DNA from: an uncultured Halomicronema sp.
Lineage (GTDB): Bacteria; Cyanobacteriota; Cyanobacteriia; Phormidesmidales; Phormidesmidaceae
Length of the DNA: 64,000 nt
Direction of reading: 5' to 3'
Assembly: GCA_937899725.1 (NCBI GenBank)
Contig: CALCCA010000041.1
Coordinates: forward strand, 1 to 64,000
Shown here: positions 1 to 64,000 of the stretch, one piece after another
How the letters are laid out: each line of letters begins with the position of its first letter
Numbering within the stretch: the first letter of the stretch is position 1
Notes under the pieces: model-generated
The model's database searches: none
What the model was told of the DNA's origin: nothing
Seen by the model: the letters and a program-made list of their open reading frames with translations, nothing else
Program-made: the position numbers and the translations under genes

Positions 1-377
1 CTCTAAACTTTCGACCACTTTAACCGATTAGACCTTTATGCGGATTGCTATAGAAATATGTATAAGCGACAGTCTTGATTAAGGAGAGGAACCGGAGACT
101 TTAGTCTTGGTTGTCGCCGCCCCCATGCAAATTCAAGCCTCTATTGAAGTGATGCAGCAGTTTCCTCCGATTTTGGGGATGGCAGGGGGCCTGATTCGAT
201 GCGCGAAAGAGGACTCCTGGATCGCCATGCTCAGCCGACGGCAAGGATTCATCAATGTCTTCGATTGAACAAAATTGGGCGATCGGCAATTAGTCTTGCT
301 AATACCGCCTGTCATCCTTCAAAGCATGAGGCAGAATTAGAAAAGCAAATCGTAAACAGACGCCTTGAAGGGATTTC
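1..377. other. No confident gene
   Basis: I see no convincing coding region here. Short open frames on both strands have no recognisable domain and no good ribosome binding site. The last bases carry a GAAGGG Shine-Dalgarno-like stretch serving the VKOR gene that follows. Confidence 0.5.
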
Positions 378-1310
378 ATGGTCACACAACGTCGCCGTCG
401 AGCAAGCAACTCATGGATTCATCGCTGGTCTCGCTGGATTATTGGCGCGATCGCCTTGATGGGTGCCTGCGGCACGGCCTATTTGACCGTGATCAAAGTG
501 CTGGGAGGCGATGCGACCTGCCCAGTCGGTGGCTGCGATCGCGTCCTTTCTAGTGACTACGCCGAAGTTTTTGGCCTGCCCCTGACGCTGTTTGGCTGCT
601 TGGGCTACCTCGGCATGGCGGTCATGGCGTTGGGGCCGGCTCTCATTAATGCTGACCGCCAACAAAACCTGCGCAATCGGTTAGAGGATCTCACCTGGCC
701 CCTGCTGTTTATGGGAGCCACGGCCATGCTGGTGTTCAGTGGCTATCTCATGTACCTGCTAGCCTTTGAGATCAGAGCGGCCTGTCCTTACTGCATTACA
801 TCCGCGCTCTTTGCCGCCACGATGTTTGCCATGACGATCTTAGGACGCCGCTGGAATGATTTCGGGCAGCTAGTGTTTAGGGGATTCATTATTGCCATGG
901 TGACCCTGCTGAGCACGCTGGCGGTCTATGCCAATGTCAACAATCCGCAGGGCGCCGACGCGAATATTCCCGGTGAGTCTGGCCCGCCCATCACCACCGT
1001 GTCTAGCGAAGCAGAAACGCAGCTGGCGCAGCATTTGACGGCCATTGATGCCAAGATGTACGGCGCTTGGTGGTGCCCCCATTGCCATGACCAAAAGCAG
1101 CTCTTTGGCCAAACCGCCGCGAAGGAAATTCCCTATGTGGAATGTGACGAAGCGGGCCAAGCGCCTCAGCCTGCCGTTTGTCGAGCAGTGCCTGAAGTGC
1201 AGGGATTTCCCACTTGGGAAGTGAATGGCGAATTTTTGGTCGGAGCCCAGTCGTTAAATACGCTGGCCGATGCGTCTGGCTACACCGGCGATCGCAGCTT
1301 TCAAAATTAG
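378..1310 (+). CDS. VKOR family protein with C-terminal thioredoxin-like domain
   Basis: A 310-residue inner (thylakoid or plasma) membrane enzyme that reoxidises thiol oxidants with quinone, driving disulfide formation outside the cytoplasm. Seen: a positively charged N-terminus, about five hydrophobic helices, the loop cysteine pair C48/C53 in TCPVGGC, the quinone-site CPYC at 136-139, then a periplasmic thioredoxin-like domain with WCPHC at 232-236 and further cysteines near 256 and 268. This VKOR-thioredoxin fusion is the classic cyanobacterial form that transfers disulfides to secreted proteins. The ATG has GAAGGG five bases upstream. It is followed by a strong terminator, so it is probably transcribed alone; the next gene also handles thiols. 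Family assignment is secure. Confidence 0.95.
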   Translation: MVTQRRRRASNSWIHRWSRWIIGAIALMGACGTAYLTVIKVLGGDATCPVGGCDRVLSSDYAEVFGLPLTLFGCLGYLGMAVMALGPALINADRQQNLRNRLEDLTWPLLFMGATAMLVFSGYLMYLLAFEIRAACPYCITSALFAATMFAMTILGRRWNDFGQLVFRGFIIAMVTLLSTLAVYANVNNPQGADANIPGESGPPITTVSSEAETQLAQHLTAIDAKMYGAWWCPHCHDQKQLFGQTAAKEIPYVECDEAGQAPQPAVCRAVPEVQGFPTWEVNGEFLVGAQSLNTLADASGYTGDRSFQN

Positions 1311-1371
1311 CACCGCTAGGTGTCCACCCGCGTCTCTGTCCTGATTTTTTCTGACTGATAGTTTTCTGAGA

Positions 1372-1412
1372 GCGTTTCGTCGCGTTTAAGCGTGGCGAGA
1401 CGCTTTTGTTTA
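1372..1412 (+). terminator. Rho-independent terminator after the VKOR gene
   Basis: Stem of about 12 pairs (1372-1383 with 1392-1403, several G-T pairs) with an 8-base loop, followed by TTTTGTTT. It sits 60 bases after the VKOR stop codon. Confidence 0.75.
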
Positions 1413-1450
1413 AGGGCAGTGGACTTTTTAAGCACGATGGATTCAGGGAC

Positions 1451-1592
1451 TAATACCAGTTCTACGAATTACAGCTACACAGACAAGTCGGCTTTCTCCC
1501 TCGGGGAGACGCGATGCGAACGACTCCGCTCAGCCGACGTTCCTTGAACGGAGTCGAAAGGAAGATCTGTAGCCCAGTTTCAGAGAATTGGG
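1451..1592. repeat. Composite dispersed repeat (copy A) with a nested GGAGACGC element
   Basis: The outer element starts TAATACCAGTTCT and ends with AGATCTGTAG plus GAGAATTGG; the same two ends recur at 49245-49347. Nested inside (about 1492-1558) is a GGAGACGC/CGAACGACTCCG element with internal CGACTCCG...CGGAGTCG inverted arms. Relatives of that inner element occur at 29835-29926 and inside a tRNA gene at 50974-50998. Confidence 0.65.
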
Positions 1593-1655
1593 ATAACGCT
1601 AGTTGAGCCAGCCGCTCCAGTACACTAAAAGCATAGTCGGTATGAGCTTGCCCCG

Positions 1656-3047
1656 ATGCCCAGACCAGAGGTGGAAAACGTCGTCATTATTGGGTCTGGT
1701 CCGGCGGGTTACACCGCCGCCATTTATGCCGGGCGGGCTAACCTGAAGCCGCTGATGTTTGAGGGCTATCAGGTCGGCGGCGTGCCTGGCGGTCAGTTAA
1801 TGACCACGACCGAAGTGGAAAATTTTCCAGGCTTTGCCGAGGGCATCACCGGCCCCGAACTAATGGCCCAAATGCGAGGTCAGGCCAAGCGGTGGGGCAC
1901 CGAAATGCGCCCCGAAGATGTCGTCGCAGTTGACCTCACGCAGCGCCCCTTCAGCGTGAAATCGCACGATCGCACCGTACAGGCCCACAGCCTGATTATC
2001 GCCACGGGGGCCACGGCCAAACGGCTCAATCTCCCTGCCGAAGAGACTTTTTGGAATCAGGGTATCTCGGCCTGTGCGATTTGCGACGGCACGATCCCGA
2101 GGTTTAAGGGCCAATCGCTGGCGGTGATTGGCGGCGGCGATTCCGCTGCTGAGGAAGCGGTGTACCTGACCAAGTACGGCTCTCACGTACATTTGCTCGT
2201 GCGCCGCGATCGTCTGCGGGCCAGCAAAACCCTGCAAGATCGGGTACTCAATAACCCGAATATCACCGTTCACTGGCAGACGACCGTGACGGATGTGGTG
2301 GGTGATACCTGGTTGACGGGGCTGCGCCTCGCGCATGTTAGCACCGGGGTGGTGAGTGAACTGCCCGTGCGGGGGCTGTTTTACGCGATCGGGCATACGC
2401 CCAACACCCAGCTGTTTCACGGGCAGCTCGACTTGGATGCTGGCGGTTACATCCTCGTACAGCCCGGCACCGTAAAAACCAGCGTTGACGGTGTTTTCGC
2501 GGCAGGCGATGTGCAAGACCACGAGTATCGCCAGGCCGTGACTGCCGCCGGTACGGGCTGCATGGCTGCCCTGATGGCCGAACGATACCTCACCGCTCAC
2601 GATTTAGGGCAAGAATTTCACCAGAGCCCAGCCCCTGAGAGTGCTGCTGAGCAGGATGAAAGTGAGCCGGATAAATCGGCAGACCCGGCACTCGCCTTTG
2701 ATGCCCAGCAGACTCGCCATCGCGGTAGCTATGCGCTGCGTAAGCTTTATCACGAGAGCGATCGCCTCATTGTCGTCAAGTATGCGGCGCCGACTTGTGG
2801 CCCCTGTCACGTGCTCAAACCGATTCTCAGCAAAGTCATTGATGAGTTTGAAGGGCGCATTCACTATGTCGAAATCGACATCACCACCGACCCGGATATT
2901 GCGGAATCGGCAGGCATTACAGGAACGCCGACAGTGCAGTTCTTTAAAGACAAGGGACTGGCAGGGGAACTCCGGGGGATGAAAGCCAAAAGTCAGTATC
3001 GAACCATGATTGCTCAGAATCTGGCCGCCACCTCGGTTTCGCCATAG
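1656..3047 (+). CDS. ntrc: NTRC: NADPH-thioredoxin reductase fused to thioredoxin
   Basis: A 463-residue bifunctional flavoenzyme. The reductase part has the FAD site GSGPAG at residues 13-18, the redox pair CAIC at 140-143 and an NADPH site with GGGDSA. A linker of about 60 residues, rich in acidic residues, joins a C-terminal thioredoxin with CGPC at 381-384 and the conserved VEIDI and GTPTVQFFK stretches. In cyanobacteria and plastids NTRC passes NADPH electrons to 2-Cys peroxiredoxin and to Calvin-cycle and pigment-synthesis targets. The length matches the family. The ATG has only a weak ribosome binding site. The next gene begins at most 80 bases downstream and may be cotranscribed. Confidence 0.96.
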
Positions 3048-3122
3048 GCGATGCCGCCGCGTCTACGGTCACGCAACAAGCTGCGGCACGGCCTCCTGGA
3101 AAAATTAGGAGATGGGTCTGCA

Positions 3123-3563
3123 GTGAGCTGTTTGATGACACCACCCAAGTACGATTTTCCCGCTAAGCCGATGAGATTTAACGCCTATTACTTTGTGGTA
3201 TCGATCAGTTTATTTTTGATTGAGCTATGGATTGCTCTTTATGTGCGTGACGACTTTATTCGTCCTTACGTGGGCGATGTTTTAGTCGTGATTTTGATTT
3301 ACGCGATCGCCCGAACGTTCCTCAAAATTTCGATTCTGACGGCAGCGGTGGGGGTGCTGCTCTTTGCATTTGGAGTTGAGATCCTGCAGTTTTTCCAGAT
3401 TGTAGAAATCCTCGGCTGGGGATCATCCGCCTGGGCTCGAACCGTCATTGGTACTACCTTTGATGGAGAAGATTTGATCGCCTACAGTGTGGGAATTTTG
3501 CTCCTGCTCGGGCTGGAAAAATCTATCGGCACTCATCAAAAAGAGTGGCGCTCGGTTCAATAA
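3123..3563 (+). CDS. DUF2809 family membrane protein
   Basis: A small integral membrane protein of unknown function. It has about four hydrophobic helices and ends in an Asp-Gly-Glu-Asp-Leu (DGEDL) stretch followed by a last helix (AYSVGILLLLGLE), the pattern of DUF2809. The frame is open from 3051, but the first 24 codons look unlike the family. I prefer GTG 3123, which has TAGGAG about 11 bases upstream; ATG 3135 and ATG 3171 are alternatives, the last giving the family's usual compact N-terminus. It follows NTRC closely on the same strand. Confidence 0.72.
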   Translation: MSCLMTPPKYDFPAKPMRFNAYYFVVSISLFLIELWIALYVRDDFIRPYVGDVLVVILIYAIARTFLKISILTAAVGVLLFAFGVEILQFFQIVEILGWGSSAWARTVIGTTFDGEDLIAYSVGILLLLGLEKSIGTHQKEWRSVQ

Positions 3564-3708
3564 TTAGCCGCTGAGGGTGCAGCGATCGCTAACGAAGAGC
3601 GAGGCCCAAGTAAACGAACCGGAGGTCTCAACCTTCACCAGGGCAAAATGCAGGGCAATTGCTGCTCAGGGCTGGAGAGCACAGCCTTTACCCAAGCCAG
3701 CGAATCAG

Positions 3709-4290
3709 CTACTTCGATGAGCGAATCACCTTTTCAAACCGGCGATCGGGAACCAACCAGATAATCGCCACCAGAATGTAGAAAACCAACGCCAACATCG
3801 GCAGCAGCCAGCCCAAAACCAAACCAGCTGCATAGAGCACCAGGGACAGCTTACCCTTGGTATCGCGCCCCACGGCAGTGGCAAACGGCGAGTTTTTACC
3901 ATGCAGGGCGATCAACGTGCGCATCAGGATGAAGTGAGCCACTCCCGCCAGCAGCAGCACTAAACCATAAAGCGTCACTGGACCAGACTGTAACCCGGCC
4001 TCACTAAGCCAAGCCGTGGTGAATGGCACCAACGATAACCAAAACATGAGATGCAGGTTGGCCCAAAGCACGGCCCCGTTAATCCGCTCAACGGCATGAA
4101 ATAGATTGTGGTGATTATTCCAGTAAATCGTCAAAAAAACGAAGCTGAGAACGTAAGCCAGAAACTCGGGAATGAGCGGTAGCAGGGCCTAGAGTTCAGG
4201 ACTTTCTGGAGCCTGAAACTCCAGCACCATGATGGTGATGATGATCGCAATAATGGCATCCCCAAAAGCTTCCAGGCGTCCTTTGTTCAT
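3709..4290 (-). pseudogene. TMEM175/DUF1211-family channel gene with an in-frame amber codon
   Basis: Read from ATG 4290 the frame gives MNKGRLEAFGDAI, the signature first helix of TMEM175-type potassium channels, up to residue 33. It then meets TAG at 4191-4189 and continues in the same frame as a normal family protein, with YVLSFVF, TIYWNNHH and several membrane helices, to 3709. No frameshift is needed: one codon (probably CAG or GAG) has become TAG. A reinitiated protein could start at ATG 4134, but it would lack the pore-lining first helix that contains the conserved Phe-Gly-Asp. A sequencing error or suppression cannot be excluded; no tRNA with a CUA anticodon was recognised in the tRNA array of this window. 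Confidence 0.85.
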
Positions 4291-4474
4291 GCTGACTGGC
4301 TCGTTTAAGCGGATATTGGCTCAGGTCTCGACTCTGAATCTTTAGATCAGCCGCTTTTATTCTTAAGACTATTATCACGAGAAGTTTTAGAGCTTTTTCA
4401 ACTGCAGACAAGTTTTAGATTTGCATGGGTCGAGCTGCAGTGATTCCAGGCGCCTAAACGCTGCGATCGCGCGA

Positions 4475-5122
4475 CTAAACCGACTCCGCGGCTGGCTCGT
4501 CACCGCTACGGACTTGGCTAGTGAAGATGTCAACCAAACCATCAATCATGCGATCGCGGTCAAAGGGCGTCACCACATCGCCTTGCAGCACACGTTGCAC
4601 CAGCAGATAGTGCACCATCGCACCCGCAAATACCCGCGCCGCCACCTTCGGATCCGATAACCGCAGCTGCGTTTGGGAAGATAAATAGAGCGACAGCTGC
4701 TCGATCATCGGCTGTTGAATTTCTAGGATGAAGGTCTTCGCCACCTCCGGAAACCGCTCGGACTCGCCAATAATGAGTCGAATCAACGATAGTAGCCGTT
4801 GATTTTCATAAAAACTATCCAGCATCATGTTGGCAAGGCGCCGTAACACCACGTCGGGCTGATCTTCCAAATCAGATTTTGACAGCAGCTCAAACACCAC
4901 CTGACGGTTGGCAGAAGTGACTGCTCGCATGAGCGCTAAAAACAGCCCCTGCTTATCTTGAAAGTTGCTGTATAGGGTGGACTTAGAAACGCCCGCGGCC
5001 GCCGCAATTCGATCCATACTGGCGGCGGCGTAGCCCTGCCCTAAAAACACTTGAAAAGCGCCTTCTAGGATGGCTTTGCCCTTATCTGATTGTTCTTTGA
5101 TGAACGGCGAATCGAAGGACAT
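4475..5122 (-). CDS. TetR/AcrR family transcriptional regulator
   Basis: About 215 residues. The N-terminal helix-turn-helix reads ILEGAFQVFLGQGYAAASM...AAGVSKSTLYSNFQDKQGLF, the canonical TetR DNA-binding block, followed by an all-helical ligand-binding and dimerisation domain. I chose ATG 5122 (MSFDSPF) rather than 5179 because family members start shortly before the helix-turn-helix. It is transcribed away from the DevBCA genes. A 16-bp perfect inverted repeat over the dev promoter (5674-5722) is the obvious target. By analogy it is a ligand-released repressor of the exporter; the ligand is unknown. Confidence 0.92.
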   Translation of the reverse strand: MSFDSPFIKEQSDKGKAILEGAFQVFLGQGYAAASMDRIAAAAGVSKSTLYSNFQDKQGLFLALMRAVTSANRQVVFELLSKSDLEDQPDVVLRRLANMMLDSFYENQRLLSLIRLIIGESERFPEVAKTFILEIQQPMIEQLSLYLSSQTQLRLSDPKVAARVFAGAMVHYLLVQRVLQGDVVTPFDRDRMIDGLVDIFTSQVRSGDEPAAESV

Positions 5123-5673
5123 CGTCACTCTTCCCCGCGGGGACAACGCAAACATACCCCAGCATAAACCGCAGTTCATACCTCAGTCGCTATCGTGGCT
5201 GGCTAGCCTCGTACAGGCCCCGATTTTAGAGCTAAAGCCAGGGGGCTCGATGAGCCGCAATGAAAACCGGAAATCCGGGCCGTTGCCTGGTGCAGACCAT
5301 TCTAATGAAGACGCCGAATGTCGCTCTGAAGTTCAGCATCTTGGTTGAACTGTCTGGCCGCCTTGCCCGCAACAGCCTAGCAATGATGAGCCAATTGTCC
5401 TTTCACTGCGACCGGGGCCAGCCATCGCGACAAGCCGATGCCCTACGACAAAGGACGCAACTGACTCTGCCCAAGCTCCCCACCAGAGTTCATCCTGACC
5501 CATCACCCTACACCCACAATGCCCTCGCAGTTTCATCGTTCGGGTTGGGGGCAGTACGGCCTCCGGCGAGCGAATGGTCAGCCGCCACTCAATACAATCC
5601 ATAAAAAAGCCAAAGCCGCTGCTCAAATGCGCCCAACCTAAGCCCTTGCAAGGATAGTTCGATTTTCAACATC
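5123..5673. other. Gap between regulator and exporter
   Basis: No gene supported over about 550 bases. Open frames on both strands have no recognisable domain and no ribosome binding site. It lies between the regulator's start and the operator. Confidence 0.5.
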
Positions 5674-5722
5674 GATCGTACTAAACGGTTCGGTTGACAA
5701 AACCATACCGTTTAGTACGATC
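5674..5722 (+). promoter_or_regulatory. TetR-type operator overlapping the devBCA promoter
   Basis: Arms GATCGTACTAAACGGT (5674-5689) and its exact reverse complement (5707-5722) are separated by 17 bases. The spacer holds TTGACA (5694-5699, a perfect -35) and the right arm holds TACGAT (5716-5721, a fair -10) at 16-bp spacing. Binding would block RNA polymerase. The devB start follows 34 bases after the right arm. Confidence 0.85.
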
Positions 5723-5755
5723 AAAGAGTCATTTACGTCGTGCCAGTGAGATGCC

Positions 5756-6955
5756 ATGAGCTCAGATCTGTTGAATCAGCAAATGGAGGCAGTGAGTCGA
5801 CCGCGACGCCGATCGCTGCTATTGGGTGCGGCCGCTGTCGCCGCGATCGGCGTGACTGCCGGGTGGATCTGGCAAAATCAGGGGATTTTGTGGTCAGGAA
5901 ATGATGCCGAGACCGTCGAACCAGCCCCGATTCCGACGGTGACGGCCTTAGGGCGACTCGAGCCCGAAGGGGAAGCCGTCAGCTTGGTGGCACCTACCAC
6001 GGCTCAAGAAACGCGCATCGGGCAACTGCTGGTGGCGGAGGGCGATCGCGTGGCAGCCGGTCAAGCGATCGCTATTTTAGACAATCGCGACAGTCTGCAA
6101 GCCGCCCTCCGCAGTGCTGAAGAGCAGGTCAGAATCGCCCAGGCACAACTGGACCAGGTCGAAGCCGGGGTCAAAACGGGTGAATTGCAGGCTCAGGAAG
6201 CCGAAATTGCCCGCTTTCGGGCCGAAGAGGCGGGCACCCTGGCGACTCAGCAGGCCACCATCAACCGCTTAGCCGCCGAAGTCGAAAACGCGCGACTGGA
6301 ATACCAGCGGTATGAGTCGCTCTATCAGCAAGGGGCGATTTCGGCCTCGGAGCGCGACACCAAGAAATTGACCTATGACACCGCCCAACAGCAGCGGCAA
6401 GAGGCCCAAGCAGAACTCGATCGCTTGCAAACCACCACTCAGGAACAGATTGCGCGGGCTGAGGCCACTCTCGATCAGTTGGCAGAAGTGCGGCCCGTTG
6501 ATGTGGAGCTAGCGGCGGCAGAATTGGCCGCGGCCCAGGCCGCTGTCGCCGCTGCTCAGGTAGATCTCGACAAAGCCTATGTGCAAGCGCCCCAGGCCGG
6601 GCAGGTGGTCAAAATTCACACTCGCCCCGGCGAAAACATTGCTAGCGAGGGGATTGTCACCCTCGGCAATACCCAGCAGATGATGGCGATCGCCGAGGTG
6701 TATCAAAGTGACATTCAGCGCATTCAGGCGGGGCAGCCGGTCACGATTACCTCGCCCGTGATCACGGGCGAACTCAACGGCACGGTCGAGCGCATTGGCC
6801 TGCAGGTGGAGTCACAGCAGGTGGTGGATGAAAATCCCGCCGCCAACATTGACGCCAAAGTGATTGAAGTCCACGTTCGCCTGGATGACGCCGCCAGCGC
6901 TGCCGTCGCTGGCCTCACCAATTTGCAAGTCACCGTTCGCATCGTCACTGAGTAA
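5756..6955 (+). CDS. devB: DevB-like membrane fusion protein (HlyD family)
   Basis: A 399-residue periplasmic adaptor of a DevBCA/MacAB-like ABC exporter. It has one N-terminal membrane anchor (about residues 20-42), a split lipoyl domain (TALGRLEPEGEAVSL... and YVQAPQAGQVVKI), a long Ala/Gln/Glu-rich coiled-coil hairpin in between, and a C-terminal beta-barrel. In heterocyst formers DevBCA exports envelope glycolipids through TolC (HgdD). Here it is the first gene after a TetR-controlled promoter, so stress or drug export is as likely. The permease gene begins 14 bases after the stop. Confidence 0.93.
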   Translation: MSSDLLNQQMEAVSRPRRRSLLLGAAAVAAIGVTAGWIWQNQGILWSGNDAETVEPAPIPTVTALGRLEPEGEAVSLVAPTTAQETRIGQLLVAEGDRVAAGQAIAILDNRDSLQAALRSAEEQVRIAQAQLDQVEAGVKTGELQAQEAEIARFRAEEAGTLATQQATINRLAAEVENARLEYQRYESLYQQGAISASERDTKKLTYDTAQQQRQEAQAELDRLQTTTQEQIARAEATLDQLAEVRPVDVELAAAELAAAQAAVAAAQVDLDKAYVQAPQAGQVVKIHTRPGENIASEGIVTLGNTQQMMAIAEVYQSDIQRIQAGQPVTITSPVITGELNGTVERIGLQVESQQVVDENPAANIDAKVIEVHVRLDDAASAAVAGLTNLQVTVRIVTE

Positions 6956-6969
6956 CGAGGAAACTTCCT

Positions 6970-8142
6970 ATGCATCTCTGGAAAACCCTACAGCAGCGCA
7001 CCTCATTAGGCTTACTGCAGCTCAAGCATGACCCCATCCGCCTGTTGACGGCGATCGCGGGCATTACCTTTGCCGACATTCTAATTTTTATGCAGTTGGG
7101 GTTTGCCGACGCCTTGTACAAGAGCAACACGCAGTATCCGCGAGCCCTGCAAACCGACTTAGTGCTGATCAGCAGCGAAGCCAAAAACTTCGGCCAGTTG
7201 AGTAGCTTTACCCGTCGCCGGCTTTACCAGGCGCTGGATGTGCCCGGTGTGGCTTCGGCCGATGCCCTCTATCTCGGCTCCGTCACCTGGCGCAATCCGC
7301 AAACGGATAAAGAGGCATCGATGCTGCTGATCGGGCAAAACCCGGAACAACCCGCCTTTGAGCTGCCAGTCGTTAACGAGCAGTTGGAGACGGTGCTGTT
7401 GCCCGACACCGTCTTGTTTGACCGCGCCGCCCGAGGCGACTATACCCAAGTGATCGAACAGGTTGAACAAGGCGATCGCGTCACCACAGAAATTGGGCTG
7501 CGCACGATTACGGTGGGCGGCCTATTTGAAGTGGGAGCCTCCTTTGGTGATGATGGGGCCTTGATCACCAGCAATCAAAACTTTTTACTGCTGTCGCCCC
7601 GGCGGGAGCCTGGTGCAGTCAGTATCGGCCTGATTGACTTGGCGCCAGACGCCGATTGGGAGGCGACTCAAGGGGCGCTCAGAAACCGGCTACCCGACGA
7701 CGTCTACGTCTTGACTCATGAGGAATACGTTGACTTTGAGCTGAACGATATTCAGGGCGAATCGCCCATCGGCGTGGTGTTTGGTCTGGGATCAGCGATG
7801 GGATTCATCGTGGGGGTGGTGATTGTGTATCAGGTGCTCTCCACCGATGTGAATAGCCACCTGGGGGAATATGCCACCTTTCGCGCAATGGGGTATCGCA
7901 ACTCTTACCTGCTCGGCATCGTGTTTGAAGAGGCGCTCATTCTCTCGATCTTGGGCTTTGTGCCGGGTTTGGTGGTGTCTTTAGGCATCTATCAGCTGGC
8001 GTCGATCGCCACGGCCCTGCCGATGGTCATGACGGTCGGTCGAGCCACCGGGGTCTTCGTGCTGACGTTTGTCATGTGTGGCGGTTCGGGGGCGATCGCG
8101 ACTCGCCGCCTGCAGGCCGCCGACCCCGCCGATATCTTCTAA
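6970..8142 (+). CDS. devC: DevC-like ABC exporter permease (FtsX/MacB fold)
   Basis: A 390-residue permease. An N-terminal membrane helix (LLTAIAGITFADILIFMQLGF) is followed by a periplasmic domain of about 220 residues, then three C-terminal helices (GVVFGLGSAMGFIVGVVIVYQ...). The Dev signature LGEYATFRAMGY, which faces the ATPase, is present, and the protein ends in the usual AADPADIF. An AGGAAACTTCCT stretch precedes the ATG. It couples the adaptor before it to the ATPase after it. Confidence 0.93.
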   Translation: MHLWKTLQQRTSLGLLQLKHDPIRLLTAIAGITFADILIFMQLGFADALYKSNTQYPRALQTDLVLISSEAKNFGQLSSFTRRRLYQALDVPGVASADALYLGSVTWRNPQTDKEASMLLIGQNPEQPAFELPVVNEQLETVLLPDTVLFDRAARGDYTQVIEQVEQGDRVTTEIGLRTITVGGLFEVGASFGDDGALITSNQNFLLLSPRREPGAVSIGLIDLAPDADWEATQGALRNRLPDDVYVLTHEEYVDFELNDIQGESPIGVVFGLGSAMGFIVGVVIVYQVLSTDVNSHLGEYATFRAMGYRNSYLLGIVFEEALILSILGFVPGLVVSLGIYQLASIATALPMVMTVGRATGVFVLTFVMCGGSGAIATRRLQAADPADIF

Positions 8143-8252
8143 TCCCCACCTAGCAGCACTCCCCTGAGTCAGGGCCAAGCACCGTTCGCTCCCGTCGCCA
8201 GCGGCCATTGGCTTAGCCCACTTCAAATCATGGCAATCTCGATTGCACCAAG

Positions 8253-8286
8253 ACTCCGAACTCCAAATTCCGAACTCCGCATTCCA
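8253..8286. repeat. Short tandem repeat of CCGAACTCC type
   Basis: Imperfect copies of CTCCGAACTCC and ATTCCGAACTCC lie between devC and devA. The complementary pattern GGAGTTCGGAGTTCGGA recurs at 55032-55060. Such short tandem repeats are common in cyanobacterial spacers. They keep the devA frame open upstream of its real start, which is why I do not use the earlier ATG at 8230. Confidence 0.6.
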
Positions 8287-8328
8287 CTTTTCGCGATATC
8301 TGCTCCTTCAAGATTGAATTCATTCACC

Positions 8329-9036
8329 ATGGGCCAAGATCTTTCCATCATCGTTCATCAGGTTGACCACTTTTTTGGCACGGGTCGCCTGCGCAAACAA
8401 GCGCTGTTCGATATCAATTTAGAAATATCGACCGGCGAAATTGTGATCATGACCGGGCCATCGGGCTCGGGTAAAACGACCTTGCTGACGCTGATTGGCG
8501 GTCTGCGATCGGCGCAATCGGGCAGTTTGCAAGTCGTGGGCCATGAAATTTGTGGCGCGACGGAAAATGAGCTGGTGCAGGCCCGCCGCCACAACGGCTA
8601 TATCTTTCAGGCGCACAATCTGCACGGCAGCCTGACGGCGTTAGAAAACGTGCAGATGGGGCTGGAAGTCCACGGGGTTTGGACAAAGGCAGAGCGGCAC
8701 CGGCGCGCCAGAAAAATGTTGGAGCGGGTCGGTTTGGGCGATCGCGCTGATTATTATCCGGCTGACCTGTCGGGCGGGCAAAAGCAGCGGGTGGCGATCG
8801 CTCGGGCTTTAGTCAGTCGGCCCAAAATAGTACTGGCCGACGAACCCACCGCCGCCCTCGACAAAAAATCGGGGCGGGATGTGGTGGATATCATGCATGA
8901 CCTGGCTAAGCAGCAGGGCTGCACGATTCTGCTGGTCACCCACGACAACCGCATCCTCGATATTGCCGATCGCATTGTTTATATGGAAGATGGTCGCCTG
9001 TCAAAACAGCCCGACCCGGTGGAAAGTGCTGATTAA
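8329..9036 (+). CDS. devA: DevA-like ABC transporter ATPase
   Basis: A 235-residue ATPase with Walker A (GPSGSGKTT), Q-loop (FQAHNL), the ABC signature LSGGQKQR, Walker B (IVLADEP) and the H-loop histidine (LLVTHD). The LDKKSGRDVV after Walker B is typical of DevA/LolD/MacB-class energisers. The frame is open from 8230, but codons before 8329 come from a tandem repeat; ATG 8329 (MGQDLSIIV) matches family N-termini. It powers the DevB-DevC exporter encoded upstream; the spacer of 186 bases makes cotranscription likely but less tight. Confidence 0.93.
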   Translation: MGQDLSIIVHQVDHFFGTGRLRKQALFDINLEISTGEIVIMTGPSGSGKTTLLTLIGGLRSAQSGSLQVVGHEICGATENELVQARRHNGYIFQAHNLHGSLTALENVQMGLEVHGVWTKAERHRRARKMLERVGLGDRADYYPADLSGGQKQRVAIARALVSRPKIVLADEPTAALDKKSGRDVVDIMHDLAKQQGCTILLVTHDNRILDIADRIVYMEDGRLSKQPDPVESAD

Positions 9037-9267
9037 ATCGATAAAGTTGGTCATGATGGCCTCTTCCTCTAGTCTCTTTTCGGGTCGCACCAAAGGCTTT
9101 GAAGTACTCAACTTTATAGCCCTCTTAAACGTCAGAGCTGATCAGCGCAAGGGGCCTCATCCCGGCCAAGATTAAGCAACATCCTGGTTTAATGGCATCA
9201 GACTTGAAATACGAAATCAAGCGGGATGTCCTCCATTCATGATCGCAATCAAACTCTGAGTGGCTCT

Positions 9268-10875
9268 ATGACGATTAGATTTTGGCCAAACCGACGGTTG
9301 AAATATGGGGCGTTGCTATTAGTCGCCCTGATGCTGCAATGGCTGCTGATAGCCTTGCCGGGGTTGAGCACCGAGCGTCTGTTCGTCAATTTTGGGGCCG
9401 TGGAGTACTCCGTGTCCGTGGCCAATTTAGAGACCTTTGCCCGCACCGGTGAACTGCCCTACGAACTCAGAAGTTTGGGGCGGTTTCTCTCAGCGGAACA
9501 GCTTGAGCAGCTGCGTAACGGGCTCACGGTGAGCGCCGATATCGATGTCGTGACCGTCTCGCAGTTCTTGTACTCTGCCCAGGGCGAGGCCACCTTACGG
9601 CTGTTAGGGGAACTGGTGCAAACGGCCGCGCGACAAAATGGCGCGTTGGCCATTCGCGCGGCCTTGATTTTGGCGGCAGCAGACGGTGAGGGCCAATTCA
9701 ACGCGCTCAACATTCTTAACCATTTCCCAACTCAGGGCGCTCGGGTTGATTTACAGCGACTCTCCACCGTGGCGCGAACGGTGATTACCGAGTTGAACGA
9801 GACCGAAGCGGCCGTGACGCAGATTCAGCAGCAGGCAGCGCTGGATCTGGCCAGCGCTGGCGAGACGGGCACTACCGCTGTGAGCCTACTGCAACCCGGG
9901 CCAGAGCGCTGGCAGATGCAGTCGCTCGATCAGCTAACGTTACCCACTGATTTGTATCTGCCCGCTGGGCAAAATGCGCCGTTGATCGTCATCTCTCACG
10001 GGTTGGGGGGCAATCGCACCACCTTTGCCTACCTGGCTGAACATTTAGCCTCCTATGGGTTTGCCGTAGCCGTGGTCGAGCACCCTGGCAGCAGTGCCGC
10101 GCAGCTGGAGGCACTGCTCACCGGCGAAGCAGATAACGTGATTGAGCCCGAAGAAATGATGCGCCGCCCGCTCGCGATTCAGACGCTCTTAGATGAATTA
10201 GCCACCGTGGCGCAAGCGCCGACCATTGGCGAGCACGTCAATCTTCAGCAGGTGGGTGTTTTAGGGCAGTCGCTCGGGGGCTACACGACCTTGGCCTTAG
10301 CCGGAGCGACCGTCCAAAGCACCGCTTTAGAACCGGTGTGTCCGGTCCGGACTTCGAGCCCGCTGAATTTGTCGCTGCTGTTGCAGTGCGCGGTGCTAGA
10401 GCTACCGCCGCCACTACCGCCACTAGCGGATCAGCGCATTCAGGCGGCGATCGCCATCAATCCGCTCGATAGTGCGGTGTTTGGCTCAGTGGGCATGGCC
10501 AATATCGCCGTGCCCACAATGGTCGTCTCCGGCAGTGCCGATACGGTGACGCCCGCCTTGGCAGAGCAGATTCGCCCCTTTACCTGGCTTGAGTCGGCGG
10601 AGCGCTATCTCTTAATGATGGAAAATGGCACTCACTTTTCGACCATTTATGAGCCGGATCCCAGTGCCGCCGCCATCCCCGTACCGGCCCAGATCATCGG
10701 CCCTGCCCCCGAGGCGGCGCAGCGCTACATCAAGGCAATGAGCGTGGCCTTCTTCAAGACCTATTTGGCCAGGGAAGATACCTACCGCGCCTATTTGCAT
10801 CAAGCGGCGGTGCAACCGCTGAGCAACCCGGCTCTGCCGCTTTCTCTAGTCCAGGAATTCACGCTTGAGAACTAA
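9268..10875 (+). CDS. DUF1400 alpha/beta hydrolase
   Basis: A secreted or membrane-anchored hydrolase of 535 residues. It has an N-terminal hydrophobic segment (LLLVALMLQWLLIALPGL), then the cyanobacterial DUF1400 block (ERLFVNFGAVEYSVSV...), then an alpha/beta-hydrolase domain with the oxyanion loop VISHGLGG, the nucleophile elbow GQSLGG (Ser near residue 335) and a late Asp/His pair (SGSADTVTP, GTHFS). The substrate is unknown; relatives are annotated as lipase- or dienelactone-hydrolase-like. ATG 9226 is an alternative start. A paralogue lies at 43428-45134. It converges with the flotillin gene, with nine bases between stop codons. Confidence 0.9.
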   Translation: MTIRFWPNRRLKYGALLLVALMLQWLLIALPGLSTERLFVNFGAVEYSVSVANLETFARTGELPYELRSLGRFLSAEQLEQLRNGLTVSADIDVVTVSQFLYSAQGEATLRLLGELVQTAARQNGALAIRAALILAAADGEGQFNALNILNHFPTQGARVDLQRLSTVARTVITELNETEAAVTQIQQQAALDLASAGETGTTAVSLLQPGPERWQMQSLDQLTLPTDLYLPAGQNAPLIVISHGLGGNRTTFAYLAEHLASYGFAVAVVEHPGSSAAQLEALLTGEADNVIEPEEMMRRPLAIQTLLDELATVAQAPTIGEHVNLQQVGVLGQSLGGYTTLALAGATVQSTALEPVCPVRTSSPLNLSLLLQCAVLELPPPLPPLADQRIQAAIAINPLDSAVFGSVGMANIAVPTMVVSGSADTVTPALAEQIRPFTWLESAERYLLMMENGTHFSTIYEPDPSAAAIPVPAQIIGPAPEAAQRYIKAMSVAFFKTYLAREDTYRAYLHQAAVQPLSNPALPLSLVQEFTLEN

Positions 10876-10884
10876 TTCAGGGAA

Positions 10885-12834
10885 TTAGCTGTCGGACGCT
10901 ATCGGCGCAGCCAGGACATCGGTGGGCGGCGAGTCCGATGACGACACTGGGGTCGGTGACTCATCGGCTTGAATCAAATCTTTTACCTGGGCCAGCACCG
11001 TGCCCAATTTGCCGTCTTCTAACAGACTGTTGATCAGAGCCAGGCCACTGGTCGAAAGCAGCAGTTTGTTGATGTCGCCCGCGCCGTTGCCATTGCCGTT
11101 GCCGTCACCTGCACCGTTCGCGCCGGGAAACGCATAGATGCGCGCATCGCCAATGACACCGGGTTGGGGGGCCAAGGCGCGCAGCACTTCGGGCAGGCGA
11201 TCGGCCAGTTCGGGCCAGATTTGGGCGATCACATCAGCAGTCAGGTTGGCGCTGCTGATGGCGTTGCGGGCTTCGATGTTGGCCTGACGCCCTTCGGCTT
11301 CGGCCAGAGCTTTGTCTAACTCTGCTTGGGCCAGGGTACGAATCGCCTCGGCCTCTAGCTCCGCTGTTTGTTTAGCAATTTCCGCCTGACGGCGTTTGCG
11401 AAACACGTCAATCTCAACCACGTTTTGGTCAGCGATGCGGCGCTCGGCGGCATCTTGTTCGGCAGCGATGACGGCCAGCCGCTGCGATCGCTCTGCCTGC
11501 TCAACCGACGTGGCGGTTTGCACCCCGGCTTCGGCTTGAGCCCGGGCAGCCTCAGCGGCAAAGCGCGAGCTTTCGCGCTCAGCGATCGCGATCGCCGCTT
11601 CCTCTTGGGCCACTTTGGACTCGCGCTCAGCCTCAGCCAAATCAACCAGGGCCATAAATTGCGCCGAGTCCACCGCTTTTTGCCGATTGACTTCGGCCAC
11701 ATCGGCTTCTTCGCGCTGCCGGGCCTGGGCGACTTTCAAAACCTTCTGCCGTTCTTCTAGCTCAATGTCGGCATCAATTTGTTTTTGCCGCACGCTGAGC
11801 TGCCGCTGAATTTCTTCCTCTTCAACCGATTGCTCCTGCAGGATTTTGGTGCGCTGAGCAGTGGCGGTTTCACGATCGCGCTTCTCTTGAATAGTGCGCT
11901 CACGTTCCGCCTTGAGGGATTCGATTTCGAGGGTTTGGGCCAGTTTGGCATCTTCTTGATCTTTGGTGATATCAAGCGATCGCTTCTCGGCATCAAGTTC
12001 TTTTTGTTCGATCGCCACGCGCGTGGTCAGCTCGACCTCCCGCTTCTGTTGGATCGAGCGCTGAATCGTTTCCGTCCGTAGGCGCACCCCCTGCGCGTCG
12101 AAAAAGTTGTTGGTGTCGTAGGTATCACTCTCTTCAATTTCCGAAATCGCCAGGTTGTTGAGGGTCAAGCCCACCTTCTTCAGATCGGGCTCAATCAGGT
12201 TCAGCACCTCTTGGGCAAACCCCAGCTTGTCAGAATCGGTTTCGGCCAGGGTTTTAGTTTTGGCGGCAGCGCGAATGCCGTCGTCAGCCCGCTTTTCCAG
12301 CGCATTTTTGATGTCTTCGGGGGTGATTTGACCATCTCGCGACAGTCGTGCCGCCGCTGTCAACACATCATCTTCCGAGGCATTGATGCACACATAAAAG
12401 GTCACCCGCATGTCGGCCCGCAGATAGTCTTGGGTGCGCACCGCCAGCTTGCCCGTGCGCTCGACGTCGATCGAGAGTTCACGCAGGGGCACCCGCGTCA
12501 ACTCATGGAAACCGGGCAGCACCACACAGCCACCATTGAGAATCACCTTTTTTTGCTTGCGCACGATACCGCCAGTGCGGACAAAGGCTTCGTTAGTGGG
12601 GGTAATGACGTAGACCCGGGTGTAGGCCCAAATCGCCACTAGCAGCAAGACGACAAACGTCACTACGCTGCCCGAGGCGAGCACGCCCAAGCCCCCCAAC
12701 TGCCCCACTGTGGGCGCGGGCAGCAACGGAGTTTCTGCTGACACAGCCACTGTTTCACGAGTTTCCAGCGCTGCTGGCTCCTCCAGCGAGGGCAGCGGGG
12801 GCAATGATTGAATTAAGGTCAGCCAATAGAACAT
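10885..12834 (-). CDS. Flotillin-like SPFH/band 7 protein
   Basis: About 649 residues. One membrane segment near the N-terminus (VVTFVVLLLVAIWAYTRVYVI) is followed by an SPFH domain (EAFVRTGG...VILNGGCVVLPGFHELTRVPL), then a very long Glu/Ala/Arg/Gln-rich coiled coil and a Gly/Asn-rich tail. This is the layout of flotillins, which scaffold membrane microdomains. ATG 12834 has GGAG six bases upstream; the longer frame to 12924 would add residues unlike the family. The upstream gene is a YqiJ-like protein, the usual partner of bacterial flotillins; 62 bases separate them, so they form an operon. Confidence 0.92.
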   Translation of the reverse strand: MFYWLTLIQSLPPLPSLEEPAALETRETVAVSAETPLLPAPTVGQLGGLGVLASGSVVTFVVLLLVAIWAYTRVYVITPTNEAFVRTGGIVRKQKKVILNGGCVVLPGFHELTRVPLRELSIDVERTGKLAVRTQDYLRADMRVTFYVCINASEDDVLTAAARLSRDGQITPEDIKNALEKRADDGIRAAAKTKTLAETDSDKLGFAQEVLNLIEPDLKKVGLTLNNLAISEIEESDTYDTNNFFDAQGVRLRTETIQRSIQQKREVELTTRVAIEQKELDAEKRSLDITKDQEDAKLAQTLEIESLKAERERTIQEKRDRETATAQRTKILQEQSVEEEEIQRQLSVRQKQIDADIELEERQKVLKVAQARQREEADVAEVNRQKAVDSAQFMALVDLAEAERESKVAQEEAAIAIAERESSRFAAEAARAQAEAGVQTATSVEQAERSQRLAVIAAEQDAAERRIADQNVVEIDVFRKRRQAEIAKQTAELEAEAIRTLAQAELDKALAEAEGRQANIEARNAISSANLTADVIAQIWPELADRLPEVLRALAPQPGVIGDARIYAFPGANGAGDGNGNGNGAGDINKLLLSTSGLALINSLLEDGKLGTVLAQVKDLIQADESPTPVSSSDSPPTDVLAAPIASDS

Positions 12835-12896
12835 ACGCGTCTCCAAAAAATGACTCTTCAGTCTCCATCCCTGACTGGCCTCAAGCTTGATCAGCT

Positions 12897-13640
12897 TCAG
12901 GCCAGCTGGTCGCCGCTCAGCCAACGCTGCTGATCGATGCTATTTTGAGCAATCACTAAGTAGTGGCCCTCCGTCCGCTCGATTACCAGCACCTTCGCGC
13001 CCCGCCGCAGCGTGATATTTGCCCAGTCGGGCAGTTTGGCACTGATGGTAACGAGGTTGGCAGCGGCATCTTTGACATCTACCTGGCCGATTTTGCCCGA
13101 CTCTTCAAAGGGCACAAAGGCCGAGGTAACGGTGCCTAAACAGCCCACCAGGCGATCGCTGCTGGCATCTTCGCCAAAGGCGGCAAAGATTTTGCCGATG
13201 GGGCGCGATAGCCAACCACCGACCACCAACGCAAAGACCAACGAGAGGAAAAAGACGACGACCGCTAACCCACCAGTGGGCGATTGCTCCAGCCCGTCGG
13301 CGATCGCGACATTCAGCACCCAACCGGCAAAGCCCCATAGGGTAAAGTCCATCGCTAGCAGCAGCACCAGCGGCGTCCGCCCCAGACCAAACCAGGCCAA
13401 CATCTGCAGCGCCCCCAAGCTACTGCCCTCGCTGCCCGCATCAGCCTCGGCATCAAAATCGACCAGCGTCTCTGCGTTGAGCGCAAAGTCGGCGTCGATA
13501 TCAGCATCAATATCCAGATCAGCATCGGCGTCAACGTCGAGATCATCGTCGCCACCGCCCGACAAAATCACAAACATGAACAGAACGATGCCTGCACCTA
13601 GCAAGATCCAGTAAGGCAGGTTAACGAGACTAAACACCAT
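12897..13640 (-). CDS. YqiJ-like OB-fold membrane protein, flotillin partner
   Basis: A 247-residue protein. It has an N-terminal membrane helix, an Asp-rich low-complexity loop (residues about 30-55, alternating Asp with Val, Ala, Leu or Ile), two or three further helices, and a C-terminal OB-like beta domain (GCLGTVTSAFVPFEESGKIGQV...). This is the YqiJ/DUF1449 layout found next to flotillin genes, related to NfeD. It probably binds the SPFH protein encoded just downstream. The acidic loop is on the non-cytoplasmic side if the first helix is a standard anchor, and could bind cations. Confidence 0.85.
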   Translation of the reverse strand: MVFSLVNLPYWILLGAGIVLFMFVILSGGGDDDLDVDADADLDIDADIDADFALNAETLVDFDAEADAGSEGSSLGALQMLAWFGLGRTPLVLLLAMDFTLWGFAGWVLNVAIADGLEQSPTGGLAVVVFFLSLVFALVVGGWLSRPIGKIFAAFGEDASSDRLVGCLGTVTSAFVPFEESGKIGQVDVKDAAANLVTISAKLPDWANITLRRGAKVLVIERTEGHYLVIAQNSIDQQRWLSGDQLA

Positions 13641-13677
13641 TTCGTTGAGCTATCAATACCGATAACACCTGTGTCAC

Positions 13678-13860
13678 CGTCACATAAATCGTTAGGCTCG
13701 GGGACTCGGTTATTTCAGACCAGACCACCGCGATCACGGCCAATCACGCCCAAGATAGCTGTCTTATCCACCCAAGCGCTGACAATAGAAAGCATTTGTA
13801 ACTCAAACCTCTGGCTGCTTAGTGTCACGCTGCGAATCGTGTTCCCCCATGGTTGTTGGC
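13678..13860. repeat. Dispersed ~180-bp repeat, copy A
   Basis: Closely related to 46358-46531: both start CACATAAA, share CCAATCACGCCCAAGA, AGCATTTGTA and CTCAAACCTCTGGC, and end GTTGTTGGC. The inner 122-123 bases align without large gaps. Read on the minus strand both copies keep an open stretch with QRFELQMLSI and LGVIG, which may point to an old gene piece. Confidence 0.7.
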
Positions 13861-13912
13861 GTCTACTGAAGAGGAGAGTTGCGATCGCCCTCTACTGATA
13901 AGCCTGGTGACG

Positions 13913-14118
13913 ATGAGCCGAAGAGGATGTTTGATAATTGGACTGTTGACCGCGATCATCCTGTTTATTCCGCCTGCGATCGCCATTTATCGAGCCACTT
14001 TGATCAGGGTGCCGACGGCAAAAGGACAGGTCATCGCAAGCGTCGTTTGGGCGGTGTTGGCACACATCATCATGGTCGAGTTGCCCATTGGGTTGAGTTG
14101 ATTTCTGGACGGTATTGA
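13913..14118 (+). pseudogene. HXXEE-family gene remnant (3' part)
   Basis: The translation includes LLTAIILFIPPAIAIYRATL and KGQVIASVVWAVLAHIIMV, clearly similar to residues about 172-225 of the intact HXXEE protein at 39135 (LLTAVVIFLPLAIAFYRTVL, KVQVIASIAWAILAHLIMV). After HIIMV the similarity continues in another frame (VAHWVELISGRY versus AANWFELIPETAY), so there is a frameshift near 14075. The N-terminal two thirds, including the HXXEE motif, are absent. Confidence 0.75.
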
Positions 14119-14185
14119 TGTGAGACACAAAAAAATGAGTAACTCAGGCTACCCCTTAATTCCAGAATTCAGTTCATCTCGAAAT

Positions 14186-15227
14186 GGCTCAATCTGCGTT
14201 TTAAGGAGCTAGGCCAAGATAGTCTCTAACAGATTACCAAGCAAGGCTTTGCCTCGCCTTCGTGCGTTGTGCATAAACTTGAAGAAGCCGAGGTAGAGTG
14301 GCCGCTTCTCTTGAGAAATGCCTCGATGAGGACGCAACCCAGAGCGTCGCAGAGACCAAAAGCCTGCCATCGTGTTGACATGAACTGCGCAAAAACCGTC
14401 ACCATCTTCAGCACGGACATACTCGCCAGCACTATGACAAACGGTTTTGTGACCATAATCCCCAGCTTCAAGCGGTGCGTCAATGACGGACTCGTCGGTG
14501 TTGACCAAGGTGCCGGGAGCAATCGTGGCCTTGATAATGGGGTCAATCGTCTTCTGTTGTACGTTCTCTAGAAGGCGAATCACCACTTCTCCACTACGCT
14601 GAATCATCCCAAAGACCGGTGGCTTTTCCGTCGTCAGGGTACCGCCGTCCCGAAGCCCTTTGAGCTTCCGCCGCCGTCCCTCCCGCCCTTTTTTGGCACG
14701 GCTTCGGGATGTCCTTTGTGGCCCGCCGTCACGGACACCTCATCGCACTCAACCGTGCTGGAAAGCTGAACCTCTGGTTTCTGGTTGACCATGACTTGAC
14801 GCAACTGCGTCGTCAGGGCGTGAACAGCATCTTTGTGCAAGTCCAGCTCTGGGGCAATTTGCTGATTTGAAAGATTCGGCCCCATCAGAGACAGACACCC
14901 AATCCAGACTCGCAACGGTTGATGTCGTCCCATAAACACCGTGCCGGTCAACTCATCAAACTGCTGCTCACAGCTTTTACAAACGTCGCGTTGGCGATGG
15001 GGATGCTTGTCATCTCTGCCGCGCTTGATCACTCTTGCCGTCTTGCCGTGGGGACACTCGACCGTGCCGTCAGGCCCACGCAAACGGCGTACACTTTCGT
15101 AGCCTTTAGCTTCTTCCAGCCGATGTGTCAGGCTTAGCATCGACAGGGAGCGCTCATCTCATGCGGGATTCTAGCAACGCAGCTCGTCCTAGCCCTCACA
15201 CTAACTCCGCAAAACAGCTATTGAGCC
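14186..15227 (-). mobile_element. IS1595-family insertion sequence with 8-bp target duplication
   Basis: Both ends start GGCTCAAT and continue with matching GTTTT, GGAG and TAG positions (about 20 of 27 bases identical). The element is flanked on both sides by CTCGAAAT (14178-14185 and 15228-15235), a perfect 8-bp target duplication, the length typical of IS1595. Total length is about 1042 bp. The transposase inside is frameshifted and has a catalytic-site change. Confidence 0.88.
14209..15140 (-). pseudogene. IS1595-family (ISXO2-like) transposase, split by a -1 frameshift
   Basis: The first frame (15140 down to about 14690) has an N-terminal zinc-ribbon region with one cysteine lost (CPHG...CKSC) and the first catalytic Asp in VECDEVSVTAGHKG. 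The rest, including the second Asp (NTDESVIDAP) and the C-terminal PHRGISQEKRPLYLGFF, is in the -1 frame. The shift falls on A AAA AAG (14694-14688), phased as a standard -1 slippery heptamer; slippage there yields one continuous protein. Against activity, the motif normally reading NTIEGFW reads NTMAGFW, so the catalytic Glu is Ala. Probably a dying copy; programmed frameshifting in intact relatives is possible. Confidence 0.85.
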
Positions 15228-15374
15228 CTCGAAATTAAGCAACACCTCTTCCTTTATGAGTGCATCCCACTTTTGTTTTCTAGTCCTACTCGCGGGCAAG
15301 ATGCCCGCCCTAGAAGCATTGATGGATTTACAAATTGGGAATGTGCCCCTTCTCTACTCTCTACTCTCTACTCT

Positions 15375-16430
15375 CTATGCTTTATCTCCCCATGTTTGTT
15401 TTCGATATTCTTTAGGAGATCGGCCTGTCCAACGTTTGAACGCTCGACGAAAGGCCCGCGCGTCTGTGTATCCAACAATTTCCCCCACGGTGGTGATGTC
15501 GATTTCCGGATCGCCTAAAAAGCTTTTAGCATTCGCTAAACGGATTTCATCAATGAGAGCATTGAGCGACGTCCCGTGCTGCTTGGCCAAACGCTGCGCT
15601 GTACGGAGACTGATGTTAGCTTTGGCGGCCGCTGCCGCTGCGCCATACTCGCCCTGGGTTGCGTTTTCCATGATGCCCCGACGCAGCTCTGCCAGGGCAA
15701 TGGGATAGCGATCGCTCTTCAATTGCTGGCGCAGCTCCGCAAAATGGCGTTCGACAAACCTGAACATTTGCGGATTGGCATCGCGAGCCGGTGCACTGAG
15801 ACTCTCTCGTGAGAAAACCAGCGCATTGCGGCCTGACTGAAAGGAAACGGGTGCTTGAAAAAACGACTCGTAGGCTTCTATCGGTACAGGTTTGGCGATC
15901 GCAAACTCGACCCGTAGCAGCGATATTTCTACATCGGTGCTCTCTTGCAACAGTCGCCAAATTAAACCCGTAGCAGCTTCCAGCAATATCCCCTGATCTT
16001 GACTCTCACAAGGATGGGCAACCACCATCGCCACCTCTGACTCCACTTGCTCAAGCTGCACTGCCGACTGGTCGGCAATAATCGTTTGATTGGTCAAAAA
16101 CCACCCCAGCATGGCTTCAATGTCATGGGCAAATTGAGCCCCTTGGGCTAAGCCACCGAGCATCGTAAACGGAGCAGAACGGGCAATTTCCATCGAAATC
16201 GCGGTATCCGGCCACTGCTTAGCAATGACGCTCATCAGATTTCCCACCGCGTCATCCGAGATGCGGCTATCGAGGCGGGCATAGTCGACTGCCGAGAGGT
16301 CGGTGACTTGGGCGATCGCTGTCAGCGACATGCCGTGAGAGACAGCAAAGTCAAGCATCGTGGTGACAATACTGCCCAGAGTCTCTGGCTTGACGAAATT
16401 GGCATTAATAGTTCCTTTTTCGGCGTCCAT
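15375..16430 (-). CDS. AraC family regulator (Arabinose_bd-type sensor domain), paralogue 1
   Basis: A 351-residue protein. An N-terminal sensor domain of about 200 residues of the OruR/ArgR-like class (DAVGNLMSVIAKQWPDTAISMEIA...) is joined to a C-terminal AraC double helix-turn-helix (AAAAKANISLRTAQRLAKQHGTSLNALI...VGEIVGYTDARAFRRAFKRWTGRSPKEYR). It is full length. Paralogue 3 at 19543 is very similar, paralogue 2 at 17633 is ruined and paralogue 4 near 21059 is a fragment. Such regulators usually control a neighbouring oxidoreductase; the SDR gene at 18505 is the nearest candidate. Confidence 0.93.
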   Translation of the reverse strand: MDAEKGTINANFVKPETLGSIVTTMLDFAVSHGMSLTAIAQVTDLSAVDYARLDSRISDDAVGNLMSVIAKQWPDTAISMEIARSAPFTMLGGLAQGAQFAHDIEAMLGWFLTNQTIIADQSAVQLEQVESEVAMVVAHPCESQDQGILLEAATGLIWRLLQESTDVEISLLRVEFAIAKPVPIEAYESFFQAPVSFQSGRNALVFSRESLSAPARDANPQMFRFVERHFAELRQQLKSDRYPIALAELRRGIMENATQGEYGAAAAAAKANISLRTAQRLAKQHGTSLNALIDEIRLANAKSFLGDPEIDITTVGEIVGYTDARAFRRAFKRWTGRSPKEYRKQTWGDKA

Positions 16431-16561
16431 GACCCTTCTATCTCAATAATTCTGCTGAGAGGATTAAGCACAAATATAAGCCTCGAAGCGCAAAAGCGCA
16501 GGATTCATAGCCATTTGATTACTCACGATGCACTCGGAAGAGGCGCTAGGAAATTAATTTC

Positions 16562-17632
16562 GGGCACTGTCAGCTTAGAGAGTGAGAGCTAGAGTGTAGA
16601 CGTAGCCAGCATTTAAGTCCAATGCCTTGTATCCATTGCCAGAGTCCAGCCATCGTCAAGAATGGCACCAAACCCCTCAAGACGGGTCAAGTGCTCCAAC
16701 AGTATCTCTGCAAGACCTGTGGTCGCCGCTTCAATGAACGCAGCGGCACTCCCATGAGCCGCCTGCGAACGCCCGTCACCACAGTAGAGATGGCCCTCAA
16801 CGCCAGACATGAGGGGCTGGGCATCAGAGCCGTCGCAAGAGTAGTCGGTAAATCACCCAGCCGTATCACCACTTGGGAAGAGCGCTTATCGAGTCACCTG
16901 CCGTCCTGGTCTCCAACCGCTCCTGAAGGAGGAACGGTGACGATAGAAGGCGATGAACTCTACACCCGAGTTGGTGAGAACCTTCCCCCCCGCCGCGTCT
17001 GAAGGGATGGACCATCCGCTTCATTGAACGGCAAAGTCGCGACTGGATAGAAGCCAGTGCCGGACTCAAGGAGGCTCAGTTGTTTGAGCAAGGCGTTCAA
17101 AGCGCTTGGCAGTGGACAGAACCCAGTGATGGAGTCCGGTGGTTTACGGATGGTGAGCGGCGCTACGGCCAGGAGTTGTAGAAATTGGCTAGTGGCTATC
17201 TGCCCAGCCGCCTCACCACAGAAGCTGATCCTGATCGAAAGGTCTGGCGCGAGGGTTTAGAAGTCGCGATGAGAATCAAGGGGTCTCAGGGAAATCGACG
17301 GGTTGAGTGGCTCCATCAAGAACATCCTTTGACAGCGATGAGTCCTAAGCCAGAGGTCCAGGCCAATCATGTTGAGGCATTCAACAGTGCCTTGAGACGT
17401 CGGACAACCGCTGATCGCAGGCGTCAGAGTCACGATGCCAAGCAGGTCAAGGGCTTGCAGCGAGCTTTGAATGTACAGCGACTAATCCACAACTGGGTGA
17501 GGCCCCATTGGGGCTTGGGTAAAACGCAGACACCTGCCATGGCGATGGGATTCATTAAAAGGCCCGTAAAGATCTCTGAAATACTCCTGTCCACAGGATT
17601 TGAGTGCTTCACCCCTTAACAGGACAGTGCCC
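16562..17632 (+). mobile_element. IS1-like insertion sequence, degenerate
   Basis: Terminal inverted repeats begin GGGCACTGTC at both ends (16562 inward, 17632 inward) and stay similar for about 25 bases. No target duplication is visible. The right end interrupts the AraC paralogue 2 reading frame, but the missing 3' part of that gene is not on the left side, so a deletion next to the element is implied. Confidence 0.78.
16622..17619 (+). pseudogene. IS1-family-like transposase, broken
   Basis: The first frame gives a zinc-binding N-terminus (CIHCQSPAIVKNGTKP...CKTCGRRF) and a helix-turn-helix up to LPPRRV, then stops at 17000. The protein continues in the -1 frame from the seven-C run at 16985-16991 (GWTIRFIERQSRDWIEAS...), meets an in-frame TAG at 17179-17181 where Trp is expected, and runs on to the C-terminal HNWVRPHWGLGKTQTPAMAMGF. 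So it has two lesions, a one-base loss in a C-run and an amber codon. I assign IS1-like from the zinc ribbon plus the C-terminal NHVEAFNSALRR; the exact group is unsure. Confidence 0.75.
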
Positions 17633-18384
17633 CGACGCCGCAGTGCAAGCGCTACTGGATAATTATCGTCATTTAACTTTTGACGAAGTTTGACAAAATG
17701 CTGCTTAATCAGCTCGAACATCTGGGGATTTGCGGAACTAACAGGTCGGCAAAGGATATCTAGTGAAAAAACAAGTGCATTGCAACCTGCCTGGAATGAG
17801 ATAGGTGATTGAAAGAACTCCTTATAAGGGCTCAGCTGAACTGCTTTCTTGTTAGCAAACTCTACACTTTTTAGAGGTGCCTCTGGCACAGTAATCGTAT
17901 TCAAAAATCGCCACAGTATCCCCATCTTTGCTTCCATGGTGTAACCATTGTCCATGAACTCGCAGGGGTGAGCAAAAATCAATGCACCCTCTAAAGCTGT
18001 TTTCTCAAGATGTACAGTCAACTGGTCTACAAGGATGGCGGTATTTTCGACAAACCAGTTGAGTACTGCCTCAAAGTCGGTCGAAAATTGAGCGCCGTGG
18101 ATTAATCCCCCCAGCATTGAAAATGGCGCACATTGTTCGATTTCCATAGAGATTGCTTGCTCTGAAAACTTCTTGTCAAGCACGTTCATCAGTTTCCCAA
18201 CGACAGGATTAGGAAGCAGAATATCTTGATTGGCACAGTCAAGTGCTGCAATATCAATAGCCTGAGCCATCTCATCGAACGTTATCCCTTGAGATATGGC
18301 ATGGAAAATCATAATGTTGGCGAGGCTCCCCAGGGTTTCGGGATGCGAAAAATTGGCATGAATGGTTCATTTTTTGGCATTCAT
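17633..18384 (-). pseudogene. AraC family regulator paralogue 2, ruined
   Basis: From ATG 18384 the frame reads MNAKK then TGA (18369-18367) where the paralogues have Gly/Glu, and continues in frame as TIHANFSHPETLGSLANIMIF and the full sensor domain, ending at LALRRRG where the IS1-like element begins. The whole C-terminal DNA-binding domain is missing. Reinitiation at ATG 18312 would give only a sensor domain fused to transposon-derived codons. It lies divergent to the SDR gene at 18505, so it was probably that gene's regulator. Confidence 0.85.
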
Positions 18385-18504
18385 AGACCTCCCAGTTTCA
18401 TGGCTTTGCTGCAAAGATTACTCAAAAGCTTTTTAGGATTTTGTTGACTATCTTCTATTGAAATCTGAATCCTATTACCTTAAACACAGCATTCGTTTCA
18501 AGTG

Positions 18505-19275
18505 ATGTCCATATCGAGTCAAACGAGCAGAATGATAAACTCAAAAAAAACGGCGGTATTGACTGGTTCCACTGGCGGTATTGGGTTAGAAATTTCCAAA
18601 ATCCTCGCAAAGCAAGGATGGAACCTTGCGCTGGTCAATCGGTCTCAAGAGAAAACTAATTTCCAACTCGAAGAACTCCACAAATCGCATCCTAGCCAGG
18701 AATTTACAGGATTTATCGCTAACTTAATGGATGCATCAGATATTAATCGAGTCGCTGCAGAAATTAGATCTGAGTACACAGAAATCTCAGCCTTGTACAA
18801 TATTGCAGGACTTCTGACAGATAAACGAATCATGAGCCCTCAAAATATCGAGGGACACTTTGCGCTAAATACGCTGGCGCCATATGCTTTGACTCAGCTA
18901 CTGCGCAACCAGCTAGGTGCAGGAGTAAGGAATATCCAGCAGACAGTGATTGTCAATTTTTCATCGAGCGCTATCAACGCTGTAAAAGAAATAGATGTAA
19001 GAAACCTAACGAATCCAGAAAGCATCGGTGGCTTGATGGGAGCATATGCAACGTCGAAGACAGCGCTTACTGCCGTTAGTGCCTTGATGAAAGAGGAGTT
19101 ATTAAAAGATGGAATTTTGATCCAAGTCGTCGATCCGGGTCCAACAAAAACTTCAATGACTGGCTCAAGCGATGGAATGCCCTGGTACCTGCTTTTGCTT
19201 CGCCCTTTGCTGTTTAAGCCGGCCAAACTCCAGGCTCAGAGGCTGATTAGTGCTGTCGAATCAGCAGTCAGTTAG
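18505..19275 (+). CDS. Short-chain dehydrogenase/reductase
   Basis: About 256 residues, Rossmann fold. It has the cofactor motif GSTGGIG near the N-terminus, an NIAG-type motif (YNIAGLL), the catalytic Ser in NFSSSAI, and YATSKTAL for the catalytic Tyr and Lys. The N-R after beta strand 2 (LVNRSQEK) suggests NADP(H). GTG 18502 directly precedes ATG 18505. It is divergently placed from the ruined AraC paralogue 2 and faces the intact paralogue 3 on its other side; either may regulate it. The substrate is unknown. Confidence 0.9.
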   Translation: MSISSQTSRMINSKKTAVLTGSTGGIGLEISKILAKQGWNLALVNRSQEKTNFQLEELHKSHPSQEFTGFIANLMDASDINRVAAEIRSEYTEISALYNIAGLLTDKRIMSPQNIEGHFALNTLAPYALTQLLRNQLGAGVRNIQQTVIVNFSSSAINAVKEIDVRNLTNPESIGGLMGAYATSKTALTAVSALMKEELLKDGILIQVVDPGPTKTSMTGSSDGMPWYLLLLRPLLFKPAKLQAQRLISAVESAVS

Positions 19276-19542
19276 GGGAAATCAGGACTCTTTATTTCAG
19301 AAGGTCAACAAAAATCCTATCCTCCAATCACTTTGAACAAAGATATTCAAACTGAAATTAAATCGTTGCTTGACACCCAAATACAGTGAGTTCTTCTACG
19401 AAACCATAGTGGCAGTCTGGTGACCGAAGTCAGGCTAACATAATATAGGAGCGGATGGAATTTAAGATCTAGATGTTGATGCAAAAATACTGGCTGCCAC
19501 TCAGCTCTAACGTTAGCTATCCGATTCTCTATAAACAGAACA

Positions 19543-20592
19543 TCACTCTTTAAAGAGTTCGTTTTTATACTCTTTTGGAGACAATCCAGTCCAACGCTTG
19601 AACGCTCTACGGAATGAGCTAACATCGGCGTATCCAAGAAGCTGGGCTACCCTTGAAAGACTAATCTCGGGGTTGTTTAAAAATTTCTTTGCATTGATCA
19701 GACGAATTTCATCGATGAGTTTCTGCAAAGACGTCCCATGTTGCTTAGCCAAACGTTGTGCTGTGCGAAGACTGAGGTTTGCTGCTGCTGCAGCCGCTGC
19801 TACCTCATACTCACCGTGGGCAGCATTATCCATAATGCTCCGACGCAGCGGGGCGAGTGCTGCTGGATAATTATTTTCAATTAACTTTTGACGAAGTTCG
19901 ACAAAATGCGGCTTAATCAGATCGAACATCTGAGGATTGGCGTAACGAACAGGTCGACAGAAGATGTCTAGTGGAAAAACAAGTGCATTGCGACCTGCCT
20001 GGAATAAGACAGGTGCTTTAAAGAACTCCTCATAAGGGCGTAGCTTAACTGCTTTATTGTTAGCAAACTCTACTCTTTGTAGAGATGCTTTTGGAACAGT
20101 AATCGTATTCAGAAATCGCCACAGTACCCCCATCGTTGCTTCCATGGTGTAACCGTTGTCCACAAACTCACAGGGGTGGGCAAAAACCAATGCACCCTCT
20201 GAAGCTGTTTTCTCAAGGTGTACAGCCGACTGGTCTGCAATAATGGAAGTATTTTCGACAAACCAGTTGAGTGCTGCCTCAAAGTCGGTCGCAAACAGAG
20301 CACCTTGAACCAGACCGCCAAACATTGAAAACGGAGCACAGTGAGCAATCTCCATGGAAACTGCTCGATCTGGAAATTTATCGGCAAGCACCGTCATTAA
20401 TTCCCCAATAAAAAGATCGGGGAGCCGAGCATTCTGATTGGCATAGTCAAGTTCTGAAATATCTATGACTTGAGCAATTTCATCCAGTGATAGCCCTTGT
20501 GATACAGCGTAGGAGATGACTGTTGTTGATAAACTCCCAAGTGATTCTGGCCTAACAAAATCGACATCAATAGTCTCTTTTCTAGCATCCAT
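19543..20592 (-). CDS. AraC family regulator, paralogue 3
   Basis: A 350-residue protein with the same layout as paralogue 1: sensor domain, then AraC helix-turn-helix pair (AAAAAANLSLRTAQRLAKQHGTSLQKLI...VAQLLGYADVSSFRRAFKRWTGLSPKEYK). Paralogue 2 is closer to this copy than to paralogue 1 (shared WRFLNTITVP and HPCEF-NGYTMEA), so 2 and 3 are the younger duplicates. ATG 20592 has GGAGGAGG eight bases upstream, better than ATG 20622. It converges on the SDR gene. Confidence 0.93.
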   Translation of the reverse strand: MDARKETIDVDFVRPESLGSLSTTVISYAVSQGLSLDEIAQVIDISELDYANQNARLPDLFIGELMTVLADKFPDRAVSMEIAHCAPFSMFGGLVQGALFATDFEAALNWFVENTSIIADQSAVHLEKTASEGALVFAHPCEFVDNGYTMEATMGVLWRFLNTITVPKASLQRVEFANNKAVKLRPYEEFFKAPVLFQAGRNALVFPLDIFCRPVRYANPQMFDLIKPHFVELRQKLIENNYPAALAPLRRSIMDNAAHGEYEVAAAAAAANLSLRTAQRLAKQHGTSLQKLIDEIRLINAKKFLNNPEISLSRVAQLLGYADVSSFRRAFKRWTGLSPKEYKNELFKE

Positions 20593-21058
20593 AGGCCTCC
20601 TCCTTTTCTGTTCTGAGTGCAAAAGTAGAATTGTGATATCAGGAATTCAAAATCAAGCTGCATCTCCACAACTTTCATTCAATTGATGATAATTAATTAT
20701 TAAATTTTAATTAGAGAATATTAGGATATCCTTAAAGGCTGATGAAAAAATCATATGTTGGGAGAGCTTTATGTCTTCTGACATTGTGATGGAAATCTAA
20801 CTCACGCCCTTAGTATTTGAAGGTCATAGAAGAATTTATACGCCATTTTCTATGAAAGCAAGCAGCGACTTCACTCGGTATTAACGGTTTCATCAGTGAC
20901 AATATTGGCGCCGTTGCTGTGCTGGGTGGTTATGCAGCTTATTAATATTCGTGGATTGTCTCATCCGCTCTCACCTGGTCTTCGGCTTTCTGGACCTGGA
21001 TCTCCCTAACCGCGATGGTACTGACTCATGGGAACTGTTCTATAAGTCCCTTGCTCAG
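20593..21058. other. AT-rich gap
   Basis: No gene seen. The sequence is AT-rich next to the paralogue 3 promoter, with no recognisable coding remnant until 21059. Confidence 0.45.
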
Positions 21059-21217
21059 CTACCCAACAATAGGCTCAGGGAATTGAACACAATAGGCTTG
21101 AGAGATTTCGTCGCATGTGATTTCTGGCGATATGGCATTAGCGATCGTAGTTGCTGATACCCTTCTCAATGTCTCAGGGTTAAAAATGGCATAAATGCTC
21201 CCTTTTTTGGCGTTTAT
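21059..21217 (-). pseudogene. AraC family regulator paralogue 4, N-terminal remnant
   Basis: Read on the minus strand from 21217: ATA (in place of ATG), then NAKKGSIYAIFNPETLRRV and CDEISQAY, matching the starts of paralogues 1-3 (MDAEKGTINANFVKPETLG and so on). The frame ends at TAG near 21059. The start codon is lost and everything after about 50 codons is gone. It shows that this regulator family was once at least four copies in about 6 kb. Confidence 0.7.
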
Positions 21218-21590
21218 GGTTCCCCTAGTTTCGTGTGCTTAGTGCAAAATTAGACGCAACAGAAAACAAGATTCACAATTAATGCCCTCATAGTTAGTAG
21301 CAACAAAGGAATTCATTCTTCAATTTGTTGAATAACTCAGAAGAAGGATCTGAAATGTTTTTAGAGACACGTATGTTAAGAGATTTTCGCAATGCCTGCT
21401 CTTCTAAATTGGCACACAATGCCCTGATTAATTCACGTCATAATCCTTTTTGAAAAATTGTTGCAGGGTACACAAAATTCAGATATCGAACCAATGCAAA
21501 GAAGGGCCGCTGTACGGGACCAAGCTTCTCTGATAGCACAACATTCCAGGGCGGCGACTTAATACACGTCAACCCCTCAATGAGGACATC

Positions 21591-22181
21591 ATGCCCCTTA
21601 AAGCACTCAGACTAATAGTCGTAACATTGCTGACGCTCACGTTACTCGTGGGTGGTGCAAAAGCGCAACAAACAGACCCCTTCGCGGCGCCCACACGCGC
21701 CTGGGAACAGGGTGCGATCTATCAAAACACCATCCCAACAGATTTTGAGACCCATATCATCGTGAATAACGACGCTGACCGCGCCAGGGCAGAGAAGATT
21801 ATCGAGCTCTACCGACTGTTCGAAACCAATCCTACGGACGAAACTCTCCGTGAATTCATCTCCGATCGCTATATCCAGCACAGTGTCATGTTGCCCAACG
21901 GACGGCAACCGCTGGCCGAGTTGTTTGGTGGATCAGTCGAGGAGTATCCGGTCGCGATTGACATTCACAAAGTGATCGTGGTGGGCGATTGGGCCATGGC
22001 GCACGTCAATTTCCGGAATTTGGACAACGACAGCCCCGAGGATAAGGGGATGGCTGCTGTCGACATGTATCTTTTCGATTCCGACGGCAAGGTCGCCGAG
22101 CATTGGGATTCCCTACAACTTGTGCCGAGCCATTCTCCAAATCCAAATGGCATGTTCCTGACACTCTTTGAAGGAGAATGA
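21591..22181 (+). CDS. Secreted SnoaL/NTF2-like protein
   Basis: A 196-residue protein with a clear signal peptide (LRLIVVTLLTLTLLVGGAKA|QQ). The mature part looks like a SnoaL-type NTF2 fold: IIELYRLFETNPTDETLREFISDRYIQHSVMLPNGRQPLAELF, then VIVVGDWAMAHVNF and VDMYLFDSDGKVAEHWD. Such folds act as small cyclases, isomerases or binding proteins. The stop is four bases before the start of the AhpD-like gene, so the two secreted proteins share an operon and probably a pathway. Confidence 0.82.
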   Translation: MPLKALRLIVVTLLTLTLLVGGAKAQQTDPFAAPTRAWEQGAIYQNTIPTDFETHIIVNNDADRARAEKIIELYRLFETNPTDETLREFISDRYIQHSVMLPNGRQPLAELFGGSVEEYPVAIDIHKVIVVGDWAMAHVNFRNLDNDSPEDKGMAAVDMYLFDSDGKVAEHWDSLQLVPSHSPNPNGMFLTLFEGE

Positions 22182-22185
22182 CCCG

Positions 22186-24090
22186 ATGAAACTCAAAACA
22201 CTTGTAGCGAGCACTGCTGCACTCATCACCACCATTCTGCTGCCGGCGCAGACCCTTGCAGAAACCCCCCCGGCGCCAGCAGCAGACCAGGAGACCCCCT
22301 TCTACGATCGCCACAAGATCGACATCAGCAACCTGTTTGATTTCTACGAGGGTCTGTTGATCTCAGACGCGATGATCCATGCAGACGCGATGTTTGATGC
22401 TGAAACCAAGTGGCGGCTGACTCTGCGCCAGATGGTTCTCGCAGGCAGCGGCCACCATACCGCACGTAGCGCCTACCAGCTCTCATTGATGGGTGTGCCC
22501 TTGGCAGAGATCCACGCAATTTTCGCACCCGATTACGTGGAGACTTTAGAGAATCCGCGCCTGGAGGCCGCGTTCACCTATATCGACGTGATGGGCAGCT
22601 ATCCGATCACGTCCTCTGCCGATATCCATGCGCTCCTGCGCACCCATTACCCAGATCGGCAAATTGCCGAGCTGATGCAGCTCGGGGCGATCAATAACGC
22701 TATGGCCACCCATGATGCCGTGTTGCCGATCGCGACCGATCAGGAAACCCTCGATTGGGCCATTGAAAATCTGTCTGCGGTAGGTTGGGAGCCCGGCCAC
22801 AACGCCGCCACCTCGCCTGAAGAACAGCGCACCAACCCCTTCGTCGGCAATGCTCTGATGCAAGCGGTGGCAGAGATTGATGCCGCTTGGGTCCGCGATG
22901 ATTTGGGCGCGGTTGATCCGGTCTTTGAGACGGATTGGGTCAATTACATCACCGGGTATGATATCCCCATCCTCACCTTCGACGGCGATCAAGACGGCAT
23001 TGAGGAGCCTTTTGACGCCTTCCCAGCCACGCTTCTTGAATGGGAAGCACCGGGGTTGCGCGAGGCCAACCTGCCGGCGGCAGGCACACCGCCCTTTAAT
23101 GTGGCCGCCTATGACTATGACTTTTATGACGGTCCCCAGGGTACCGAGGCGAGCGTGCCCTATAGCGATCGGAGTCAGTTTGACACCTACTGGGCCCGGC
23201 AAGCGGCGTTCGGCACCTTGACCATGGACGAATACATCTTGCAAACTGAGCGCACGATGGAATTCGCCGAGATCTGGTCGATGTTTTTCGTCTATCAGCT
23301 CGCCAGTGGCTGCGTTCATTGCCAGGCCCATGGTGCCTTTGGCATTTATGACTACACGGAAGCCGATTACTTCCAATCCGAGATCCCGCCAGAAGATCTG
23401 CCAGAACTGATTGCATACATCCAATCCCTGATGGATTTTGAACGGTCCGAGTTCGTCGAGCCAGCGCAGAGGGCGGCTCTGCGGCTCGCGCGCGATGCTG
23501 GTCGTCTGCCAACGCGGGTGACGGCGGCCCACATCGAGGAGCTGCGTCGGCACTTCACCGACCGGGAAATCCAAGAGATCCTGGCGATTCCGGTGGTCAC
23601 GGCTTGGCTCTCTGGCAGCATGCAGTCGATGGCAGTAGTGACCGATCAGCTCAGCATGAGCTGGATGCTGCGCCATCTCGGCCCTATGGGCTGGACGCCT
23701 GGTGTGCACCTCGGTTTGCCCAACGAGCAGCGGCCCCACCATATGACCCAGCTTTTCGATTTGCTGGTGGCTGACATGAACTCAGGCAAAGTGCCAGACG
23801 CTGCGACGGAGTGGACCGGTCTGCCGGTGCCTTTGGCCGTGGATGCCGACGGCGATGGTGTGGAGGATGCCTTTGATGGCTTCCCCAACGACCCAAGCCG
23901 TTGGGCAGATACCGATCGCGATGGCATCGAAGACTCGTCAGACGATGACATTGACGGTGATGGCATTGCTAACACCGAAGAAGTCTCTTTGGGGATTTTT
24001 CCCTACAAGGCCGATTCGGATGGTGATGGCATTGACGATCCAACCGAGCTTAATGCCGGAACTGACCCTGTCGATCCTCGCAGTCTTTAA
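22186..24090 (+). CDS. Secreted AhpD-like protein with two peroxidase-type domains and calcium-binding repeats
   Basis: About 634 residues with a signal peptide (STAALITTILLPAQTLA). It looks like a tandem duplication: a helical carboxymuconolactone-decarboxylase/AhpD-like domain then a short DGDQDGIEEPFDAFP motif, then a second such domain followed by several thrombospondin type-3-like repeats (DADGDGVEDAFDGFPND, DTDRDGIEDSSDDDIDGDGI, DSDGDGIDDPTELNAGTDP). Only one CxxC is present, CVHCQAH near residue 382, the motif used in AhpD catalysis. AhpD enzymes are normally short and cytoplasmic, so a secreted, calcium-repeat form is unusual. ATG 22186 has GAAGGAG upstream. Function unknown; peroxide or organic radical detoxification outside the membrane is possible. 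Confidence 0.78.
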   Translation: MKLKTLVASTAALITTILLPAQTLAETPPAPAADQETPFYDRHKIDISNLFDFYEGLLISDAMIHADAMFDAETKWRLTLRQMVLAGSGHHTARSAYQLSLMGVPLAEIHAIFAPDYVETLENPRLEAAFTYIDVMGSYPITSSADIHALLRTHYPDRQIAELMQLGAINNAMATHDAVLPIATDQETLDWAIENLSAVGWEPGHNAATSPEEQRTNPFVGNALMQAVAEIDAAWVRDDLGAVDPVFETDWVNYITGYDIPILTFDGDQDGIEEPFDAFPATLLEWEAPGLREANLPAAGTPPFNVAAYDYDFYDGPQGTEASVPYSDRSQFDTYWARQAAFGTLTMDEYILQTERTMEFAEIWSMFFVYQLASGCVHCQAHGAFGIYDYTEADYFQSEIPPEDLPELIAYIQSLMDFERSEFVEPAQRAALRLARDAGRLPTRVTAAHIEELRRHFTDREIQEILAIPVVTAWLSGSMQSMAVVTDQLSMSWMLRHLGPMGWTPGVHLGLPNEQRPHHMTQLFDLLVADMNSGKVPDAATEWTGLPVPLAVDADGDGVEDAFDGFPNDPSRWADTDRDGIEDSSDDDIDGDGIANTEEVSLGIFPYKADSDGDGIDDPTELNAGTDPVDPRSL

Positions 24091-24392
24091 TTCTCGCCAT
24101 TAATGCTAGGGGCTGTCATCATTTAGAGCCTGAATCCTGATGCTGCTAGCGGTTCAGCCCCTAGCTGGGTTTCTGGGGCAGGCGCGGTAATGCCTATACC
24201 GCAAGGCTTTCGAGATTAATTGATGACGCGCCCTAGGACACTGATTCAGGCTATCTTGTTCAGCCCATACCAAAATGGCGTCGCCGCCTTGCCCTAAACG
24301 GATCTGGCGGCGGCGATCGATTCAACTGCGCAAATCCTGACGGGTTAACCAGCGCAGATCAACTCTGCAAGACGTGTAGGTAATTGTGTGTG

Positions 24393-25751
24393 ATGAAGCT
24401 TCCTCTACTTTTGGTGTGTATTGCAATTTTCCTCAGAACATTGCCGGTACTGGCGCAGACAGAAGCCGATGGTGCCCATGACACTGCCGAAACGCCGCGT
24501 GAGAGCAATGCTCTTTGTGCTCCATTGGAGACTTACCTTACCGACGGGGGGGCGATAGACGCGGAAATTCAGGGGGAGATTGTTCCCTCGACAACAGCCG
24601 ATTGCGATCGCCAGGAGCCGCTGGCGCAGACAGAAATTGATGGTGCCCATGACAATGCGGAAGCGACTCGCACTGAGAGCGATGCTGATGCTCTTTTTGT
24701 CGAAGCGTCTCCGACACTGGCGCAGGAAGAAGTTACAAATGCCGAAACTTATCCACGTATCGGCGGGGATGTTCTTTTTCGCTTTGCCTATGATGGGGAC
24801 TATGACGCCGAAGCGCCACGCACTGAGAGCAATGATCTGTTTTTCGAAATGATTGCTTCGCCTGAATTTCAGTTTACAGAGAGGTTTTCACTAAACGCCG
24901 AAATTCGACTAGAGAACGCTAGTCCGCCAACGGCAGATCGCTATTTCGAAGATCAAACACTCTTTGTTCGCAAATTGTTTGTGAACTATGACGTGAACGA
25001 CCGCCTGTCCCTACAGGCAGGCAAACTTACTCCGACATTTGCCTTTGCGTCCTTGGTCACGCCGGGCATGTACGGCAACAGTTACAATCGAGAAATCGAG
25101 CTAATCGAACGCATTGGCTTTGAGGCTCAATATACTTTCGATGCCGGAACGTCTGGGCAGCACACACTTAGCGCTAGTACCTTCTTCGACGATACCAGTT
25201 TTCTGTCCGACTCCCTTGACTTAGGCGGACGGCGGGGTCGGAATCGCTTGTCCGACGGCGGCGCCAGCAACACTGAGTCATTTGAATCTTTTACAGTTGC
25301 GCTTGAAGGTAGCGAAATCAGTCGGCTACCTGGCTTCACCTACCGGCTCGCCTATATCCACGAAGCAGCAGGTGAGGGGGACGTGGCTGATGAAAACGGT
25401 TTTTTGGTCGCGGCCATGCAATCGTTTCAGTTGGGTGACGGACAATCGCTGACCTTGATTGGTGAAATTGCCCCTCTATGGAACTTTGAAGGCACCGCCG
25501 ACAATATCATTTATGCCAGTGCCGGGGTGGTCTACCAGACTGACCCGTGGACCATGACCCTTTCCGGCACCGGTAGATGGAGAGATCTCGCAAGCGGGGA
25601 TACCTTTGACGATTATTCTGTGCAAACAGCGGTTGGATACGATCTGGGTCGTGGCACTACAGTCGAATTAGCCCACGAGTTCAGTCGCGCTCAGAACGTG
25701 AATAGCCAGCAAATTGGCTTCCGATTTAGCCAGGTGTTGGATTTGGATTGA
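24393..25751 (+). CDS. Outer-membrane beta-barrel (porin-like) protein
   Basis: About 452 residues: a signal peptide (LLLVCIAIFLRTLPVLA), then a region of about 110 residues with degenerate repeats (AQTEADGAHDTAE, AQTEIDGAHDNAE, DGDYDAEAPRTESN), then alternating amphipathic beta strands to the C-terminus (RFSLNAEIRLENA, RLSLQAGKLTPTFAF, FRFSQVLDLD). The terminal aromatic/hydrophobic pattern and the LQAGKLTPTF stretch are typical of porins. Solute unknown. The N-terminal repeats are visible at DNA level, so they arose by recent duplication. It follows two secreted proteins on the same strand but after a 300-base gap. Confidence 0.78.
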   Translation: MKLPLLLVCIAIFLRTLPVLAQTEADGAHDTAETPRESNALCAPLETYLTDGGAIDAEIQGEIVPSTTADCDRQEPLAQTEIDGAHDNAEATRTESDADALFVEASPTLAQEEVTNAETYPRIGGDVLFRFAYDGDYDAEAPRTESNDLFFEMIASPEFQFTERFSLNAEIRLENASPPTADRYFEDQTLFVRKLFVNYDVNDRLSLQAGKLTPTFAFASLVTPGMYGNSYNREIELIERIGFEAQYTFDAGTSGQHTLSASTFFDDTSFLSDSLDLGGRRGRNRLSDGGASNTESFESFTVALEGSEISRLPGFTYRLAYIHEAAGEGDVADENGFLVAAMQSFQLGDGQSLTLIGEIAPLWNFEGTADNIIYASAGVVYQTDPWTMTLSGTGRWRDLASGDTFDDYSVQTAVGYDLGRGTTVELAHEFSRAQNVNSQQIGFRFSQVLDLD

Positions 25752-26380
25752 AACTGTCAGGTCTGCGTCAAGGGACGTAGCCGCTTTAGGATGTCTGAGT
25801 CGCCGATCGCCCAGCATATTACTCGTCCCGTCCATCATTAATGTGAGGCCCGCGATCGCACGATGGCTGTGACATAACGGCGGCCTGAGGTGAGGCCCAA
25901 CCAGGCATGTTTGCGTCTCATCGATGCATTTCAATGAGAGGCGCGATCGCGGCCAGATTGCATCGCCTACGGCGGCAAGGCTGAGGCCGCACCATGAGTC
26001 TCATTGAAGCGGTAGCCCACCTTGGACACAGGACTGATGAGCCTAAGGCGCTGGGCTTCTAGGCGGAGCTTTTTGCAAATCGCGCGTAGATTTCGATTGT
26101 TGTGATCTTCCCCTCCAAAAACCCAACAACCTAGCGATTGAGTTAAGCGGCGATGACAGTCGTTCGCACTTCAGGTATCTGCATAGATTTGCCGAGCCAA
26201 CGAAGTGTTAGCTTGTATTTTATATTTTGACAATATAAGTAGAAAGCCTGGATTGATTGTCAGGTAGGGATTTCAGATCTGGATTCGTACCTCATCTGAC
26301 AGGGAAACGCTGTATGAGCTGGTCGTATCCATAGACTATTCGCGAATAGCATTAGCGTTGTTAAGAGCCTAAACAGTTAC
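25752..26380. other. Gene-free gap
   Basis: No supported gene in about 630 bases. The open frames are short and without domains. GCGATCGC-rich palindromic sequence lies around 25840-25965. Confidence 0.5.
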
Positions 26381-27235
26381 TTATATACCTAACTTTAAGT
26401 GCATGAAATAGTTTTGCCAGCTTTGATGCTCTCGCCCTGCGGCAGCTAAAAAATCACTCGGATTATCCGCCTTACCGGCTCGAATGCCTTCATAAATTCC
26501 AGCAATCACAGTGCCCATGAATTCGCCCAACTCGGCTATCCGCTCGCTCCGATAGTCGTCTACGGTCATAGCGCGATAGATCAGGTGAGTACTAAAGGCT
26601 AAATTCAAATACTCGGCCAGTTCACCTTGAGTAATCGTTTCACCATTTAAGTTATAGGTTTTGCCATTATGCTTATCTTCCGTCAACATTCGGGCATAGG
26701 CATAGGCGAGCTCTGGCCGAGTTGTATAACCACATTTACCTTCACCAGCGCAGTTCGCAATCTCCCCGGCTTTTTGGTAGGTGGCGATATATTCCACATC
26801 AGGCTCAATATAGATACCATTGCGACCAATCACCCATTTCAACCCACTATTGCGAACATCTTGTTCGGTTTGGCGATTGCTTTGAATAACCGGACTAAAT
26901 GTTGTTCCGGCTTCAGCACCCTGAACACTGGTGTAAACAATTTTAGTGACGCCTGCGGCTTTAGCCGCTGCAATGACATGGCGATGTTGACCGATGCGTT
27001 GATCTGGAGCATCCATACCAGATACCAGCAATACTGTATCTATCCCCTGCAGCGAAGCTTCTAACGCTTCTTGATTGTTGTAATCGCCCTGACGCAACTC
27101 CACCCCAAGATGGGCCGCTTTAGTCGGCGTCCGTGCCAGGCCAATAACGTTTTCTGGGCCGATGATCAAGCCTGTGGCTTTAACAATTTCGCTGCCTAAT
27201 TTTCCACTGGCAGCTGTGATGGCAATCTTGACCAT
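26381..27235 (-). CDS. NmrA-like NAD(P)-binding protein (atypical SDR)
   Basis: A 284-residue protein with the N-terminal motif AITAASGKLGSEIV and conserved TVLLVSGMD, KIVYTSVQGAE and NGIYIEP stretches, as in the quinone-oxidoreductase-2/NmrA group of atypical short-chain dehydrogenases. These bind NADP(H) to sense redox state or reduce quinones. It is the last gene of a minus-strand series (SIP, SDR, NmrA) that may form a loosely spaced operon. Confidence 0.9.
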   Translation of the reverse strand: MVKIAITAASGKLGSEIVKATGLIIGPENVIGLARTPTKAAHLGVELRQGDYNNQEALEASLQGIDTVLLVSGMDAPDQRIGQHRHVIAAAKAAGVTKIVYTSVQGAEAGTTFSPVIQSNRQTEQDVRNSGLKWVIGRNGIYIEPDVEYIATYQKAGEIANCAGEGKCGYTTRPELAYAYARMLTEDKHNGKTYNLNGETITQGELAEYLNLAFSTHLIYRAMTVDDYRSERIAELGEFMGTVIAGIYEGIRAGKADNPSDFLAAAGREHQSWQNYFMHLKLGI

Positions 27236-27315
27236 AAGTTCGTCTTTGTATCCGTGGAGTGTTAAAAGTTTCTGAGGGCAATCTCCCCAGATCTAGGGCT
27301 TTAGAAAAAGAGTTG

Positions 27316-27918
27316 TTAGGCGAAATCTGATCCATTCAAAACTTCACCATTTCGTTTTCCTTCAACACTTTCCTTGTAAGCCAAGTCAATTTTGCTAGCG
27401 GATATTCCACCGGCACTACCCGTACCCTTAGCTTCCGCTGTTTCTTTCACAAGGAGTGGACTCACTGCATTCACTCTGATACCGCGTTTCATACCCAGTG
27501 CAGCAGCTCTCACAAAATTTTCAATGCCGCCATTGACCATGCTGACTGATGCACTACGGGGTGATGGATGTTGGCTGAGCATGCCGCCTGTCAATGAGAA
27601 CGAGCCATTATCACTAATATATTTTTGCCCGACCCGTACCAGATCAACTTGCCCCATTAACTTATTCGTCAGTGCAAGCGTATAGTCTTCATCAGGTTGG
27701 TCTTCAAGGCTACAAAATCTTGCCCAGCCTGCTGCACATATAACAGCATCAAAAGAATCAACATCTTGAAACAACTTTTCAATAGATTTCTTTACAGAAA
27801 TATCTACCTGAAAATCGCCTGTGCTATATCCGAATTCAATGATTTCATGCTCTGAAGAGAGCACCTCCGAACCCCCATTTCCAATGTTGTCTAACGCACC
27901 AATAAGGATGATCTTCAT
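27316..27918 (-). CDS. Short SDR family protein with degenerate cofactor motif
   Basis: A 200-residue short-chain dehydrogenase of the compact type that normally starts IIVIGATGTIG. Here the glycine-rich loop reads IGALDNIGNGG, and the active-site-adjacent regions (VICAAGWARF, SLTGGMLSQ, SMVNGGIENFVRAAAL) are altered: Ser is kept, but the expected YxxxK position reads VSMVNGG. Compact family members also often lack Tyr there. It may be a decaying gene or one with relaxed cofactor use. It lies between the NmrA and siderophore-interacting genes. Confidence 0.78.
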   Translation of the reverse strand: MKIILIGALDNIGNGGSEVLSSEHEIIEFGYSTGDFQVDISVKKSIEKLFQDVDSFDAVICAAGWARFCSLEDQPDEDYTLALTNKLMGQVDLVRVGQKYISDNGSFSLTGGMLSQHPSPRSASVSMVNGGIENFVRAAALGMKRGIRVNAVSPLLVKETAEAKGTGSAGGISASKIDLAYKESVEGKRNGEVLNGSDFA

Positions 27919-28040
27919 TTTGTTGATTACATGGTTTTAAAAATAAGTTCGATGTTGGAAAACGAATTTATTTTCAAATCTTTATGACTGTCCGTTTTCT
28001 GCTGTGCTTTTCTTGAGAAATTTGATAGAACTTTCCCCAT

Positions 28041-28817
28041 CTAAGATTCGCCATAGTCATGGTCTGGATAGTTGCTTGTTTCTGATTTCCAATACCCTCG
28101 CGAAACAAGCCGATCTTTACTGACTCCTGGTTGCTTCAGTAGTTGTGAGCGCAGCCGACGCATCATATTAGCTTCACAAGCAATCCACCAAAAGACATCA
28201 TCAAAGTCTTTTACACTGGTCAGCACATTGGGTAAATAACTTTCTAGGAGTAGACCTGGACTCGCAGCTTGTTCCTGACGAAATAGCCAGGTTGGCGCCA
28301 CCTCAATACTGGAGCTGAGCGATCGCTGTTCGCGAGCATCTTCAACTTCACAAATGATGATTGGGGTACAGTTTGCTGGCAGTGCTTCTAATACCGCACC
28401 GGCGGCAGGTATGGCAGACTCATCGACGAGCATAACCATTGTTGTCAGGCGATCTGGAATATCCATTCCCCCACCGGGGCCGGCGATAGTTAAGGTGTCA
28501 CCCACTTGAGCTTGGGCTGCCCAGGTCGAAGCCAATCCATCGCCATGGAGCACAAATTCCACCGTCAGTTCTTGGCTATCGGGATTGAAGTGCCGGGGGG
28601 TGTATGTGCGCATTTGCGATCGCATTTTCTTGGGATCAGCAGGTGCCTTAGGAGCAGCGTTAAACAACAGCTTGATATGTGCCCCTGGCCGGGGAGCGCT
28701 AAAACCTGCCAGGGTTTCACCACCAAAGACGATCCGTCGCACCCTAGGGGTGACTTGCTCAATGAATTGAACAGTAACCTGCCGCATCTGAGGGCGACGT
28801 TTGAGGTTGAAGATCAT
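28041..28817 (-). CDS. Siderophore-interacting protein (ViuB/SIP-like flavin reductase)
   Basis: A 258-residue protein. The N-terminal FAD-binding barrel (RRIVFGGETLAGFSAPRPGAHIKLLF, MRTYTPRHFNP) and C-terminal SIP domain (MVLLVDESAIPAAGAVLEALP, WWIACEANMMRRLRSQLL) are typical. SIPs reduce ferric siderophores in the cytoplasm with NAD(P)H or ferredoxin. ATG 28817 gives residues ahead of MRQVTVQF; ATG 28784 is the alternative. No siderophore receptor is in the window. Confidence 0.92.
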   Translation of the reverse strand: MIFNLKRRPQMRQVTVQFIEQVTPRVRRIVFGGETLAGFSAPRPGAHIKLLFNAAPKAPADPKKMRSQMRTYTPRHFNPDSQELTVEFVLHGDGLASTWAAQAQVGDTLTIAGPGGGMDIPDRLTTMVMLVDESAIPAAGAVLEALPANCTPIIICEVEDAREQRSLSSSIEVAPTWLFRQEQAASPGLLLESYLPNVLTSVKDFDDVFWWIACEANMMRRLRSQLLKQPGVSKDRLVSRGYWKSETSNYPDHDYGES

Positions 28818-28928
28818 AATTTTAGTTTGCGAATTGACAGTGTAAACAAGTGGCAGTGATCTTATGCAGACGATAGTGATATCAATGAATTAACAGTCTC
28901 TGGAGAAGACATAAATACACTGTGAAAG

Positions 28929-29316
28929 CTACGTAGTCATGAAATCAGCGGCCATTTCGGCAACCAAAATAGTCGGAGTCATCGGATGTCCGCTAACTAG
29001 TATTGAGAGCACTGATGCATCCGCAATTCGTAATCCCTCTATGCCTTTTACTTGCAGTTTGGCATCGACTACAGCGGTAGGATCGTCATCGCGACCTATT
29101 TTTGCCGGGCCGACCGGATGATAAATCGTTTCTGCAAACGCTTTTATATCGGCTTCGAGCTGCGCATCATCAGCATCACTAGAAAGCGGTAGTGTACTGA
29201 CATCTGTGTAGGGGGGAGAGCGCGTCTGTTTTGGTGTATTCAATGGCCGCTGGGTCTCCAGTGTGAAAACTGTTTAAGAGAGAACGCGCCTTTTCTACAA
29301 GCGTTAGCGATTCCAT
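28929..29316 (-). pseudogene. Remnants of a SnoaL-like gene joined to a GMC oxidoreductase C-terminus
   Basis: From ATG 29316 (GGAG upstream) the frame reads MESLTLVEKARSLLNSFHTG, the start of SnoaL-like polyketide-cyclase-type proteins, and loses similarity after about 25 codons. In another frame, 29220-28929 encodes the C-terminal end of a GMC (choline dehydrogenase-like) oxidoreductase: IYHPVGPAKIG with the catalytic His, VKGIEGLRIADASV and GHPMTPTILVAEMAADFM. Two different genes have thus been fused by a deletion that removed most of both. The ABM gene ends directly before ATG 29316. Confidence 0.82.
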
Positions 29317-29784
29317 TCAAGGTGACTCCTCAGACTCGAGTTGTAAAATGTCTTGCTGAGAATAACTTGTATAGCGCGTCATGCTCATAGTGTCTGCCTC
29401 AAGTTTGCTCATGAATTCCGCTGTTGCCGGCGCACTAGGAAAACTTTCCATAGAGGCTTCAGCATCTTCTATTGAACGCCAGTGAACAATGGCCAACCAT
29501 TCGTTATCATCACTCACAGCAGACTCCCGTGAAATGAAACCAGGCTGCTGCGAAACATGTTGAGATTCAACAGCTTGATCCACAGGATAAAACTCATCGG
29601 GTGTAACACCTGCTTTCAGTTTGAATGTAGCGACTTCAACAATCATGCTTCTCTCCAATGATTGTGCATTGGCAGGCTCTACCGATGCGACTCCAGACTT
29701 TTTGTCCGCGTTATAGGCGATGGAACTGAAGAACAGTAATGAGGCTGTCAGGATGCAAATCCAGGATTTCTTTTTAATGCTCAT
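29317..29784 (-). CDS. Secreted ABM-like (dimeric alpha/beta barrel) protein
   Basis: About 155 residues. A signal peptide (KSWICILTASLLFFSSIAYNA) is followed by an antibiotic-biosynthesis-monooxygenase-like barrel: MIVEVATFKLKAGVTPDEFYPVD...QPGFISRESAVSDDNEWLAIVHWRSIEDAEASM. ABM-like proteins oxidise phenolic substrates without a cofactor or bind heme. ATG 29784 has AGGAGA seven bases upstream and gives a normal signal peptide, so I prefer it to ATG 29817. It is divergent from the AraC regulator at 30061 and first in a minus-strand run that includes the ruined SnoaL/GMC piece. Confidence 0.82.
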   Translation of the reverse strand: MSIKKKSWICILTASLLFFSSIAYNADKKSGVASVEPANAQSLERSMIVEVATFKLKAGVTPDEFYPVDQAVESQHVSQQPGFISRESAVSDDNEWLAIVHWRSIEDAEASMESFPSAPATAEFMSKLEADTMSMTRYTSYSQQDILQLESEESP

Positions 29785-29834
29785 CAAAAATCTCCTAACT
29801 GATAAGTAGGCAGGCACAATCTCTTGCAGACGAG

Positions 29835-29926
29835 TTTTCTCCTGGCGGAGACGCTAGCATGAACGACTCCGCTCAACCCTCAACCTCCGATCTGGCAAGC
29901 CATCTAGCTGATTGAGCGGAGTCGAA
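29835..29926. repeat. GGAGACGC-type dispersed repeat
   Basis: Contains TTTTCTCCTGGCGGAGACGC, then GAACGACTCCGCTCAA and, about 45 bases on, TTGAGCGGAGTCG, giving inverted outer arms. Related to the inner element at 1492-1558 and to the piece inside tRNA-Leu(TAA) at 50974-50998. It lies in the divergent ABM/AraC spacer. Confidence 0.65.
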
Positions 29927-30060
29927 ATCAGCGACTGGTTTAACATTTAATTCGGCCCAGCTACTTCGGCTTTCTCTCGTTTGAGCGCAATCTGCTAATC
30001 AGCATAGATAAATTAGCTAGTATAGAAAATGGTCAAAAGTGCTGATGTTTAGGGTCAAAA

Positions 30061-30945
30061 ATGGACAAGCTGTCCCTGGCAAAGGTGAAATGGTCGTCTG
30101 CGGTTGACAGTCGATTTGAAGTGTTGCGACTAGGGGCCTTACATCAGCGAGAACTACCGGATGACCATAATCCCTGGCAGCCACACCGCCTTCACTTTCA
30201 CGCTTTAATTTTGTTTACTCAGGGTCAGGGAACCCATGGCGTTGACTTTATTGATTACCCTGTCAAGGCCGGTACATTAGTTCATGTTTGTGCTGATCAG
30301 ACACACTATTTTGGCCATACCCAGGAATTAGAAGCCTTCATGGTCGTGTTTTTGCCCACTGCCCTGCCGACCAATTTGTTAGGACTATCTACCAGTATTT
30401 CTAGCTCTCTATCCTGGTCTACAATTCAATATGTTTGGCCATCGGTTACGTCACTTGCACCAGACCAATCTCAAATTCTCCAACAACATATTGAACTCTT
30501 AGAAAGGTACCAAATAACCAATTCTAAGCAGCAGGCTGCCGCACAATACCTATTGTGGTCGGTTATTGCCTTTGCCTCTCAAGTGGCGGTGGCGTCTGGG
30601 ACATATCACCAGAGCAGAGTCATCGATCCAAGATTTCTAGAGTTTGTTGAATTGTTGGAACAATCGTTCGAGTCTTGTCGAAATGTGAAATGGTATGCTG
30701 AACAAATAAATTGTTCGGCGAGAACCCTTGGTCGCATTTGTCTGTCAGTGGTGGGCAAATCGCCGAAGGTGATTACAAATGAGCGAGTGGTGGTTGAAGC
30801 CCAACGTCGCTTACTCTTTAGCAAAGCAACTGTGAAAGAAGTCGGGTGCTCTTTAGGTTTTGAAGAGACCACTAATTTTGTCAAGTTCTTTAGACGGCTT
30901 GTTGGCCAGAATCCTGATGAATTCCGAATGGGATCAAAATTCTAG
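30061..30945 (+). CDS. AraC family regulator with cupin-like sensor
   Basis: A 294-residue protein. The N-terminal half is a small AraC_binding cupin (HRLHFHALILFTQGQGTHGVDFIDYPVKAGTLVHVCADQTHYFG), and the C-terminal half is the AraC DNA-binding domain (NVKWYAEQINCSARTLGRIC...VKEVGCSLGFEETTNFVKFFRRLVGQNPDEFR). This architecture differs from paralogues 1-4. It is divergent from the ABM gene and the oxidoreductase series, which it probably controls. Confidence 0.92.
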   Translation: MDKLSLAKVKWSSAVDSRFEVLRLGALHQRELPDDHNPWQPHRLHFHALILFTQGQGTHGVDFIDYPVKAGTLVHVCADQTHYFGHTQELEAFMVVFLPTALPTNLLGLSTSISSSLSWSTIQYVWPSVTSLAPDQSQILQQHIELLERYQITNSKQQAAAQYLLWSVIAFASQVAVASGTYHQSRVIDPRFLEFVELLEQSFESCRNVKWYAEQINCSARTLGRICLSVVGKSPKVITNERVVVEAQRRLLFSKATVKEVGCSLGFEETTNFVKFFRRLVGQNPDEFRMGSKF

Positions 30946-30983
30946 TAATGATTCTAGTTGTCGGGTAGGCATCGCTCACGCAT

Positions 30984-31265
30984 TCACCTTTCATCGAGAT
31001 CGGTATCCGGTAATCGCTCTAGCTCATCCGCGATCGCATGCTGAAAATCTTCATCGCAATGGGTGCATAAGTGAACGCTGGGAGTAGTCAACTCGGCCAA
31101 AATGCCGACTTTTTGACTATCTTGAAACCCTGTAAATTGTGGTTGATGAACGAGTTCTAGGACACGACTACATTCGTGCCCCAACTCGCGAACCAATACC
31201 CGCAGCGTTTCGTTCCGAATAGCGAGCGACCTTGAACCTAGCTGCATCACGACCTCTTTAACCAC
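30984..31265 (-). CDS. Small hypothetical protein, second of an overlapping pair
   Basis: A 93-residue, soluble-looking protein with a CTHCDEDF motif and many charged residues. The start overlaps the end of the preceding 62-residue frame by 19 bases; ATG 31247 (MQLGS) is a second option. I recognise no family. The small size and overlap resemble toxin-antitoxin or other coupled pairs, but nothing in the sequence proves that. Confidence 0.5.
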   Translation of the reverse strand: MVKEVVMQLGSRSLAIRNETLRVLVRELGHECSRVLELVHQPQFTGFQDSQKVGILAELTTPSVHLCTHCDEDFQHAIADELERLPDTDLDER

Positions 31266-31435
31266 TTTCTTGCTGGTTGAATCCCTTTCTCAAATGCCCG
31301 GAATTCTTTTTCCCAATGGCGAATGAGTCCTAAATTAAGATACTCTCCCTGTTTTTCCAACCTAATTTTCTCTAAATGCTCATCGATACGTTGCTGTAAA
31401 CTGCGGATTGCCTTCCGATAATTGCGCTTTCCCAT
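31247..31435 (-). CDS. Small basic hypothetical protein, first of an overlapping pair
   Basis: A 62-residue, very basic, helical protein (MGKRNYRKAIRSLQQRIDEH..., HWEKEFRAFEKGI). The stop overlaps the start of the 93-residue partner, suggesting translational coupling. No family recognised. It could be an antitoxin-like or nucleic-acid-binding peptide; that is inference from charge only. Confidence 0.5.
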   Translation of the reverse strand: MGKRNYRKAIRSLQQRIDEHLEKIRLEKQGEYLNLGLIRHWEKEFRAFEKGIQPARKWLKRS

Positions 31436-31826
31436 AGGATTTACGGCTGCTTCGAGATTGTTTCTTCCTTCCGCAGCGGCACCAATACGGTCGCCTTCAT
31501 CGCTTCTTAGGCGTCTCTTCCATCGGTAATGACTCTAAACGGAGAAGACATCGGTTGCCGCTTCCCAAGTCTCCCAATCATCCCGACTTAGCCGAATTAA
31601 GCCGAGATGACTGGGAGCAATGCTGCCCCCTCTAAAATCAGCCTGCATGATAGTCAGCACAGGCCGGCTCGATTTCCGCTTCGGTATTCCTGCACCAACG
31701 GCCCCCACGCGACGATCGGCTGGTTGATGTCTGACCAGTGAATTCGACCCGATGTCTAGTGGCGATCGCCTGTGGTGCCGCGACCGCAGTCACCATGCCA
31801 TCGATAACAGTCAGCTCATAACGGGC
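31436..31826. other. Gap with possible coding debris
   Basis: No intact gene. On the minus strand a stretch ending at TAG 31537-31535 reads SSRPVLTIMQADF and LGLIRLSRDDWETW, which looks protein-like but has no clean start. I could not assign it. Confidence 0.35.
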
Positions 31827-33767
31827 TCAGATTTCATCGTCGAAACCTCGCTGAGAGAAGGGTTTTCGGGTTACTGCTTTTTGGGCTAGAGAGTCGCCAG
31901 CACGGGCCGAAGACAGATCCAGCGGGCTGTTATAGCTGATCCATTGCGGCTTGCCAATCGCAATGCCGTGAGCCTCGAATGCTCTCCGGACCCGAAGCCG
32001 ATATTCGCGCCCTACGACCCACTGCTGCAGCGGTGCAGTTTTGATCCACACGCGCACCAAGATGCCCGCGTGAGAGAGTTGCTCAATGCCTAAAACTTCT
32101 GGCGGATCAGGCATCTTGTCTCGCCATTCAGGCGACCGGTACAGCTCCTGGGCAATGTTATTCAGCAGCGTTAAAACCCGGTCAGGATCATTGTCATAGG
32201 CTACCTCAATGGTGAAATCAACCCGCGACCACAATCGCGTGAGATTCCTCACCTCAGCAATATTGCCATTGGGAATCGTAATGAGTTCTCCCTCTGGGTT
32301 GCGCAAACGAGTGCTCCGCAAATTCATTTCCTCAACCAGACCAGACATCGAACCAATCGCAATCACATCGCCCACGGCAAATTGATCCTCCAGCAAAATC
32401 AAGCACCCGTTGATCACATCTTTGATTAAGCTCTGCGTCCCAAAAGAAATCGCGAGTCCTAACACGGCGCCCCAGGCCAACACCGACTGCGTTGACAACC
32501 CAAAGGTGGAAAAGGTGAAGATGATCCCAGTCAGGACAATCAGCACCGATATTAATCCTTCTAATGCGCCCCCAATCGTATTCATCCTCAAAAACTTGCG
32601 CTGATCTTCGTTACATTGGGTGGCTGGCAGCTGCTTGTGGGCTTGAGTTCGCCGGTAAGCCAAGGCTCGATTGATGCGCAGGGCCACCCCGACCGCAAAC
32701 CAAATTAAGAGTATTTTGAACGGCTCGCGAAACAGCGTCGTTCGCCATGCGGTCACGATCGGCAGCGTATACGTTAGCCCAATCAAACTGCCGTACACAG
32801 ACAAGATGGCTAACCAAACCAGCAGCCATTGCAAAAATTTCAGGGCGTTGAGCTGGTGCGCCAAAGGCGGTTTATTTTTAAGGACTTCCAGAAACCGGGC
32901 TCGCTGGGCAAGCAACCCCAAGCGGCGACTCGGAGAGCGGGGCTGGCTGGGCCGGACAGCATCCATCTTGTGAGCTGGTTCTATCGGCAGCGCCGCGTGA
33001 TGGGATGGAGCATGGGCGGCTGCCGCCAACGGTGTAACTGGGGTGACTGCCGCAGCGATCGCTCCCTCACGGTGCGTTTGTAGAACACGGAACTGACGCC
33101 GAATTAACCAAGACAGCAGGCTAAAGAGCGAGAGCACGACGATTAAGCCCACGACAATGGCCAGCGACCATTGCAGCCCTCGCCGGGCCGTCGCTAAAGA
33201 GGCCAGCTCCTCAACTTTGTCAATCTCACCCTGAACAATCGTGCGCCACTCTTCGGACAGCACTTCGGGCGTTTCACTATAAAAATCGATATCGATCTGG
33301 GTAATGGTGATGATGGTGAGCGGACGCGAGCGGTCCGAACTCTTGATTTGCACAACTGGACGATTATTGAGGGTCGCGGTGATTACCTCCGCCGATCGCG
33401 GGACTGTCCAACCCGCATCCCATAGACGAAATTGCCTGGCTAAGCGGTTAAGAACGTTGCGATGAAATCGGTCAACTTCAATTTTCAGCAGGGCTTCCAC
33501 ACTCTGCGCTCTGATCTCAACGGGAAAATCCTGAGCACTCAAGTTGCTGCGGTCGGTCACTGTGGGTGCCGCCACTTGAAAAAGCCGCTCACCGTCTAGC
33601 GGCGATCGCACCCAAGCCGCCTCAATGCTGCCATAGCGGATGACGCCTTCGGGGGGAATCGTGCCAGTCTGGTGGTCAAAGACGGACAGACTTTGCCCAG
33701 AGGCGATCGCTGACTGCATCAACACCCAAATGCAGGTCAAGCAACCGAGAACCAAGCATCGGTACAT
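31827..33767 (-). CDS. MscS family mechanosensitive channel
   Basis: About 646 residues. Signal peptide (LVLGCLTCIWVLMQSAIAS), a periplasmic N-terminal domain of about 170 residues, a helix, a basic cytoplasmic loop, several more helices, then the MscS pore and beta domain: VLAWGAVLGLAISFGTQSLIKDVINGCLILLEDQFAVGDVI, followed by STRLRNPEGELITIPNG. Such large MscS-type channels release osmolytes on hypo-osmotic shock. ATG 33767 gives a cleaner signal peptide than ATG 33800. It is transcribed divergently from the RND pump genes. Confidence 0.92.
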   Translation of the reverse strand: MYRCLVLGCLTCIWVLMQSAIASGQSLSVFDHQTGTIPPEGVIRYGSIEAAWVRSPLDGERLFQVAAPTVTDRSNLSAQDFPVEIRAQSVEALLKIEVDRFHRNVLNRLARQFRLWDAGWTVPRSAEVITATLNNRPVVQIKSSDRSRPLTIITITQIDIDFYSETPEVLSEEWRTIVQGEIDKVEELASLATARRGLQWSLAIVVGLIVVLSLFSLLSWLIRRQFRVLQTHREGAIAAAVTPVTPLAAAAHAPSHHAALPIEPAHKMDAVRPSQPRSPSRRLGLLAQRARFLEVLKNKPPLAHQLNALKFLQWLLVWLAILSVYGSLIGLTYTLPIVTAWRTTLFREPFKILLIWFAVGVALRINRALAYRRTQAHKQLPATQCNEDQRKFLRMNTIGGALEGLISVLIVLTGIIFTFSTFGLSTQSVLAWGAVLGLAISFGTQSLIKDVINGCLILLEDQFAVGDVIAIGSMSGLVEEMNLRSTRLRNPEGELITIPNGNIAEVRNLTRLWSRVDFTIEVAYDNDPDRVLTLLNNIAQELYRSPEWRDKMPDPPEVLGIEQLSHAGILVRVWIKTAPLQQWVVGREYRLRVRRAFEAHGIAIGKPQWISYNSPLDLSSARAGDSLAQKAVTRKPFSQRGFDDEI

Positions 33768-33800
33768 TGCGGCATCACGAAACTGAGACTGTAATCTCAC

Positions 33801-34337
33801 AAACTTTTACCTATGTTCAATCACAAGTTGCTTAGGGTGAGCCAACATCAGTCACTTAGCTGAATTTTCCAGTTTATTTAATAATTATCTGGTGAGTGAA
33901 ATATTGGTCGCGTTTGATTATTATCATGAAATTTTATTGGGCTGAAATATTTTCAAAATCAACATGTCAGAGCATTAAGAAAAAGTGAATTGTCGCTAAA
34001 CGTCCGGTTTATTTCGTCTATTGTCCTTGCCAAAATTGTTGTAGATCACGAAGATTGCTGCATACGAACCCAGATGCATCGGCTATTCTCAATAACTTCA
34101 GCGAAATGTTAACAAGATTTGAGAATCGATTTTTCCGTAGCGCTGCTTACAGAGAGCAAAAGCCGCAGAGTGCTTATCTGTGATCACTGCATTTTTGGAG
34201 ATAGAAAATCCGCATTTCTGCGTTCTTATTAAATCTATCTTTGAGAATTTAAAGACTCGTATAAGAAGCTATTTGAGATTTAAAATCTATCAACTTAATC
34301 GAGCTTGAAATCAATTAATCTACTGCGGAGGCATCCG
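33801..34337. other. AT-rich divergent intergenic region
   Basis: About 500 bases between MscS and the RND adaptor, distinctly AT-rich compared with its neighbours. No gene seen. It must carry both promoters, but I cannot single out one with confidence. GGAGG at its end serves the adaptor start. Confidence 0.5.
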
Positions 34338-35849
34338 ATGATGACGTCTAACGAATCCAGTTCGCCTTCTCACTCTCCATCAGGCTCCCAGACTCATTCA
34401 GATTTAAATCATCAGAATGTAGCAGCAAGTCAGTCAGATAGTTCAGGTCAAAAAGGCATCGTATCCAAAGCCCACAGGGTTAACCCAAAATCTAGAGCCC
34501 TCTGGCCGATCGCGTCGCTGGCCGTGCTCACTGTCTTAGCGATCGTCGGCTGGACGGCCTATCAAAGCTTGCGGCCAGAGACTGCCGTCAGCCAGGAAGA
34601 AAGTACCCCAGCGCGGCTGCCAGTAAGAGTCACGGCGGCCCAGGTCGGCTTGGCTCAACAGTGGGTATTTGATGAGGGCGTCGTCACGTCGGCGCGGCGG
34701 CGAGTGCTGAAGTTTGAGGCGAATGGCAATATCGAGTTCATTAAGCAAGTCGAGGGTCGCGATTTGCGCGAAGGGGATGTCGTCTCTCAGGGCGAGCTGC
34801 TAGCCACCATTGACGATCGCACCCAAGTCGTTGACATCGAGACGGCGGCCGCTGACTTAGAGGTCTCGGGGCGACAGCAAGATCAAGCGGAGGCCGCACT
34901 GCTGCAAGCGGAGGCTGATTTTGATAAAGCCCAATCCGATCTGACCTTCGACGAAGCCGAACTGGGGCGATATCAGGCCTTGTTTGAGCAGGGGGCCGTG
35001 TCAGCGAGCGATCGCGACACCTATGTCAATCGGGCGGAGCAGGCGAGAGCGGCCCTGAGAGTGGCAGAGCAAGGTATTCGCGCGGCGGCAGATGACGTGC
35101 GATCGGCGGCAGCTACCGTTGCCGCTTCCCAAGCTCGACTGCGATCGGCCAACGTGGAACGAGAAGATACCCAGTTGGTATCTCCCATCGATGGCGTCGT
35201 CGCCTACATCAACATCCGCGAAGGCGAATATTGGGACGCCCAGCGCCTGGGCAATAGCACCGATCTAGACACGGTGGCCGAGACCGCCCCGATTGTGGTG
35301 ATTGAACCGCAATCCTTAGAAGTGGAGCTGGAGCTGCAGGCCGACGAGGCCCAAAAGCTGCAGCCTGATCAGCCCGCCTACGTGGTGTTGGCCCAAGACG
35401 TGAGTGCCGCTGAAGCCGCCGGCGCCCCGAACGATAGTCTGCTCGACCTGGCCAGAGACCAAGGCAGTCAAGGGCAAGTATTTGCGGTGAGCCCCACCCA
35501 AACGCCGGGAGGCCGGGGTGTAGAAGTCAGCATTCGCAATTTCCAACTCGTGCGGAATCTCCAGGTGGGGGGTCGGGTCTATGCCTGGATTGAAGCGGCG
35601 GTGAATCCCAACGCGGTGATGGTGCCACTGGGCTCGTTACTGCCCCTCGACCAAACCACCTATGCCTTTGTCGTGGATGAAGCCAGCGGCGCAGTGGAAC
35701 GCCGGGAAGTGCAGCGGGGCATTGAAGGGCTGAACGGCGTGGAAATTCTCAGCGGCATTGAACCCGGTGAACTGGTGGTCACCGAGGGCCTCAACCGCTT
35801 GGTCGATGGCACCCTCGTGGAAATTGTGTCAGAGGCAGCAGCGCAATGA
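34338..35849 (+). CDS. RND efflux pump periplasmic adaptor
   Basis: About 503 residues of the HlyD/AcrA class. A Ser/Gln-rich N-terminal tail and membrane anchor (LWPIASLAVLTVLAIVGWTAY) are followed by the lipoyl halves (QVEGRDLREGDVVSQGELLA; DTQLVSPIDGVVAYINIREGEYWD), a coiled coil, beta-barrel and membrane-proximal domain (GSLLPLDQTTYAFVVDEASGAVERREV). ATG 34338 has GGAGG at ideal distance. Its stop overlaps the permease start (ATGA), so translation is coupled. Confidence 0.93.
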   Translation: MMTSNESSSPSHSPSGSQTHSDLNHQNVAASQSDSSGQKGIVSKAHRVNPKSRALWPIASLAVLTVLAIVGWTAYQSLRPETAVSQEESTPARLPVRVTAAQVGLAQQWVFDEGVVTSARRRVLKFEANGNIEFIKQVEGRDLREGDVVSQGELLATIDDRTQVVDIETAAADLEVSGRQQDQAEAALLQAEADFDKAQSDLTFDEAELGRYQALFEQGAVSASDRDTYVNRAEQARAALRVAEQGIRAAADDVRSAAATVAASQARLRSANVEREDTQLVSPIDGVVAYINIREGEYWDAQRLGNSTDLDTVAETAPIVVIEPQSLEVELELQADEAQKLQPDQPAYVVLAQDVSAAEAAGAPNDSLLDLARDQGSQGQVFAVSPTQTPGGRGVEVSIRNFQLVRNLQVGGRVYAWIEAAVNPNAVMVPLGSLLPLDQTTYAFVVDEASGAVERREVQRGIEGLNGVEILSGIEPGELVVTEGLNRLVDGTLVEIVSEAAAQ

Positions 35850-38800
35850 AGACAGAGGCGCATCCCGCAGCCGTAGAGTCCCCCCCAGCCGCCCCGTTTG
35901 CCGACGCCGTTCAGGTCGGCTCTCCCCTGATGCGGTTCTTTTTTACCCAGCAGATTTTTGGCACGCTCTTGTGCTTTCTGCTGCTGATGGGGGGCCTCAT
36001 GGGGTATTTGTCGATGGTGAAAGAGGGTGACCCCGACATTAATATTGCCCGCGCCCTGATTACGACCGGCTGGCCTGGCACCGACGCCGAAACTCTGGAA
36101 ACTCAGGTCACCGACAAACTAGAAGCGGAAATTAAGAGTCTGCAAGGGCTCGATGATTTCACCAGTGCGACATTCAACTCCTTCTCGATTATCAATATTG
36201 CGTTCAAAGCCGAAGCGCCCGTCGATGCCTCCATTCAGGAACTGCGATCTAAGGTCGATGACGCTGACTCCGAACTCCCGGCTGAATCCACGGGGCGGGA
36301 AGTCCCCGACTTTGAGCAACTCTCTCAGCAAGACGCGCCGGTATTAACCCTGGCCATCACGGGAGCCGGGTTAGATGTGGCTGCCCTGAGTCAGGCGGCT
36401 GAAGATTTGCAGGAGCGGCTGGAAGCGGTCACCAATGTCCGCGAGGTCGATCTGCAGGGCTGGCGGGAAGCGGTGATTCATGTGCAAATGGTGCCGAGTC
36501 GCCTGACTAGCCTGGGCATTGCGGCGACCCAGGTGGCCGACGCGATTCAGGGCAATAATCTCGATCAGTCTTGGGATCTGCTGCGGGATGAAGACATTGG
36601 GGCGCAGGTTCGCCTCTACGGTCGCCCGCGCACCCTAGAGGATCTCAAGCGCGTGCCGGTGGCGCGGCTAGACGACAATCGAGTCGTGCGGTTGGACGAA
36701 GTGGCCGAGGTGTATCAGGGGCTAGAGCGGGAAGCCTCTCAGGCCTTTGTGAGTTTGCAGGGTGCCGCTTTTGAGCCCACAGTCACCCTAGAGGTGGTCA
36801 AGATCGCCGGGAGTGACACGATTCAGGTGGTGGAAGAGGCGCTGATCGCCATGGAAACGGCGACTCAAGACCCGGCGATTTGGCCCGTTGGCATGGAGTA
36901 CGAAGTGCTCACCGACGACTCCCTCACCATCATGGATGATCTGCTGAGTTTGGGTAGCAACGTCCTGCAAGCCTCCCTGTGTGTCTTTGCGATTCTCCTA
37001 TTTGCCCTCACCTGGCGCGAAGCCTTGATTGCCGGATTGGCGATTCCGGTGACGTTTGCCGGGGCCATTTTTGTACTCTGGCTGGGCGGCTACACCCTGA
37101 ACTCCATGGTGATGGTCGGCATGATCCTGGCGTTGGGGCTACTGGTGGATGTCTTTATTTTGATGCTAGAGGGCCTGCACGACGGCATCTTTGTCAAAGG
37201 TCTGCCGTTCCCGGCAGCGGCGATTGAGACGGTGCAGACCTATGCGGGGTCAGCCTTTGCGGGACAGCTCACCACGATTTTGGCCATGGCGCCGCTGATG
37301 GCAATTTCCGGTACGATGGGCAAATTCGTCCGGCTGGTGCCGATCAGCGCGATTGTTTGCTTGGTGCTGAGCTATATGATTGCCCTCTTGGCGGTGGTAC
37401 CCCTGTCAAAATTTCTCTTAGGCAATGCCCACGGCGCTCCGCCCACCTTTGTCGATCGCCTGACGGCAACAGCGTCTACACGGTTTGCCGAGTGGAGCCT
37501 GAGGTCGACGGTGCCCAATCGCCACGTGGCTCGCCTCTGGACACTGGGAGCCATCGGTCTCTTTGTCTTGGCGACGGTGCTGTTCACGACCCTACCGTTT
37601 TCGCTGTTTCCCCAGTCGGAAGGCACGAAGCTCAGCGTCAATGTGGAGCTGCCCCCGGCAGCGACTCTGGATTTGTCGGCAGAAGTGGCCGATCGCCTCG
37701 GGGAGTTCCTGCGCACCTACAGCGATGCGGATGACGCCCTCGTATTTGAGAACATTACCAAACTGGTGGGGCAGCGCAGCGGTCTGGTGTCTTCCAGCGA
37801 GCTCAAGCCAGAGAGTGCCGATTATTTTGTCGGGCTCTCGGCAGTGATGGTGGCGCGATCGCAGCGCCAGCAAGATTCCTATGCCTATATTCCTGACCTC
37901 CGCGAGACGATTGACGCTGAGATTTTGAGAGACTACCCCGGCGCGATTCTGGCGCTGCAGTATGAACGGGCCGCCGATAGTGAAGACGCCATTCAGGTAG
38001 AACTCTTTGGGGCAGACATGCCGACGCTACGGCAGATTTCCGTTCAGACCCAGGAAATTTTGCGCAACCTGCCCGGCACCCTAGACGTGCGCGATGATTT
38101 GGGCAACTTGCGCACCGACTATAAGCTGGTGCCCCGGCGCGAGGCCCTGGACTTTTATGGCATTAGCCAGACTGATTTGGGTTGGCAAGGGCGCTATTTG
38201 ATGATCGACAACGCGATCGGTGACTACCCGATCGGCAGTGGTGAAGAAGATTTGGAAATTCGCCTCAGCACCCGCTGGCCCTCGCAACAGGGGGACATCG
38301 GCGGCCCTTCTCGGCTAGATGAGTTTGCCACGATTCGCTTTATTAACGATCAGGGGGAGGCGATCGCGGCCAATGCCGTGCTGGAACGGGTCGAAGGGGC
38401 GGTTCCCCTATCCATTACCCATCGCGACACCGAGCGCAGCGTCACGGTACTGGCCAAAACCATACCCACCGGAGAGTACTACGACACGGAGATCCTGGCG
38501 GATCTGGCCCCTCAACTCGATGCGCTGCTGTACGACCCCGCCTTGAGCGAGGCCGAGAATCTGGCGGCGGGTCACTGGCCTCGGGGCTACCGCTATCAGT
38601 ATGGGGGCGATTCTGAAACGAGCGGCGAAACCTTCGCGTCAGCGGTGCAAATGCTGATTGTGGCCATTTTCTTGATTTTCGCGCTGCTGGTGCTGCAGTT
38701 TGGCTCCTATACCCAGCCGATCATCATCATGCTGACGATTGTGTTTGCCCTAATCGGCACGTTTATCGGCTTTTTCCTCATCGGTCTTTCGTTCTCGTTT

Positions 38801-39130
38801 CCTGCCATGATCGGCGTCATTGCGCTGACGGGCATCGTGGTCAATGACGCCATCGTCATGGTCGACACCATGAACGCCAAGCTCAAGGCGGGGTTGGATG
38901 TGCGCCATGCGGCAGCGCATGGGGCCAGCGATCGCCTCCGTCCCATTCTCACCACGAGTACCACCACGATCATTGGCCTGCTGCCCCTGGCGTTTAGTGA
39001 GGCCAAATGGTTTGGTCTCTGTATGGCGATCATTTTTGGCCTGCTCTCCGCCACCTTGATTGCCTTGCTGGTCGTACCAGGGCTATATCTCCAGCTGACG
39101 CCTAAGACCCCAGTTCTTGACGAGGGATAA
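35846..39130 (+). CDS. RND efflux permease, atypical proton-relay site
   Basis: A 1094-residue inner-membrane pump with two repeats of transmembrane bundle plus periplasmic loops. Helix 4, which in AcrB reads GLLVDDAIVVVEN with two proton-relay Asp residues, here reads GLLVDVFILMLEG, so only one Asp remains. Helix 10 (TGIVVNDAIVMVDTMN) looks normal. The family is clear from length and from motifs such as VKEGDPDINIA and LVLQFGSYTQPIIIM. It overlaps the adaptor gene by four bases and is followed by an HXXEE protein. Substrate unknown. The altered relay suggests different energetics or a distinct subfamily. Confidence 0.92.
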   Translation: MKTEAHPAAVESPPAAPFADAVQVGSPLMRFFFTQQIFGTLLCFLLLMGGLMGYLSMVKEGDPDINIARALITTGWPGTDAETLETQVTDKLEAEIKSLQGLDDFTSATFNSFSIINIAFKAEAPVDASIQELRSKVDDADSELPAESTGREVPDFEQLSQQDAPVLTLAITGAGLDVAALSQAAEDLQERLEAVTNVREVDLQGWREAVIHVQMVPSRLTSLGIAATQVADAIQGNNLDQSWDLLRDEDIGAQVRLYGRPRTLEDLKRVPVARLDDNRVVRLDEVAEVYQGLEREASQAFVSLQGAAFEPTVTLEVVKIAGSDTIQVVEEALIAMETATQDPAIWPVGMEYEVLTDDSLTIMDDLLSLGSNVLQASLCVFAILLFALTWREALIAGLAIPVTFAGAIFVLWLGGYTLNSMVMVGMILALGLLVDVFILMLEGLHDGIFVKGLPFPAAAIETVQTYAGSAFAGQLTTILAMAPLMAISGTMGKFVRLVPISAIVCLVLSYMIALLAVVPLSKFLLGNAHGAPPTFVDRLTATASTRFAEWSLRSTVPNRHVARLWTLGAIGLFVLATVLFTTLPFSLFPQSEGTKLSVNVELPPAATLDLSAEVADRLGEFLRTYSDADDALVFENITKLVGQRSGLVSSSELKPESADYFVGLSAVMVARSQRQQDSYAYIPDLRETIDAEILRDYPGAILALQYERAADSEDAIQVELFGADMPTLRQISVQTQEILRNLPGTLDVRDDLGNLRTDYKLVPRREALDFYGISQTDLGWQGRYLMIDNAIGDYPIGSGEEDLEIRLSTRWPSQQGDIGGPSRLDEFATIRFINDQGEAIAANAVLERVEGAVPLSITHRDTERSVTVLAKTIPTGEYYDTEILADLAPQLDALLYDPALSEAENLAAGHWPRGYRYQYGGDSETSGETFASAVQMLIVAIFLIFALLVLQFGSYTQPIIIMLTIVFALIGTFIGFFLIGLSFSFPAMIGVIALTGIVVNDAIVMVDTMNAKLKAGLDVRHAAAHGASDRLRPILTTSTTTIIGLLPLAFSEAKWFGLCMAIIFGLLSATLIALLVVPGLYLQLTPKTPVLDEG

Positions 39131-39134
39131 CCCG

Positions 39135-39935
39135 ATGATGGACAACTCAAAACTTGCCTTTGCGGCGATTATCCTGCTGTTTTTGATGCTCTGGGCACCG
39201 CTCGGACAATACCCGTTCCTCATTGAGCACTGGATGAAGATTGGCACCTATGCCGCACCCTTCATTCTGTTGATGTTCTTTGCCTCTAGACCGAAGCCGA
39301 CTGTCTCCGTTTTCTCTGACGTCAAACTAATGGCAGTGTTGTTTTTAGTCGCCTACATGACGCATCAATTTGAAGAGCATTGGATTGACCTCTTGGGCCA
39401 GCAATATGCCTTTTACGGTGACGTTAATCAACTGCTATTAGGCGTACTGGATGCGCCTGATCAAACAATTAAACCATTGACCCCCGAAGCCATTTTTATC
39501 ATTAACACGTCTTTGGTTTGGCTCATTGGTGCCATTGCGATTTGGCGGAGTCCGGAACATCTGTTTCCATCTCTGACAATGACCGGAATCACTCTGGTGA
39601 ATGGGATGAGTCATATTGCTTTGGGAATAGCGAAACAGTCCTACAATCCTGGGTTACTCACGGCAGTTGTGATCTTTTTGCCGTTAGCGATCGCCTTCTA
39701 CAGAACTGTGCTGACCACCAATCCTGCCATCAAAGTGCAGGTAATCGCGAGTATTGCTTGGGCGATTCTGGCGCACCTGATCATGGTGGTGGGCTTGCTC
39801 GCCGCCAACTGGTTTGAGCTGATTCCTGAAACTGCTTATTTTGCCCTACTGATCATCTGGTCAGTCATCCCCGCAGTTCTCTTTACTGTCCCTAATGACA
39901 TCCCTCAAGTGGTAGGAGCGACCCATGGAAATTGA
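39135..39935 (+). CDS. HXXEE domain membrane protein
   Basis: A 266-residue integral membrane protein with about seven helices. The name-giving motif is in YMTHQFEEHW (His-Gln-Phe-Glu-Glu). Function unknown; HXXEE may bind metal. ATG 39135 lies four bases past the permease stop and has GAGG upstream. A ruined relative is at 13913-14118. Its position in the RND operon suggests an accessory role in export or membrane stress. Confidence 0.85.
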   Translation: MMDNSKLAFAAIILLFLMLWAPLGQYPFLIEHWMKIGTYAAPFILLMFFASRPKPTVSVFSDVKLMAVLFLVAYMTHQFEEHWIDLLGQQYAFYGDVNQLLLGVLDAPDQTIKPLTPEAIFIINTSLVWLIGAIAIWRSPEHLFPSLTMTGITLVNGMSHIALGIAKQSYNPGLLTAVVIFLPLAIAFYRTVLTTNPAIKVQVIASIAWAILAHLIMVVGLLAANWFELIPETAYFALLIIWSVIPAVLFTVPNDIPQVVGATHGN

Positions 39936-40170
39936 ACGTTCAAAGGCCCAAGCCCTAACGCCTGAAGCAGTTCAGCATCTGGAAAAGTTAAAGGCCGTGG
40001 TGGCAGCGGCGCTGGCAGATGGGGTGCTCAGTGAGGACGAAATCACTCAGATCAAATCAATCATTTGGGCTGACAACCAAGTCACCTATGAGGAGCTGAG
40101 AACCGTGCATGAAACCCTGCAATCTCTCATGGGAGATGAGTTGCCGCTGCTCGATTGGCGGCGCAATTGA
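39925..40170 (+). CDS. Small TerB-like acidic helical protein
   Basis: An 81-residue protein whose start overlaps the HXXEE stop by 11 bases. Sequence LKAVVAAALADGVLSEDEITQIKSIIWAD resembles one half of a TerB-type (tellurite resistance) helical bundle with its acidic DGxxxxxE motif. Cytoplasmic. It is probably translated together with the HXXEE gene. Assignment to TerB is tentative. Confidence 0.65.
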   Translation: MEIERSKAQALTPEAVQHLEKLKAVVAAALADGVLSEDEITQIKSIIWADNQVTYEELRTVHETLQSLMGDELPLLDWRRN

Positions 40171-40224
40171 ATCAATCTGATTGCGATCAAAGAACAGAAT
40201 TTCACCCAGGATTAAACAATTCCC

Positions 40225-40668
40225 ATGACCAACTCGACCCGAAAAATGATTTCTATATTGCTGAAAATATCCGCCATCCTTTGGGTGATTTGGGGGTTGG
40301 TTCATGCCTTCGCTGGGGTGATGACCATCGCTGGCGATACGGCGACTGCTACCGCCGGTATTGCGGATGCCGTCGACCCGGCCAGCTTGGAAATGGATTA
40401 CCCAGATGCGGTTGGGGCCATCATCAATCAGCACGGTTTCAATTTACTTTGGGCTGGCGTTGTGACCATCATTGGCGGCATCTTTATTTGGCGCAAAAGC
40501 GTTGCTGCCATCTTCATCACAGCCTTGGTGGGGGGGCTGCTAGATCTCGGCTATTTCATCTTCATCGACCTCGGCGGCTACAACAATTTTGTGCCTGGAA
40601 CGGTCATGACCATCATCTCAACTGCGGCGATCGTACTGAGCTTTTACGCCTATTTTCAGAATAAATAA
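40225..40668 (+). CDS. Hypothetical four-helix membrane protein
   Basis: A 147-residue protein with about four hydrophobic helices (ISAILWVIWGLVHAFAGVM, LLWAGVVTIIGGIFIW, AAIFITALVGGLLDLGYFIFI, VMTIISTAAIVLSFYAYF). The first helix bears WGLVHAFAG, a pattern seen in many small DoxX/DUF-type membrane proteins. It is the last gene of the RND series, 54 bases after the TerB-like gene. Function unknown. Confidence 0.72.
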   Translation: MTNSTRKMISILLKISAILWVIWGLVHAFAGVMTIAGDTATATAGIADAVDPASLEMDYPDAVGAIINQHGFNLLWAGVVTIIGGIFIWRKSVAAIFITALVGGLLDLGYFIFIDLGGYNNFVPGTVMTIISTAAIVLSFYAYFQNK

Positions 40669-40824
40669 GCTGATTTGAATGGGCCGTAATCATCGCTTCT
40701 GCCTTAAGTATTTTTGTTTGACTACACGGGCAACCAAAAATATGTGAAAGAGGCAAAATTTTCTCTTTTCACCTTTAGTTGCAGCTATCTCACTATTGCT
40801 CTTACTCAAGATGAGGCGCAATCT

Positions 40825-42609
40825 ATGCAGTTGAATTCATCAGCGACAGATCTAGTCAATACGCTTAAAGCCCTGGCGCCCATCGTGACTAATGCCATCA
40901 AAAGTGGTCAGCTATTCAATGCTCAGTGTGAACTCACTGCAGCAGATCCCGATATTTTGTGCGCATACGATGTCGAAATCCCGATGAGTGAGGGGTTTTG
41001 CTTAACGGCCAATATCTACCGCTCAAAGCAGGCGGCTGAGCAAAATGAACCTGTCCCCGTGGTGATGTGTGCTCATCCTTACGACAATCACCTTACCCCG
41101 GCCCTGGGCAAAACTCCACTTGGGGGTGCCCCGCAGCAGTACCGTCTCATTCCCCAAGTCGGAAAGCCCCAGTTTTCTAAGCTGACCAGTTGGGAGTCAC
41201 CTGACCCGAACTTCTGGGTGTCTGCCGGTTATGCGGTCGTCAACGTGAATCTGCCAGGCTATGCCAACAGCGGTGGGCGTCCCTCCGTTTTCTCTGAGCA
41301 TCAGGGCAAATGCTATTACGAGGCGATCGAGTGGGTTGCCCAACAGCCTTGGTGTACGGGCAAAGTGGGACTGAATGGAGTTAGCTTTTTAGCCATTACT
41401 CAGTATCACGTGGCCGCCTGTCAGGCCTATGGCGGGCCGCCACCTGCCTTATGCTGCATTTCACCTTGGGAAGGGCTCACCGATCCGTATCACGATACGT
41501 TTACGCGCAGTGGACTCACGGAGCTCGGGTTTCCCGCCTTTTGGTGGAGCACGGAAGTGAAAACCGCGATTAACGGTATCCCAGCCGATTTTGTCGAAGC
41601 GGAAGGGGCAATTCCCACTAACTTTGTCGATAAGCATCCTTTTTACGATGATTTCTGGCAGGAGAAGGCGGCAAAGCTCGACGAAATCACGTTACCCATG
41701 CTGGTATGTGGCTCTTTCTCCGATCATGGATTACATAGCATGGGCAGCTTTCGCGCGTTTATCAAGGCGCGATCGCCGCACAAATGGCTGTATACCCATC
41801 GCACTGGCAAGTGGGATGCTTTCTATTCCCCCGAAGTGCAAGCGCTGACGCGGCGCTTTATGGATTGTTTTCTCAAGGGAGAGACGTCCAATGGGTTTCT
41901 CGACCAGCCTCCTGTGCGCTTAGAAGTGCGCTCCAGCCGTGATGAGATTCACGCTATTCGTGATGAAAACGAATGGCCGATCGCCCGCACCGATTACCAA
42001 ACGCTTTACCTCACGGAGCAATCGTCTTTGTCTCCCAACCGGCCCACAACGGCTAGCGAAATGACCTACTCAGCCACCCAGGGTCAGGTGGCGTTTCGAT
42101 ATGCGTTCGCTGAGGCAACTGAACTCACGGGCTATATGAAACTGCGACTGTGGGTGGAAGCGCGGCCTGGACAAAACCAGCGAGACAGTCCCGATGATAT
42201 GGGGATCTTTGTCGCCATCAATAAGCGCGATCGCCACCAGCAGTCAGTCCCCTTCTACGGTTCCGTGGGGAATCAACAGGATATGGTCACGCGGGGCTGG
42301 GGCCGGGCCTCGCGCCGCGAACTGGATCCCATCGAGTCGACCGAGTGGAATCCTGTTCTCAAAGCGGCCAAAGACGAAAAGCTGAAACCGGGCGAAATTG
42401 TGCCCTTGGCGATTGCCCTGTATCCCAGCAGTACCTTTTTTGCCCCTGGCGAAGCGATCGAGCTGATGGTCAGTGCTCAGGCCATTATTCCTTCGCCGCC
42501 TTACCTAAAAGACGTTGCGTTTAATCGAGGGATTCAGGTCATTCATTTTGGTGGCGACTTCGATTCCCATCTCTTAATACCAACGGTGTCGGTCGGGTTA
42601 ACACCTTAA
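40825..42609 (+). CDS. CocE/NonD family alpha/beta hydrolase
   Basis: About 594 residues. An X-Pro dipeptidyl-peptidase-like (CocE) hydrolase domain: VVMCAHPYDNH, NLPGYANSGGRPS, nucleophile elbow GLNGVSFLA (family usually GxSYxG), and later ITLPMLVCGSFSDHG and HRTGKWD carrying the acid and base. A C-terminal galactose-binding-like jelly roll follows (LTGYMKLRLWVEA, ESTEWNPV). Such enzymes cleave esters or amides. No signal peptide is seen from ATG 40825, which has GAGG upstream; the frame is open from 40714 without a good start. Confidence 0.88.
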   Translation: MQLNSSATDLVNTLKALAPIVTNAIKSGQLFNAQCELTAADPDILCAYDVEIPMSEGFCLTANIYRSKQAAEQNEPVPVVMCAHPYDNHLTPALGKTPLGGAPQQYRLIPQVGKPQFSKLTSWESPDPNFWVSAGYAVVNVNLPGYANSGGRPSVFSEHQGKCYYEAIEWVAQQPWCTGKVGLNGVSFLAITQYHVAACQAYGGPPPALCCISPWEGLTDPYHDTFTRSGLTELGFPAFWWSTEVKTAINGIPADFVEAEGAIPTNFVDKHPFYDDFWQEKAAKLDEITLPMLVCGSFSDHGLHSMGSFRAFIKARSPHKWLYTHRTGKWDAFYSPEVQALTRRFMDCFLKGETSNGFLDQPPVRLEVRSSRDEIHAIRDENEWPIARTDYQTLYLTEQSSLSPNRPTTASEMTYSATQGQVAFRYAFAEATELTGYMKLRLWVEARPGQNQRDSPDDMGIFVAINKRDRHQQSVPFYGSVGNQQDMVTRGWGRASRRELDPIESTEWNPVLKAAKDEKLKPGEIVPLAIALYPSSTFFAPGEAIELMVSAQAIIPSPPYLKDVAFNRGIQVIHFGGDFDSHLLIPTVSVGLTP

Positions 42610-42663
42610 CCATCAGCTTGGTAGACTAACTGCTTTTTGAGCCCATAGAGTTGATGTGAAATT

Positions 42664-43356
42664 GTGATTGAAAACTCTTTATTTATGAATCGTTCAGTCT
42701 CTCCGCCTCAATACACCCACCTCCTCAGCGTCATTGTGCTGCGGCTGCTGATTGTCCCTTTCGTGGGCTGGGGAGGCATGCTCAGCGAGATTTTGGCGTC
42801 TTTCCTATTTTTCTACATGACAATTTTGATTATTCAGTCCTACCGACTGCCGCGATCGCTATTTATGCTCTTTGTGGCGATCTCCTCCATCGGGTTCGTT
42901 CTCGACATGATTTTGACCCTGGGCTGGGTGCCGATGACGATCACGCCGACCCTGATTGTGCAAGTAATCTACAGCCTCTCTTTTGGCTCTGCCGCTTGGC
43001 TGATTCTGCAACGGCTGCTCCAAACGTCCAGAGTCACCATGGACACGGTGAAGGGGGGCATCTGTGTCTATTTGCTGTTGGGATATACGTGGTCATTACT
43101 CTACGGCATCGTCTATACCCTCGACCCCAATGCCTTTTCCAGCGCCCTCGTGACTGAGGAGGGCTCTTATCTAAACATGCTGTATTTCAGCTTTATTACC
43201 CTGACGACCCTGGGCTTTGGCGACATCGTCCCCGTCAATGAAGTCGCCTCCGTACTCACCATTTTGGAAGCCTTAGTCGGACAGATTTATCCGGCGGTCT
43301 TTATGGCCTTGCTGGTGAGTACTTATTTAGCCCATCGGCATTTATCCGAAACGTAG
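42664..43356 (+). CDS. Potassium-channel-like protein (Ion_trans_2)
   Basis: A 230-residue membrane protein: four or five helices, then a pore loop with selectivity-filter-like TLTTLGFGDIVPV followed by a last helix. The filter (LGFGD) matches bacterial K+ channels. No cytoplasmic RCK domain is attached. The frame starts at GTG 42664; ATG 42685 is an alternative. Ion selectivity is inferred only from the filter. Confidence 0.87.
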   Translation: MIENSLFMNRSVSPPQYTHLLSVIVLRLLIVPFVGWGGMLSEILASFLFFYMTILIIQSYRLPRSLFMLFVAISSIGFVLDMILTLGWVPMTITPTLIVQVIYSLSFGSAAWLILQRLLQTSRVTMDTVKGGICVYLLLGYTWSLLYGIVYTLDPNAFSSALVTEEGSYLNMLYFSFITLTTLGFGDIVPVNEVASVLTILEALVGQIYPAVFMALLVSTYLAHRHLSET

Positions 43357-43427
43357 GTTTGAGACGGCCCCCCATTGAGCCATGCCCCCTTTCGTCACCC
43401 TGTAAACCTCACCCCCCTGACTGAATC

Positions 43428-45134
43428 ATGCGCTCCCTATCGGTTTCCCCAAAATTGACCCGGCGGCTACTACCCACGACGATCCTCAGCCTGTTATCCG
43501 GCATCGCCGCCGCCTTGCCCGCTCGCTCCGCCGACCAGATTTACTTTGACTACGGCCCCTTTGGGCGATCGCTGCCCGTCTCATCCCTCGCAGCCTTTGC
43601 GGAGGAGGGCACCGTCGATGCGGACCTCGCCCCTTATCTCAACCGTTTCCCAGCCGACAGACAACAAGACTTGCAACGGTTTTTGAGTACGCCCTTACCC
43701 ACCCTCAGCCCGAATATTCCGGAAGCCATGGGCGATCCCTTTGCCCTTTCTCAATGGCTGTACACGCCTATTGGCGAGGCGGTCTTGACTGGGTTCGGTC
43801 AGATGATTGAAACCGAGAGTGGTGGGAATGGTCAGCGGGCCATTCGAGCAGCCGTTTTGCTGGCGGCTGCCGATCCTGAGGGCCTGTCGCTGCTGAATAT
43901 CATCCGACACTATCCCACTGGTGGGTTGCGACTGGATTTGCAGCAGATTCAGACCGTGGCCCGATCAGTGACTGCCGGGATGGAGACCACTGACGCATTG
44001 CTCAGCGCGGCCGCCCAAAGTTCACAAGCGGCGGCCGCTGCTGAGCCCGTTCTAGACTACGGCACCCTTCCCTTACCAGCCGACAACGGTGCGCTTGAGG
44101 TGGCGCAGCGATCGCTACTGCTAGACGACCGCCAGCGCGATCGCACCTATCCCGTCGATCTTTATCTCCCGGCCAACCTCAGTGCCGTCACCGGCCCCCT
44201 TCCAGTCATGATCTTTTCCCATGGTTTTGGGGATACTCGCAGCAATCCACAGGCCGTCACTGCGGCTCAGGGGTTGGCATCAAATGGGTTTGTGGTGGCG
44301 GTGCCAGAACATATTGGCAGCAATAAACCCTATCAAGATGGCTTGACTCAGGGTCTGCACTCAGTCACGTTCGAGGCCACAGAGTTTATCGATCGCCCGC
44401 TAGATATTCGTTTCTTGCTCGATACTCTAGAGCAAATAAATAGCTCAGAGTTTCAAGGCCGACTGCAACTAGACAACGTGGGGATGATCGGTCACTCGTT
44501 TGGCGGCTACACCGCGCTAGCAACCGCTGGGGGCACCGTTGATATTAATCATTTACAGCAGCAGTGCGACTTAGAAGCGGAGCTGGGTTCAAATGATATC
44601 AATGTCGCGCTGTTACTCGCGTGCAGAGCCTTAGAGCTAGCCGAGGTGCCCGGTGCGATACAGCAATTAACCGACGGCAGTTTGGCCGATGACCGGATTG
44701 GTTTAGTATTCGCCCTTTCTCCAGTCAGCAGCCTCTTTGGCGACACCGGCCTCAGCACCCTTCAGATGCCAGTGGTGCTCATGGGTGGCGAAACTGACAT
44801 GGCGACTCCCGTTGCCTTAGAACAGCTGATTGCTTTTCAGGGGCTGACGACTCCAGAGCGCTACCTGTATCTGGCCGAAAACATTTCTCATTCCCCAGAG
44901 CTGACTCGACTGGTCTTAGATGTCACCAGTTCTAGCAGCCATATCGTCGAGCTTTTCGATGAAAATGAAGACACGTTTTCTAGCCTCGTGGTGTCTTTAG
45001 GCATTGCCCATGGGAAACTTCACTTGCTCAATGATGAGTCATATCGCCCCTATCTCACCGCCGCCTACGCTGAGGCAGCTAGTGTAGAGCCGGTCAACCT
45101 TTATCTGCTGCGATCAGTGCCAGACGGGTTTTAA
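43428..45134 (+). CDS. DUF1400 alpha/beta hydrolase, second copy
   Basis: A 568-residue protein. Signal peptide (LSLLSGIAAALPARS|AD), then DUF1400 (DQIYFDYGPFGRSLPVSSLAAFAEEG...) and an alpha/beta-hydrolase domain with oxyanion loop IFSHGFGDTRSN, nucleophile GHSFGG (Ser 357) and late MGGETDMATP and ENISHSP carrying the acid and base. The architecture is the same as at 9268 but divergence is substantial, so the duplication is old. The substrate is unknown. An IS4-family element lies directly downstream. Confidence 0.9.
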   Translation: MRSLSVSPKLTRRLLPTTILSLLSGIAAALPARSADQIYFDYGPFGRSLPVSSLAAFAEEGTVDADLAPYLNRFPADRQQDLQRFLSTPLPTLSPNIPEAMGDPFALSQWLYTPIGEAVLTGFGQMIETESGGNGQRAIRAAVLLAAADPEGLSLLNIIRHYPTGGLRLDLQQIQTVARSVTAGMETTDALLSAAAQSSQAAAAAEPVLDYGTLPLPADNGALEVAQRSLLLDDRQRDRTYPVDLYLPANLSAVTGPLPVMIFSHGFGDTRSNPQAVTAAQGLASNGFVVAVPEHIGSNKPYQDGLTQGLHSVTFEATEFIDRPLDIRFLLDTLEQINSSEFQGRLQLDNVGMIGHSFGGYTALATAGGTVDINHLQQQCDLEAELGSNDINVALLLACRALELAEVPGAIQQLTDGSLADDRIGLVFALSPVSSLFGDTGLSTLQMPVVLMGGETDMATPVALEQLIAFQGLTTPERYLYLAENISHSPELTRLVLDVTSSSSHIVELFDENEDTFSSLVVSLGIAHGKLHLLNDESYRPYLTAAYAEAASVEPVNLYLLRSVPDGF

Positions 45135-45163
45135 GCCATAGCCCAATTCTTTGTGCCCCCATC

Positions 45164-46352
45164 CTCAGTACAGGGACAAAAGATGTAGCGCCTGATTGAA
45201 TTCAGCGCGCCGCAGAGCAAGATCGGAGAAGGTGCGCCGCAGAAAATCACAGCCATAGCGGAATAAACTCTTCGCTCTACGGCCATGAGCCTTCAGGGGA
45301 ATCGGTTGCTGCTGTTGTTGCCAGAGCCCGGTGAGCATGGCCCAACAAAAGGCTAATGCCAGCAGCGCAACCAACTTGCTGAGGCGTTCGGCGTGGCCGA
45401 AATGGGTCGATTCCAGGTTGAATCCTCTCGTCTTCAATGCGGCGAATAAGGTCTCGATGCCCCATCGCAAGCGGTAATCGGTCAAAGCCGACTGCGGACG
45501 GCAATTCGTAGCGAGAATCAGCAGTTCGCCATCTTCCAGACGGGTGGCGACGACGTCAACCCGGCAGCCCCAGACCCAGCGTTTGCCAGACAAGGCTCGG
45601 TGCTCGCCAACCTTCAAATTGGCAAAGACCCGCTCTCCTCGCTGACGACGCTTTCCAGAACGCGAACTGATGCGGTCACTGTGACGCAAGCGGAGCCGAA
45701 AAGCGAGCACATCCGGCAGCATGAGGTAACTGCACCACTGACGTCCGACAAACTCTCGGTCACCTGTCAGACAGTGAATCTCAACATCAGGGAAAAGGCG
45801 CTCGAAGCGCTCCAGTAAAGCCATCCGCTCGTCACTGTAGCGATTGCCGCGTTTGTCGAGCATCGTCCACATCAGCGGGAAAGCCACACCCTCATGGACA
45901 ATGCCTAGCATCAAGATGTTGAAATTGACCGTGCCGAAAGACCAATTCGTACGGTCTAGGCTCAATGTCCAAGGCGGCGGGATCTGACTCCAACTCACGA
46001 CCGCCTGAGCGATTTCGTCAAAGTCAATCACAAACTTGCGAAAGAAGCGGGTCAAACGCTTGTGGTTTGAGGCACTCTGCGCCCGATTGGCAAAGACCGA
46101 GGCGAGTTTGTCCAAATTGACGGTTTCCACGCGAAACAACGCGACCAGGAAAAGGGCGAGAAAGGTGAGTCGCGCTCCATGCCAAGACAGATGGGGACGC
46201 AAGGCAGTCTGAATTCGGGTAATCTCGTTCATGAGGTGGTAGACGCTAGCGGTGTGATAATTTCTAGCTCACTGCCTCACCCCTCAATTTGTCAAATCCT
46301 GCTCAAGGTTAGCTTTGAGCTTACAGCGCTCCACTTTTGTCCCTGTACCTTG
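45164..46352 (-). mobile_element. Intact IS4-family insertion sequence
   Basis: 1189 bp. Terminal repeats CTCAGTACAGGGACAAAAG and CAAGGTACAGGGACAAAAG (15 of 19 match, GTACAGGGACAAAAG in common). A 9-bp direct duplication GCCCCCATC flanks it (45155-45163 and 46353-46361). One intact transposase frame fills the element. It sits at the edge of dispersed repeat copy B. Confidence 0.88.
45165..46232 (-). CDS. IS4-family transposase
   Basis: A 355-residue DDE transposase. Catalytic Asp in LSLDRTNWSFG, second Asp in CLTGDREFVG, and the IS4 signature Y-2-R-3-E-6-K in YRLRWGIETLFAALK. Undamaged. The stop codon lies inside the left terminal repeat, so the gene fills the element to its end. Probably active or recently active. 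Confidence 0.92.
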   Translation of the reverse strand: MNEITRIQTALRPHLSWHGARLTFLALFLVALFRVETVNLDKLASVFANRAQSASNHKRLTRFFRKFVIDFDEIAQAVVSWSQIPPPWTLSLDRTNWSFGTVNFNILMLGIVHEGVAFPLMWTMLDKRGNRYSDERMALLERFERLFPDVEIHCLTGDREFVGRQWCSYLMLPDVLAFRLRLRHSDRISSRSGKRRQRGERVFANLKVGEHRALSGKRWVWGCRVDVVATRLEDGELLILATNCRPQSALTDYRLRWGIETLFAALKTRGFNLESTHFGHAERLSKLVALLALAFCWAMLTGLWQQQQQPIPLKAHGRRAKSLFRYGCDFLRRTFSDLALRRAEFNQALHLLSLY

Positions 46353-46357
46353 GCCCC

Positions 46358-46531
46358 CATCACATAAACTGCTGGGCGCGGGGGCAATTGATTGATTGCT
46401 GATTGCTGCCAATCACGCCCAAGAGAGCTGTCCTATCCGGCAAACCGCTGGCAATCGAGAGCATTTGTAGCTCAAACCTCTGGCCGCTTAGTTTCATGCT
46501 GCGGCCAGCATTGCCCACTGCCGTTGTTGGC
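46358..46531. repeat. Dispersed ~180-bp repeat, copy B
   Basis: Partner of 13678-13860. The minus-strand open stretch here reads KLSGQRFELQMLSIASG and RTALLGVIGSNQQSI. The copy starts next to the IS4 element and runs into the WD40 remnant. Confidence 0.7.
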
Positions 46532-46535
46532 TAAA

Positions 46536-46760
46536 GCTGAAGACACGAGTCGCGATCGCCTGGCGCTGACGAATGATGTGGTGATGGTTAGCACGGCGGA
46601 CGGGCTGAAGATTTGGGATTTGCAGACTGCGGAGCTAGTCGCCGTGTTAGATCAAGAGCCCATCTCTCAACTGATCGTCAGCCCCGATGGTCGCCAACTG
46701 ATTGGCCTTGCTGATGATGGCGCTAACAACACTCAAATTCAGATCTGGCAACGTCCGTAG
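46536..46760 (+). pseudogene. WD40-repeat protein C-terminal remnant
   Basis: The last 70-odd codons of an open frame read as beta-propeller repeats: VVMVSTADGLKIWDLQTAELVAVL (ending in WDL) and LIVSPDGRQLIGLADDG...IQIWQRP. The preceding codons come from the dispersed repeat and have no propeller pattern, so the gene has lost its 5' part. A strong terminator follows at once. Confidence 0.65.
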
Positions 46761-46771
46761 TTCATCCAAAT

Positions 46772-46803
46772 AAAAAGCGCTCTCTGATTGGAGAGCGCTT
46801 TTC
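46772..46803. terminator. Strong hairpin terminator, probably bidirectional
   Basis: AAAAGCGCTCTC (46773-46784), six-base loop, GAGAGCGCTTTT (46791-46802): a perfect 12-bp stem with A and T tracts on its two sides. It separates the plus-strand WD40 remnant from the minus-strand rtcB and array locus. Confidence 0.85.
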
Positions 46804-46924
46804 CCAATCAAGCTCAGCTTCGCTGAACTGCGGTGACCTATGTCAATGCTTTCAGCAGATTGAGGAGTTCCTCATTCCAAGACCTAGTAACTAAGCTTTG
46901 GTCTGAGATCAAACGCCTACGAGG

Positions 46925-48106
46925 TCACCCCTTAACGCACATCACCTGCTTGAGCGTGGCCACGACCTCGACCAGGTCAGCCTGATTGGCCATCACCTGC
47001 TCAATCGGCTTGTACGCACCCGGAATTTCATCCAGGACACCGGCATCCTTGCGGCACTCGACACCTGCCGTTTGCTGCACCAGATCATCCAGCGTAAAGG
47101 CCTTCTTCGCCTTGGTGCGAGACATTTGGCGGCCCGCGCCGTGGGAGCAAGAGCAAAACGCCTCGGCAGCCCCCTTGCCCTTCACAATGAAGGATTTCGC
47201 CCCCATTGAGCCAGGGATAATACCGTAGTCGTTTTTCTGCGCCCGCACGGCCCCCTTGCGAGTCACATACACCTCTTCTCCAAAATGCACTTCGCGCTCG
47301 GCGTAGTTGTGGTGACAGTTGACCTGCAGCGCTGGCTTAAAGGGCTTGCCCCCCGCCAGCTGCGTTTCGACCACCCGCTTAAACCGGGCCATCATGACCT
47401 CTCGGTTGCGCAGGGCGTAGTTTTGCGCCCATTGCAAATCGCGCCAGTACGCCGCAAACTCCGGCGTGCCCTGCACAAAGTGCGACAGGTCTGGATCAGG
47501 CAGATTCAGACCCGCCAGCTTCGCCAGCGCTTTGGCTGACTCAATATGGCGCTGGGCCAGCATGTTGCCGATATGGCGGCTGCCAGAGTGCAGCATCAGC
47601 CAGACCTGGGCGTCGGTATCCACACACAATTCAATGAAATGGTTGCCGCCGCCGAGGCTGCCCATCTGCTTTTGGGCTTTATCTTGGAGCTTTTGCACTT
47701 TGGGGTGCAGCTCTTTGAAGTCGCTCCAGCCCTGCCAGTTGGTGACGTCTTTATCAACTTGCGGGTTTTGGTTAAAGCCGACGGGAATCAGCTTTTCGAC
47801 CTCGGTGCGAATCTGCTTGAGTTTGCCGTCGAGCTGATCGGCGTGATAGGGGGTTTTGACGGCGCACATGCCGCAGCCAATATCGACCCCGACCGCTGCT
47901 GGCACGATCGCGGCTTTGGTCGCCACCACCGAGCCCACCAGCGCCCCCTTACCCAAATGCACGTCGGGCATCAGGGCCACATGCTTGTGGACAAAGGGCA
48001 GCGAGGCCACGTTTTGGGCCATCTTGGTTTCGTTAGCGCCCAGCTCATGCCCCGCCCAAGACAGTACGGGCACCGCTGTTGATAGCTCTAATGGCTTGTA
48101 AGGCAT
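46925..48106 (-). CDS. rtcB: RtcB family RNA ligase
   Basis: A 393-residue GTP-dependent RNA ligase that joins 2',3'-cyclic-phosphate (3'-phosphate) ends to 5'-OH ends. Metal and catalytic motifs are in place: MPDVHLGKGALVGS, VGVDIGCGMCAVKT, GSLGGGNHFIEL, LHSGSRHIGN, VNCHHNYAE and the guanylylated His region SCSHGAGRQMSR. It is complete though shorter than E. coli RtcB, like the compact RtcB variants. It is the distal member of the minus-strand tRNA-array locus, about 600 bases from the DIP1984 gene. RtcB mends tRNAs cut in the anticodon loop, so a role in repair of array or host tRNAs is likely but inferred. Confidence 0.95.
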   Translation of the reverse strand: MPYKPLELSTAVPVLSWAGHELGANETKMAQNVASLPFVHKHVALMPDVHLGKGALVGSVVATKAAIVPAAVGVDIGCGMCAVKTPYHADQLDGKLKQIRTEVEKLIPVGFNQNPQVDKDVTNWQGWSDFKELHPKVQKLQDKAQKQMGSLGGGNHFIELCVDTDAQVWLMLHSGSRHIGNMLAQRHIESAKALAKLAGLNLPDPDLSHFVQGTPEFAAYWRDLQWAQNYALRNREVMMARFKRVVETQLAGGKPFKPALQVNCHHNYAEREVHFGEEVYVTRKGAVRAQKNDYGIIPGSMGAKSFIVKGKGAAEAFCSCSHGAGRQMSRTKAKKAFTLDDLVQQTAGVECRKDAGVLDEIPGAYKPIEQVMANQADLVEVVATLKQVMCVKG

Positions 48107-48236
48107 GGTTGATATCCTCTTGCTTTTGTGAAAATTCCCCCGTTTAGGGAACCGTCAAAGTTTCATCATTGAAGTCTGCTTGCTTAGAAATGAGTGACTG
48201 ACAACGTTGATCGTCAGATTTCCCCTTACCCAACCC

Positions 48237-48540
48237 TCACTGATTCGATAAATCAATACGCGGTAGTAAACAGTTACAGTACCCGATGCGCTTGTCACAA
48301 TGCTGGGCGTGATTAGTCAATGGGGTTTGAACCCATCTGCACGGCCCCAGTGCAACCAGGGGATCGGTGAACAGCCGATGTATGCCAACTTTATCCAGTT
48401 GGCGGATCGCATTCGCCTTTATCAAATCAGCTACCAACTCATTTCCCTGGAATTGGCCTGAAGACCACTGTTTAGCGACCCTCAGACCTCTTTTTTCGCG
48501 CGGACTAAACCTCATCGAGATTCAGACCTAGAGTTTTTGC
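48237..48540 (-). other. Gap with a tRNA-like T-arm
   Basis: No gene. On the minus strand near 48317-48335 lies ATGGG TTCAAAC CCCAT, a perfect T-stem and T-loop, but no matching acceptor or anticodon arm could be folded around it. It may be a relic of a tRNA gene lying beyond the present end of the array. Confidence 0.35.
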
Positions 48541-48545
48541 CTCCG

Positions 48546-48681
48546 CTCTAACCTCACCGCCTGCGGCACCTCTCCTTATCAAGGAGAGGTTTATTCAAAG
48601 TCTGTTCACAAGTCAGCTTCAAATTGAGCCAGGACTCCGTTTCCTCTCCTTAAATGAAAGAGAGGTTAGGTGAGGTTTTTG
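48546..48681. repeat. Nested inverted repeat (MITE/REP-like)
   Basis: CCTCTCCTT-ATC-AAGGAGAGG forms a 9-bp hairpin near 48570. Outer TAACCTCACC pairs with GGTTAGGTGAGG at the far end. This purine/pyrimidine-skewed hairpin type is a common cyanobacterial dispersed repeat. Confidence 0.6.
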
Positions 48682-48719
48682 CCATCGCTCAAAACTCAGG
48701 TTTTCAACTTGGCAGTGGT

Positions 48720-49178
48720 TTACGCCTCAATCAGATCCGTGGCCCAGTTGAGCGCCTGAATCTGGGCGTCTAGCTCGCGATACTCTCGCGAGAGCTGGTC
48801 GATCTGGCGTTGCAGCTCAGCCACATTCACTGTACTAATCAGCCGCAATTCCGATCGCATGTACCGATCTTGTGAAGTCGCCGCCGCCCCGATGAGACTA
48901 TCGTAGGCGGTGCGCTTGAGCCGCAGCGTATCTCGTATGGCCAGCACATCGGACAACACCCCGGCTTGAAACGACGTGACCGAGTTGGTGCGGTTAATCT
49001 GTTGAATCAACCGCGTCAGTTCGTCAGTCGTCGTTGCTAACTCTGCCAGCAGCCCTTGCGGATCTTCTGGCGGCTGTTCGCCTTCTTGCACCCGGGCGCT
49101 CCGCATCAATCGCTGCCGTAGTTGAGCCACCCGCTTTTGGGCATCAGCTCGCAAAATCAAGGCTTCTGCCAATTTCAT
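48720..49178 (-). CDS. DIP1984 family protein
   Basis: A 152-residue, almost wholly helical cytoplasmic protein: MKLAEALILRADAQKRVAQLRQRL..., RTNSVTSFQAGVLSDVLAIRDTLRLKRTAYDSLI, RYMRSELRLISTVNVAELQRQID, and LDAQIQALNWATDL at the end. This is the DIP1984 (septicolysin-like) family, whose function is unknown; the coiled-coil pattern suggests oligomerisation. ATG 49178 has a textbook AGGAGGTGA eight bases upstream. It lies between the tRNA array and rtcB, all on the minus strand. Confidence 0.85.
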   Translation of the reverse strand: MKLAEALILRADAQKRVAQLRQRLMRSARVQEGEQPPEDPQGLLAELATTTDELTRLIQQINRTNSVTSFQAGVLSDVLAIRDTLRLKRTAYDSLIGAAATSQDRYMRSELRLISTVNVAELQRQIDQLSREYRELDAQIQALNWATDLIEA

Positions 49179-49244
49179 GAAAATCACCTCCTATTTTTGA
49201 ACTACGAGTGGGTTGCATGTGGCCTAGAGATCGCCTCTACGGTC

Positions 49245-49347
49245 TAATACCAGTTCTCAGTGATCGGACTTCCAATGCAATCTTGGAAACGCAGGGGAGC
49301 CGAGGGGCAGGGGAGCCAGATCTGTAGTCTTGTTTTAGAGAATCGGT
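49245..49347. repeat. TAATACCAGTTCT dispersed repeat, copy B
   Basis: Starts TAATACCAGTTCT and ends AGATCTGTAG plus GAGAATCGG, as at 1451-1592, but without the inner GGAGACGC element. Confidence 0.6.
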
Positions 49348-49431
49348 CTAAAAGTAGTGATCTCGTAAGCTGCCGTCGTATCGCCCACTGTTACGACAAC
49401 ACCGCTTAAAACGACGTCCCGAACCGCACAA

Positions 49432-49504
49432 AACCCCGGTTTCTATGTGCAATTAGGCAACTCTCGTGAACCAATCGATTGAGAAACCGGGGTTCTAGCC
49501 ATAC
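49432..49504. repeat. 13-bp inverted repeat AACCCCGGTTTCT
   Basis: AACCCCGGTTTCT at 49432-49444 and its exact complement at 49492-49504. The AGAAACCGGGGTT motif is a frequent cyanobacterial repeat. It contributes the last codons and stop of the small gene 49443-49607. Confidence 0.7.
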
Positions 49505-49607
49505 GAACCAACGTTTGCTGGAGGGGACAAAAGCCAGCGGCGGTTTCGTCAAAGTCTGCCAAGAGCTCTTCGAGGTCGATTTTGTCGTTGGGATTAAAGC
49601 GTTTCAT
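49443..49607 (-). CDS. Small hypothetical protein of the tRNA-array locus
   Basis: 54 residues: MKRFNPNDKIDLEELLADFDETAAGFCP... An acidic N-terminal helix is followed by a tail (RTPVSQSIGSRELPNCT) encoded inside a dispersed inverted repeat, so the natural C-terminus may have been replaced. ATG 49607 has GGAGGTGA five bases before it, the same perfect ribosome binding site as its neighbours, which is the best evidence that it is a gene. No family recognised. Confidence 0.6.
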   Translation of the reverse strand: MKRFNPNDKIDLEELLADFDETAAGFCPLQQTLVRMARTPVSQSIGSRELPNCT

Positions 49608-49716
49608 GAGTCTCACCTCCGATTGAATGGCTAAAAAGTTAGGGAGCTGCTGATACATAGCACCCGCGATCGCAGGGGTTTGGCAGTCCTGCAGATATTG
49701 TGTAAGGGCAGATTCC

Positions 49717-50508
49717 TTATGTTGACTGCTGGGCTAACTGCTTCTTGATCAACCGAATTTCCTTTTTATTGCACTGCTGTTTGCTCACCGCATAAACTCT
49801 GCGTCCTGCGATGAATTCAGCAGTTTGGGCAGATACCTGACCCCGCAAAATATCGGTGACCGGGTCAGCGATCGCGGCAGGAAATTCGGCAAACGTCACC
49901 CGATACCAAATGCCCTTGAGCTGGCGATACTGATGATTAGCATCGATCGCTAAGACATCGGTTGGGGGAGTGGGTTTCGACTGCCGGCGCTTCTTCTCAA
50001 CCAGACAGAGCAACCCTGTTTCTGGATGGACGTAGAAGCGATCGCGATAACCGCTTTCTAGCGGGGCAAAGCCGCCCCACTCGGGCTTTTCATACAGGAC
50101 ACCCTCAATGATTTCGGTGTGCCGAACCACGTCATCCCAGACATGACTGAGCACATGCTGTCCCGCCAATGTATTGGTATTCAACTGTCGGCACAGTTTG
50201 CTGTAAACGTCGTTCCAAGGTTGGCCGACGTGCGATCGTAAAAACCGTCGCAGTGGCCCTAAATGATCAGAGAGGTATTTAGATTTGTGCCGAGGCTTGA
50301 TCAAATAAGGGCTGAGTAAACCATCCTCAATCGCGTCTTGGGTGAGTTGATGTAATTGCTTTTTCACTCCTTTTAGTTTTCTCGAACTCATCCGCATGCC
50401 ACTCCGAGGACGTTCAATAACAATTTCGCTCAAACGATGCTCGCTCATAGATTTGACTGTGCATAATGGTGGACTGCGATCGTTGGGTGTGATGCGAAAT
50501 GACGTCAT
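49717..50508 (-). CDS. Hypothetical protein of the tRNA-array locus
   Basis: 263 residues, basic, soluble. An N-terminal Arg/Lys-rich part (PRSGMRMSSRKLKGVKKQLHQ) is followed by a mixed domain with SHVWDDVVRHTEIIEGVLYEKPEWGG, GLLCLVEKKRRQ and GIWYRVTFAEFP. I recognise no family. The basic N-terminus suggests nucleic-acid binding, which is inference. ATG 50508 follows GGAGGTGA by five bases. It begins 67 bases after the last tRNA gene on the same strand, so it is probably transcribed with the array. Confidence 0.75.
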   Translation of the reverse strand: MTSFRITPNDRSPPLCTVKSMSEHRLSEIVIERPRSGMRMSSRKLKGVKKQLHQLTQDAIEDGLLSPYLIKPRHKSKYLSDHLGPLRRFLRSHVGQPWNDVYSKLCRQLNTNTLAGQHVLSHVWDDVVRHTEIIEGVLYEKPEWGGFAPLESGYRDRFYVHPETGLLCLVEKKRRQSKPTPPTDVLAIDANHQYRQLKGIWYRVTFAEFPAAIADPVTDILRGQVSAQTAEFIAGRRVYAVSKQQCNKKEIRLIKKQLAQQST

Positions 50509-50574
50509 TGAACTCACCTCCATTGAGAGAATTTAGAACTACAAGAAATCGCCCAAACGCCACAAAACATTTGG

Positions 50575-50648
50575 GGTGACTGACGAGAGTCGAACTCGCT
50601 AACACTGGTTTCACAGACCAGCCCCTCCACCACTTCGGGTTCAGTCAC
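50575..50648 (-). tRNA. tRNA-His (GTG)
   Basis: Acceptor GTGACTG/CAGTCAC, anticodon loop CTGTGAA, C73 and encoded CCA. The base before position 1 is T, so the G-1 essential for histidyl-tRNA synthetase is not encoded and would have to be added after transcription. Last tRNA of the array. Confidence 0.9.
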
Positions 50649-50649
50649 A

Positions 50650-50720
50650 AGCGAACGATGGGATTTGAACCCATGCACTGAGACTGGCAGGCTCAGATGC
50701 TACCGCTACATCACGTTCGC
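50650..50720 (-). tRNA. tRNA-Gly (GCC)
   Basis: Acceptor GCGAACG/CGTTCGC, loop CTGCCAG, T-loop TTCAAAT. The closing pair of the anticodon stem is a C-T mismatch. No CCA encoded. One base separates it from tRNA-His. Confidence 0.85.
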
Positions 50721-50728
50721 AAAATTGG

Positions 50729-50800
50729 AGCGAAAGACGAGATTTGCACTCGTGTCTCCTGGTTGGAAGCCAGGGATGCTAGCTGCTGCACTACTTTCGC
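50729..50800 (-). tRNA. tRNA-Gly (TCC)
   Basis: Acceptor GCGAAAG/CTTTCGC, loop CTTCCAA, U73, CCA encoded. T-loop reads TGCAAAT rather than TTCAAAT; Cys and Glu(CTC) in the array share this TGC variant. Confidence 0.88.
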
Positions 50801-50806
50801 AAATGG

Positions 50807-50878
50807 GGCTGGTGACAGGAGTTGAACCTGCAACCGACTGTTTACAAAACAGTTGCTCTACCGTTGAGCCACACCAGC
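50807..50878 (-). tRNA. tRNA-Thr (TGT)
   Basis: Acceptor GCTGGTG/CACCAGC, anticodon stem ACTGT/ACAGT with loop TTTGTAA, T-arm GCAGG TTCAACT CCTGT, CCA encoded. Confidence 0.92.
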
Positions 50879-50883
50879 AAGCT

Positions 50884-50954
50884 GGCAGCGGAGTTGGGAA
50901 CTCAGTACGTGAGGCTTATGGGATCTCCGAACGCACCATAGCTCCATCTCCGCC
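50884..50954 (-). pseudogene. Degraded tRNA-Met-like gene
   Basis: Starts GGCGGAG and ends CGCTGCC (6 of 7 pair). A loop CCCATAA with CAT anticodon sits in a weak stem GAGAT/GCCTC. The T-arm is about two bases too short. A decayed tRNA, most likely Met. Confidence 0.55.
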
Positions 50955-50955
50955 A

Positions 50956-51053
50956 TACCCCTGGCGAGAGTCGTTCGCGCAGCGTCTCCGTTAGGAGAAA
51001 CTCGCAAAAAACCGATTTTAAGTCGGCTACGTCTGCCGTTCCGTCACAGGGGC
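50956..51053 (-). tRNA. tRNA-Leu (TAA) interrupted by a 25-nt repeat in the T-loop
   Basis: Acceptor GCCCCTG/CAGGGGT (G1-U72), anticodon stem GCCGA/TCGGT with loop CTTAAAA, a five-base variable region, T-stem GCGAG/CTCGC. Bases 50974-50998 belong to the GGAGACGC genomic repeat; removing them leaves a perfect T-loop TTCGACT. No CCA encoded. Confidence 0.75.
50974..50998 (-). repeat. GGAGACGC repeat fragment inside tRNA-Leu(TAA)
   Basis: Minus strand TCTCC-TAAC-GGAGA hairpin followed by CGCTGCGCGAA, matching the start of the elements at 1492 and 29835. It sits exactly inside the T-loop. Confidence 0.75.
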
Positions 51054-51059
51054 AATTGG

Positions 51060-51131
51060 TGGGCTGTGTAGGACTTGAACCTACGCACTGCCGCTTAAGA
51101 GGCGGCTGCTCTACCACTGAGCTAACAACCC
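51060..51131 (-). tRNA. tRNA-Lys (CTT)
   Basis: Acceptor GGGTTGT/ACAGCCC, stem GCCGC/GCGGC with loop CTCTTAA, T-arm GTAGG TTCAAGT CCTAC, CCA encoded. Confidence 0.92.
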
Positions 51132-51139
51132 GAATTTGG

Positions 51140-51211
51140 TGGGGCACCCAGGAATCGAACCCGGCTAACTCTGCTTAAAAGGCAGCTACATCGCCACTCT
51201 GCCAGTACCCC
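51140..51211 (-). tRNA. tRNA-Lys (TTT)
   Basis: Acceptor GGGGTAC/GTGCCCC, loop CTTTTAA, T-loop TTCGATT, CCA encoded. Confidence 0.92.
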
Positions 51212-51219
51212 AAGGACAT

Positions 51220-51291
51220 ACACCGGGCAGGAGTCGAACCTGCTGTAACCCACTTATCGGGTGGGTGCGTCTGCCACTTTCGCCTCCGGTG
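51220..51291 (-). tRNA. tRNA with Ile anticodon (GAT)
   Basis: Stem CCCAC/GTGGG with loop CCGATAA. Acceptor CACCGGA/CCCGGTG starts with C1-G72 and has one A-C mismatch. The D-arm (GGCGAAAGTGGCAGACGC) is of the type found in this array's Leu tRNAs. No CCA encoded. Amino-acid identity is therefore less certain than the anticodon suggests. Confidence 0.75.
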
Positions 51292-51298
51292 CTTGTGG

Positions 51299-51371
51299 TA
51301 CTCCTGGTGGGAATTGAACCTACAAAAACTAGAGCCTCGGTCTAGTGCGTCTGCCGTTCCGCCACAGGAGC
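51299..51371 (-). tRNA. tRNA-Leu anticodon (GAG), short variable arm
   Basis: Stem CTAGA/TCTAG with loop CCGAGGC; variable region TTTTT, only five bases, whereas bacterial Leu tRNAs normally have a long arm. Acceptor GCTCCTG/CAGGAGT gives G1-U72. CCA encoded. Confidence 0.82.
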
Positions 51372-51377
51372 AAATGG

Positions 51378-51450
51378 TCGGGATGGTAGGATTCGAACCT
51401 ACGGCTGCTTGTCCCCAAAACAAGCCGTCTGACCACTGACTTACATCCCG
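51378..51450 (-). tRNA. tRNA-Pro (TGG)
   Basis: Acceptor CGGGATG/CATCCCG with the C1-G72 expected for Pro, loop TTTGGGG, T-arm GTAGG TTCGAAT CCTAC, CCA encoded. Confidence 0.93.
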
Positions 51451-51455
51451 ATGAG

Positions 51456-51530
51456 TACTCCTGGTGGGAGTCGAACCCACACATGGACTGTTTCTAAGAC
51501 AGCCGCCTCTACCAGTTGGGCCACAGGAGT
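51456..51530 (-). tRNA. tRNA-Leu anticodon (TAG), short variable arm
   Basis: Stem GCTGT/ACAGT with loop CTTAGAA. Six-base variable region. Acceptor ACTCCTG/CAGGAGT with A1-U72. No CCA encoded. Nearly a sister of the next gene (CAA). Confidence 0.82.
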
Positions 51531-51538
51531 TTGCTTGG

Positions 51539-51613
51539 TACTCCTGGTGGGAGTCGAACCCACACGTGAACTGTGTTTGAAACAGTCGCCTCTGCCAGTT
51601 GGGCTACAGGAGC
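51539..51613 (-). tRNA. tRNA-Leu anticodon (CAA), short variable arm
   Basis: Stem ACTGT/ACAGT with loop TTCAAAC, six-base variable region, G1-U72, CCA encoded. Shares acceptor, D-arm and T-arm with the TAG gene next to it, so the two arose by duplication. Confidence 0.82.
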
Positions 51614-51662
51614 ATGAACAGGAGGATAGAGCGTGGCTAGGCCACAAGCTCATGCCCCCCAA

Positions 51663-51736
51663 CAGGGAAGGAAGGAATCGAACCCTCAAACATCTGATTC
51701 AAAGTCAGATCGCTTTGCCAATTTGCGTACTTCCCT
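51663..51736 (-). tRNA. tRNA-Gln (TTG)
   Basis: Acceptor AGGGAAG/CTTCCCT (A1-U72), stem TCTGA/TCAGA with loop CTTTGAA, T-loop TTCGATT. No CCA encoded. Confidence 0.88.
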
Positions 51737-51847
51737 ATATAACGCCGACCAGATCGCTGACTACACCGAGTAAAGTTGAAACCTTTGCCATAGAAGCGAT
51801 CTAGCTCGCAGTCTGGTCCTAACTGGACCGGCAACTGCGATCAATGG
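51737..51847 (-). other. Spacer in the tRNA array
   Basis: The minus strand starts GCCGGTC and ends GGTCGGC about 90 bases later, pairing with two G-T pairs like an acceptor stem, but no anticodon or T-arm folds between them. Possibly a ruined tRNA; identity cannot be assigned. Confidence 0.3.
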
Positions 51848-51921
51848 ATGCCGAGGCTGGATTTGAACCAGCATCTCCGTGATTCAGAGTCACAGCGACT
51901 TTCCAAGTTGTCCACTCGGCA
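51848..51921 (-). tRNA. tRNA-Gln (CTG)
   Basis: Acceptor TGCCGAG/CTCGGCA with U1-A72 as usual for Gln, stem TGTGA/TCACG with loop CTCTGAA, T-arm GCTGG TTCAAAT CCAGC, CCA encoded. Confidence 0.9.
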
Positions 51922-51926
51922 ATGAA

Positions 51927-52001
<75 letters not shown>

Positions 52002-52006
52002 ACGGA

Positions 52007-52079
52007 TGGGAAGTGACAGGATCGAACTGTCATCTCGCCGTCTTCAGCGGCACGTGAGCACCAGCTTCACCAACTTCCC
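52007..52079 (-). tRNA. tRNA-Phe (GAA)
   Basis: Acceptor GGGAAGT/ACTTCCC, stem TGCCG/CGGCG with loop CTGAAGA, T-arm GACAG TTCGATC CTGTC, A73, no CCA. Confidence 0.9.
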
Positions 52080-52085
52080 ATTTGG

Positions 52086-52167
52086 CGGAGAGTAGAGGAA
52101 TCGAACCCCTAGCTATTAACTACCCTGGTTTTCAAGACCAGTTGCCGACCATTCAGCGGTACCCTCC
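52086..52167 (-). tRNA. tRNA-Ser (TGA)
   Basis: Acceptor GGAGGGT/ACTCTCC, stem CTGGT/ACCAG with loop CTTGAAA and a normal long (about 14-base) class II variable arm. G73, CCA encoded. Confidence 0.92.
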
Positions 52168-52176
52168 ATAAAATGG

Positions 52177-52250
52177 CGAGAACGGAAGGATTCGAACCTT
52201 CAGTCTTCGGTTTCGTAGACCAAGATGTTTTCCAGTTACACCACGTTCTC
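52177..52250 (-). tRNA. tRNA-Arg (ACG)
   Basis: Acceptor GAGAACG/CGTTCTC, stem TTGGT/ACCGA with loop CTACGAA. A34 would need TadA deamination to inosine. CCA encoded. Confidence 0.92.
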
Positions 52251-52256
52251 ATCAGG

Positions 52257-52338
52257 CGGAGAGCAGTGGACTTGAACCACAGACACCAATCCCATCTGTT
52301 TAGCAAACAGCGCCGATCGCCTGATCGGTTTACTCTCC
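52257..52338 (-). tRNA. tRNA-Ser (GCT)
   Basis: Acceptor GGAGAGT/GCTCTCC (with one mismatch at position 7), stem GCTGT/ACAGA with loop TTGCTAA, long class II variable arm, G73, no complete CCA. Confidence 0.9.
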
Positions 52339-52395
52339 ATGAATTTAGACAACGTCAGTACGGGATAAGAGAGAGCCTACGCTGCCTAGTCGATG

Positions 52396-52478
52396 TTCCC
52401 CTCTCGGGAGGGTTTCCGGCTCGTTGCCAAGGGGTTGACCCACCCCGGCCGATGGCCACCCCTCCCCTGGAGGGGATA
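52396..52478. repeat. REP-like GC-rich repeat inside the array
   Basis: Contains CCCCTCTCGGGAGGG, a GGGGTTGACCCACCCCGGCC block and CCCCTCCCCTGGAGGGG. It separates tRNA-Ser(GCT) from tRNA-Tyr and belongs to a hairpin type common in cyanobacterial spacers. No tRNA could be folded in 52339-52519. Confidence 0.6.
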
Positions 52479-52519
52479 TTTCAGCCAGGTTTCCTTAACC
52501 CGTACTCAGGTTAGACAGG

Positions 52520-52602
52520 TGGGCAGGGAGGGACTCGAACCCCCAACGGTCAGGGACGACTGGTTTACAATCAGCCTGCTTCAGCCATTTGCATACCTAC
52601 CC
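52520..52602 (-). tRNA. tRNA-Tyr (GTA)
   Basis: Acceptor GGGTAGG/CCTGCCC, loop TTGTAAA in stem GCTGA/CCAGT (one A-C mismatch at the top), long class II variable arm, T-loop TTCGAGT, no complete CCA. Confidence 0.88.
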
Positions 52603-52608
52603 ATTTGG

Positions 52609-52682
52609 CAGTGCTGATGGGAGTTGAACCCACAAACATCGACTTGAAAGATCGACGGCTTTACCAATTTGCCTACAGCACC
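52609..52682 (-). tRNA. tRNA-Glu (TTC)
   Basis: Acceptor GGTGCTG/CAGCACT (G1-U72), stem TCGAT/GTCGA with loop CTTTCAA, T-arm GTGGG TTCAACT CCCAT, CCA encoded. Confidence 0.9.
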
Positions 52683-52711
52683 CAGAAATTTCTACGACGT
52701 ACACCGTAGAA

Positions 52712-52782
52712 CGCACAGACCAGGATTTGAACCCGGACAAAAGGTTTTGGAGACCTTTGTGCTGCCGTTACACCATCTGTGC
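52712..52782 (-). tRNA. tRNA-Trp (CCA)
   Basis: Acceptor GCACAGA/TCTGTGC, stem AAGGT/ACCTT with loop CTCCAAA, G73, no 3' CCA encoded. Confidence 0.9.
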
Positions 52783-52785
52783 TGG

Positions 52786-52857
52786 TGGCAGTGGCGGGAG
52801 TCGAACCCGCATCTGTCGGCTTATGAGGCCGCAGCTCTACCCTTGAGCTACACTGCA
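52786..52857 (-). tRNA. tRNA-Met (CAT)
   Basis: Stem GCGGC/GCCGA with loop CTCATAA, T-arm GCGGG TTCGACT CCCGC, CCA encoded. The acceptor TGCAGTG/CACTGCC has a U1-C72 mismatch. It lacks the three G-C pairs of an initiator anticodon stem, so elongator Met or Ile2 is more likely. Confidence 0.82.
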
Positions 52858-52867
52858 TCGACTTTGG

Positions 52868-52940
52868 ACTCCAGGGCGGGAGTTGCACCCGCGATTTCTG
52901 GTTTTGCAGACCAGCGCCTTGCTAGCTTGGCTACCTGGAG
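52868..52940 (-). tRNA. tRNA-Cys (GCA)
   Basis: Acceptor CTCCAGG/CCTGGAG, stem CTGGT/ACCAG with loop CTGCAAA, U73 as required for Cys, T-loop TGCAACT, CCA encoded. Confidence 0.9.
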
Positions 52941-52946
52941 ATTTGG

Positions 52947-53048
52947 TGGAGACGTGGAGAATTGTAGGCGTTGCCTTCCCGGAGGGTACGCCAGTCCTGC
53001 AGCCGTCCATTTGTCGGTTTCGGAGCAGTCGACGCCAGCCGCGTCCCC
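52947..53048 (-). pseudogene. Degraded tRNA with an inserted 26-nt repeat
   Basis: GGGGACG at the 5' end pairs with CGTCTCC followed by A and CCA. Between them, 52967-52992 is a palindromic repeat with GGCGT/ACGCC ends; removing it leaves 76 bases, a normal tRNA length. A loop CTCCGAA next to ACCGA hints at Arg(CCG), but the anticodon stem does not pair well. Not functional as folded. Confidence 0.45.
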
Positions 53049-53054
53049 ACGCAC

Positions 53055-53084
53055 GAGGATGACCTGTTTCTGAGCAACATCCTC
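53055..53084 (-). other. Mini tRNA-like relic
   Basis: GAGGATG...CATCCTC, a 7-bp stem closing only 16 bases that include TTGCTCAG (D-arm-like) and ACAGG. It looks like a tRNA whose middle was deleted. Confidence 0.35.
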
Positions 53085-53091
53085 AATTTGG

Positions 53092-53165
53092 AAGCCTCGA
53101 CGGGAGCTGCACCCGCTTCTCTGTGACTGAGAATCACAGCGACTTATCTATTCGTCCACGAGGCT
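53092..53165 (-). tRNA. tRNA-Glu (CTC)
   Basis: Acceptor AGCCTCG/CGAGGCT, stem TGTGA/TCACA with loop TTCTCAG, T-loop TGCAGCT, CCA encoded. Confidence 0.87.
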
Positions 53166-53170
53166 ATCGA

Positions 53171-53359
53171 TAGCGGTGGCGGGACTTGAACCCGCGAGTT
53201 ACCCGGCACCTTAAAACGCGCTTCCCCAACCCACATCCCTGCTTCGTCAGGTGCACTGCAAATTCGGCGATCCGGCTGCCCCTTACGTGTAATACCTGGG
53301 GGGCTATCCTCCAGCTAGTTCAACGTTTGCTGGCGCTCTACCTCCTGAGCTACACCGCT
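53171..53359 (-). pseudogene. tRNA interrupted by a ~115-nt insertion
   Basis: Acceptor AGCGGTG/CACCGCT, D-arm GCTC/GAGC and T-arm GCGGG TTCAAGT CCCGC are all perfect. The anticodon stem CCAGC/GCTGG closes a 13-base loop instead of 7, so no anticodon can be assigned. The insertion lies in the variable region (about 53205-53318) and contains GTGCACCT...AGGTGC arms and a GC-rich repeat. Too short for a typical group I intron. Confidence 0.6.
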
Positions 53360-53362
53360 ATA

Positions 53363-53437
53363 CGGGAATGATGGGATTTGAACCCACGATCGCTCGTTCG
53401 ACAAACGAGTGCTTTGACCGGGCTAAGCTACATCCCC
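53363..53437 (-). tRNA. tRNA-Asp (GTC)
   Basis: Acceptor GGGGATG/CATTCCC, stem CTCGT/ACGAG with loop TTGTCGA, T-arm GTGGG TTCAAAT CCCAT, G73, no CCA. First tRNA after the array promoter, about 80 bases from the -10 box. Confidence 0.92.
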
Positions 53438-53445
53438 AAGGTGGC

Positions 53446-53482
53446 AGTATTCAGTTTTCAAGGTTCTGAGAGAACAAGCTTT
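53446..53482 (-). promoter_or_regulatory. rRNA-type leader (boxA-like) in front of the array
   Basis: The minus strand reads TGTTCTCTCAGAAC (a small hairpin) then CTTGAAAACTGAATA. The CTTTGAAAACTGAATA-type string is familiar from rRNA operon leaders, where nearby boxA elements bind Nus factors. It may let polymerase read through the long untranslated tRNA transcript. Confidence 0.5.
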
Positions 53483-53508
53483 GCCCTTTTAGAAAGGTTT
53501 TGCTTGGT

Positions 53509-53546
53509 TATACTACAATTGTAGTATATATACTACATATCGTCAA
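53509..53546 (-). promoter_or_regulatory. tRNA-array promoter overlapped by a 20-bp palindromic operator
   Basis: -35 TTGACG (53546-53541), 17-bp spacer, -10 TACAAT (53523-53518). The perfect palindrome TATACTACAATTGTAGTATA (53509-53528) covers the -10 box and a further inverted pair GTAGTA-TATA-TACTAC (53521-53536) fills the spacer. The core TACANNTGTA is that of BlaI/MecI/CopY-type repressors. A second copy of the motif is at 54905-54924. Confidence 0.82.
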
Positions 53547-53635
53547 GGGTGGATTTCCATCTTTTGGGTGTCAAGGTCTGGATAACGCTCTGGCAAAAAG
53601 CGAGGATGCCTTACCCAGACCTGTTTGTGCTGTGT

Positions 53636-54016
53636 CTAAGCGGAAACCGGAGTTTCACTCAGCTGCCATAGCTTGTAGATGAGGGCTTCGGCCCGATCGC
53701 CCATCGCCGCTAAAAACATCCCCTCGTGGGCGTCGGGGCTCGCGGCAATCCAGCTACCGCTGAGGCTGATTTCGACAAACTGGTCGTCGACGGGCAGCAC
53801 GGCGGCCCCGCGATCGCGCTCGGCTTGTAGTACGGTTTGTAACTGACCTAGCTCAGCAATTTGAGCGGGCAGCAAAAAGCCGGCGTGGCCCGGTTCTACA
53901 TGCAGGGTCTGGGCCATGCCCAGCGTCAGCAGTACGTGCTGAGCAATCACCCGCTCGGGAGCGGCCATGAGCCACTCCATGTAGAGTCCAATTTCGGTGT
54001 AGTTCAGCTTCAACAT
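53636..54016 (-). CDS. Hypothetical protein of the tRNA-array locus
   Basis: 126 residues: MLKLNYTEIGLYMEWLMAAPERVIAQHVLLTLGMAQTLHVEPGHAGFLL... It looks like a small alpha/beta protein with a hydrophobic core and an acidic C-terminal part (SPDAHEGMFLAAMGDRAEALIYKL). No family recognised. ATG 54016 has CGGAGGT eight bases upstream, so I prefer it to the longer frame from 54079, which would overlap the HNH gene. It follows that gene by 25 bases and lies just before the array promoter. Confidence 0.75.
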   Translation of the reverse strand: MLKLNYTEIGLYMEWLMAAPERVIAQHVLLTLGMAQTLHVEPGHAGFLLPAQIAELGQLQTVLQAERDRGAAVLPVDDQFVEISLSGSWIAASPDAHEGMFLAAMGDRAEALIYKLWQLSETPVSA

Positions 54017-54041
54017 GGGTAAGACCTCCGAGAATGACAAC

Positions 54042-54569
54042 TTAGTCAGGGGGATGTTCGGTCCAAAACTGTTCGGCAAAGGCCATAACCGGGTGCATAG
54101 GCGCTTTGGGTTTGGTTTTGAGGGTCAGGTTGGCCGTCGGCAACAGGCGATCGCCCTTGGCGCTATTGCACGGGGCGCAGGCTGTGACGACGTTGTCCCA
54201 ACTGTGGGAGCCGCCCTTAGAACGGGGAATCACGTGATCCAGCGTGAGCCGTTTAGTGCTGCCGCAATACTGGCAGCAGTGCTGGTCACGGCGAAAGACT
54301 TCCCGGCGCGTCACTGGGGGCACTTTCCAATGCCGCTCACGATGGCCACCGATTAAACGAATGTGTTCTGACACCTGCAGGACGAGGCTGGGCGATCGCA
54401 CCTCCCACTGTTGAGTAGTGCCAAACTCCAGAGCCTCAGCCCGTTCGGTCACCAGCAACACGACGGCTCGCTTTAAGGTGATCCGCGCTAGGGGCAGGTA
54501 GTTTTTGGAAAACACCACCACCGGATTTTTGAACAGGGAGAGCGGTTGACTGGCTTGTTGGATTGGCAT
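54042..54569 (-). CDS. HNH endonuclease
   Basis: 175 residues. The C-terminal HNH nuclease has REVFRRDQHCCQYCGSTKRLTLDHVIPRSKGGSHSWDNVVTACAPCNSAKGDR: zinc cysteines C-x2-C and C-x2-C and the catalytic His in LDHV. The N-terminal part (VVVFSKNYLPLARITLKRAVVLLVTERAE) is the usual extension of cyanobacterial phage-like HNH proteins. ATG 54569 with GAGG upstream is the start; a longer frame would run through the attenuator hairpin. HNH enzymes next to long tRNA arrays could drive mobility of the array. It is the first gene after its own operator and attenuator. Confidence 0.9.
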   Translation of the reverse strand: MPIQQASQPLSLFKNPVVVFSKNYLPLARITLKRAVVLLVTERAEALEFGTTQQWEVRSPSLVLQVSEHIRLIGGHRERHWKVPPVTRREVFRRDQHCCQYCGSTKRLTLDHVIPRSKGGSHSWDNVVTACAPCNSAKGDRLLPTANLTLKTKPKAPMHPVMAFAEQFWTEHPPD

Positions 54570-54582
54570 CGCTAAATTCCTC

Positions 54583-54624
54583 AAAAAAATAACCCCCGCT
54601 GCTGATAGTTCAGTAGCGGGGGTT
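54583..54624 (-). terminator. Attenuator-like terminator in the HNH leader
   Basis: Minus strand: AACCCCCGCT (54624-54615), loop with an extra CTGA/TCAG pair, AGCGGGGGTT (54600-54591), then ATTTTTTTGA. A perfect 10-bp GC-rich stem plus T-tract, ending just before the GAGG ribosome binding site of the HNH gene. Placed this way it can only serve as a conditional terminator. Confidence 0.8.
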
Positions 54625-54646
54625 GGGGAAGTTGATACGTTTTTCC

Positions 54647-54868
54647 CTATATGGGTGCTAGGCTCAGCTGCCTGCACCGCCCGCGCGGTAATGGTTCTTC
54701 GGGGTTGAGCCACAAATCAATGGCCATACCCGGTCGGTTGCCGGTGGATTTATCACTGTTAAATCGCGACTGTGCAGCCAGCCCAAAATAGGCTGCTGTC
54801 TGGCCTATCTCCTGGGGGAGATGGCTTGACAGAACCCGATTTAAGGTGGATAGACAGTTGAAATTCAT
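54647..54868 (-). CDS. Possible leader ORF upstream of the attenuator
   Basis: An open frame of 73 codons from ATG 54868 (MNFNCLSTLNRVL...) to a stop 22 bases before the terminator stem, located downstream of the operator/promoter. No domain recognised and the ribosome binding site is weak. It could be a leader peptide through which stalled ribosomes control the attenuator; this is inference. Confidence 0.35.
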   Translation of the reverse strand: MNFNCLSTLNRVLSSHLPQEIGQTAAYFGLAAQSRFNSDKSTGNRPGMAIDLWLNPEEPLPRGRCRQLSLAPI

Positions 54869-54904
54869 GACAGGGTGAGCCGTTACTTGAACGCGGATGA
54901 CTCT

Positions 54905-54934
54905 AATACTACACATGTAGTATTTTGATGTCCA
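54905..54934 (-). promoter_or_regulatory. Second copy of the array operator, over the HNH promoter
   Basis: AATACTACA-CA-TGTAGTATT (54905-54924), 9-bp arms identical in core to the site at 53509-53528. Possible promoter: -35 TGGACA (54934-54929), 17-bp spacer, -10 TAGTAT (54911-54906), with the operator covering the -10. Confidence 0.75.
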
Positions 54935-55031
54935 CTGTTTTGGATGATGTTCCTGTAAAGACAACAGGGCAGGTGCGATCATTTCCGGACAGAATAACGA
55001 GGTGGCAGTTCAGAAGGCCGAAGTAGGAAGG

Positions 55032-55060
55032 CGGAGTTCGGAGTTCGGAAGGCGGAAGTG
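55032..55060. repeat. Short tandem repeat GGAGTTCGGAGTTCGGA
   Basis: Complement of the pattern at 8253-8286; a cyanobacterial short tandem repeat in a spacer. Confidence 0.55.
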
Positions 55061-55183
55061 ATTTTAGAGGAAGCGCTTTAGGGGCAATGTCAGTGGGTTG
55101 AAAGGGCGCGATCGCCGCCAAGAATTTGGAGTCCGACTGGCTTTCAGCCAGATCCACTTCCACCAGTTAACGCATTGAGAAGC

Positions 55184-55746
55184 TCACTCCAGTAGCCAGC
55201 CAAACATCTCCTCTATGGTGAGATGCAGGTCTTTGGCAAATTCTGGCACCGGTAACCGCATGGCGGGTTCGTCATAGACCGTGGTTGCTTGATGGGGGCG
55301 ATACACAAACACTGATTGCTCATCCGGATCAATCAGCCAGCCCATTTGAGTGCCCTGTTCCAGACAGTGCAGAATATTTTTGGTGACTTTGGTTTGATTC
55401 TGCTGCGGCGACAGACTCTCAATTGTCCAATCGGGAGCCACGGCAAACACGTTAGCGATGCCCCCATGATCTCGACGAGGAATCCGCGGCCACAAAAACA
55501 CCGCCACATCGGGCACCGTTGAGCGTCCCCAAACGTGCAGCGCAGTTCTGTAAACGCTCGGGCAATGCGTTGCGGCTTCACGATGGCGTTAATCGCGGGT
55601 GCGAGTTCAGTTTGAATGACGCTGTGTTCTCCCTGTGGCATCGGTTTTTGAATCACCCGTCCGTTGATGTACTCGCTGGCAGGCTCCGTCTCCGGCAGTT
55701 GCAGAAACGCTTCTAGCGTCAGGGTTTTAGCTGGTGTTTGAACCAT
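55184..55746 (-). pseudogene. Uma2 family (DUF820) endonuclease-like gene, frameshifted
   Basis: The first frame from ATG 55746 gives MVQTPAKTLTLEAFLQLPETEPASEYINGRVIQKPMPQGEHS..., the Uma2 N-terminus. At the G-run 55530-55527 one base is missing: inserting it restores TFGGRSTVPDVAVFLWPRI and the second frame, with the PDWTIESLSPQQ catalytic-core motif and a normal C-terminus to 55184. Uma2 proteins are PD-(D/E)XK-like nucleases abundant in cyanobacteria. Either a recent pseudogene or a sequencing error in a homopolymer. Confidence 0.85.
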
Positions 55747-55975
55747 GGGTGAGAGTCCTGAGCAGCAGTACGCATTGCACCTTTAGGAACAATTCTATCG
55801 AGAGAGACGGAGTTGTTCTGTGGAAAGTCAGCAGGCCGGATTGGGAAATGATGCTATGGGGGCGTTTTGAGGAGCAATGTCTGTGGCTTGAAGCGTCGCG
55901 ATCGCCCCCCTCACAAAGCCCGCGATCGCTGGCCTACAATACAGAAAAGTCTTTAGTCAAAAGCTGCGATCACCC

Positions 55976-56347
55976 ATGAAACCTAAGCGCCTCGGACATG
56001 TTGCCATTTGCGTGCAAGACATCAACAAAGCCGTTGAGTTTTATCAAAGCCTGGGCATGGAAGTTGCTTGGCAGGATGCCGATTGGGCTTACGTCAAAGC
56101 GGGCGATGATGGGTTAGCGCTGCTGAGTCCTAGCTATGAGCAGGCCGGGCCACACTTTGGGTTTGTGTTTAGCGATCGCGCTGAGGTCGATGCCGCCTAC
56201 GATCGCCTCAAGGCCGATGGCGTCTATGTGACGCAGATTCACGACCATCGCGATGGCACCGCCTCGTTTTATGGCAAAGACCCTGACGGCAACTGGTTTG
56301 AATATCTCTACGAGCCCGCCCCCGTCGCCACCGCCGTTGCACAATAG
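55976..56347 (+). CDS. VOC (glyoxalase-like) protein
   Basis: A 123-residue vicinal-oxygen-chelate fold: KRLGHVAICVQDINKAVEFYQSLGMEV at the N-terminus with His, and IHDHRDGTASFYGKDPDGNWFEYLYEP at the C-terminus with the metal-binding Glu in the last strand. Cytoplasmic, dimeric by family. It could be a lactoylglutathione-lyase relative or a resistance/dioxygenase-type VOC. It stands alone before the exporter cluster. Confidence 0.88.
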   Translation: MKPKRLGHVAICVQDINKAVEFYQSLGMEVAWQDADWAYVKAGDDGLALLSPSYEQAGPHFGFVFSDRAEVDAAYDRLKADGVYVTQIHDHRDGTASFYGKDPDGNWFEYLYEPAPVATAVAQ

Positions 56348-56463
56348 GCGTCGCGGACGCTGGCCCTAAGGGGGTGAACAGAAAACGGTGTCGCCGCGAT
56401 CGCGATATTGATGGTGGCGATGACCTGAAACGAATAGCCAATCGGGTTAAGAAACTTGCAAAC

Positions 56464-56479
56464 CACACGGTTTAGTGTG
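56464..56479 (+). promoter_or_regulatory. Possible operator before the second exporter
   Basis: CACAC-GGTTTA-GTGTG, a small inverted repeat 67 bases before devB2. It includes CGGTTTAGT, one base different from the CCGTTTAGT half-site of the operator at 5707-5722, so a TetR-type regulator may act here too. Confidence 0.4.
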
Positions 56480-56545
56480 AATTCCTAGAGGCTTACTTGA
56501 TAATGTGGTCAAGTCTTCAGTCTCTTTATTGGATGGGTTTGCCCG

Positions 56546-57718
56546 ATGACCACTAACCGTCCTCACTCTTTGCTCAAAGGCAAGCCACTTTGGTTGCTGG
56601 CCGTGGGGGTGCTACTGGTTGGCGGAGTGTCGTTTATCGTCGTGCGATCGCTGATTCAGGCGCGCCAGGCAGAGCAGGCAGCAATGGTGGAGCCCTTGCC
56701 CCAGCGGGTGCAGGTGGCAGCCCTCGGTCGCGTTGAGCCCGCCGGTCGCGTGGTAGATGTGGTGCCGTCGGAAAACGGTCGCCTCAGTCGCTTAGAAGTG
56801 GCCGAGGGCGACTCCGTGCAGGCGGACGAAATTTTGGCCTATCTCGATATTTATGATGTGCGTCGGGCCGAGCGCGATTATGCCGCAAGCCAATTGAGCG
56901 AAGCTGAGGCGTTGCTCACCGCGCAAACCCAGGTGGGCGAAGCCAGCATTCAAGAAGCGGAAACGCGGGTGGCTCAGGTCGATCAGCCGCAGCTCGCGGC
57001 GATCGCGGCGCAGCAAAAGACCATCGCCAGTCTGCAGGCTGACTTAGGCATCGCCGAGGCCGATCTGGCCCGGTTTGAACAGCTCTATGGCGATGGGGCG
57101 ATCGCCCTGCAAGAGGTGGATCGCCAACAGGCCACGGTGCAAAAGCTGCAGGAACAGATTCTTAGTGCCCAGGCCCGCCAGCGCGAGCTTGAAGCAGCCC
57201 GCACCAGTAATATGACCAACGCCGCCGCCCAAGTAGAGGCCGAAGTCGCCGGGTTACAGCTGGCGCAGGTGCAGGCCCAGGTCGATTCGGCGGCGCAAAA
57301 TTTAGCCTTAGCAGAAGCCCGCCTCGACCAAGCATTGATTCGGGCGCCCAAGGCGGGGCAAGTGTTGCAGCTCTATGCCGAGCCGGGAGAAGCGGTGACC
57401 ACGAGCGCGCCGATTTTGGCCTTGGGCGATACCGACCAGATGTATGTGGTAGCGGAGGTGTATGAAACCGACGTAACCCTGGTCGAGCCCGGACAGCGCG
57501 CCACCATTATCAGCCGCAACGGCGCCTTTGACCAAGCGCTGACGGGCACGGTCGAGCGGGTGGGGCTGCAAATTTTCAAAAACGATGTGCTGGATGATGA
57601 TCCGGCAGCCAATGCTGATGCTCGCGTGGTGGAGGTGATGGTGCGGGTCGATCAGAGTGCAGTGATTGCGGGGCTGACCAACCTGCAGGTCGATGTGGCG
57701 ATTGATGTGGAGTCCTAA
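56546..57718 (+). CDS. devB: DevB-like membrane fusion protein, second system
   Basis: A 390-residue adaptor: N-terminal membrane anchor (LWLLAVGVLLVGGVSFIVV), lipoyl halves (VAALGRVEPAGRVVDVVPSE; ALIRAPKAGQVLQLYAEPGE), long coiled coil and beta-barrel (VERVGLQIFKNDVLDDDPAAN, shared with the first DevB). It begins a four-gene unit with two permeases and an ATPase; the stop codon (TAA 57716-57718) abuts the next start. Confidence 0.93.
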   Translation: MTTNRPHSLLKGKPLWLLAVGVLLVGGVSFIVVRSLIQARQAEQAAMVEPLPQRVQVAALGRVEPAGRVVDVVPSENGRLSRLEVAEGDSVQADEILAYLDIYDVRRAERDYAASQLSEAEALLTAQTQVGEASIQEAETRVAQVDQPQLAAIAAQQKTIASLQADLGIAEADLARFEQLYGDGAIALQEVDRQQATVQKLQEQILSAQARQRELEAARTSNMTNAAAQVEAEVAGLQLAQVQAQVDSAAQNLALAEARLDQALIRAPKAGQVLQLYAEPGEAVTTSAPILALGDTDQMYVVAEVYETDVTLVEPGQRATIISRNGAFDQALTGTVERVGLQIFKNDVLDDDPAANADARVVEVMVRVDQSAVIAGLTNLQVDVAIDVES

Positions 57719-58858
57719 ATGAAGCGGACGCCCTTGGCCGTGTTGAACCTCTTGCACGAACGCACCCGACTGCTGGTGGCAATCGCCGGGGTGGCGTTTG
57801 CGGTGCTGCTGATTTTTATGAACCTGGGCTTTCAAGGGGCGTTGCTCAAAACCACGGTTACCTTTTACGACCAGATCCAGGCCGATATCTTTCTCACCTC
57901 ACCTCAGTCTTTAGAAATCAGTACGACTAAGGAATTTCCGCGTACGCGCCTGTATCAAGCGGCGGGGGTAGCAGGCGTCGAGCGCGTCATGCCGCTGTAT
58001 CTGGAATCTTTGCTGTGGCGCAACCCCGAAACCCGTCTCAGTCGCGCCATGTTTGTGTTTGGCGTCAATCCCCAAGATCCCGTCTTTGCCATGCCCGAAC
58101 TGCAGACGGCTGCAGCCCGCACCATTTTGGTGCAGCCCGATACAGTCTTGATCGATCGCCTCTCGCGAGCAGATTTTGGCCCACAAACCGTGGGGCTAGA
58201 AACCGAAGCGAGTCGCCGTCGCGTCATCATTGGCGGCCAATATACCCTCGGCAGTGGGTTTGCTGCTGATGGCACGCTGATTATGAGCGACCAAAATTTC
58301 GTCCGGTTCTTTACGCCGCGCTCCTTTGACCAGATCAATTTAGGTCTGATTCAGACAAGTGAGGGCGCGAACGTGCCGGCGATCGCCGCCACCCTGCGGC
58401 AACAGCTGCCCGCCGACGTGCAGGTGATGACACGGCGCGACATCATTCAAAACGACCTGCTCTATTGGCTCGAAAACACCGCGATCGGCTTCATCTTTAC
58501 CCTGGGCGTCATCGTTTCTTTTATTGTCGGCACCGTCATCGTCTATCAGATTCTCTACACCGACATCCGCGACCATTTGAAGGAATATGCCACCCTCAAA
58601 GCCATGGGCTACAGCGGTCGCTATCTGTTTGTGGTGGTGCTGCAGGAAGCGCTGATTCTGGCGGTGACCGGCTACATTCCGGGCTTCATTGCCGCCTTCG
58701 GGCTGTATCAGCTGACCTTTCAAGCGACAAATTTGCCCATAGAGATGACGCTCAATCGGCTGATTTTGGTGTTTATCCTAACAGTGATCATGTGCAGCCT
58801 CTCGGGTTTGATTTCGGTGCGACGGGCGGTGACGGCAGATCCGGCGGAGGTCTTTTAG
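57719..58858 (+). CDS. devC: DevC-like permease A of the second exporter
   Basis: 379 residues. N-terminal helix (LLVAIAGVAFAVLLIFMNLGFQGALL), periplasmic domain, three C-terminal helices with LKEYATLKAMGYSGRYLFVVVLQEALIL between helices, and C-terminal AVTADPAEVF. It follows devB without a gap and is followed after one base by a second, different permease, so the exporter may use a heterodimeric membrane core. Confidence 0.93.
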   Translation: MKRTPLAVLNLLHERTRLLVAIAGVAFAVLLIFMNLGFQGALLKTTVTFYDQIQADIFLTSPQSLEISTTKEFPRTRLYQAAGVAGVERVMPLYLESLLWRNPETRLSRAMFVFGVNPQDPVFAMPELQTAAARTILVQPDTVLIDRLSRADFGPQTVGLETEASRRRVIIGGQYTLGSGFAADGTLIMSDQNFVRFFTPRSFDQINLGLIQTSEGANVPAIAATLRQQLPADVQVMTRRDIIQNDLLYWLENTAIGFIFTLGVIVSFIVGTVIVYQILYTDIRDHLKEYATLKAMGYSGRYLFVVVLQEALILAVTGYIPGFIAAFGLYQLTFQATNLPIEMTLNRLILVFILTVIMCSLSGLISVRRAVTADPAEVF

Positions 58859-58859
58859 G

Positions 58860-60047
58860 ATGTCCATCTTGGGGATAAAACGCACACCGCTCGCTTGGCT
58901 CAATCTGACCCACGATCGCCGCAAATTTGCCACCTCGATGGCGGGGGTCGGGTTTGCCGTGTTGCTGATGTTTTTGTTCACGGGCTTTAAAAATGCCCTG
59001 TACGACAGTCAAGTGCAGGTGATCAATCGCCTCAACGCCGACATCGTCATCATCAATCGGCTCAAAAATAATATGTTTGTGCCCGAGCCCTTTGCCCGGC
59101 GGCGGCTCTATCAGGCCCGCGCCTTTGACGGGGTGGCCGCCACCTATCCGCTCTATATCAGTGACGTCCGGTGGAAAAATCCGGTCACGCAGCAAACCCG
59201 GCCCGTGCGGGTGTTGGCCTTTAATCTGGCGGACCCGGTACTACCGCTGCCGGGGGTGCAGGCCAATTTAGCCGCGCTCAAACTGCCCAACACGGCCTTA
59301 ATCGATACCCGTGCCCGCCCCGAAGTCGGCCCGCGCAAAGCGGGCGTCGTGACAGAACTGGCCGACCGGCAAGTGCGCATCGTCGGCACCATCAGCTTGG
59401 GGACTGACTTTGCCTCGGGCAATGGCAATCTGATCATGAGTGACCAAAACTTTTTGCGGTATTTTGCCGATCGCGGCCCCGAAGAAGACGAGCGCAGCTT
59501 TGCCACCGCTGACATTGGCCTAATCAAAGTCGAGCCGGGGGCCGATGTTGATCGCCTAGTGCAGCAGCTGAGCGAGTTTTTGCCCAACGACGTCAAAGTG
59601 ATGCGGCGCTCTGGCCCCGGCAATAGCTTTGAGGCACAAGAGCGCGATTATTGGCGCGAGAGTACCAACATTGCCTTTGTGTTCTCGCTGCTAACGGTGA
59701 TGAGCTTTTTTGTCGGCATTATTTTGGTCTATCAGATTTTGTATACCGACGTGGCCGATCACTGGTCGGAGTACGCTACGCTCAAGGCCATGGGCTACAG
59801 CAACCGATTTTTGCTGGGCGTGGTGATTCAAGAGGCGGTGATTCTTTCTGTCTTGGGGTTCATTCCCGGTATGCTGATTAGCCGTTTGCTCTACACCGGC
59901 GCCAGCAATGCCATTGGTTTGGTCTTTCTGATGACGCCCGAGCGCATCGTCAACCTTTATCTCGCCACCTTTGCGATGTGCCTAATTTCGGGGGCGATCG
60001 CGGTGCGCAAAGTCCAATCGACTGATCCCGCTGAGGTGTTTGGCTAA
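58860..60047 (+). CDS. devC: DevC-like permease B of the second exporter
   Basis: 395 residues, the same fold as permease A: FATSMAGVGFAVLLMFLFTGFKNALYDSQ, periplasmic domain with SDQNFLRYF, DHWSEYATLKAMGYSNRFLLGVVIQEAVILSVLG, C-terminal QSTDPAEVFG. Identity to permease A is clear but moderate, so this is an old duplication. Its last base overlaps the ATPase start (TAATG). Confidence 0.93.
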   Translation: MSILGIKRTPLAWLNLTHDRRKFATSMAGVGFAVLLMFLFTGFKNALYDSQVQVINRLNADIVIINRLKNNMFVPEPFARRRLYQARAFDGVAATYPLYISDVRWKNPVTQQTRPVRVLAFNLADPVLPLPGVQANLAALKLPNTALIDTRARPEVGPRKAGVVTELADRQVRIVGTISLGTDFASGNGNLIMSDQNFLRYFADRGPEEDERSFATADIGLIKVEPGADVDRLVQQLSEFLPNDVKVMRRSGPGNSFEAQERDYWRESTNIAFVFSLLTVMSFFVGIILVYQILYTDVADHWSEYATLKAMGYSNRFLLGVVIQEAVILSVLGFIPGMLISRLLYTGASNAIGLVFLMTPERIVNLYLATFAMCLISGAIAVRKVQSTDPAEVFG

Positions 60048-60835
60048 TGGCTGCTTCCCCTGCTTCCTCGGCCACTGAGACGAGCCCTGACAACAGCGCG
60101 GCCCCCGCCGTGCAGATTCGCCACCTCAATTATTTCTTCGGCACCGGCGAGCTGCGCAAGCAGGTCCTATTTGACATCAATCTGGATCTACCGCGCGGCC
60201 AGATCGTGATCATGACGGGGCCATCGGGCTCCGGCAAAACGACCCTGCTGACCCTGATCGGCGCCCTGCGCACGGTTCACGCGGGGAGTTTGCAGGTGTT
60301 GGGGCAAGAGCTGATGGGGCTGAGCAGTCGCAAGCTCGTGGGCGTGCGTCGCAATATTGGCTTTATCTTTCAGGCGCACAATTTATTTGAGTCGCTGACG
60401 GCGGCCCAAAATGTGGAAATGGCGGTGGAGCTGCAGCCACAGTTTCACGCCAAGCGCACCCAGGCTACGGAAATTCTGGGTCAGCTCGGACTCGACAATC
60501 GGGTAGATTACAAACCGGAATCGCTTTCAGGCGGGCAAAAGCAGCGGGTGGCGATCGCCCGCGCCCTAGTCAATCAGCCGCCGCTGATCTTGGCCGACGA
60601 ACCCACCGCTGCCCTGGATAAAAAGTCGGGCCGCGATGTGGTAACCCTGATGCAAAAGCTGGCGAAAGAAGACAACCGGACGATTTTGATGGTCACCCAT
60701 GACAACCGCATTTTGGATGTCGCCGATCGCATCATTAACTTAGTAGACGGGTATATCGAATCGGACGAAACCCTCGATACCTTCAACACCACCCATGATC
60801 CCAAAAACTTGGATCAGCAAATGTTTATCCTCTAG
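60047..60835 (+). CDS. devA: DevA-like ATPase of the second exporter
   Basis: 262 residues. Walker A (GPSGSGKTT), Q-loop (IFQAHNLFE), signature LSGGQKQR, Walker B (LILADEP), TAALDKKSGRDVV and H-loop (LMVTHD). Strongly similar to the DevA at 8329 including YFFGTGELRKQVLFDINLD. The N-terminal 22 residues, before VQIRHLNYF, are low complexity. It energises the two DevC permeases just upstream. Confidence 0.94.
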   Translation: MAASPASSATETSPDNSAAPAVQIRHLNYFFGTGELRKQVLFDINLDLPRGQIVIMTGPSGSGKTTLLTLIGALRTVHAGSLQVLGQELMGLSSRKLVGVRRNIGFIFQAHNLFESLTAAQNVEMAVELQPQFHAKRTQATEILGQLGLDNRVDYKPESLSGGQKQRVAIARALVNQPPLILADEPTAALDKKSGRDVVTLMQKLAKEDNRTILMVTHDNRILDVADRIINLVDGYIESDETLDTFNTTHDPKNLDQQMFIL

Positions 60836-60866
60836 CGGATCACCAGCGCGACGAGAGGATAAACAT
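60821..60866 (+). terminator. 13-bp inverted repeat spanning the devA stop codon
   Basis: ATGTTTATCCTCT (60821-60833) and its exact complement (60854-60866) with a 20-base loop. There is no T-tract, so it may be an mRNA 3'-end stabiliser or a bidirectional terminator between devA and the convergent Rieske gene. Confidence 0.5.
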
Positions 60867-60930
60867 CTTCAATGACTCAATGCCGTCGCCACACTCATTA
60901 GGCATTGTGCGGTAGCGGCCAAGTGACGTA

Positions 60931-61296
60931 TCAGGCGTCTACGAATAAGTCTTCGCCGTCTTGCGTGACGGTAAAACTGGCCGCGTCAGTCGGGGCTTTC
61001 CCCATCGACATCACTTTTTTCGCGACACCGGGTAGCGGCATGCCCACAAAAGATTCCACCCATTCGACATTTTTACCCGTACACACTTCAAACTTAGAAC
61101 CGTGGAAAGGGCAGGTAATCACGCCGTCTTCAAACTTGCCTTTAGCCATGGGCAGCCCCAGGTGAGGACACTTGTTCGCGATCGCGCAATACTGATCACC
61201 CACTTTGGCGACCAGCATCTTCTGACCATTCGCACTGGTTTTGAGAACCTTGTCAGCACTGACATCAGACGCAGCCGCGATTTTGGTTTTAGTCAT
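60931..61296 (-). CDS. Rieske [2Fe-2S] ferredoxin-like protein
   Basis: 121 residues with the two cluster motifs CPH (NKCPHLGLPMAKG) and CPFHGSKF, plus flanking strands. Small soluble Rieske proteins pass electrons to oxygenases or serve in nitrite-reductase-like complexes. No partner oxygenase gene lies nearby, so its role is open. It converges on the exporter operon. Confidence 0.93.
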   Translation of the reverse strand: MTKTKIAAASDVSADKVLKTSANGQKMLVAKVGDQYCAIANKCPHLGLPMAKGKFEDGVITCPFHGSKFEVCTGKNVEWVESFVGMPLPGVAKKVMSMGKAPTDAASFTVTQDGEDLFVDA

Positions 61297-61776
61297 GATA
61301 GAAGCCGCCTAAATTCTGTTGAAAGACTGGGAATTTTTAAAAAGCAATTACCAGATAATACAGGATCAGGCAGCAAAGTCAGACAAGGGGCTTGATTCAC
61401 CACAACATCACTTTCCTAAAAAGCCTGCCCAATAACATGCATGTAGAAATACACCTTGAAAAATTAACGAAACTAGATTTATCCTCGGCAGAGAAAATAA
61501 TCACTTAAGTACACAGAAAACAACGCAAAGAAGGGGATTATTCAACGAGAAAACGACTTGGAGCTTTTGATCTAAGAGCAGCCTTTTAAGCTATTGGGCC
61601 ATGCTGTCATCATTCATGCCCAGCGCTGGACGTGTCTCTACTCCCATTGCCTTTGTTGTCTTGCCGATGGTTTTGTCGATTTTAATCTCTCAAGAAAATC
61701 AAACAGTCAACTGTTTTTTGCCCTTGATCCGCCGTGCCTCTGCTATCCATTAAGCAAAACAATTTTCTCTGAGTGT
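61297..61776. other. Gap without gene
   Basis: About 480 bases, AT-richer than its surroundings. Nothing coding recognised. It contains the promoter region of the Rieske gene. Confidence 0.5.
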
Positions 61777-62328
61777 TTACAGAGAGCGTTCATATGGATC
61801 GCTGTAGCGTCGATACCCGACTTTTTCAAAGGTAGAAATCATCGGCACGTTGTTAACATCCGTGTCACAAAACACGCGCCAAACACCGATCGCTTGCAAT
61901 GTCTTCGTACCCTTTAGTAAAAGGTCGGTTGCCAATCCCTGCCGACGGTATTGAGGCAAAACGCCAATGTAGTAGATGGTGGCTTCTTCCAGTCCATCCT
62001 TGCTGTAGCCCTCATAAATGACGGGCAGGACGAAGCCCACGATCGCACCGACACGATTGATGCCCACTTTCCACCAGTCGTCTTGATACGCAAAGCCATC
62101 CTTCGCTTCGGCGATAAACTTTGCGGCGGCTTGAGCAGCCCCGTACTCCGAGACCTTTTTTTGGTCACTGGCATCCAGCGATTGTTCTATCACCTGAGCC
62201 ACAAGCGAGATAAAGACACCATCCTCCAACGTTGGAACAGCTTTGTAGGCTAACCGCTCAGGAACCTGTATCGGCGGTCTCGGTTCTTCCCAGGCAAAGG
62301 GTTGTTTCCAGTAGGATGCATGGCTCAT
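61777..62328 (-). CDS. GNAT family N-acetyltransferase
   Basis: 183 residues. The GNAT core includes WWKVGINRVGAIVGFVLPVIYEG (beta 4), YYIGVLPQYRRQGLATDLLLKGTKTLQAIGV with the acetyl-CoA pyrophosphate loop QYRRQGLA, and FCDTDVNNVPMISTFEKVGYRRYS. The substrate cannot be told from sequence. It stands alone between the Rieske and MATE genes. Confidence 0.9.
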   Translation of the reverse strand: MSHASYWKQPFAWEEPRPPIQVPERLAYKAVPTLEDGVFISLVAQVIEQSLDASDQKKVSEYGAAQAAAKFIAEAKDGFAYQDDWWKVGINRVGAIVGFVLPVIYEGYSKDGLEEATIYYIGVLPQYRRQGLATDLLLKGTKTLQAIGVWRVFCDTDVNNVPMISTFEKVGYRRYSDPYERSL

Positions 62329-62581
62329 GTGCTAATCCTGTAGGGGGTTCTTCAAGAAAACGATGCGCCCAACCTTTCAGCTTCCGCAAGGGTGATCGCG
62401 ATCGCCGCTTCCCATTCGCTCAAGCACCTCAGAAAACCAGTCGGGTAGGCTTCCTAGCCTGCCGCCACCACCCGTTCGCTCAAAAGCGATGAACGACTCA
62501 GGACGGCCAAGATGGTCATCGGACAAGAGCATACTTACCCCATCGACGCTAGGGCAGGATTTAAAACCCTGCAAGGGTGGC

Positions 62582-63931
62582 TCAGGTGACGGGCTGAGAG
62601 TCTGCGCTCTGCTGACACAGCCGCCGCATCCAGACAAAAGCGCCGATGCCAACGAGCAAATTCGAGACCATGGCTGCTGTGAAAATTCCCGTGGGGCCAG
62701 CGACTTGACTGCCCAGGTATGCTAGCGGAATGTAGAGCCCAAACATGTGAATGCCGGTCATGACGATGGAAGGCAAGGGCTTACCCATTGCATTCAGCGC
62801 TGCACTCGATACTTGAATAATGCCGATCGCGCCGTAGCTAAACGGCACCAGCCACAGGTAACGCGCCGCCACCGCCACCACCGCCGGATCGGGGTTAAAA
62901 AGACTCGTGAGGAACGGGCTGCTAAAGGCGAGGGTAATCAGCATCAACAGCCCCCAACCGACACAAAAGAGATAGCTCTGGCGGAGAGCAAGCTGCACGC
63001 GATCGAGTCGTTGAGCGCCCCAGTTTTGCCCCACAAACGGGCCGATGCTCGACGAGGTGGCGATGATGGCAATCAACGCGAGGGACTCTAACCGCGAGGC
63101 AATGCCAAACCCCGCCACGGTCGAAGCCCCATACACCGCCAAAAAGCTGGTAATGACGCCGACTGAGATGGGGCTGATCATACTGGCAGCAGCGGCGGGC
63201 AGTCCCACGGTTAAAATGTCGCGCCAGCACCACAGAGTTTCCTTGAGATCGGGAATCTGGCTGGAGAGCAGCTTTTCTTGAAAGCGCAGTATCAGCAAGG
63301 AGGCCACCAGGGCGATCGCCCGCGCAATCACCGTGGCCAGCGCCGCGCCCTGCAGCTCTAATCGAGGAAAGCCCCAGGCACCCGTAATCAACAGCGGATC
63401 GAGCAAGATGTTCGTCCCTGCTGAGAGGGTCATGATAATGCTGGGGGTTAGCGTGTTGCCCGCCGCCCGAATGGCACTGTTACCCACCATCGGCACCACC
63501 AAAAACACCATGCCGAAATACCAAATGCGCATGTATTCGTGGATGTAGGGCATGACCTCTGGCCCCGCCCCCAGCGCCCGAAACAGCGGCTCGATGGTGA
63601 ACAGACCCACGGCCACAAAGAGGACGACTGCCGTGAGTGCCAGGGTCAGACTGTTGGTCGTAAAGCGCTGCACCCGGCGCATGTCGCCTTCTCCGATCGC
63701 CCGCGCAATCACCGATGACGTGCCGATGCCCAGGCCAAAGGCCAAGTTGCCCAAGGTCATCACGACAGGAAAAGTGAAGCTCATGGCGGCAAGTTGGGCC
63801 GTTCCAAGCTGGCCGACAAAATACGTATCCACCAGGTTGAAGGTAATCAGAGCAAAGATACCCCACACCATCGGCAGGGTCAGCTTTACGAGCTGCTGGC
63901 CCACAGGCCCTTCGGTTAATCGCTGCGCCAT
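62582..63931 (-). CDS. MATE family efflux transporter
   Basis: 449 residues, twelve helices in two homologous halves. It starts GPVGQQLVKLTLPMVWGIFALITFNLVDTYFVGQLGTAQLAAMSFTFPV, typical of the DinF/NorM-like MATE group, with conserved IARAIGEGD and FVGQNWGA stretches. It exports cationic drugs or metabolites using Na+ or H+. ATG 63931. It lies at the window edge, transcribed inward. Confidence 0.94.
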   Translation of the reverse strand: MAQRLTEGPVGQQLVKLTLPMVWGIFALITFNLVDTYFVGQLGTAQLAAMSFTFPVVMTLGNLAFGLGIGTSSVIARAIGEGDMRRVQRFTTNSLTLALTAVVLFVAVGLFTIEPLFRALGAGPEVMPYIHEYMRIWYFGMVFLVVPMVGNSAIRAAGNTLTPSIIMTLSAGTNILLDPLLITGAWGFPRLELQGAALATVIARAIALVASLLILRFQEKLLSSQIPDLKETLWCWRDILTVGLPAAAASMISPISVGVITSFLAVYGASTVAGFGIASRLESLALIAIIATSSSIGPFVGQNWGAQRLDRVQLALRQSYLFCVGWGLLMLITLAFSSPFLTSLFNPDPAVVAVAARYLWLVPFSYGAIGIIQVSSAALNAMGKPLPSIVMTGIHMFGLYIPLAYLGSQVAGPTGIFTAAMVSNLLVGIGAFVWMRRLCQQSADSQPVT

Positions 63932-64000
63932 AAATTGAGTCCTGATGGGGATGGTTCTCAGTAGTCACGGCAGATCAGCCGGCCGCTCTACTGCCGAGCA

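Follow-up and report, generated by a model that had tools for sequence, protein, structure and literature searches.

AraC family proteins control transcription in response to a bound effector. Among the described ones, GliR (PA3027) of Pseudomonas aeruginosa is of the AraC type and activates a divergent operon (PMC8151288). In the LuxR family, the HTH-less homolog CerN antagonises CerM and has been shown to be functional (PMC11655674). Here we analyse a cyanobacterial locus where four AraC genes of one subfamily lie on the same strand within positions 15375–21217 of the window, that is, the whole stretch of 64,000 nucleotides. Two of them, A and D, are intact and the other two, C and E, are broken.

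The intact copies come near to the described regulators without joining them. The top NCBIfam model for both is QhpR (NF049968), nearly the whole profile of which is matched, but A scores 122.5 and D 145.7 against a cut-off of 250, so they are not QhpR equivalogs. GliR is the second-best model, at 106.4 for A and 103.6 for D against a cut-off of 570, and its target genes differ too. Both copies are also far below the curated NCBIfam cut-off for the CypR equivalog. Judging by the family and by the divergent gene order, the likely role of A and D is to respond to a small molecule and switch on the operon opposite them, in the manner of GliR.

Our main reading, which we give a probability of about 0.7, is that old AraC copies would have been gathered, recombined and lost beside an exchanged operon, combining birth-and-death with gene conversion and horizontal exchange. 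This is an already known kind of event. Among the literature matches listed, none deals with this locus or with gene conversion in cyanobacterial AraC arrays.

Results

Anatomy of the locus

The features are as follows, by coordinates in the window and strand.

15375–16430, minus strand: AraC copy A, intact, 351 aa, PF12625 sensor and HTH_18
about 16567–17631, plus strand: IS1-family element, its transposase split into ORFs of 126 and 144 aa; abuts C
17632–18384, minus strand: AraC copy C, reduced to the sensor domain and with a TGA at codon 6; no homology beyond codon 251
18502–19275, plus strand: SDR gene, divergent from C, with an in-frame TAG
19543–20592, minus strand: AraC copy D, intact, 349 aa, PF12625 sensor and AraC HTH
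20751–20773, plus strand: short remnant of an alpha/beta-hydrolase start facing D, 21 of 23 bases as in L028 2993–3015
21029–21217, minus strand: AraC remnant E, whose translation has stops and an internal gap and whose start position reads ATA
21218–21498, plus strand: E-type intergenic and promoter region, holding the first codons of a lost facing hydrolase
21591–25751, plus strand: operon of a SnoaL-like, a 640-aa and a porin-like protein

The initial annotation had described four related genes in 6 kb with two intact copies, at 15375 and 19543, and this anatomy stands. The PF12625 sensor domain (Arabinose_bd) is above its cut-off in A (8.9e-20), D (7.1e-18) and C (2.6e-13), and the C-terminal AraC HTH is above cut-off in A and D and without a match in C. 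D starts at ATG 20592; the listed TTG at 20622 adds 10 aa. A and D are 59% identical with a dS of about 3. Against their relatives, A has a dS of 0.49 and a dN/dS of 0.12 (A_G005, in G005) and D a dN/dS of 0.18 (D_G002, in G002). With such a divergence and such low dN/dS, A and D look maintained and old. In the first HTH, the stretch LSLRTAQRLAKQHGTSL of D differs from A by one residue, and by this near-identity A and D may bind related operators.

The cluster is not a chance gathering. The own genome holds 21 matches to D at E≤1e-3 but only three, D, A and C, are strong, and the other 18 are at E 1.7e-7 or weaker, 17 of them in the HTH part only. No plasmid match to D was found at E≤1e-30. 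Two viral-contig stretches matched the pattern of A and neither was confirmed. The scan of the genome contigs confirmed 2 of 30 candidates, the Heron Island J copy and a distant HTH match.

E was recovered by tblastn with the G019 protein, residues 1–74 of which lie at 21217–21029 (42% identity, E 8e-10), and the C-terminal HTH part is absent. As had been proposed, what is left of it is N-terminal, and the start codon is replaced by ATA. Its intergenic region is resembled by that of the intact G019 copy. The hydrolase gene of about 1.2 kb that comes next in G002 is missing from the window after 21218–21498. The shorter remnant facing D has an E of 1e-4 against L028 and is matched at 19 of 21 bases by L029 11518–11538 (E 0.004). 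Between the D promoter and E, 20774–21028 gives no useful match in the nine sources compared, namely the window itself and eight loci.

In G019 one intact copy faces an intact alpha/beta-hydrolase, and short remnants of the start of this hydrolase lie opposite both D and E in the window and opposite the E of G002. Taken together, the duplicated unit probably comprised the regulator, its promoter and the hydrolase start.

The SDR gene is followed after its TAG by 37 codons that are like the G006 and G002 SDRs and open to the next stop. In the operon, the SnoaL-like protein has Pfam scores just under the cut-offs, the 640-aa protein weakly resembles carboxymuconolactone-decarboxylase-type structures and a TSP3 repeat, and the porin-like protein has a weak match. 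Between the genes of the latter two lies a dispersed repeat of ~130 bases (24106–24240), which accounts for 23 of the 43 G002 matches of window 8500–28400. A second one (15252–15348; 6 of the 43) overlaps the area just downstream of A, and further downstream 14209–15140 is a degraded IS1595-like transposase with a weak NCBIfam match (39.3 bits, cut-off 75). No structured RNA was matched at the Rfam gathering score in 13000–26000.

Mosaic copies

The likeness of C to D is uneven along the gene, 61–73% before about codon 80 and 85–89% after codon 97 up to 251, and that of C to G019 is steady at 68–75%. We counted the sites where a copy is like one of two others, leaving out alignment gaps and positions at which the copy under test agreed with neither. 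C is like D and not G019 at 17 of 52 informative sites to codon 97 and at 93 of 110 beyond. A break as strong was never reached in 2000 shuffles and only twice in 2000 at third positions, and it probably falls at codon 67–100 (65–101 at third positions).

D has a break of its own. It is like D_G002 and not G019 at 132 of 172 sites and then at 21 of 68 (0/2000 at both all sites and third positions), with the change at codon 240–262 (third positions 202–277). D_G002 itself breaks against A and D, from 25/265 to 30/77 at codon 251–257 (0/2000), so the recombinant may be either D or D_G002. No break was found in the controls, that is, for A and A_G005 against D and G019 (1815/2000 and 1350/2000) and for D against G019 and A (146/2000).

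Silent divergence follows the same tracts, with dS falling from 1.26 to 0.28 for C and D, and running 0.28, 0.33 and then 1.48 for D and D_G002. The phylogeny that the initial annotation had proposed as a check, built tract by tract, agrees in part: the middle tract groups C with D and D_G002 (100/99), but in the 5′ tract D joins D_G002 (98/99) with C taking no firm place, and the HTH tract likewise forms no resolved groups. What marks gene conversion is an abrupt switch of the nearest relative, silent sites included, and this is what we find. None of the six sequences and two remnants was identified as a donor of the recombinant tracts. On these comparisons, C and D (or D_G002) are recombinant.

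An alternative is that already-diverged paralogs were joined by horizontal transfer without exchange and that the breaks reflect uneven constraint. Conservation is higher in the HTH than in the sensor, and G019 against A_G005 and D has a break near codon 25–33 on all sites (1/2000) that vanishes at third positions (179/2000), so uneven constraint can mimic a break. A similar break is seen with A (0/1000), and there are weaker ones for D_G002 (17/1000) and G019 (5/1000), which also speak against too simple a reading. The breaks of C and D, however, stay at third positions and in dS, and this alternative is unlikely.

Relatives and the probably exchanged operon

The D search covered 95 genomes, own included, with 11 matching at E≤1e-20, and the A search 63 genomes of the order, with 6 matching at 1e-40. 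The subfamily members found are the six sequences and two remnants. Relatives with four intact and distant copies, which would speak for another history, are not seen among them; G005 and G019 have one copy each and G002 has one copy and one remnant.

G005, of the same genus, has its single copy, 89% identical to A, directly facing the SnoaL operon. After it, the order of window 21720–25763 and parts of 33226–45124 is kept. At the DNA level, A is 88% alike and the operon 66–79%, with 84–88% at 33436–34161 and 40120–42611 and 74% at 42611–45124. The left flank is not syntenic in G005, where the flotillin-like gene is 0.66 Mb away. The flotillin-like protein is 98% identical to that of G002 and 85–86% to those of G003–G005, and the search found none in G006, G019 and G042.

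G002, also of the same genus, has in order the SDR (58%), D (82%), the E remnant, the alpha/beta-hydrolase and the first SnoaL bases at the contig end. Its assembly is fragmentary: the contig in question is 4.4 kb long and breaks off within the SnoaL gene, and no 634-aa operon protein was found in this genome. The DNA is 90–94% alike in the left flank, 83% in D, 77% in the E region and 69% over 242 bases in the SDR. The E of G002 still has its ATG, carries a frameshift and can be matched only as far as residue 34 or so, which makes its lesions unlike those of the window E.

The 634-aa operon protein has matches in 3 of 388 sampled genomes of the class, own included. It is 94% identical to G006, of another genus, but 63% to G005, of the same genus. 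As yardsticks, the RtcB identities are 90% for G005 and 72% for G006, and G001–G004 gave no match; MATE is 76% identical to G006, and G005 has it broken into two parts (86% and 66%) and bearing a stop. A block of the E-type promoter, the alpha/beta-hydrolase and the SnoaL operon is common to G000, G002 and G006, although G000 and G006 have lost the hydrolase or have it broken. Ahead of SnoaL in G006, three stretches resemble the G002 block, one of 162 bases at 97.5%, one of 124 at 86% and one of 69 at 93%.

The G002 hydrolase is missing from the window between the points matching L028 3059 and 4271 and is matched only in pieces in G006. These breakpoints differ, so the losses would be at least partly separate. 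D itself may have been inherited vertically, since its 75% identity to G019 equals the family yardstick.

The locus had been seen as a hotspot around the SDR gene. The feature that recurs in the relatives is instead the SnoaL-like operon, and the SDR itself is truncated. By these alignments, the shared anchor of the loci is the SnoaL operon, not the SDR.

It had also been seen as amplification plus rapid loss. Several copies and their decay are indeed there, but a rapid tempo is not supported. The silent sites between A and D are saturated, the close relative of A is present in G005, an E remnant with different lesions is present in G002, and the transposase beside C is already split. A recent local tandem amplification, then rapid decay, would suit the copies lying on one strand in 6 kb and the high likeness of C and D from about codon 97 to 251. 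This likeness is limited to one stretch, however, and other genomes contain relatives of A and of D as well as an E remnant. We consider this explanation improbable and reject recent tandem duplication on dS and the relatives elsewhere.

Fate of copy C

C was described as having TGA at codon 6 and an IS in place of its DNA-binding half. Our comparison confirms the stop and the missing HTH half, and the IS abuts the break. The IS has a second copy, 82% alike, elsewhere in its own genome. The IS1/IS1595 zinc-binding N-terminus is matched (NF050000, 36.9 bits against a cut-off of 28) but the full IS1 transposase model is not reached, the first ORF having 48.5 bits against a cut-off of 100 and the frame being split. 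No detached HTH half of C turned up in the window by loose tblastn with the family; the sole other HTH match by this search is a separate AraC-type gene at 30061–30945. That gene is matched in the HTH alone (27% to G042 residues 268–343).

IS1-family elements duplicate 8–9 bp of their target. Inspection of both IS ends by eye shows no such duplication, so the HTH half of C was more likely lost by a deletion beside the IS than by a plain insertion.

C is probably dead. Its residual ORF (17482–18312, 276 aa) runs into the IS and holds the PF12625 domain entirely, so C might be alive if this ORF from ATG 18312 yielded a sensor-only product able to disturb A or D by forming heterodimers with them. 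C is, as CerN is, a sensor-only paralog of a DNA-binding regulator, and G006 has one sensor-only copy and one split before the HTH. CerN, however, belongs to the LuxR and C to the AraC family. Over codons about 83–251, dN/dS is 0.42 for C and D versus 0.24 for D and D_G002. The preserved frame is uninformative because at most one stop arises in 45% of the neutral simulation runs, and no well-placed Shine-Dalgarno is seen by eye. A living C is thus improbable.

Alone among the lesions, the single stops in C and the SDR could be recent. That they are sequencing errors, as the 216-contig draft and one stop each in otherwise open frames might suggest, is the least probable of these alternatives, and single-base errors cannot make the HTH loss of C or the lesions of E.

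Discussion

The history that we favour, gathering, recombination and loss beside an exchanged operon, would start with old PF12625-type regulators, each at first divergent from an enzyme gene. The original partners would be the SnoaL operon for A, the SDR for C and the alpha/beta-hydrolase for D and E. A would be the resident copy, and the rest would have arrived with, or been swapped within, a block of the SDR, D, E, the hydrolase and the SnoaL operon that moved from genus to genus within one cyanobacterial family. The C and D mosaics would then stem from recombination among the copies. What was lost later would be the HTH half of C, next to the IS1-like element, together with the end of the SDR, the hydrolase and the greater part of E.

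G006 has a parallel array. The same SnoaL operon is faced there by four PF12625 AraC copies, which belong to a separate subfamily with about 24–33% identity to the window copies. Copy a has the sensor domain only, ending near 235–250. Copy d is about 9 kb from the other three and split near 240, with its HTH half beyond an insertion that has a transposase-like ORF, named by eye. This resembles the window in having one copy without the HTH and one split by insertion.

Four breaks fall in or by the linker between sensor and HTH (residues 215–267), namely C at codon 251, D/D_G002 and the G006 copies a and d, in a list drawn up after the data were seen. It is a doubtful but conceivable extension that the linker is a recurrent break site, where regulators swap or shed their DNA-binding halves and leave stand-alone sensors that tune the surviving copies.

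The locus shows in compact form how a small regulator family is put together, reshuffled and pared down in nature next to a horizontally exchanged operon, and a second genus offers a parallel. A further lesson is that paralogs at one locus are not recent duplicates by default, so that relatives and silent-site divergence should be checked. If the sensor-only copies are made as proteins, they would provide a testable route to new regulatory proteins.
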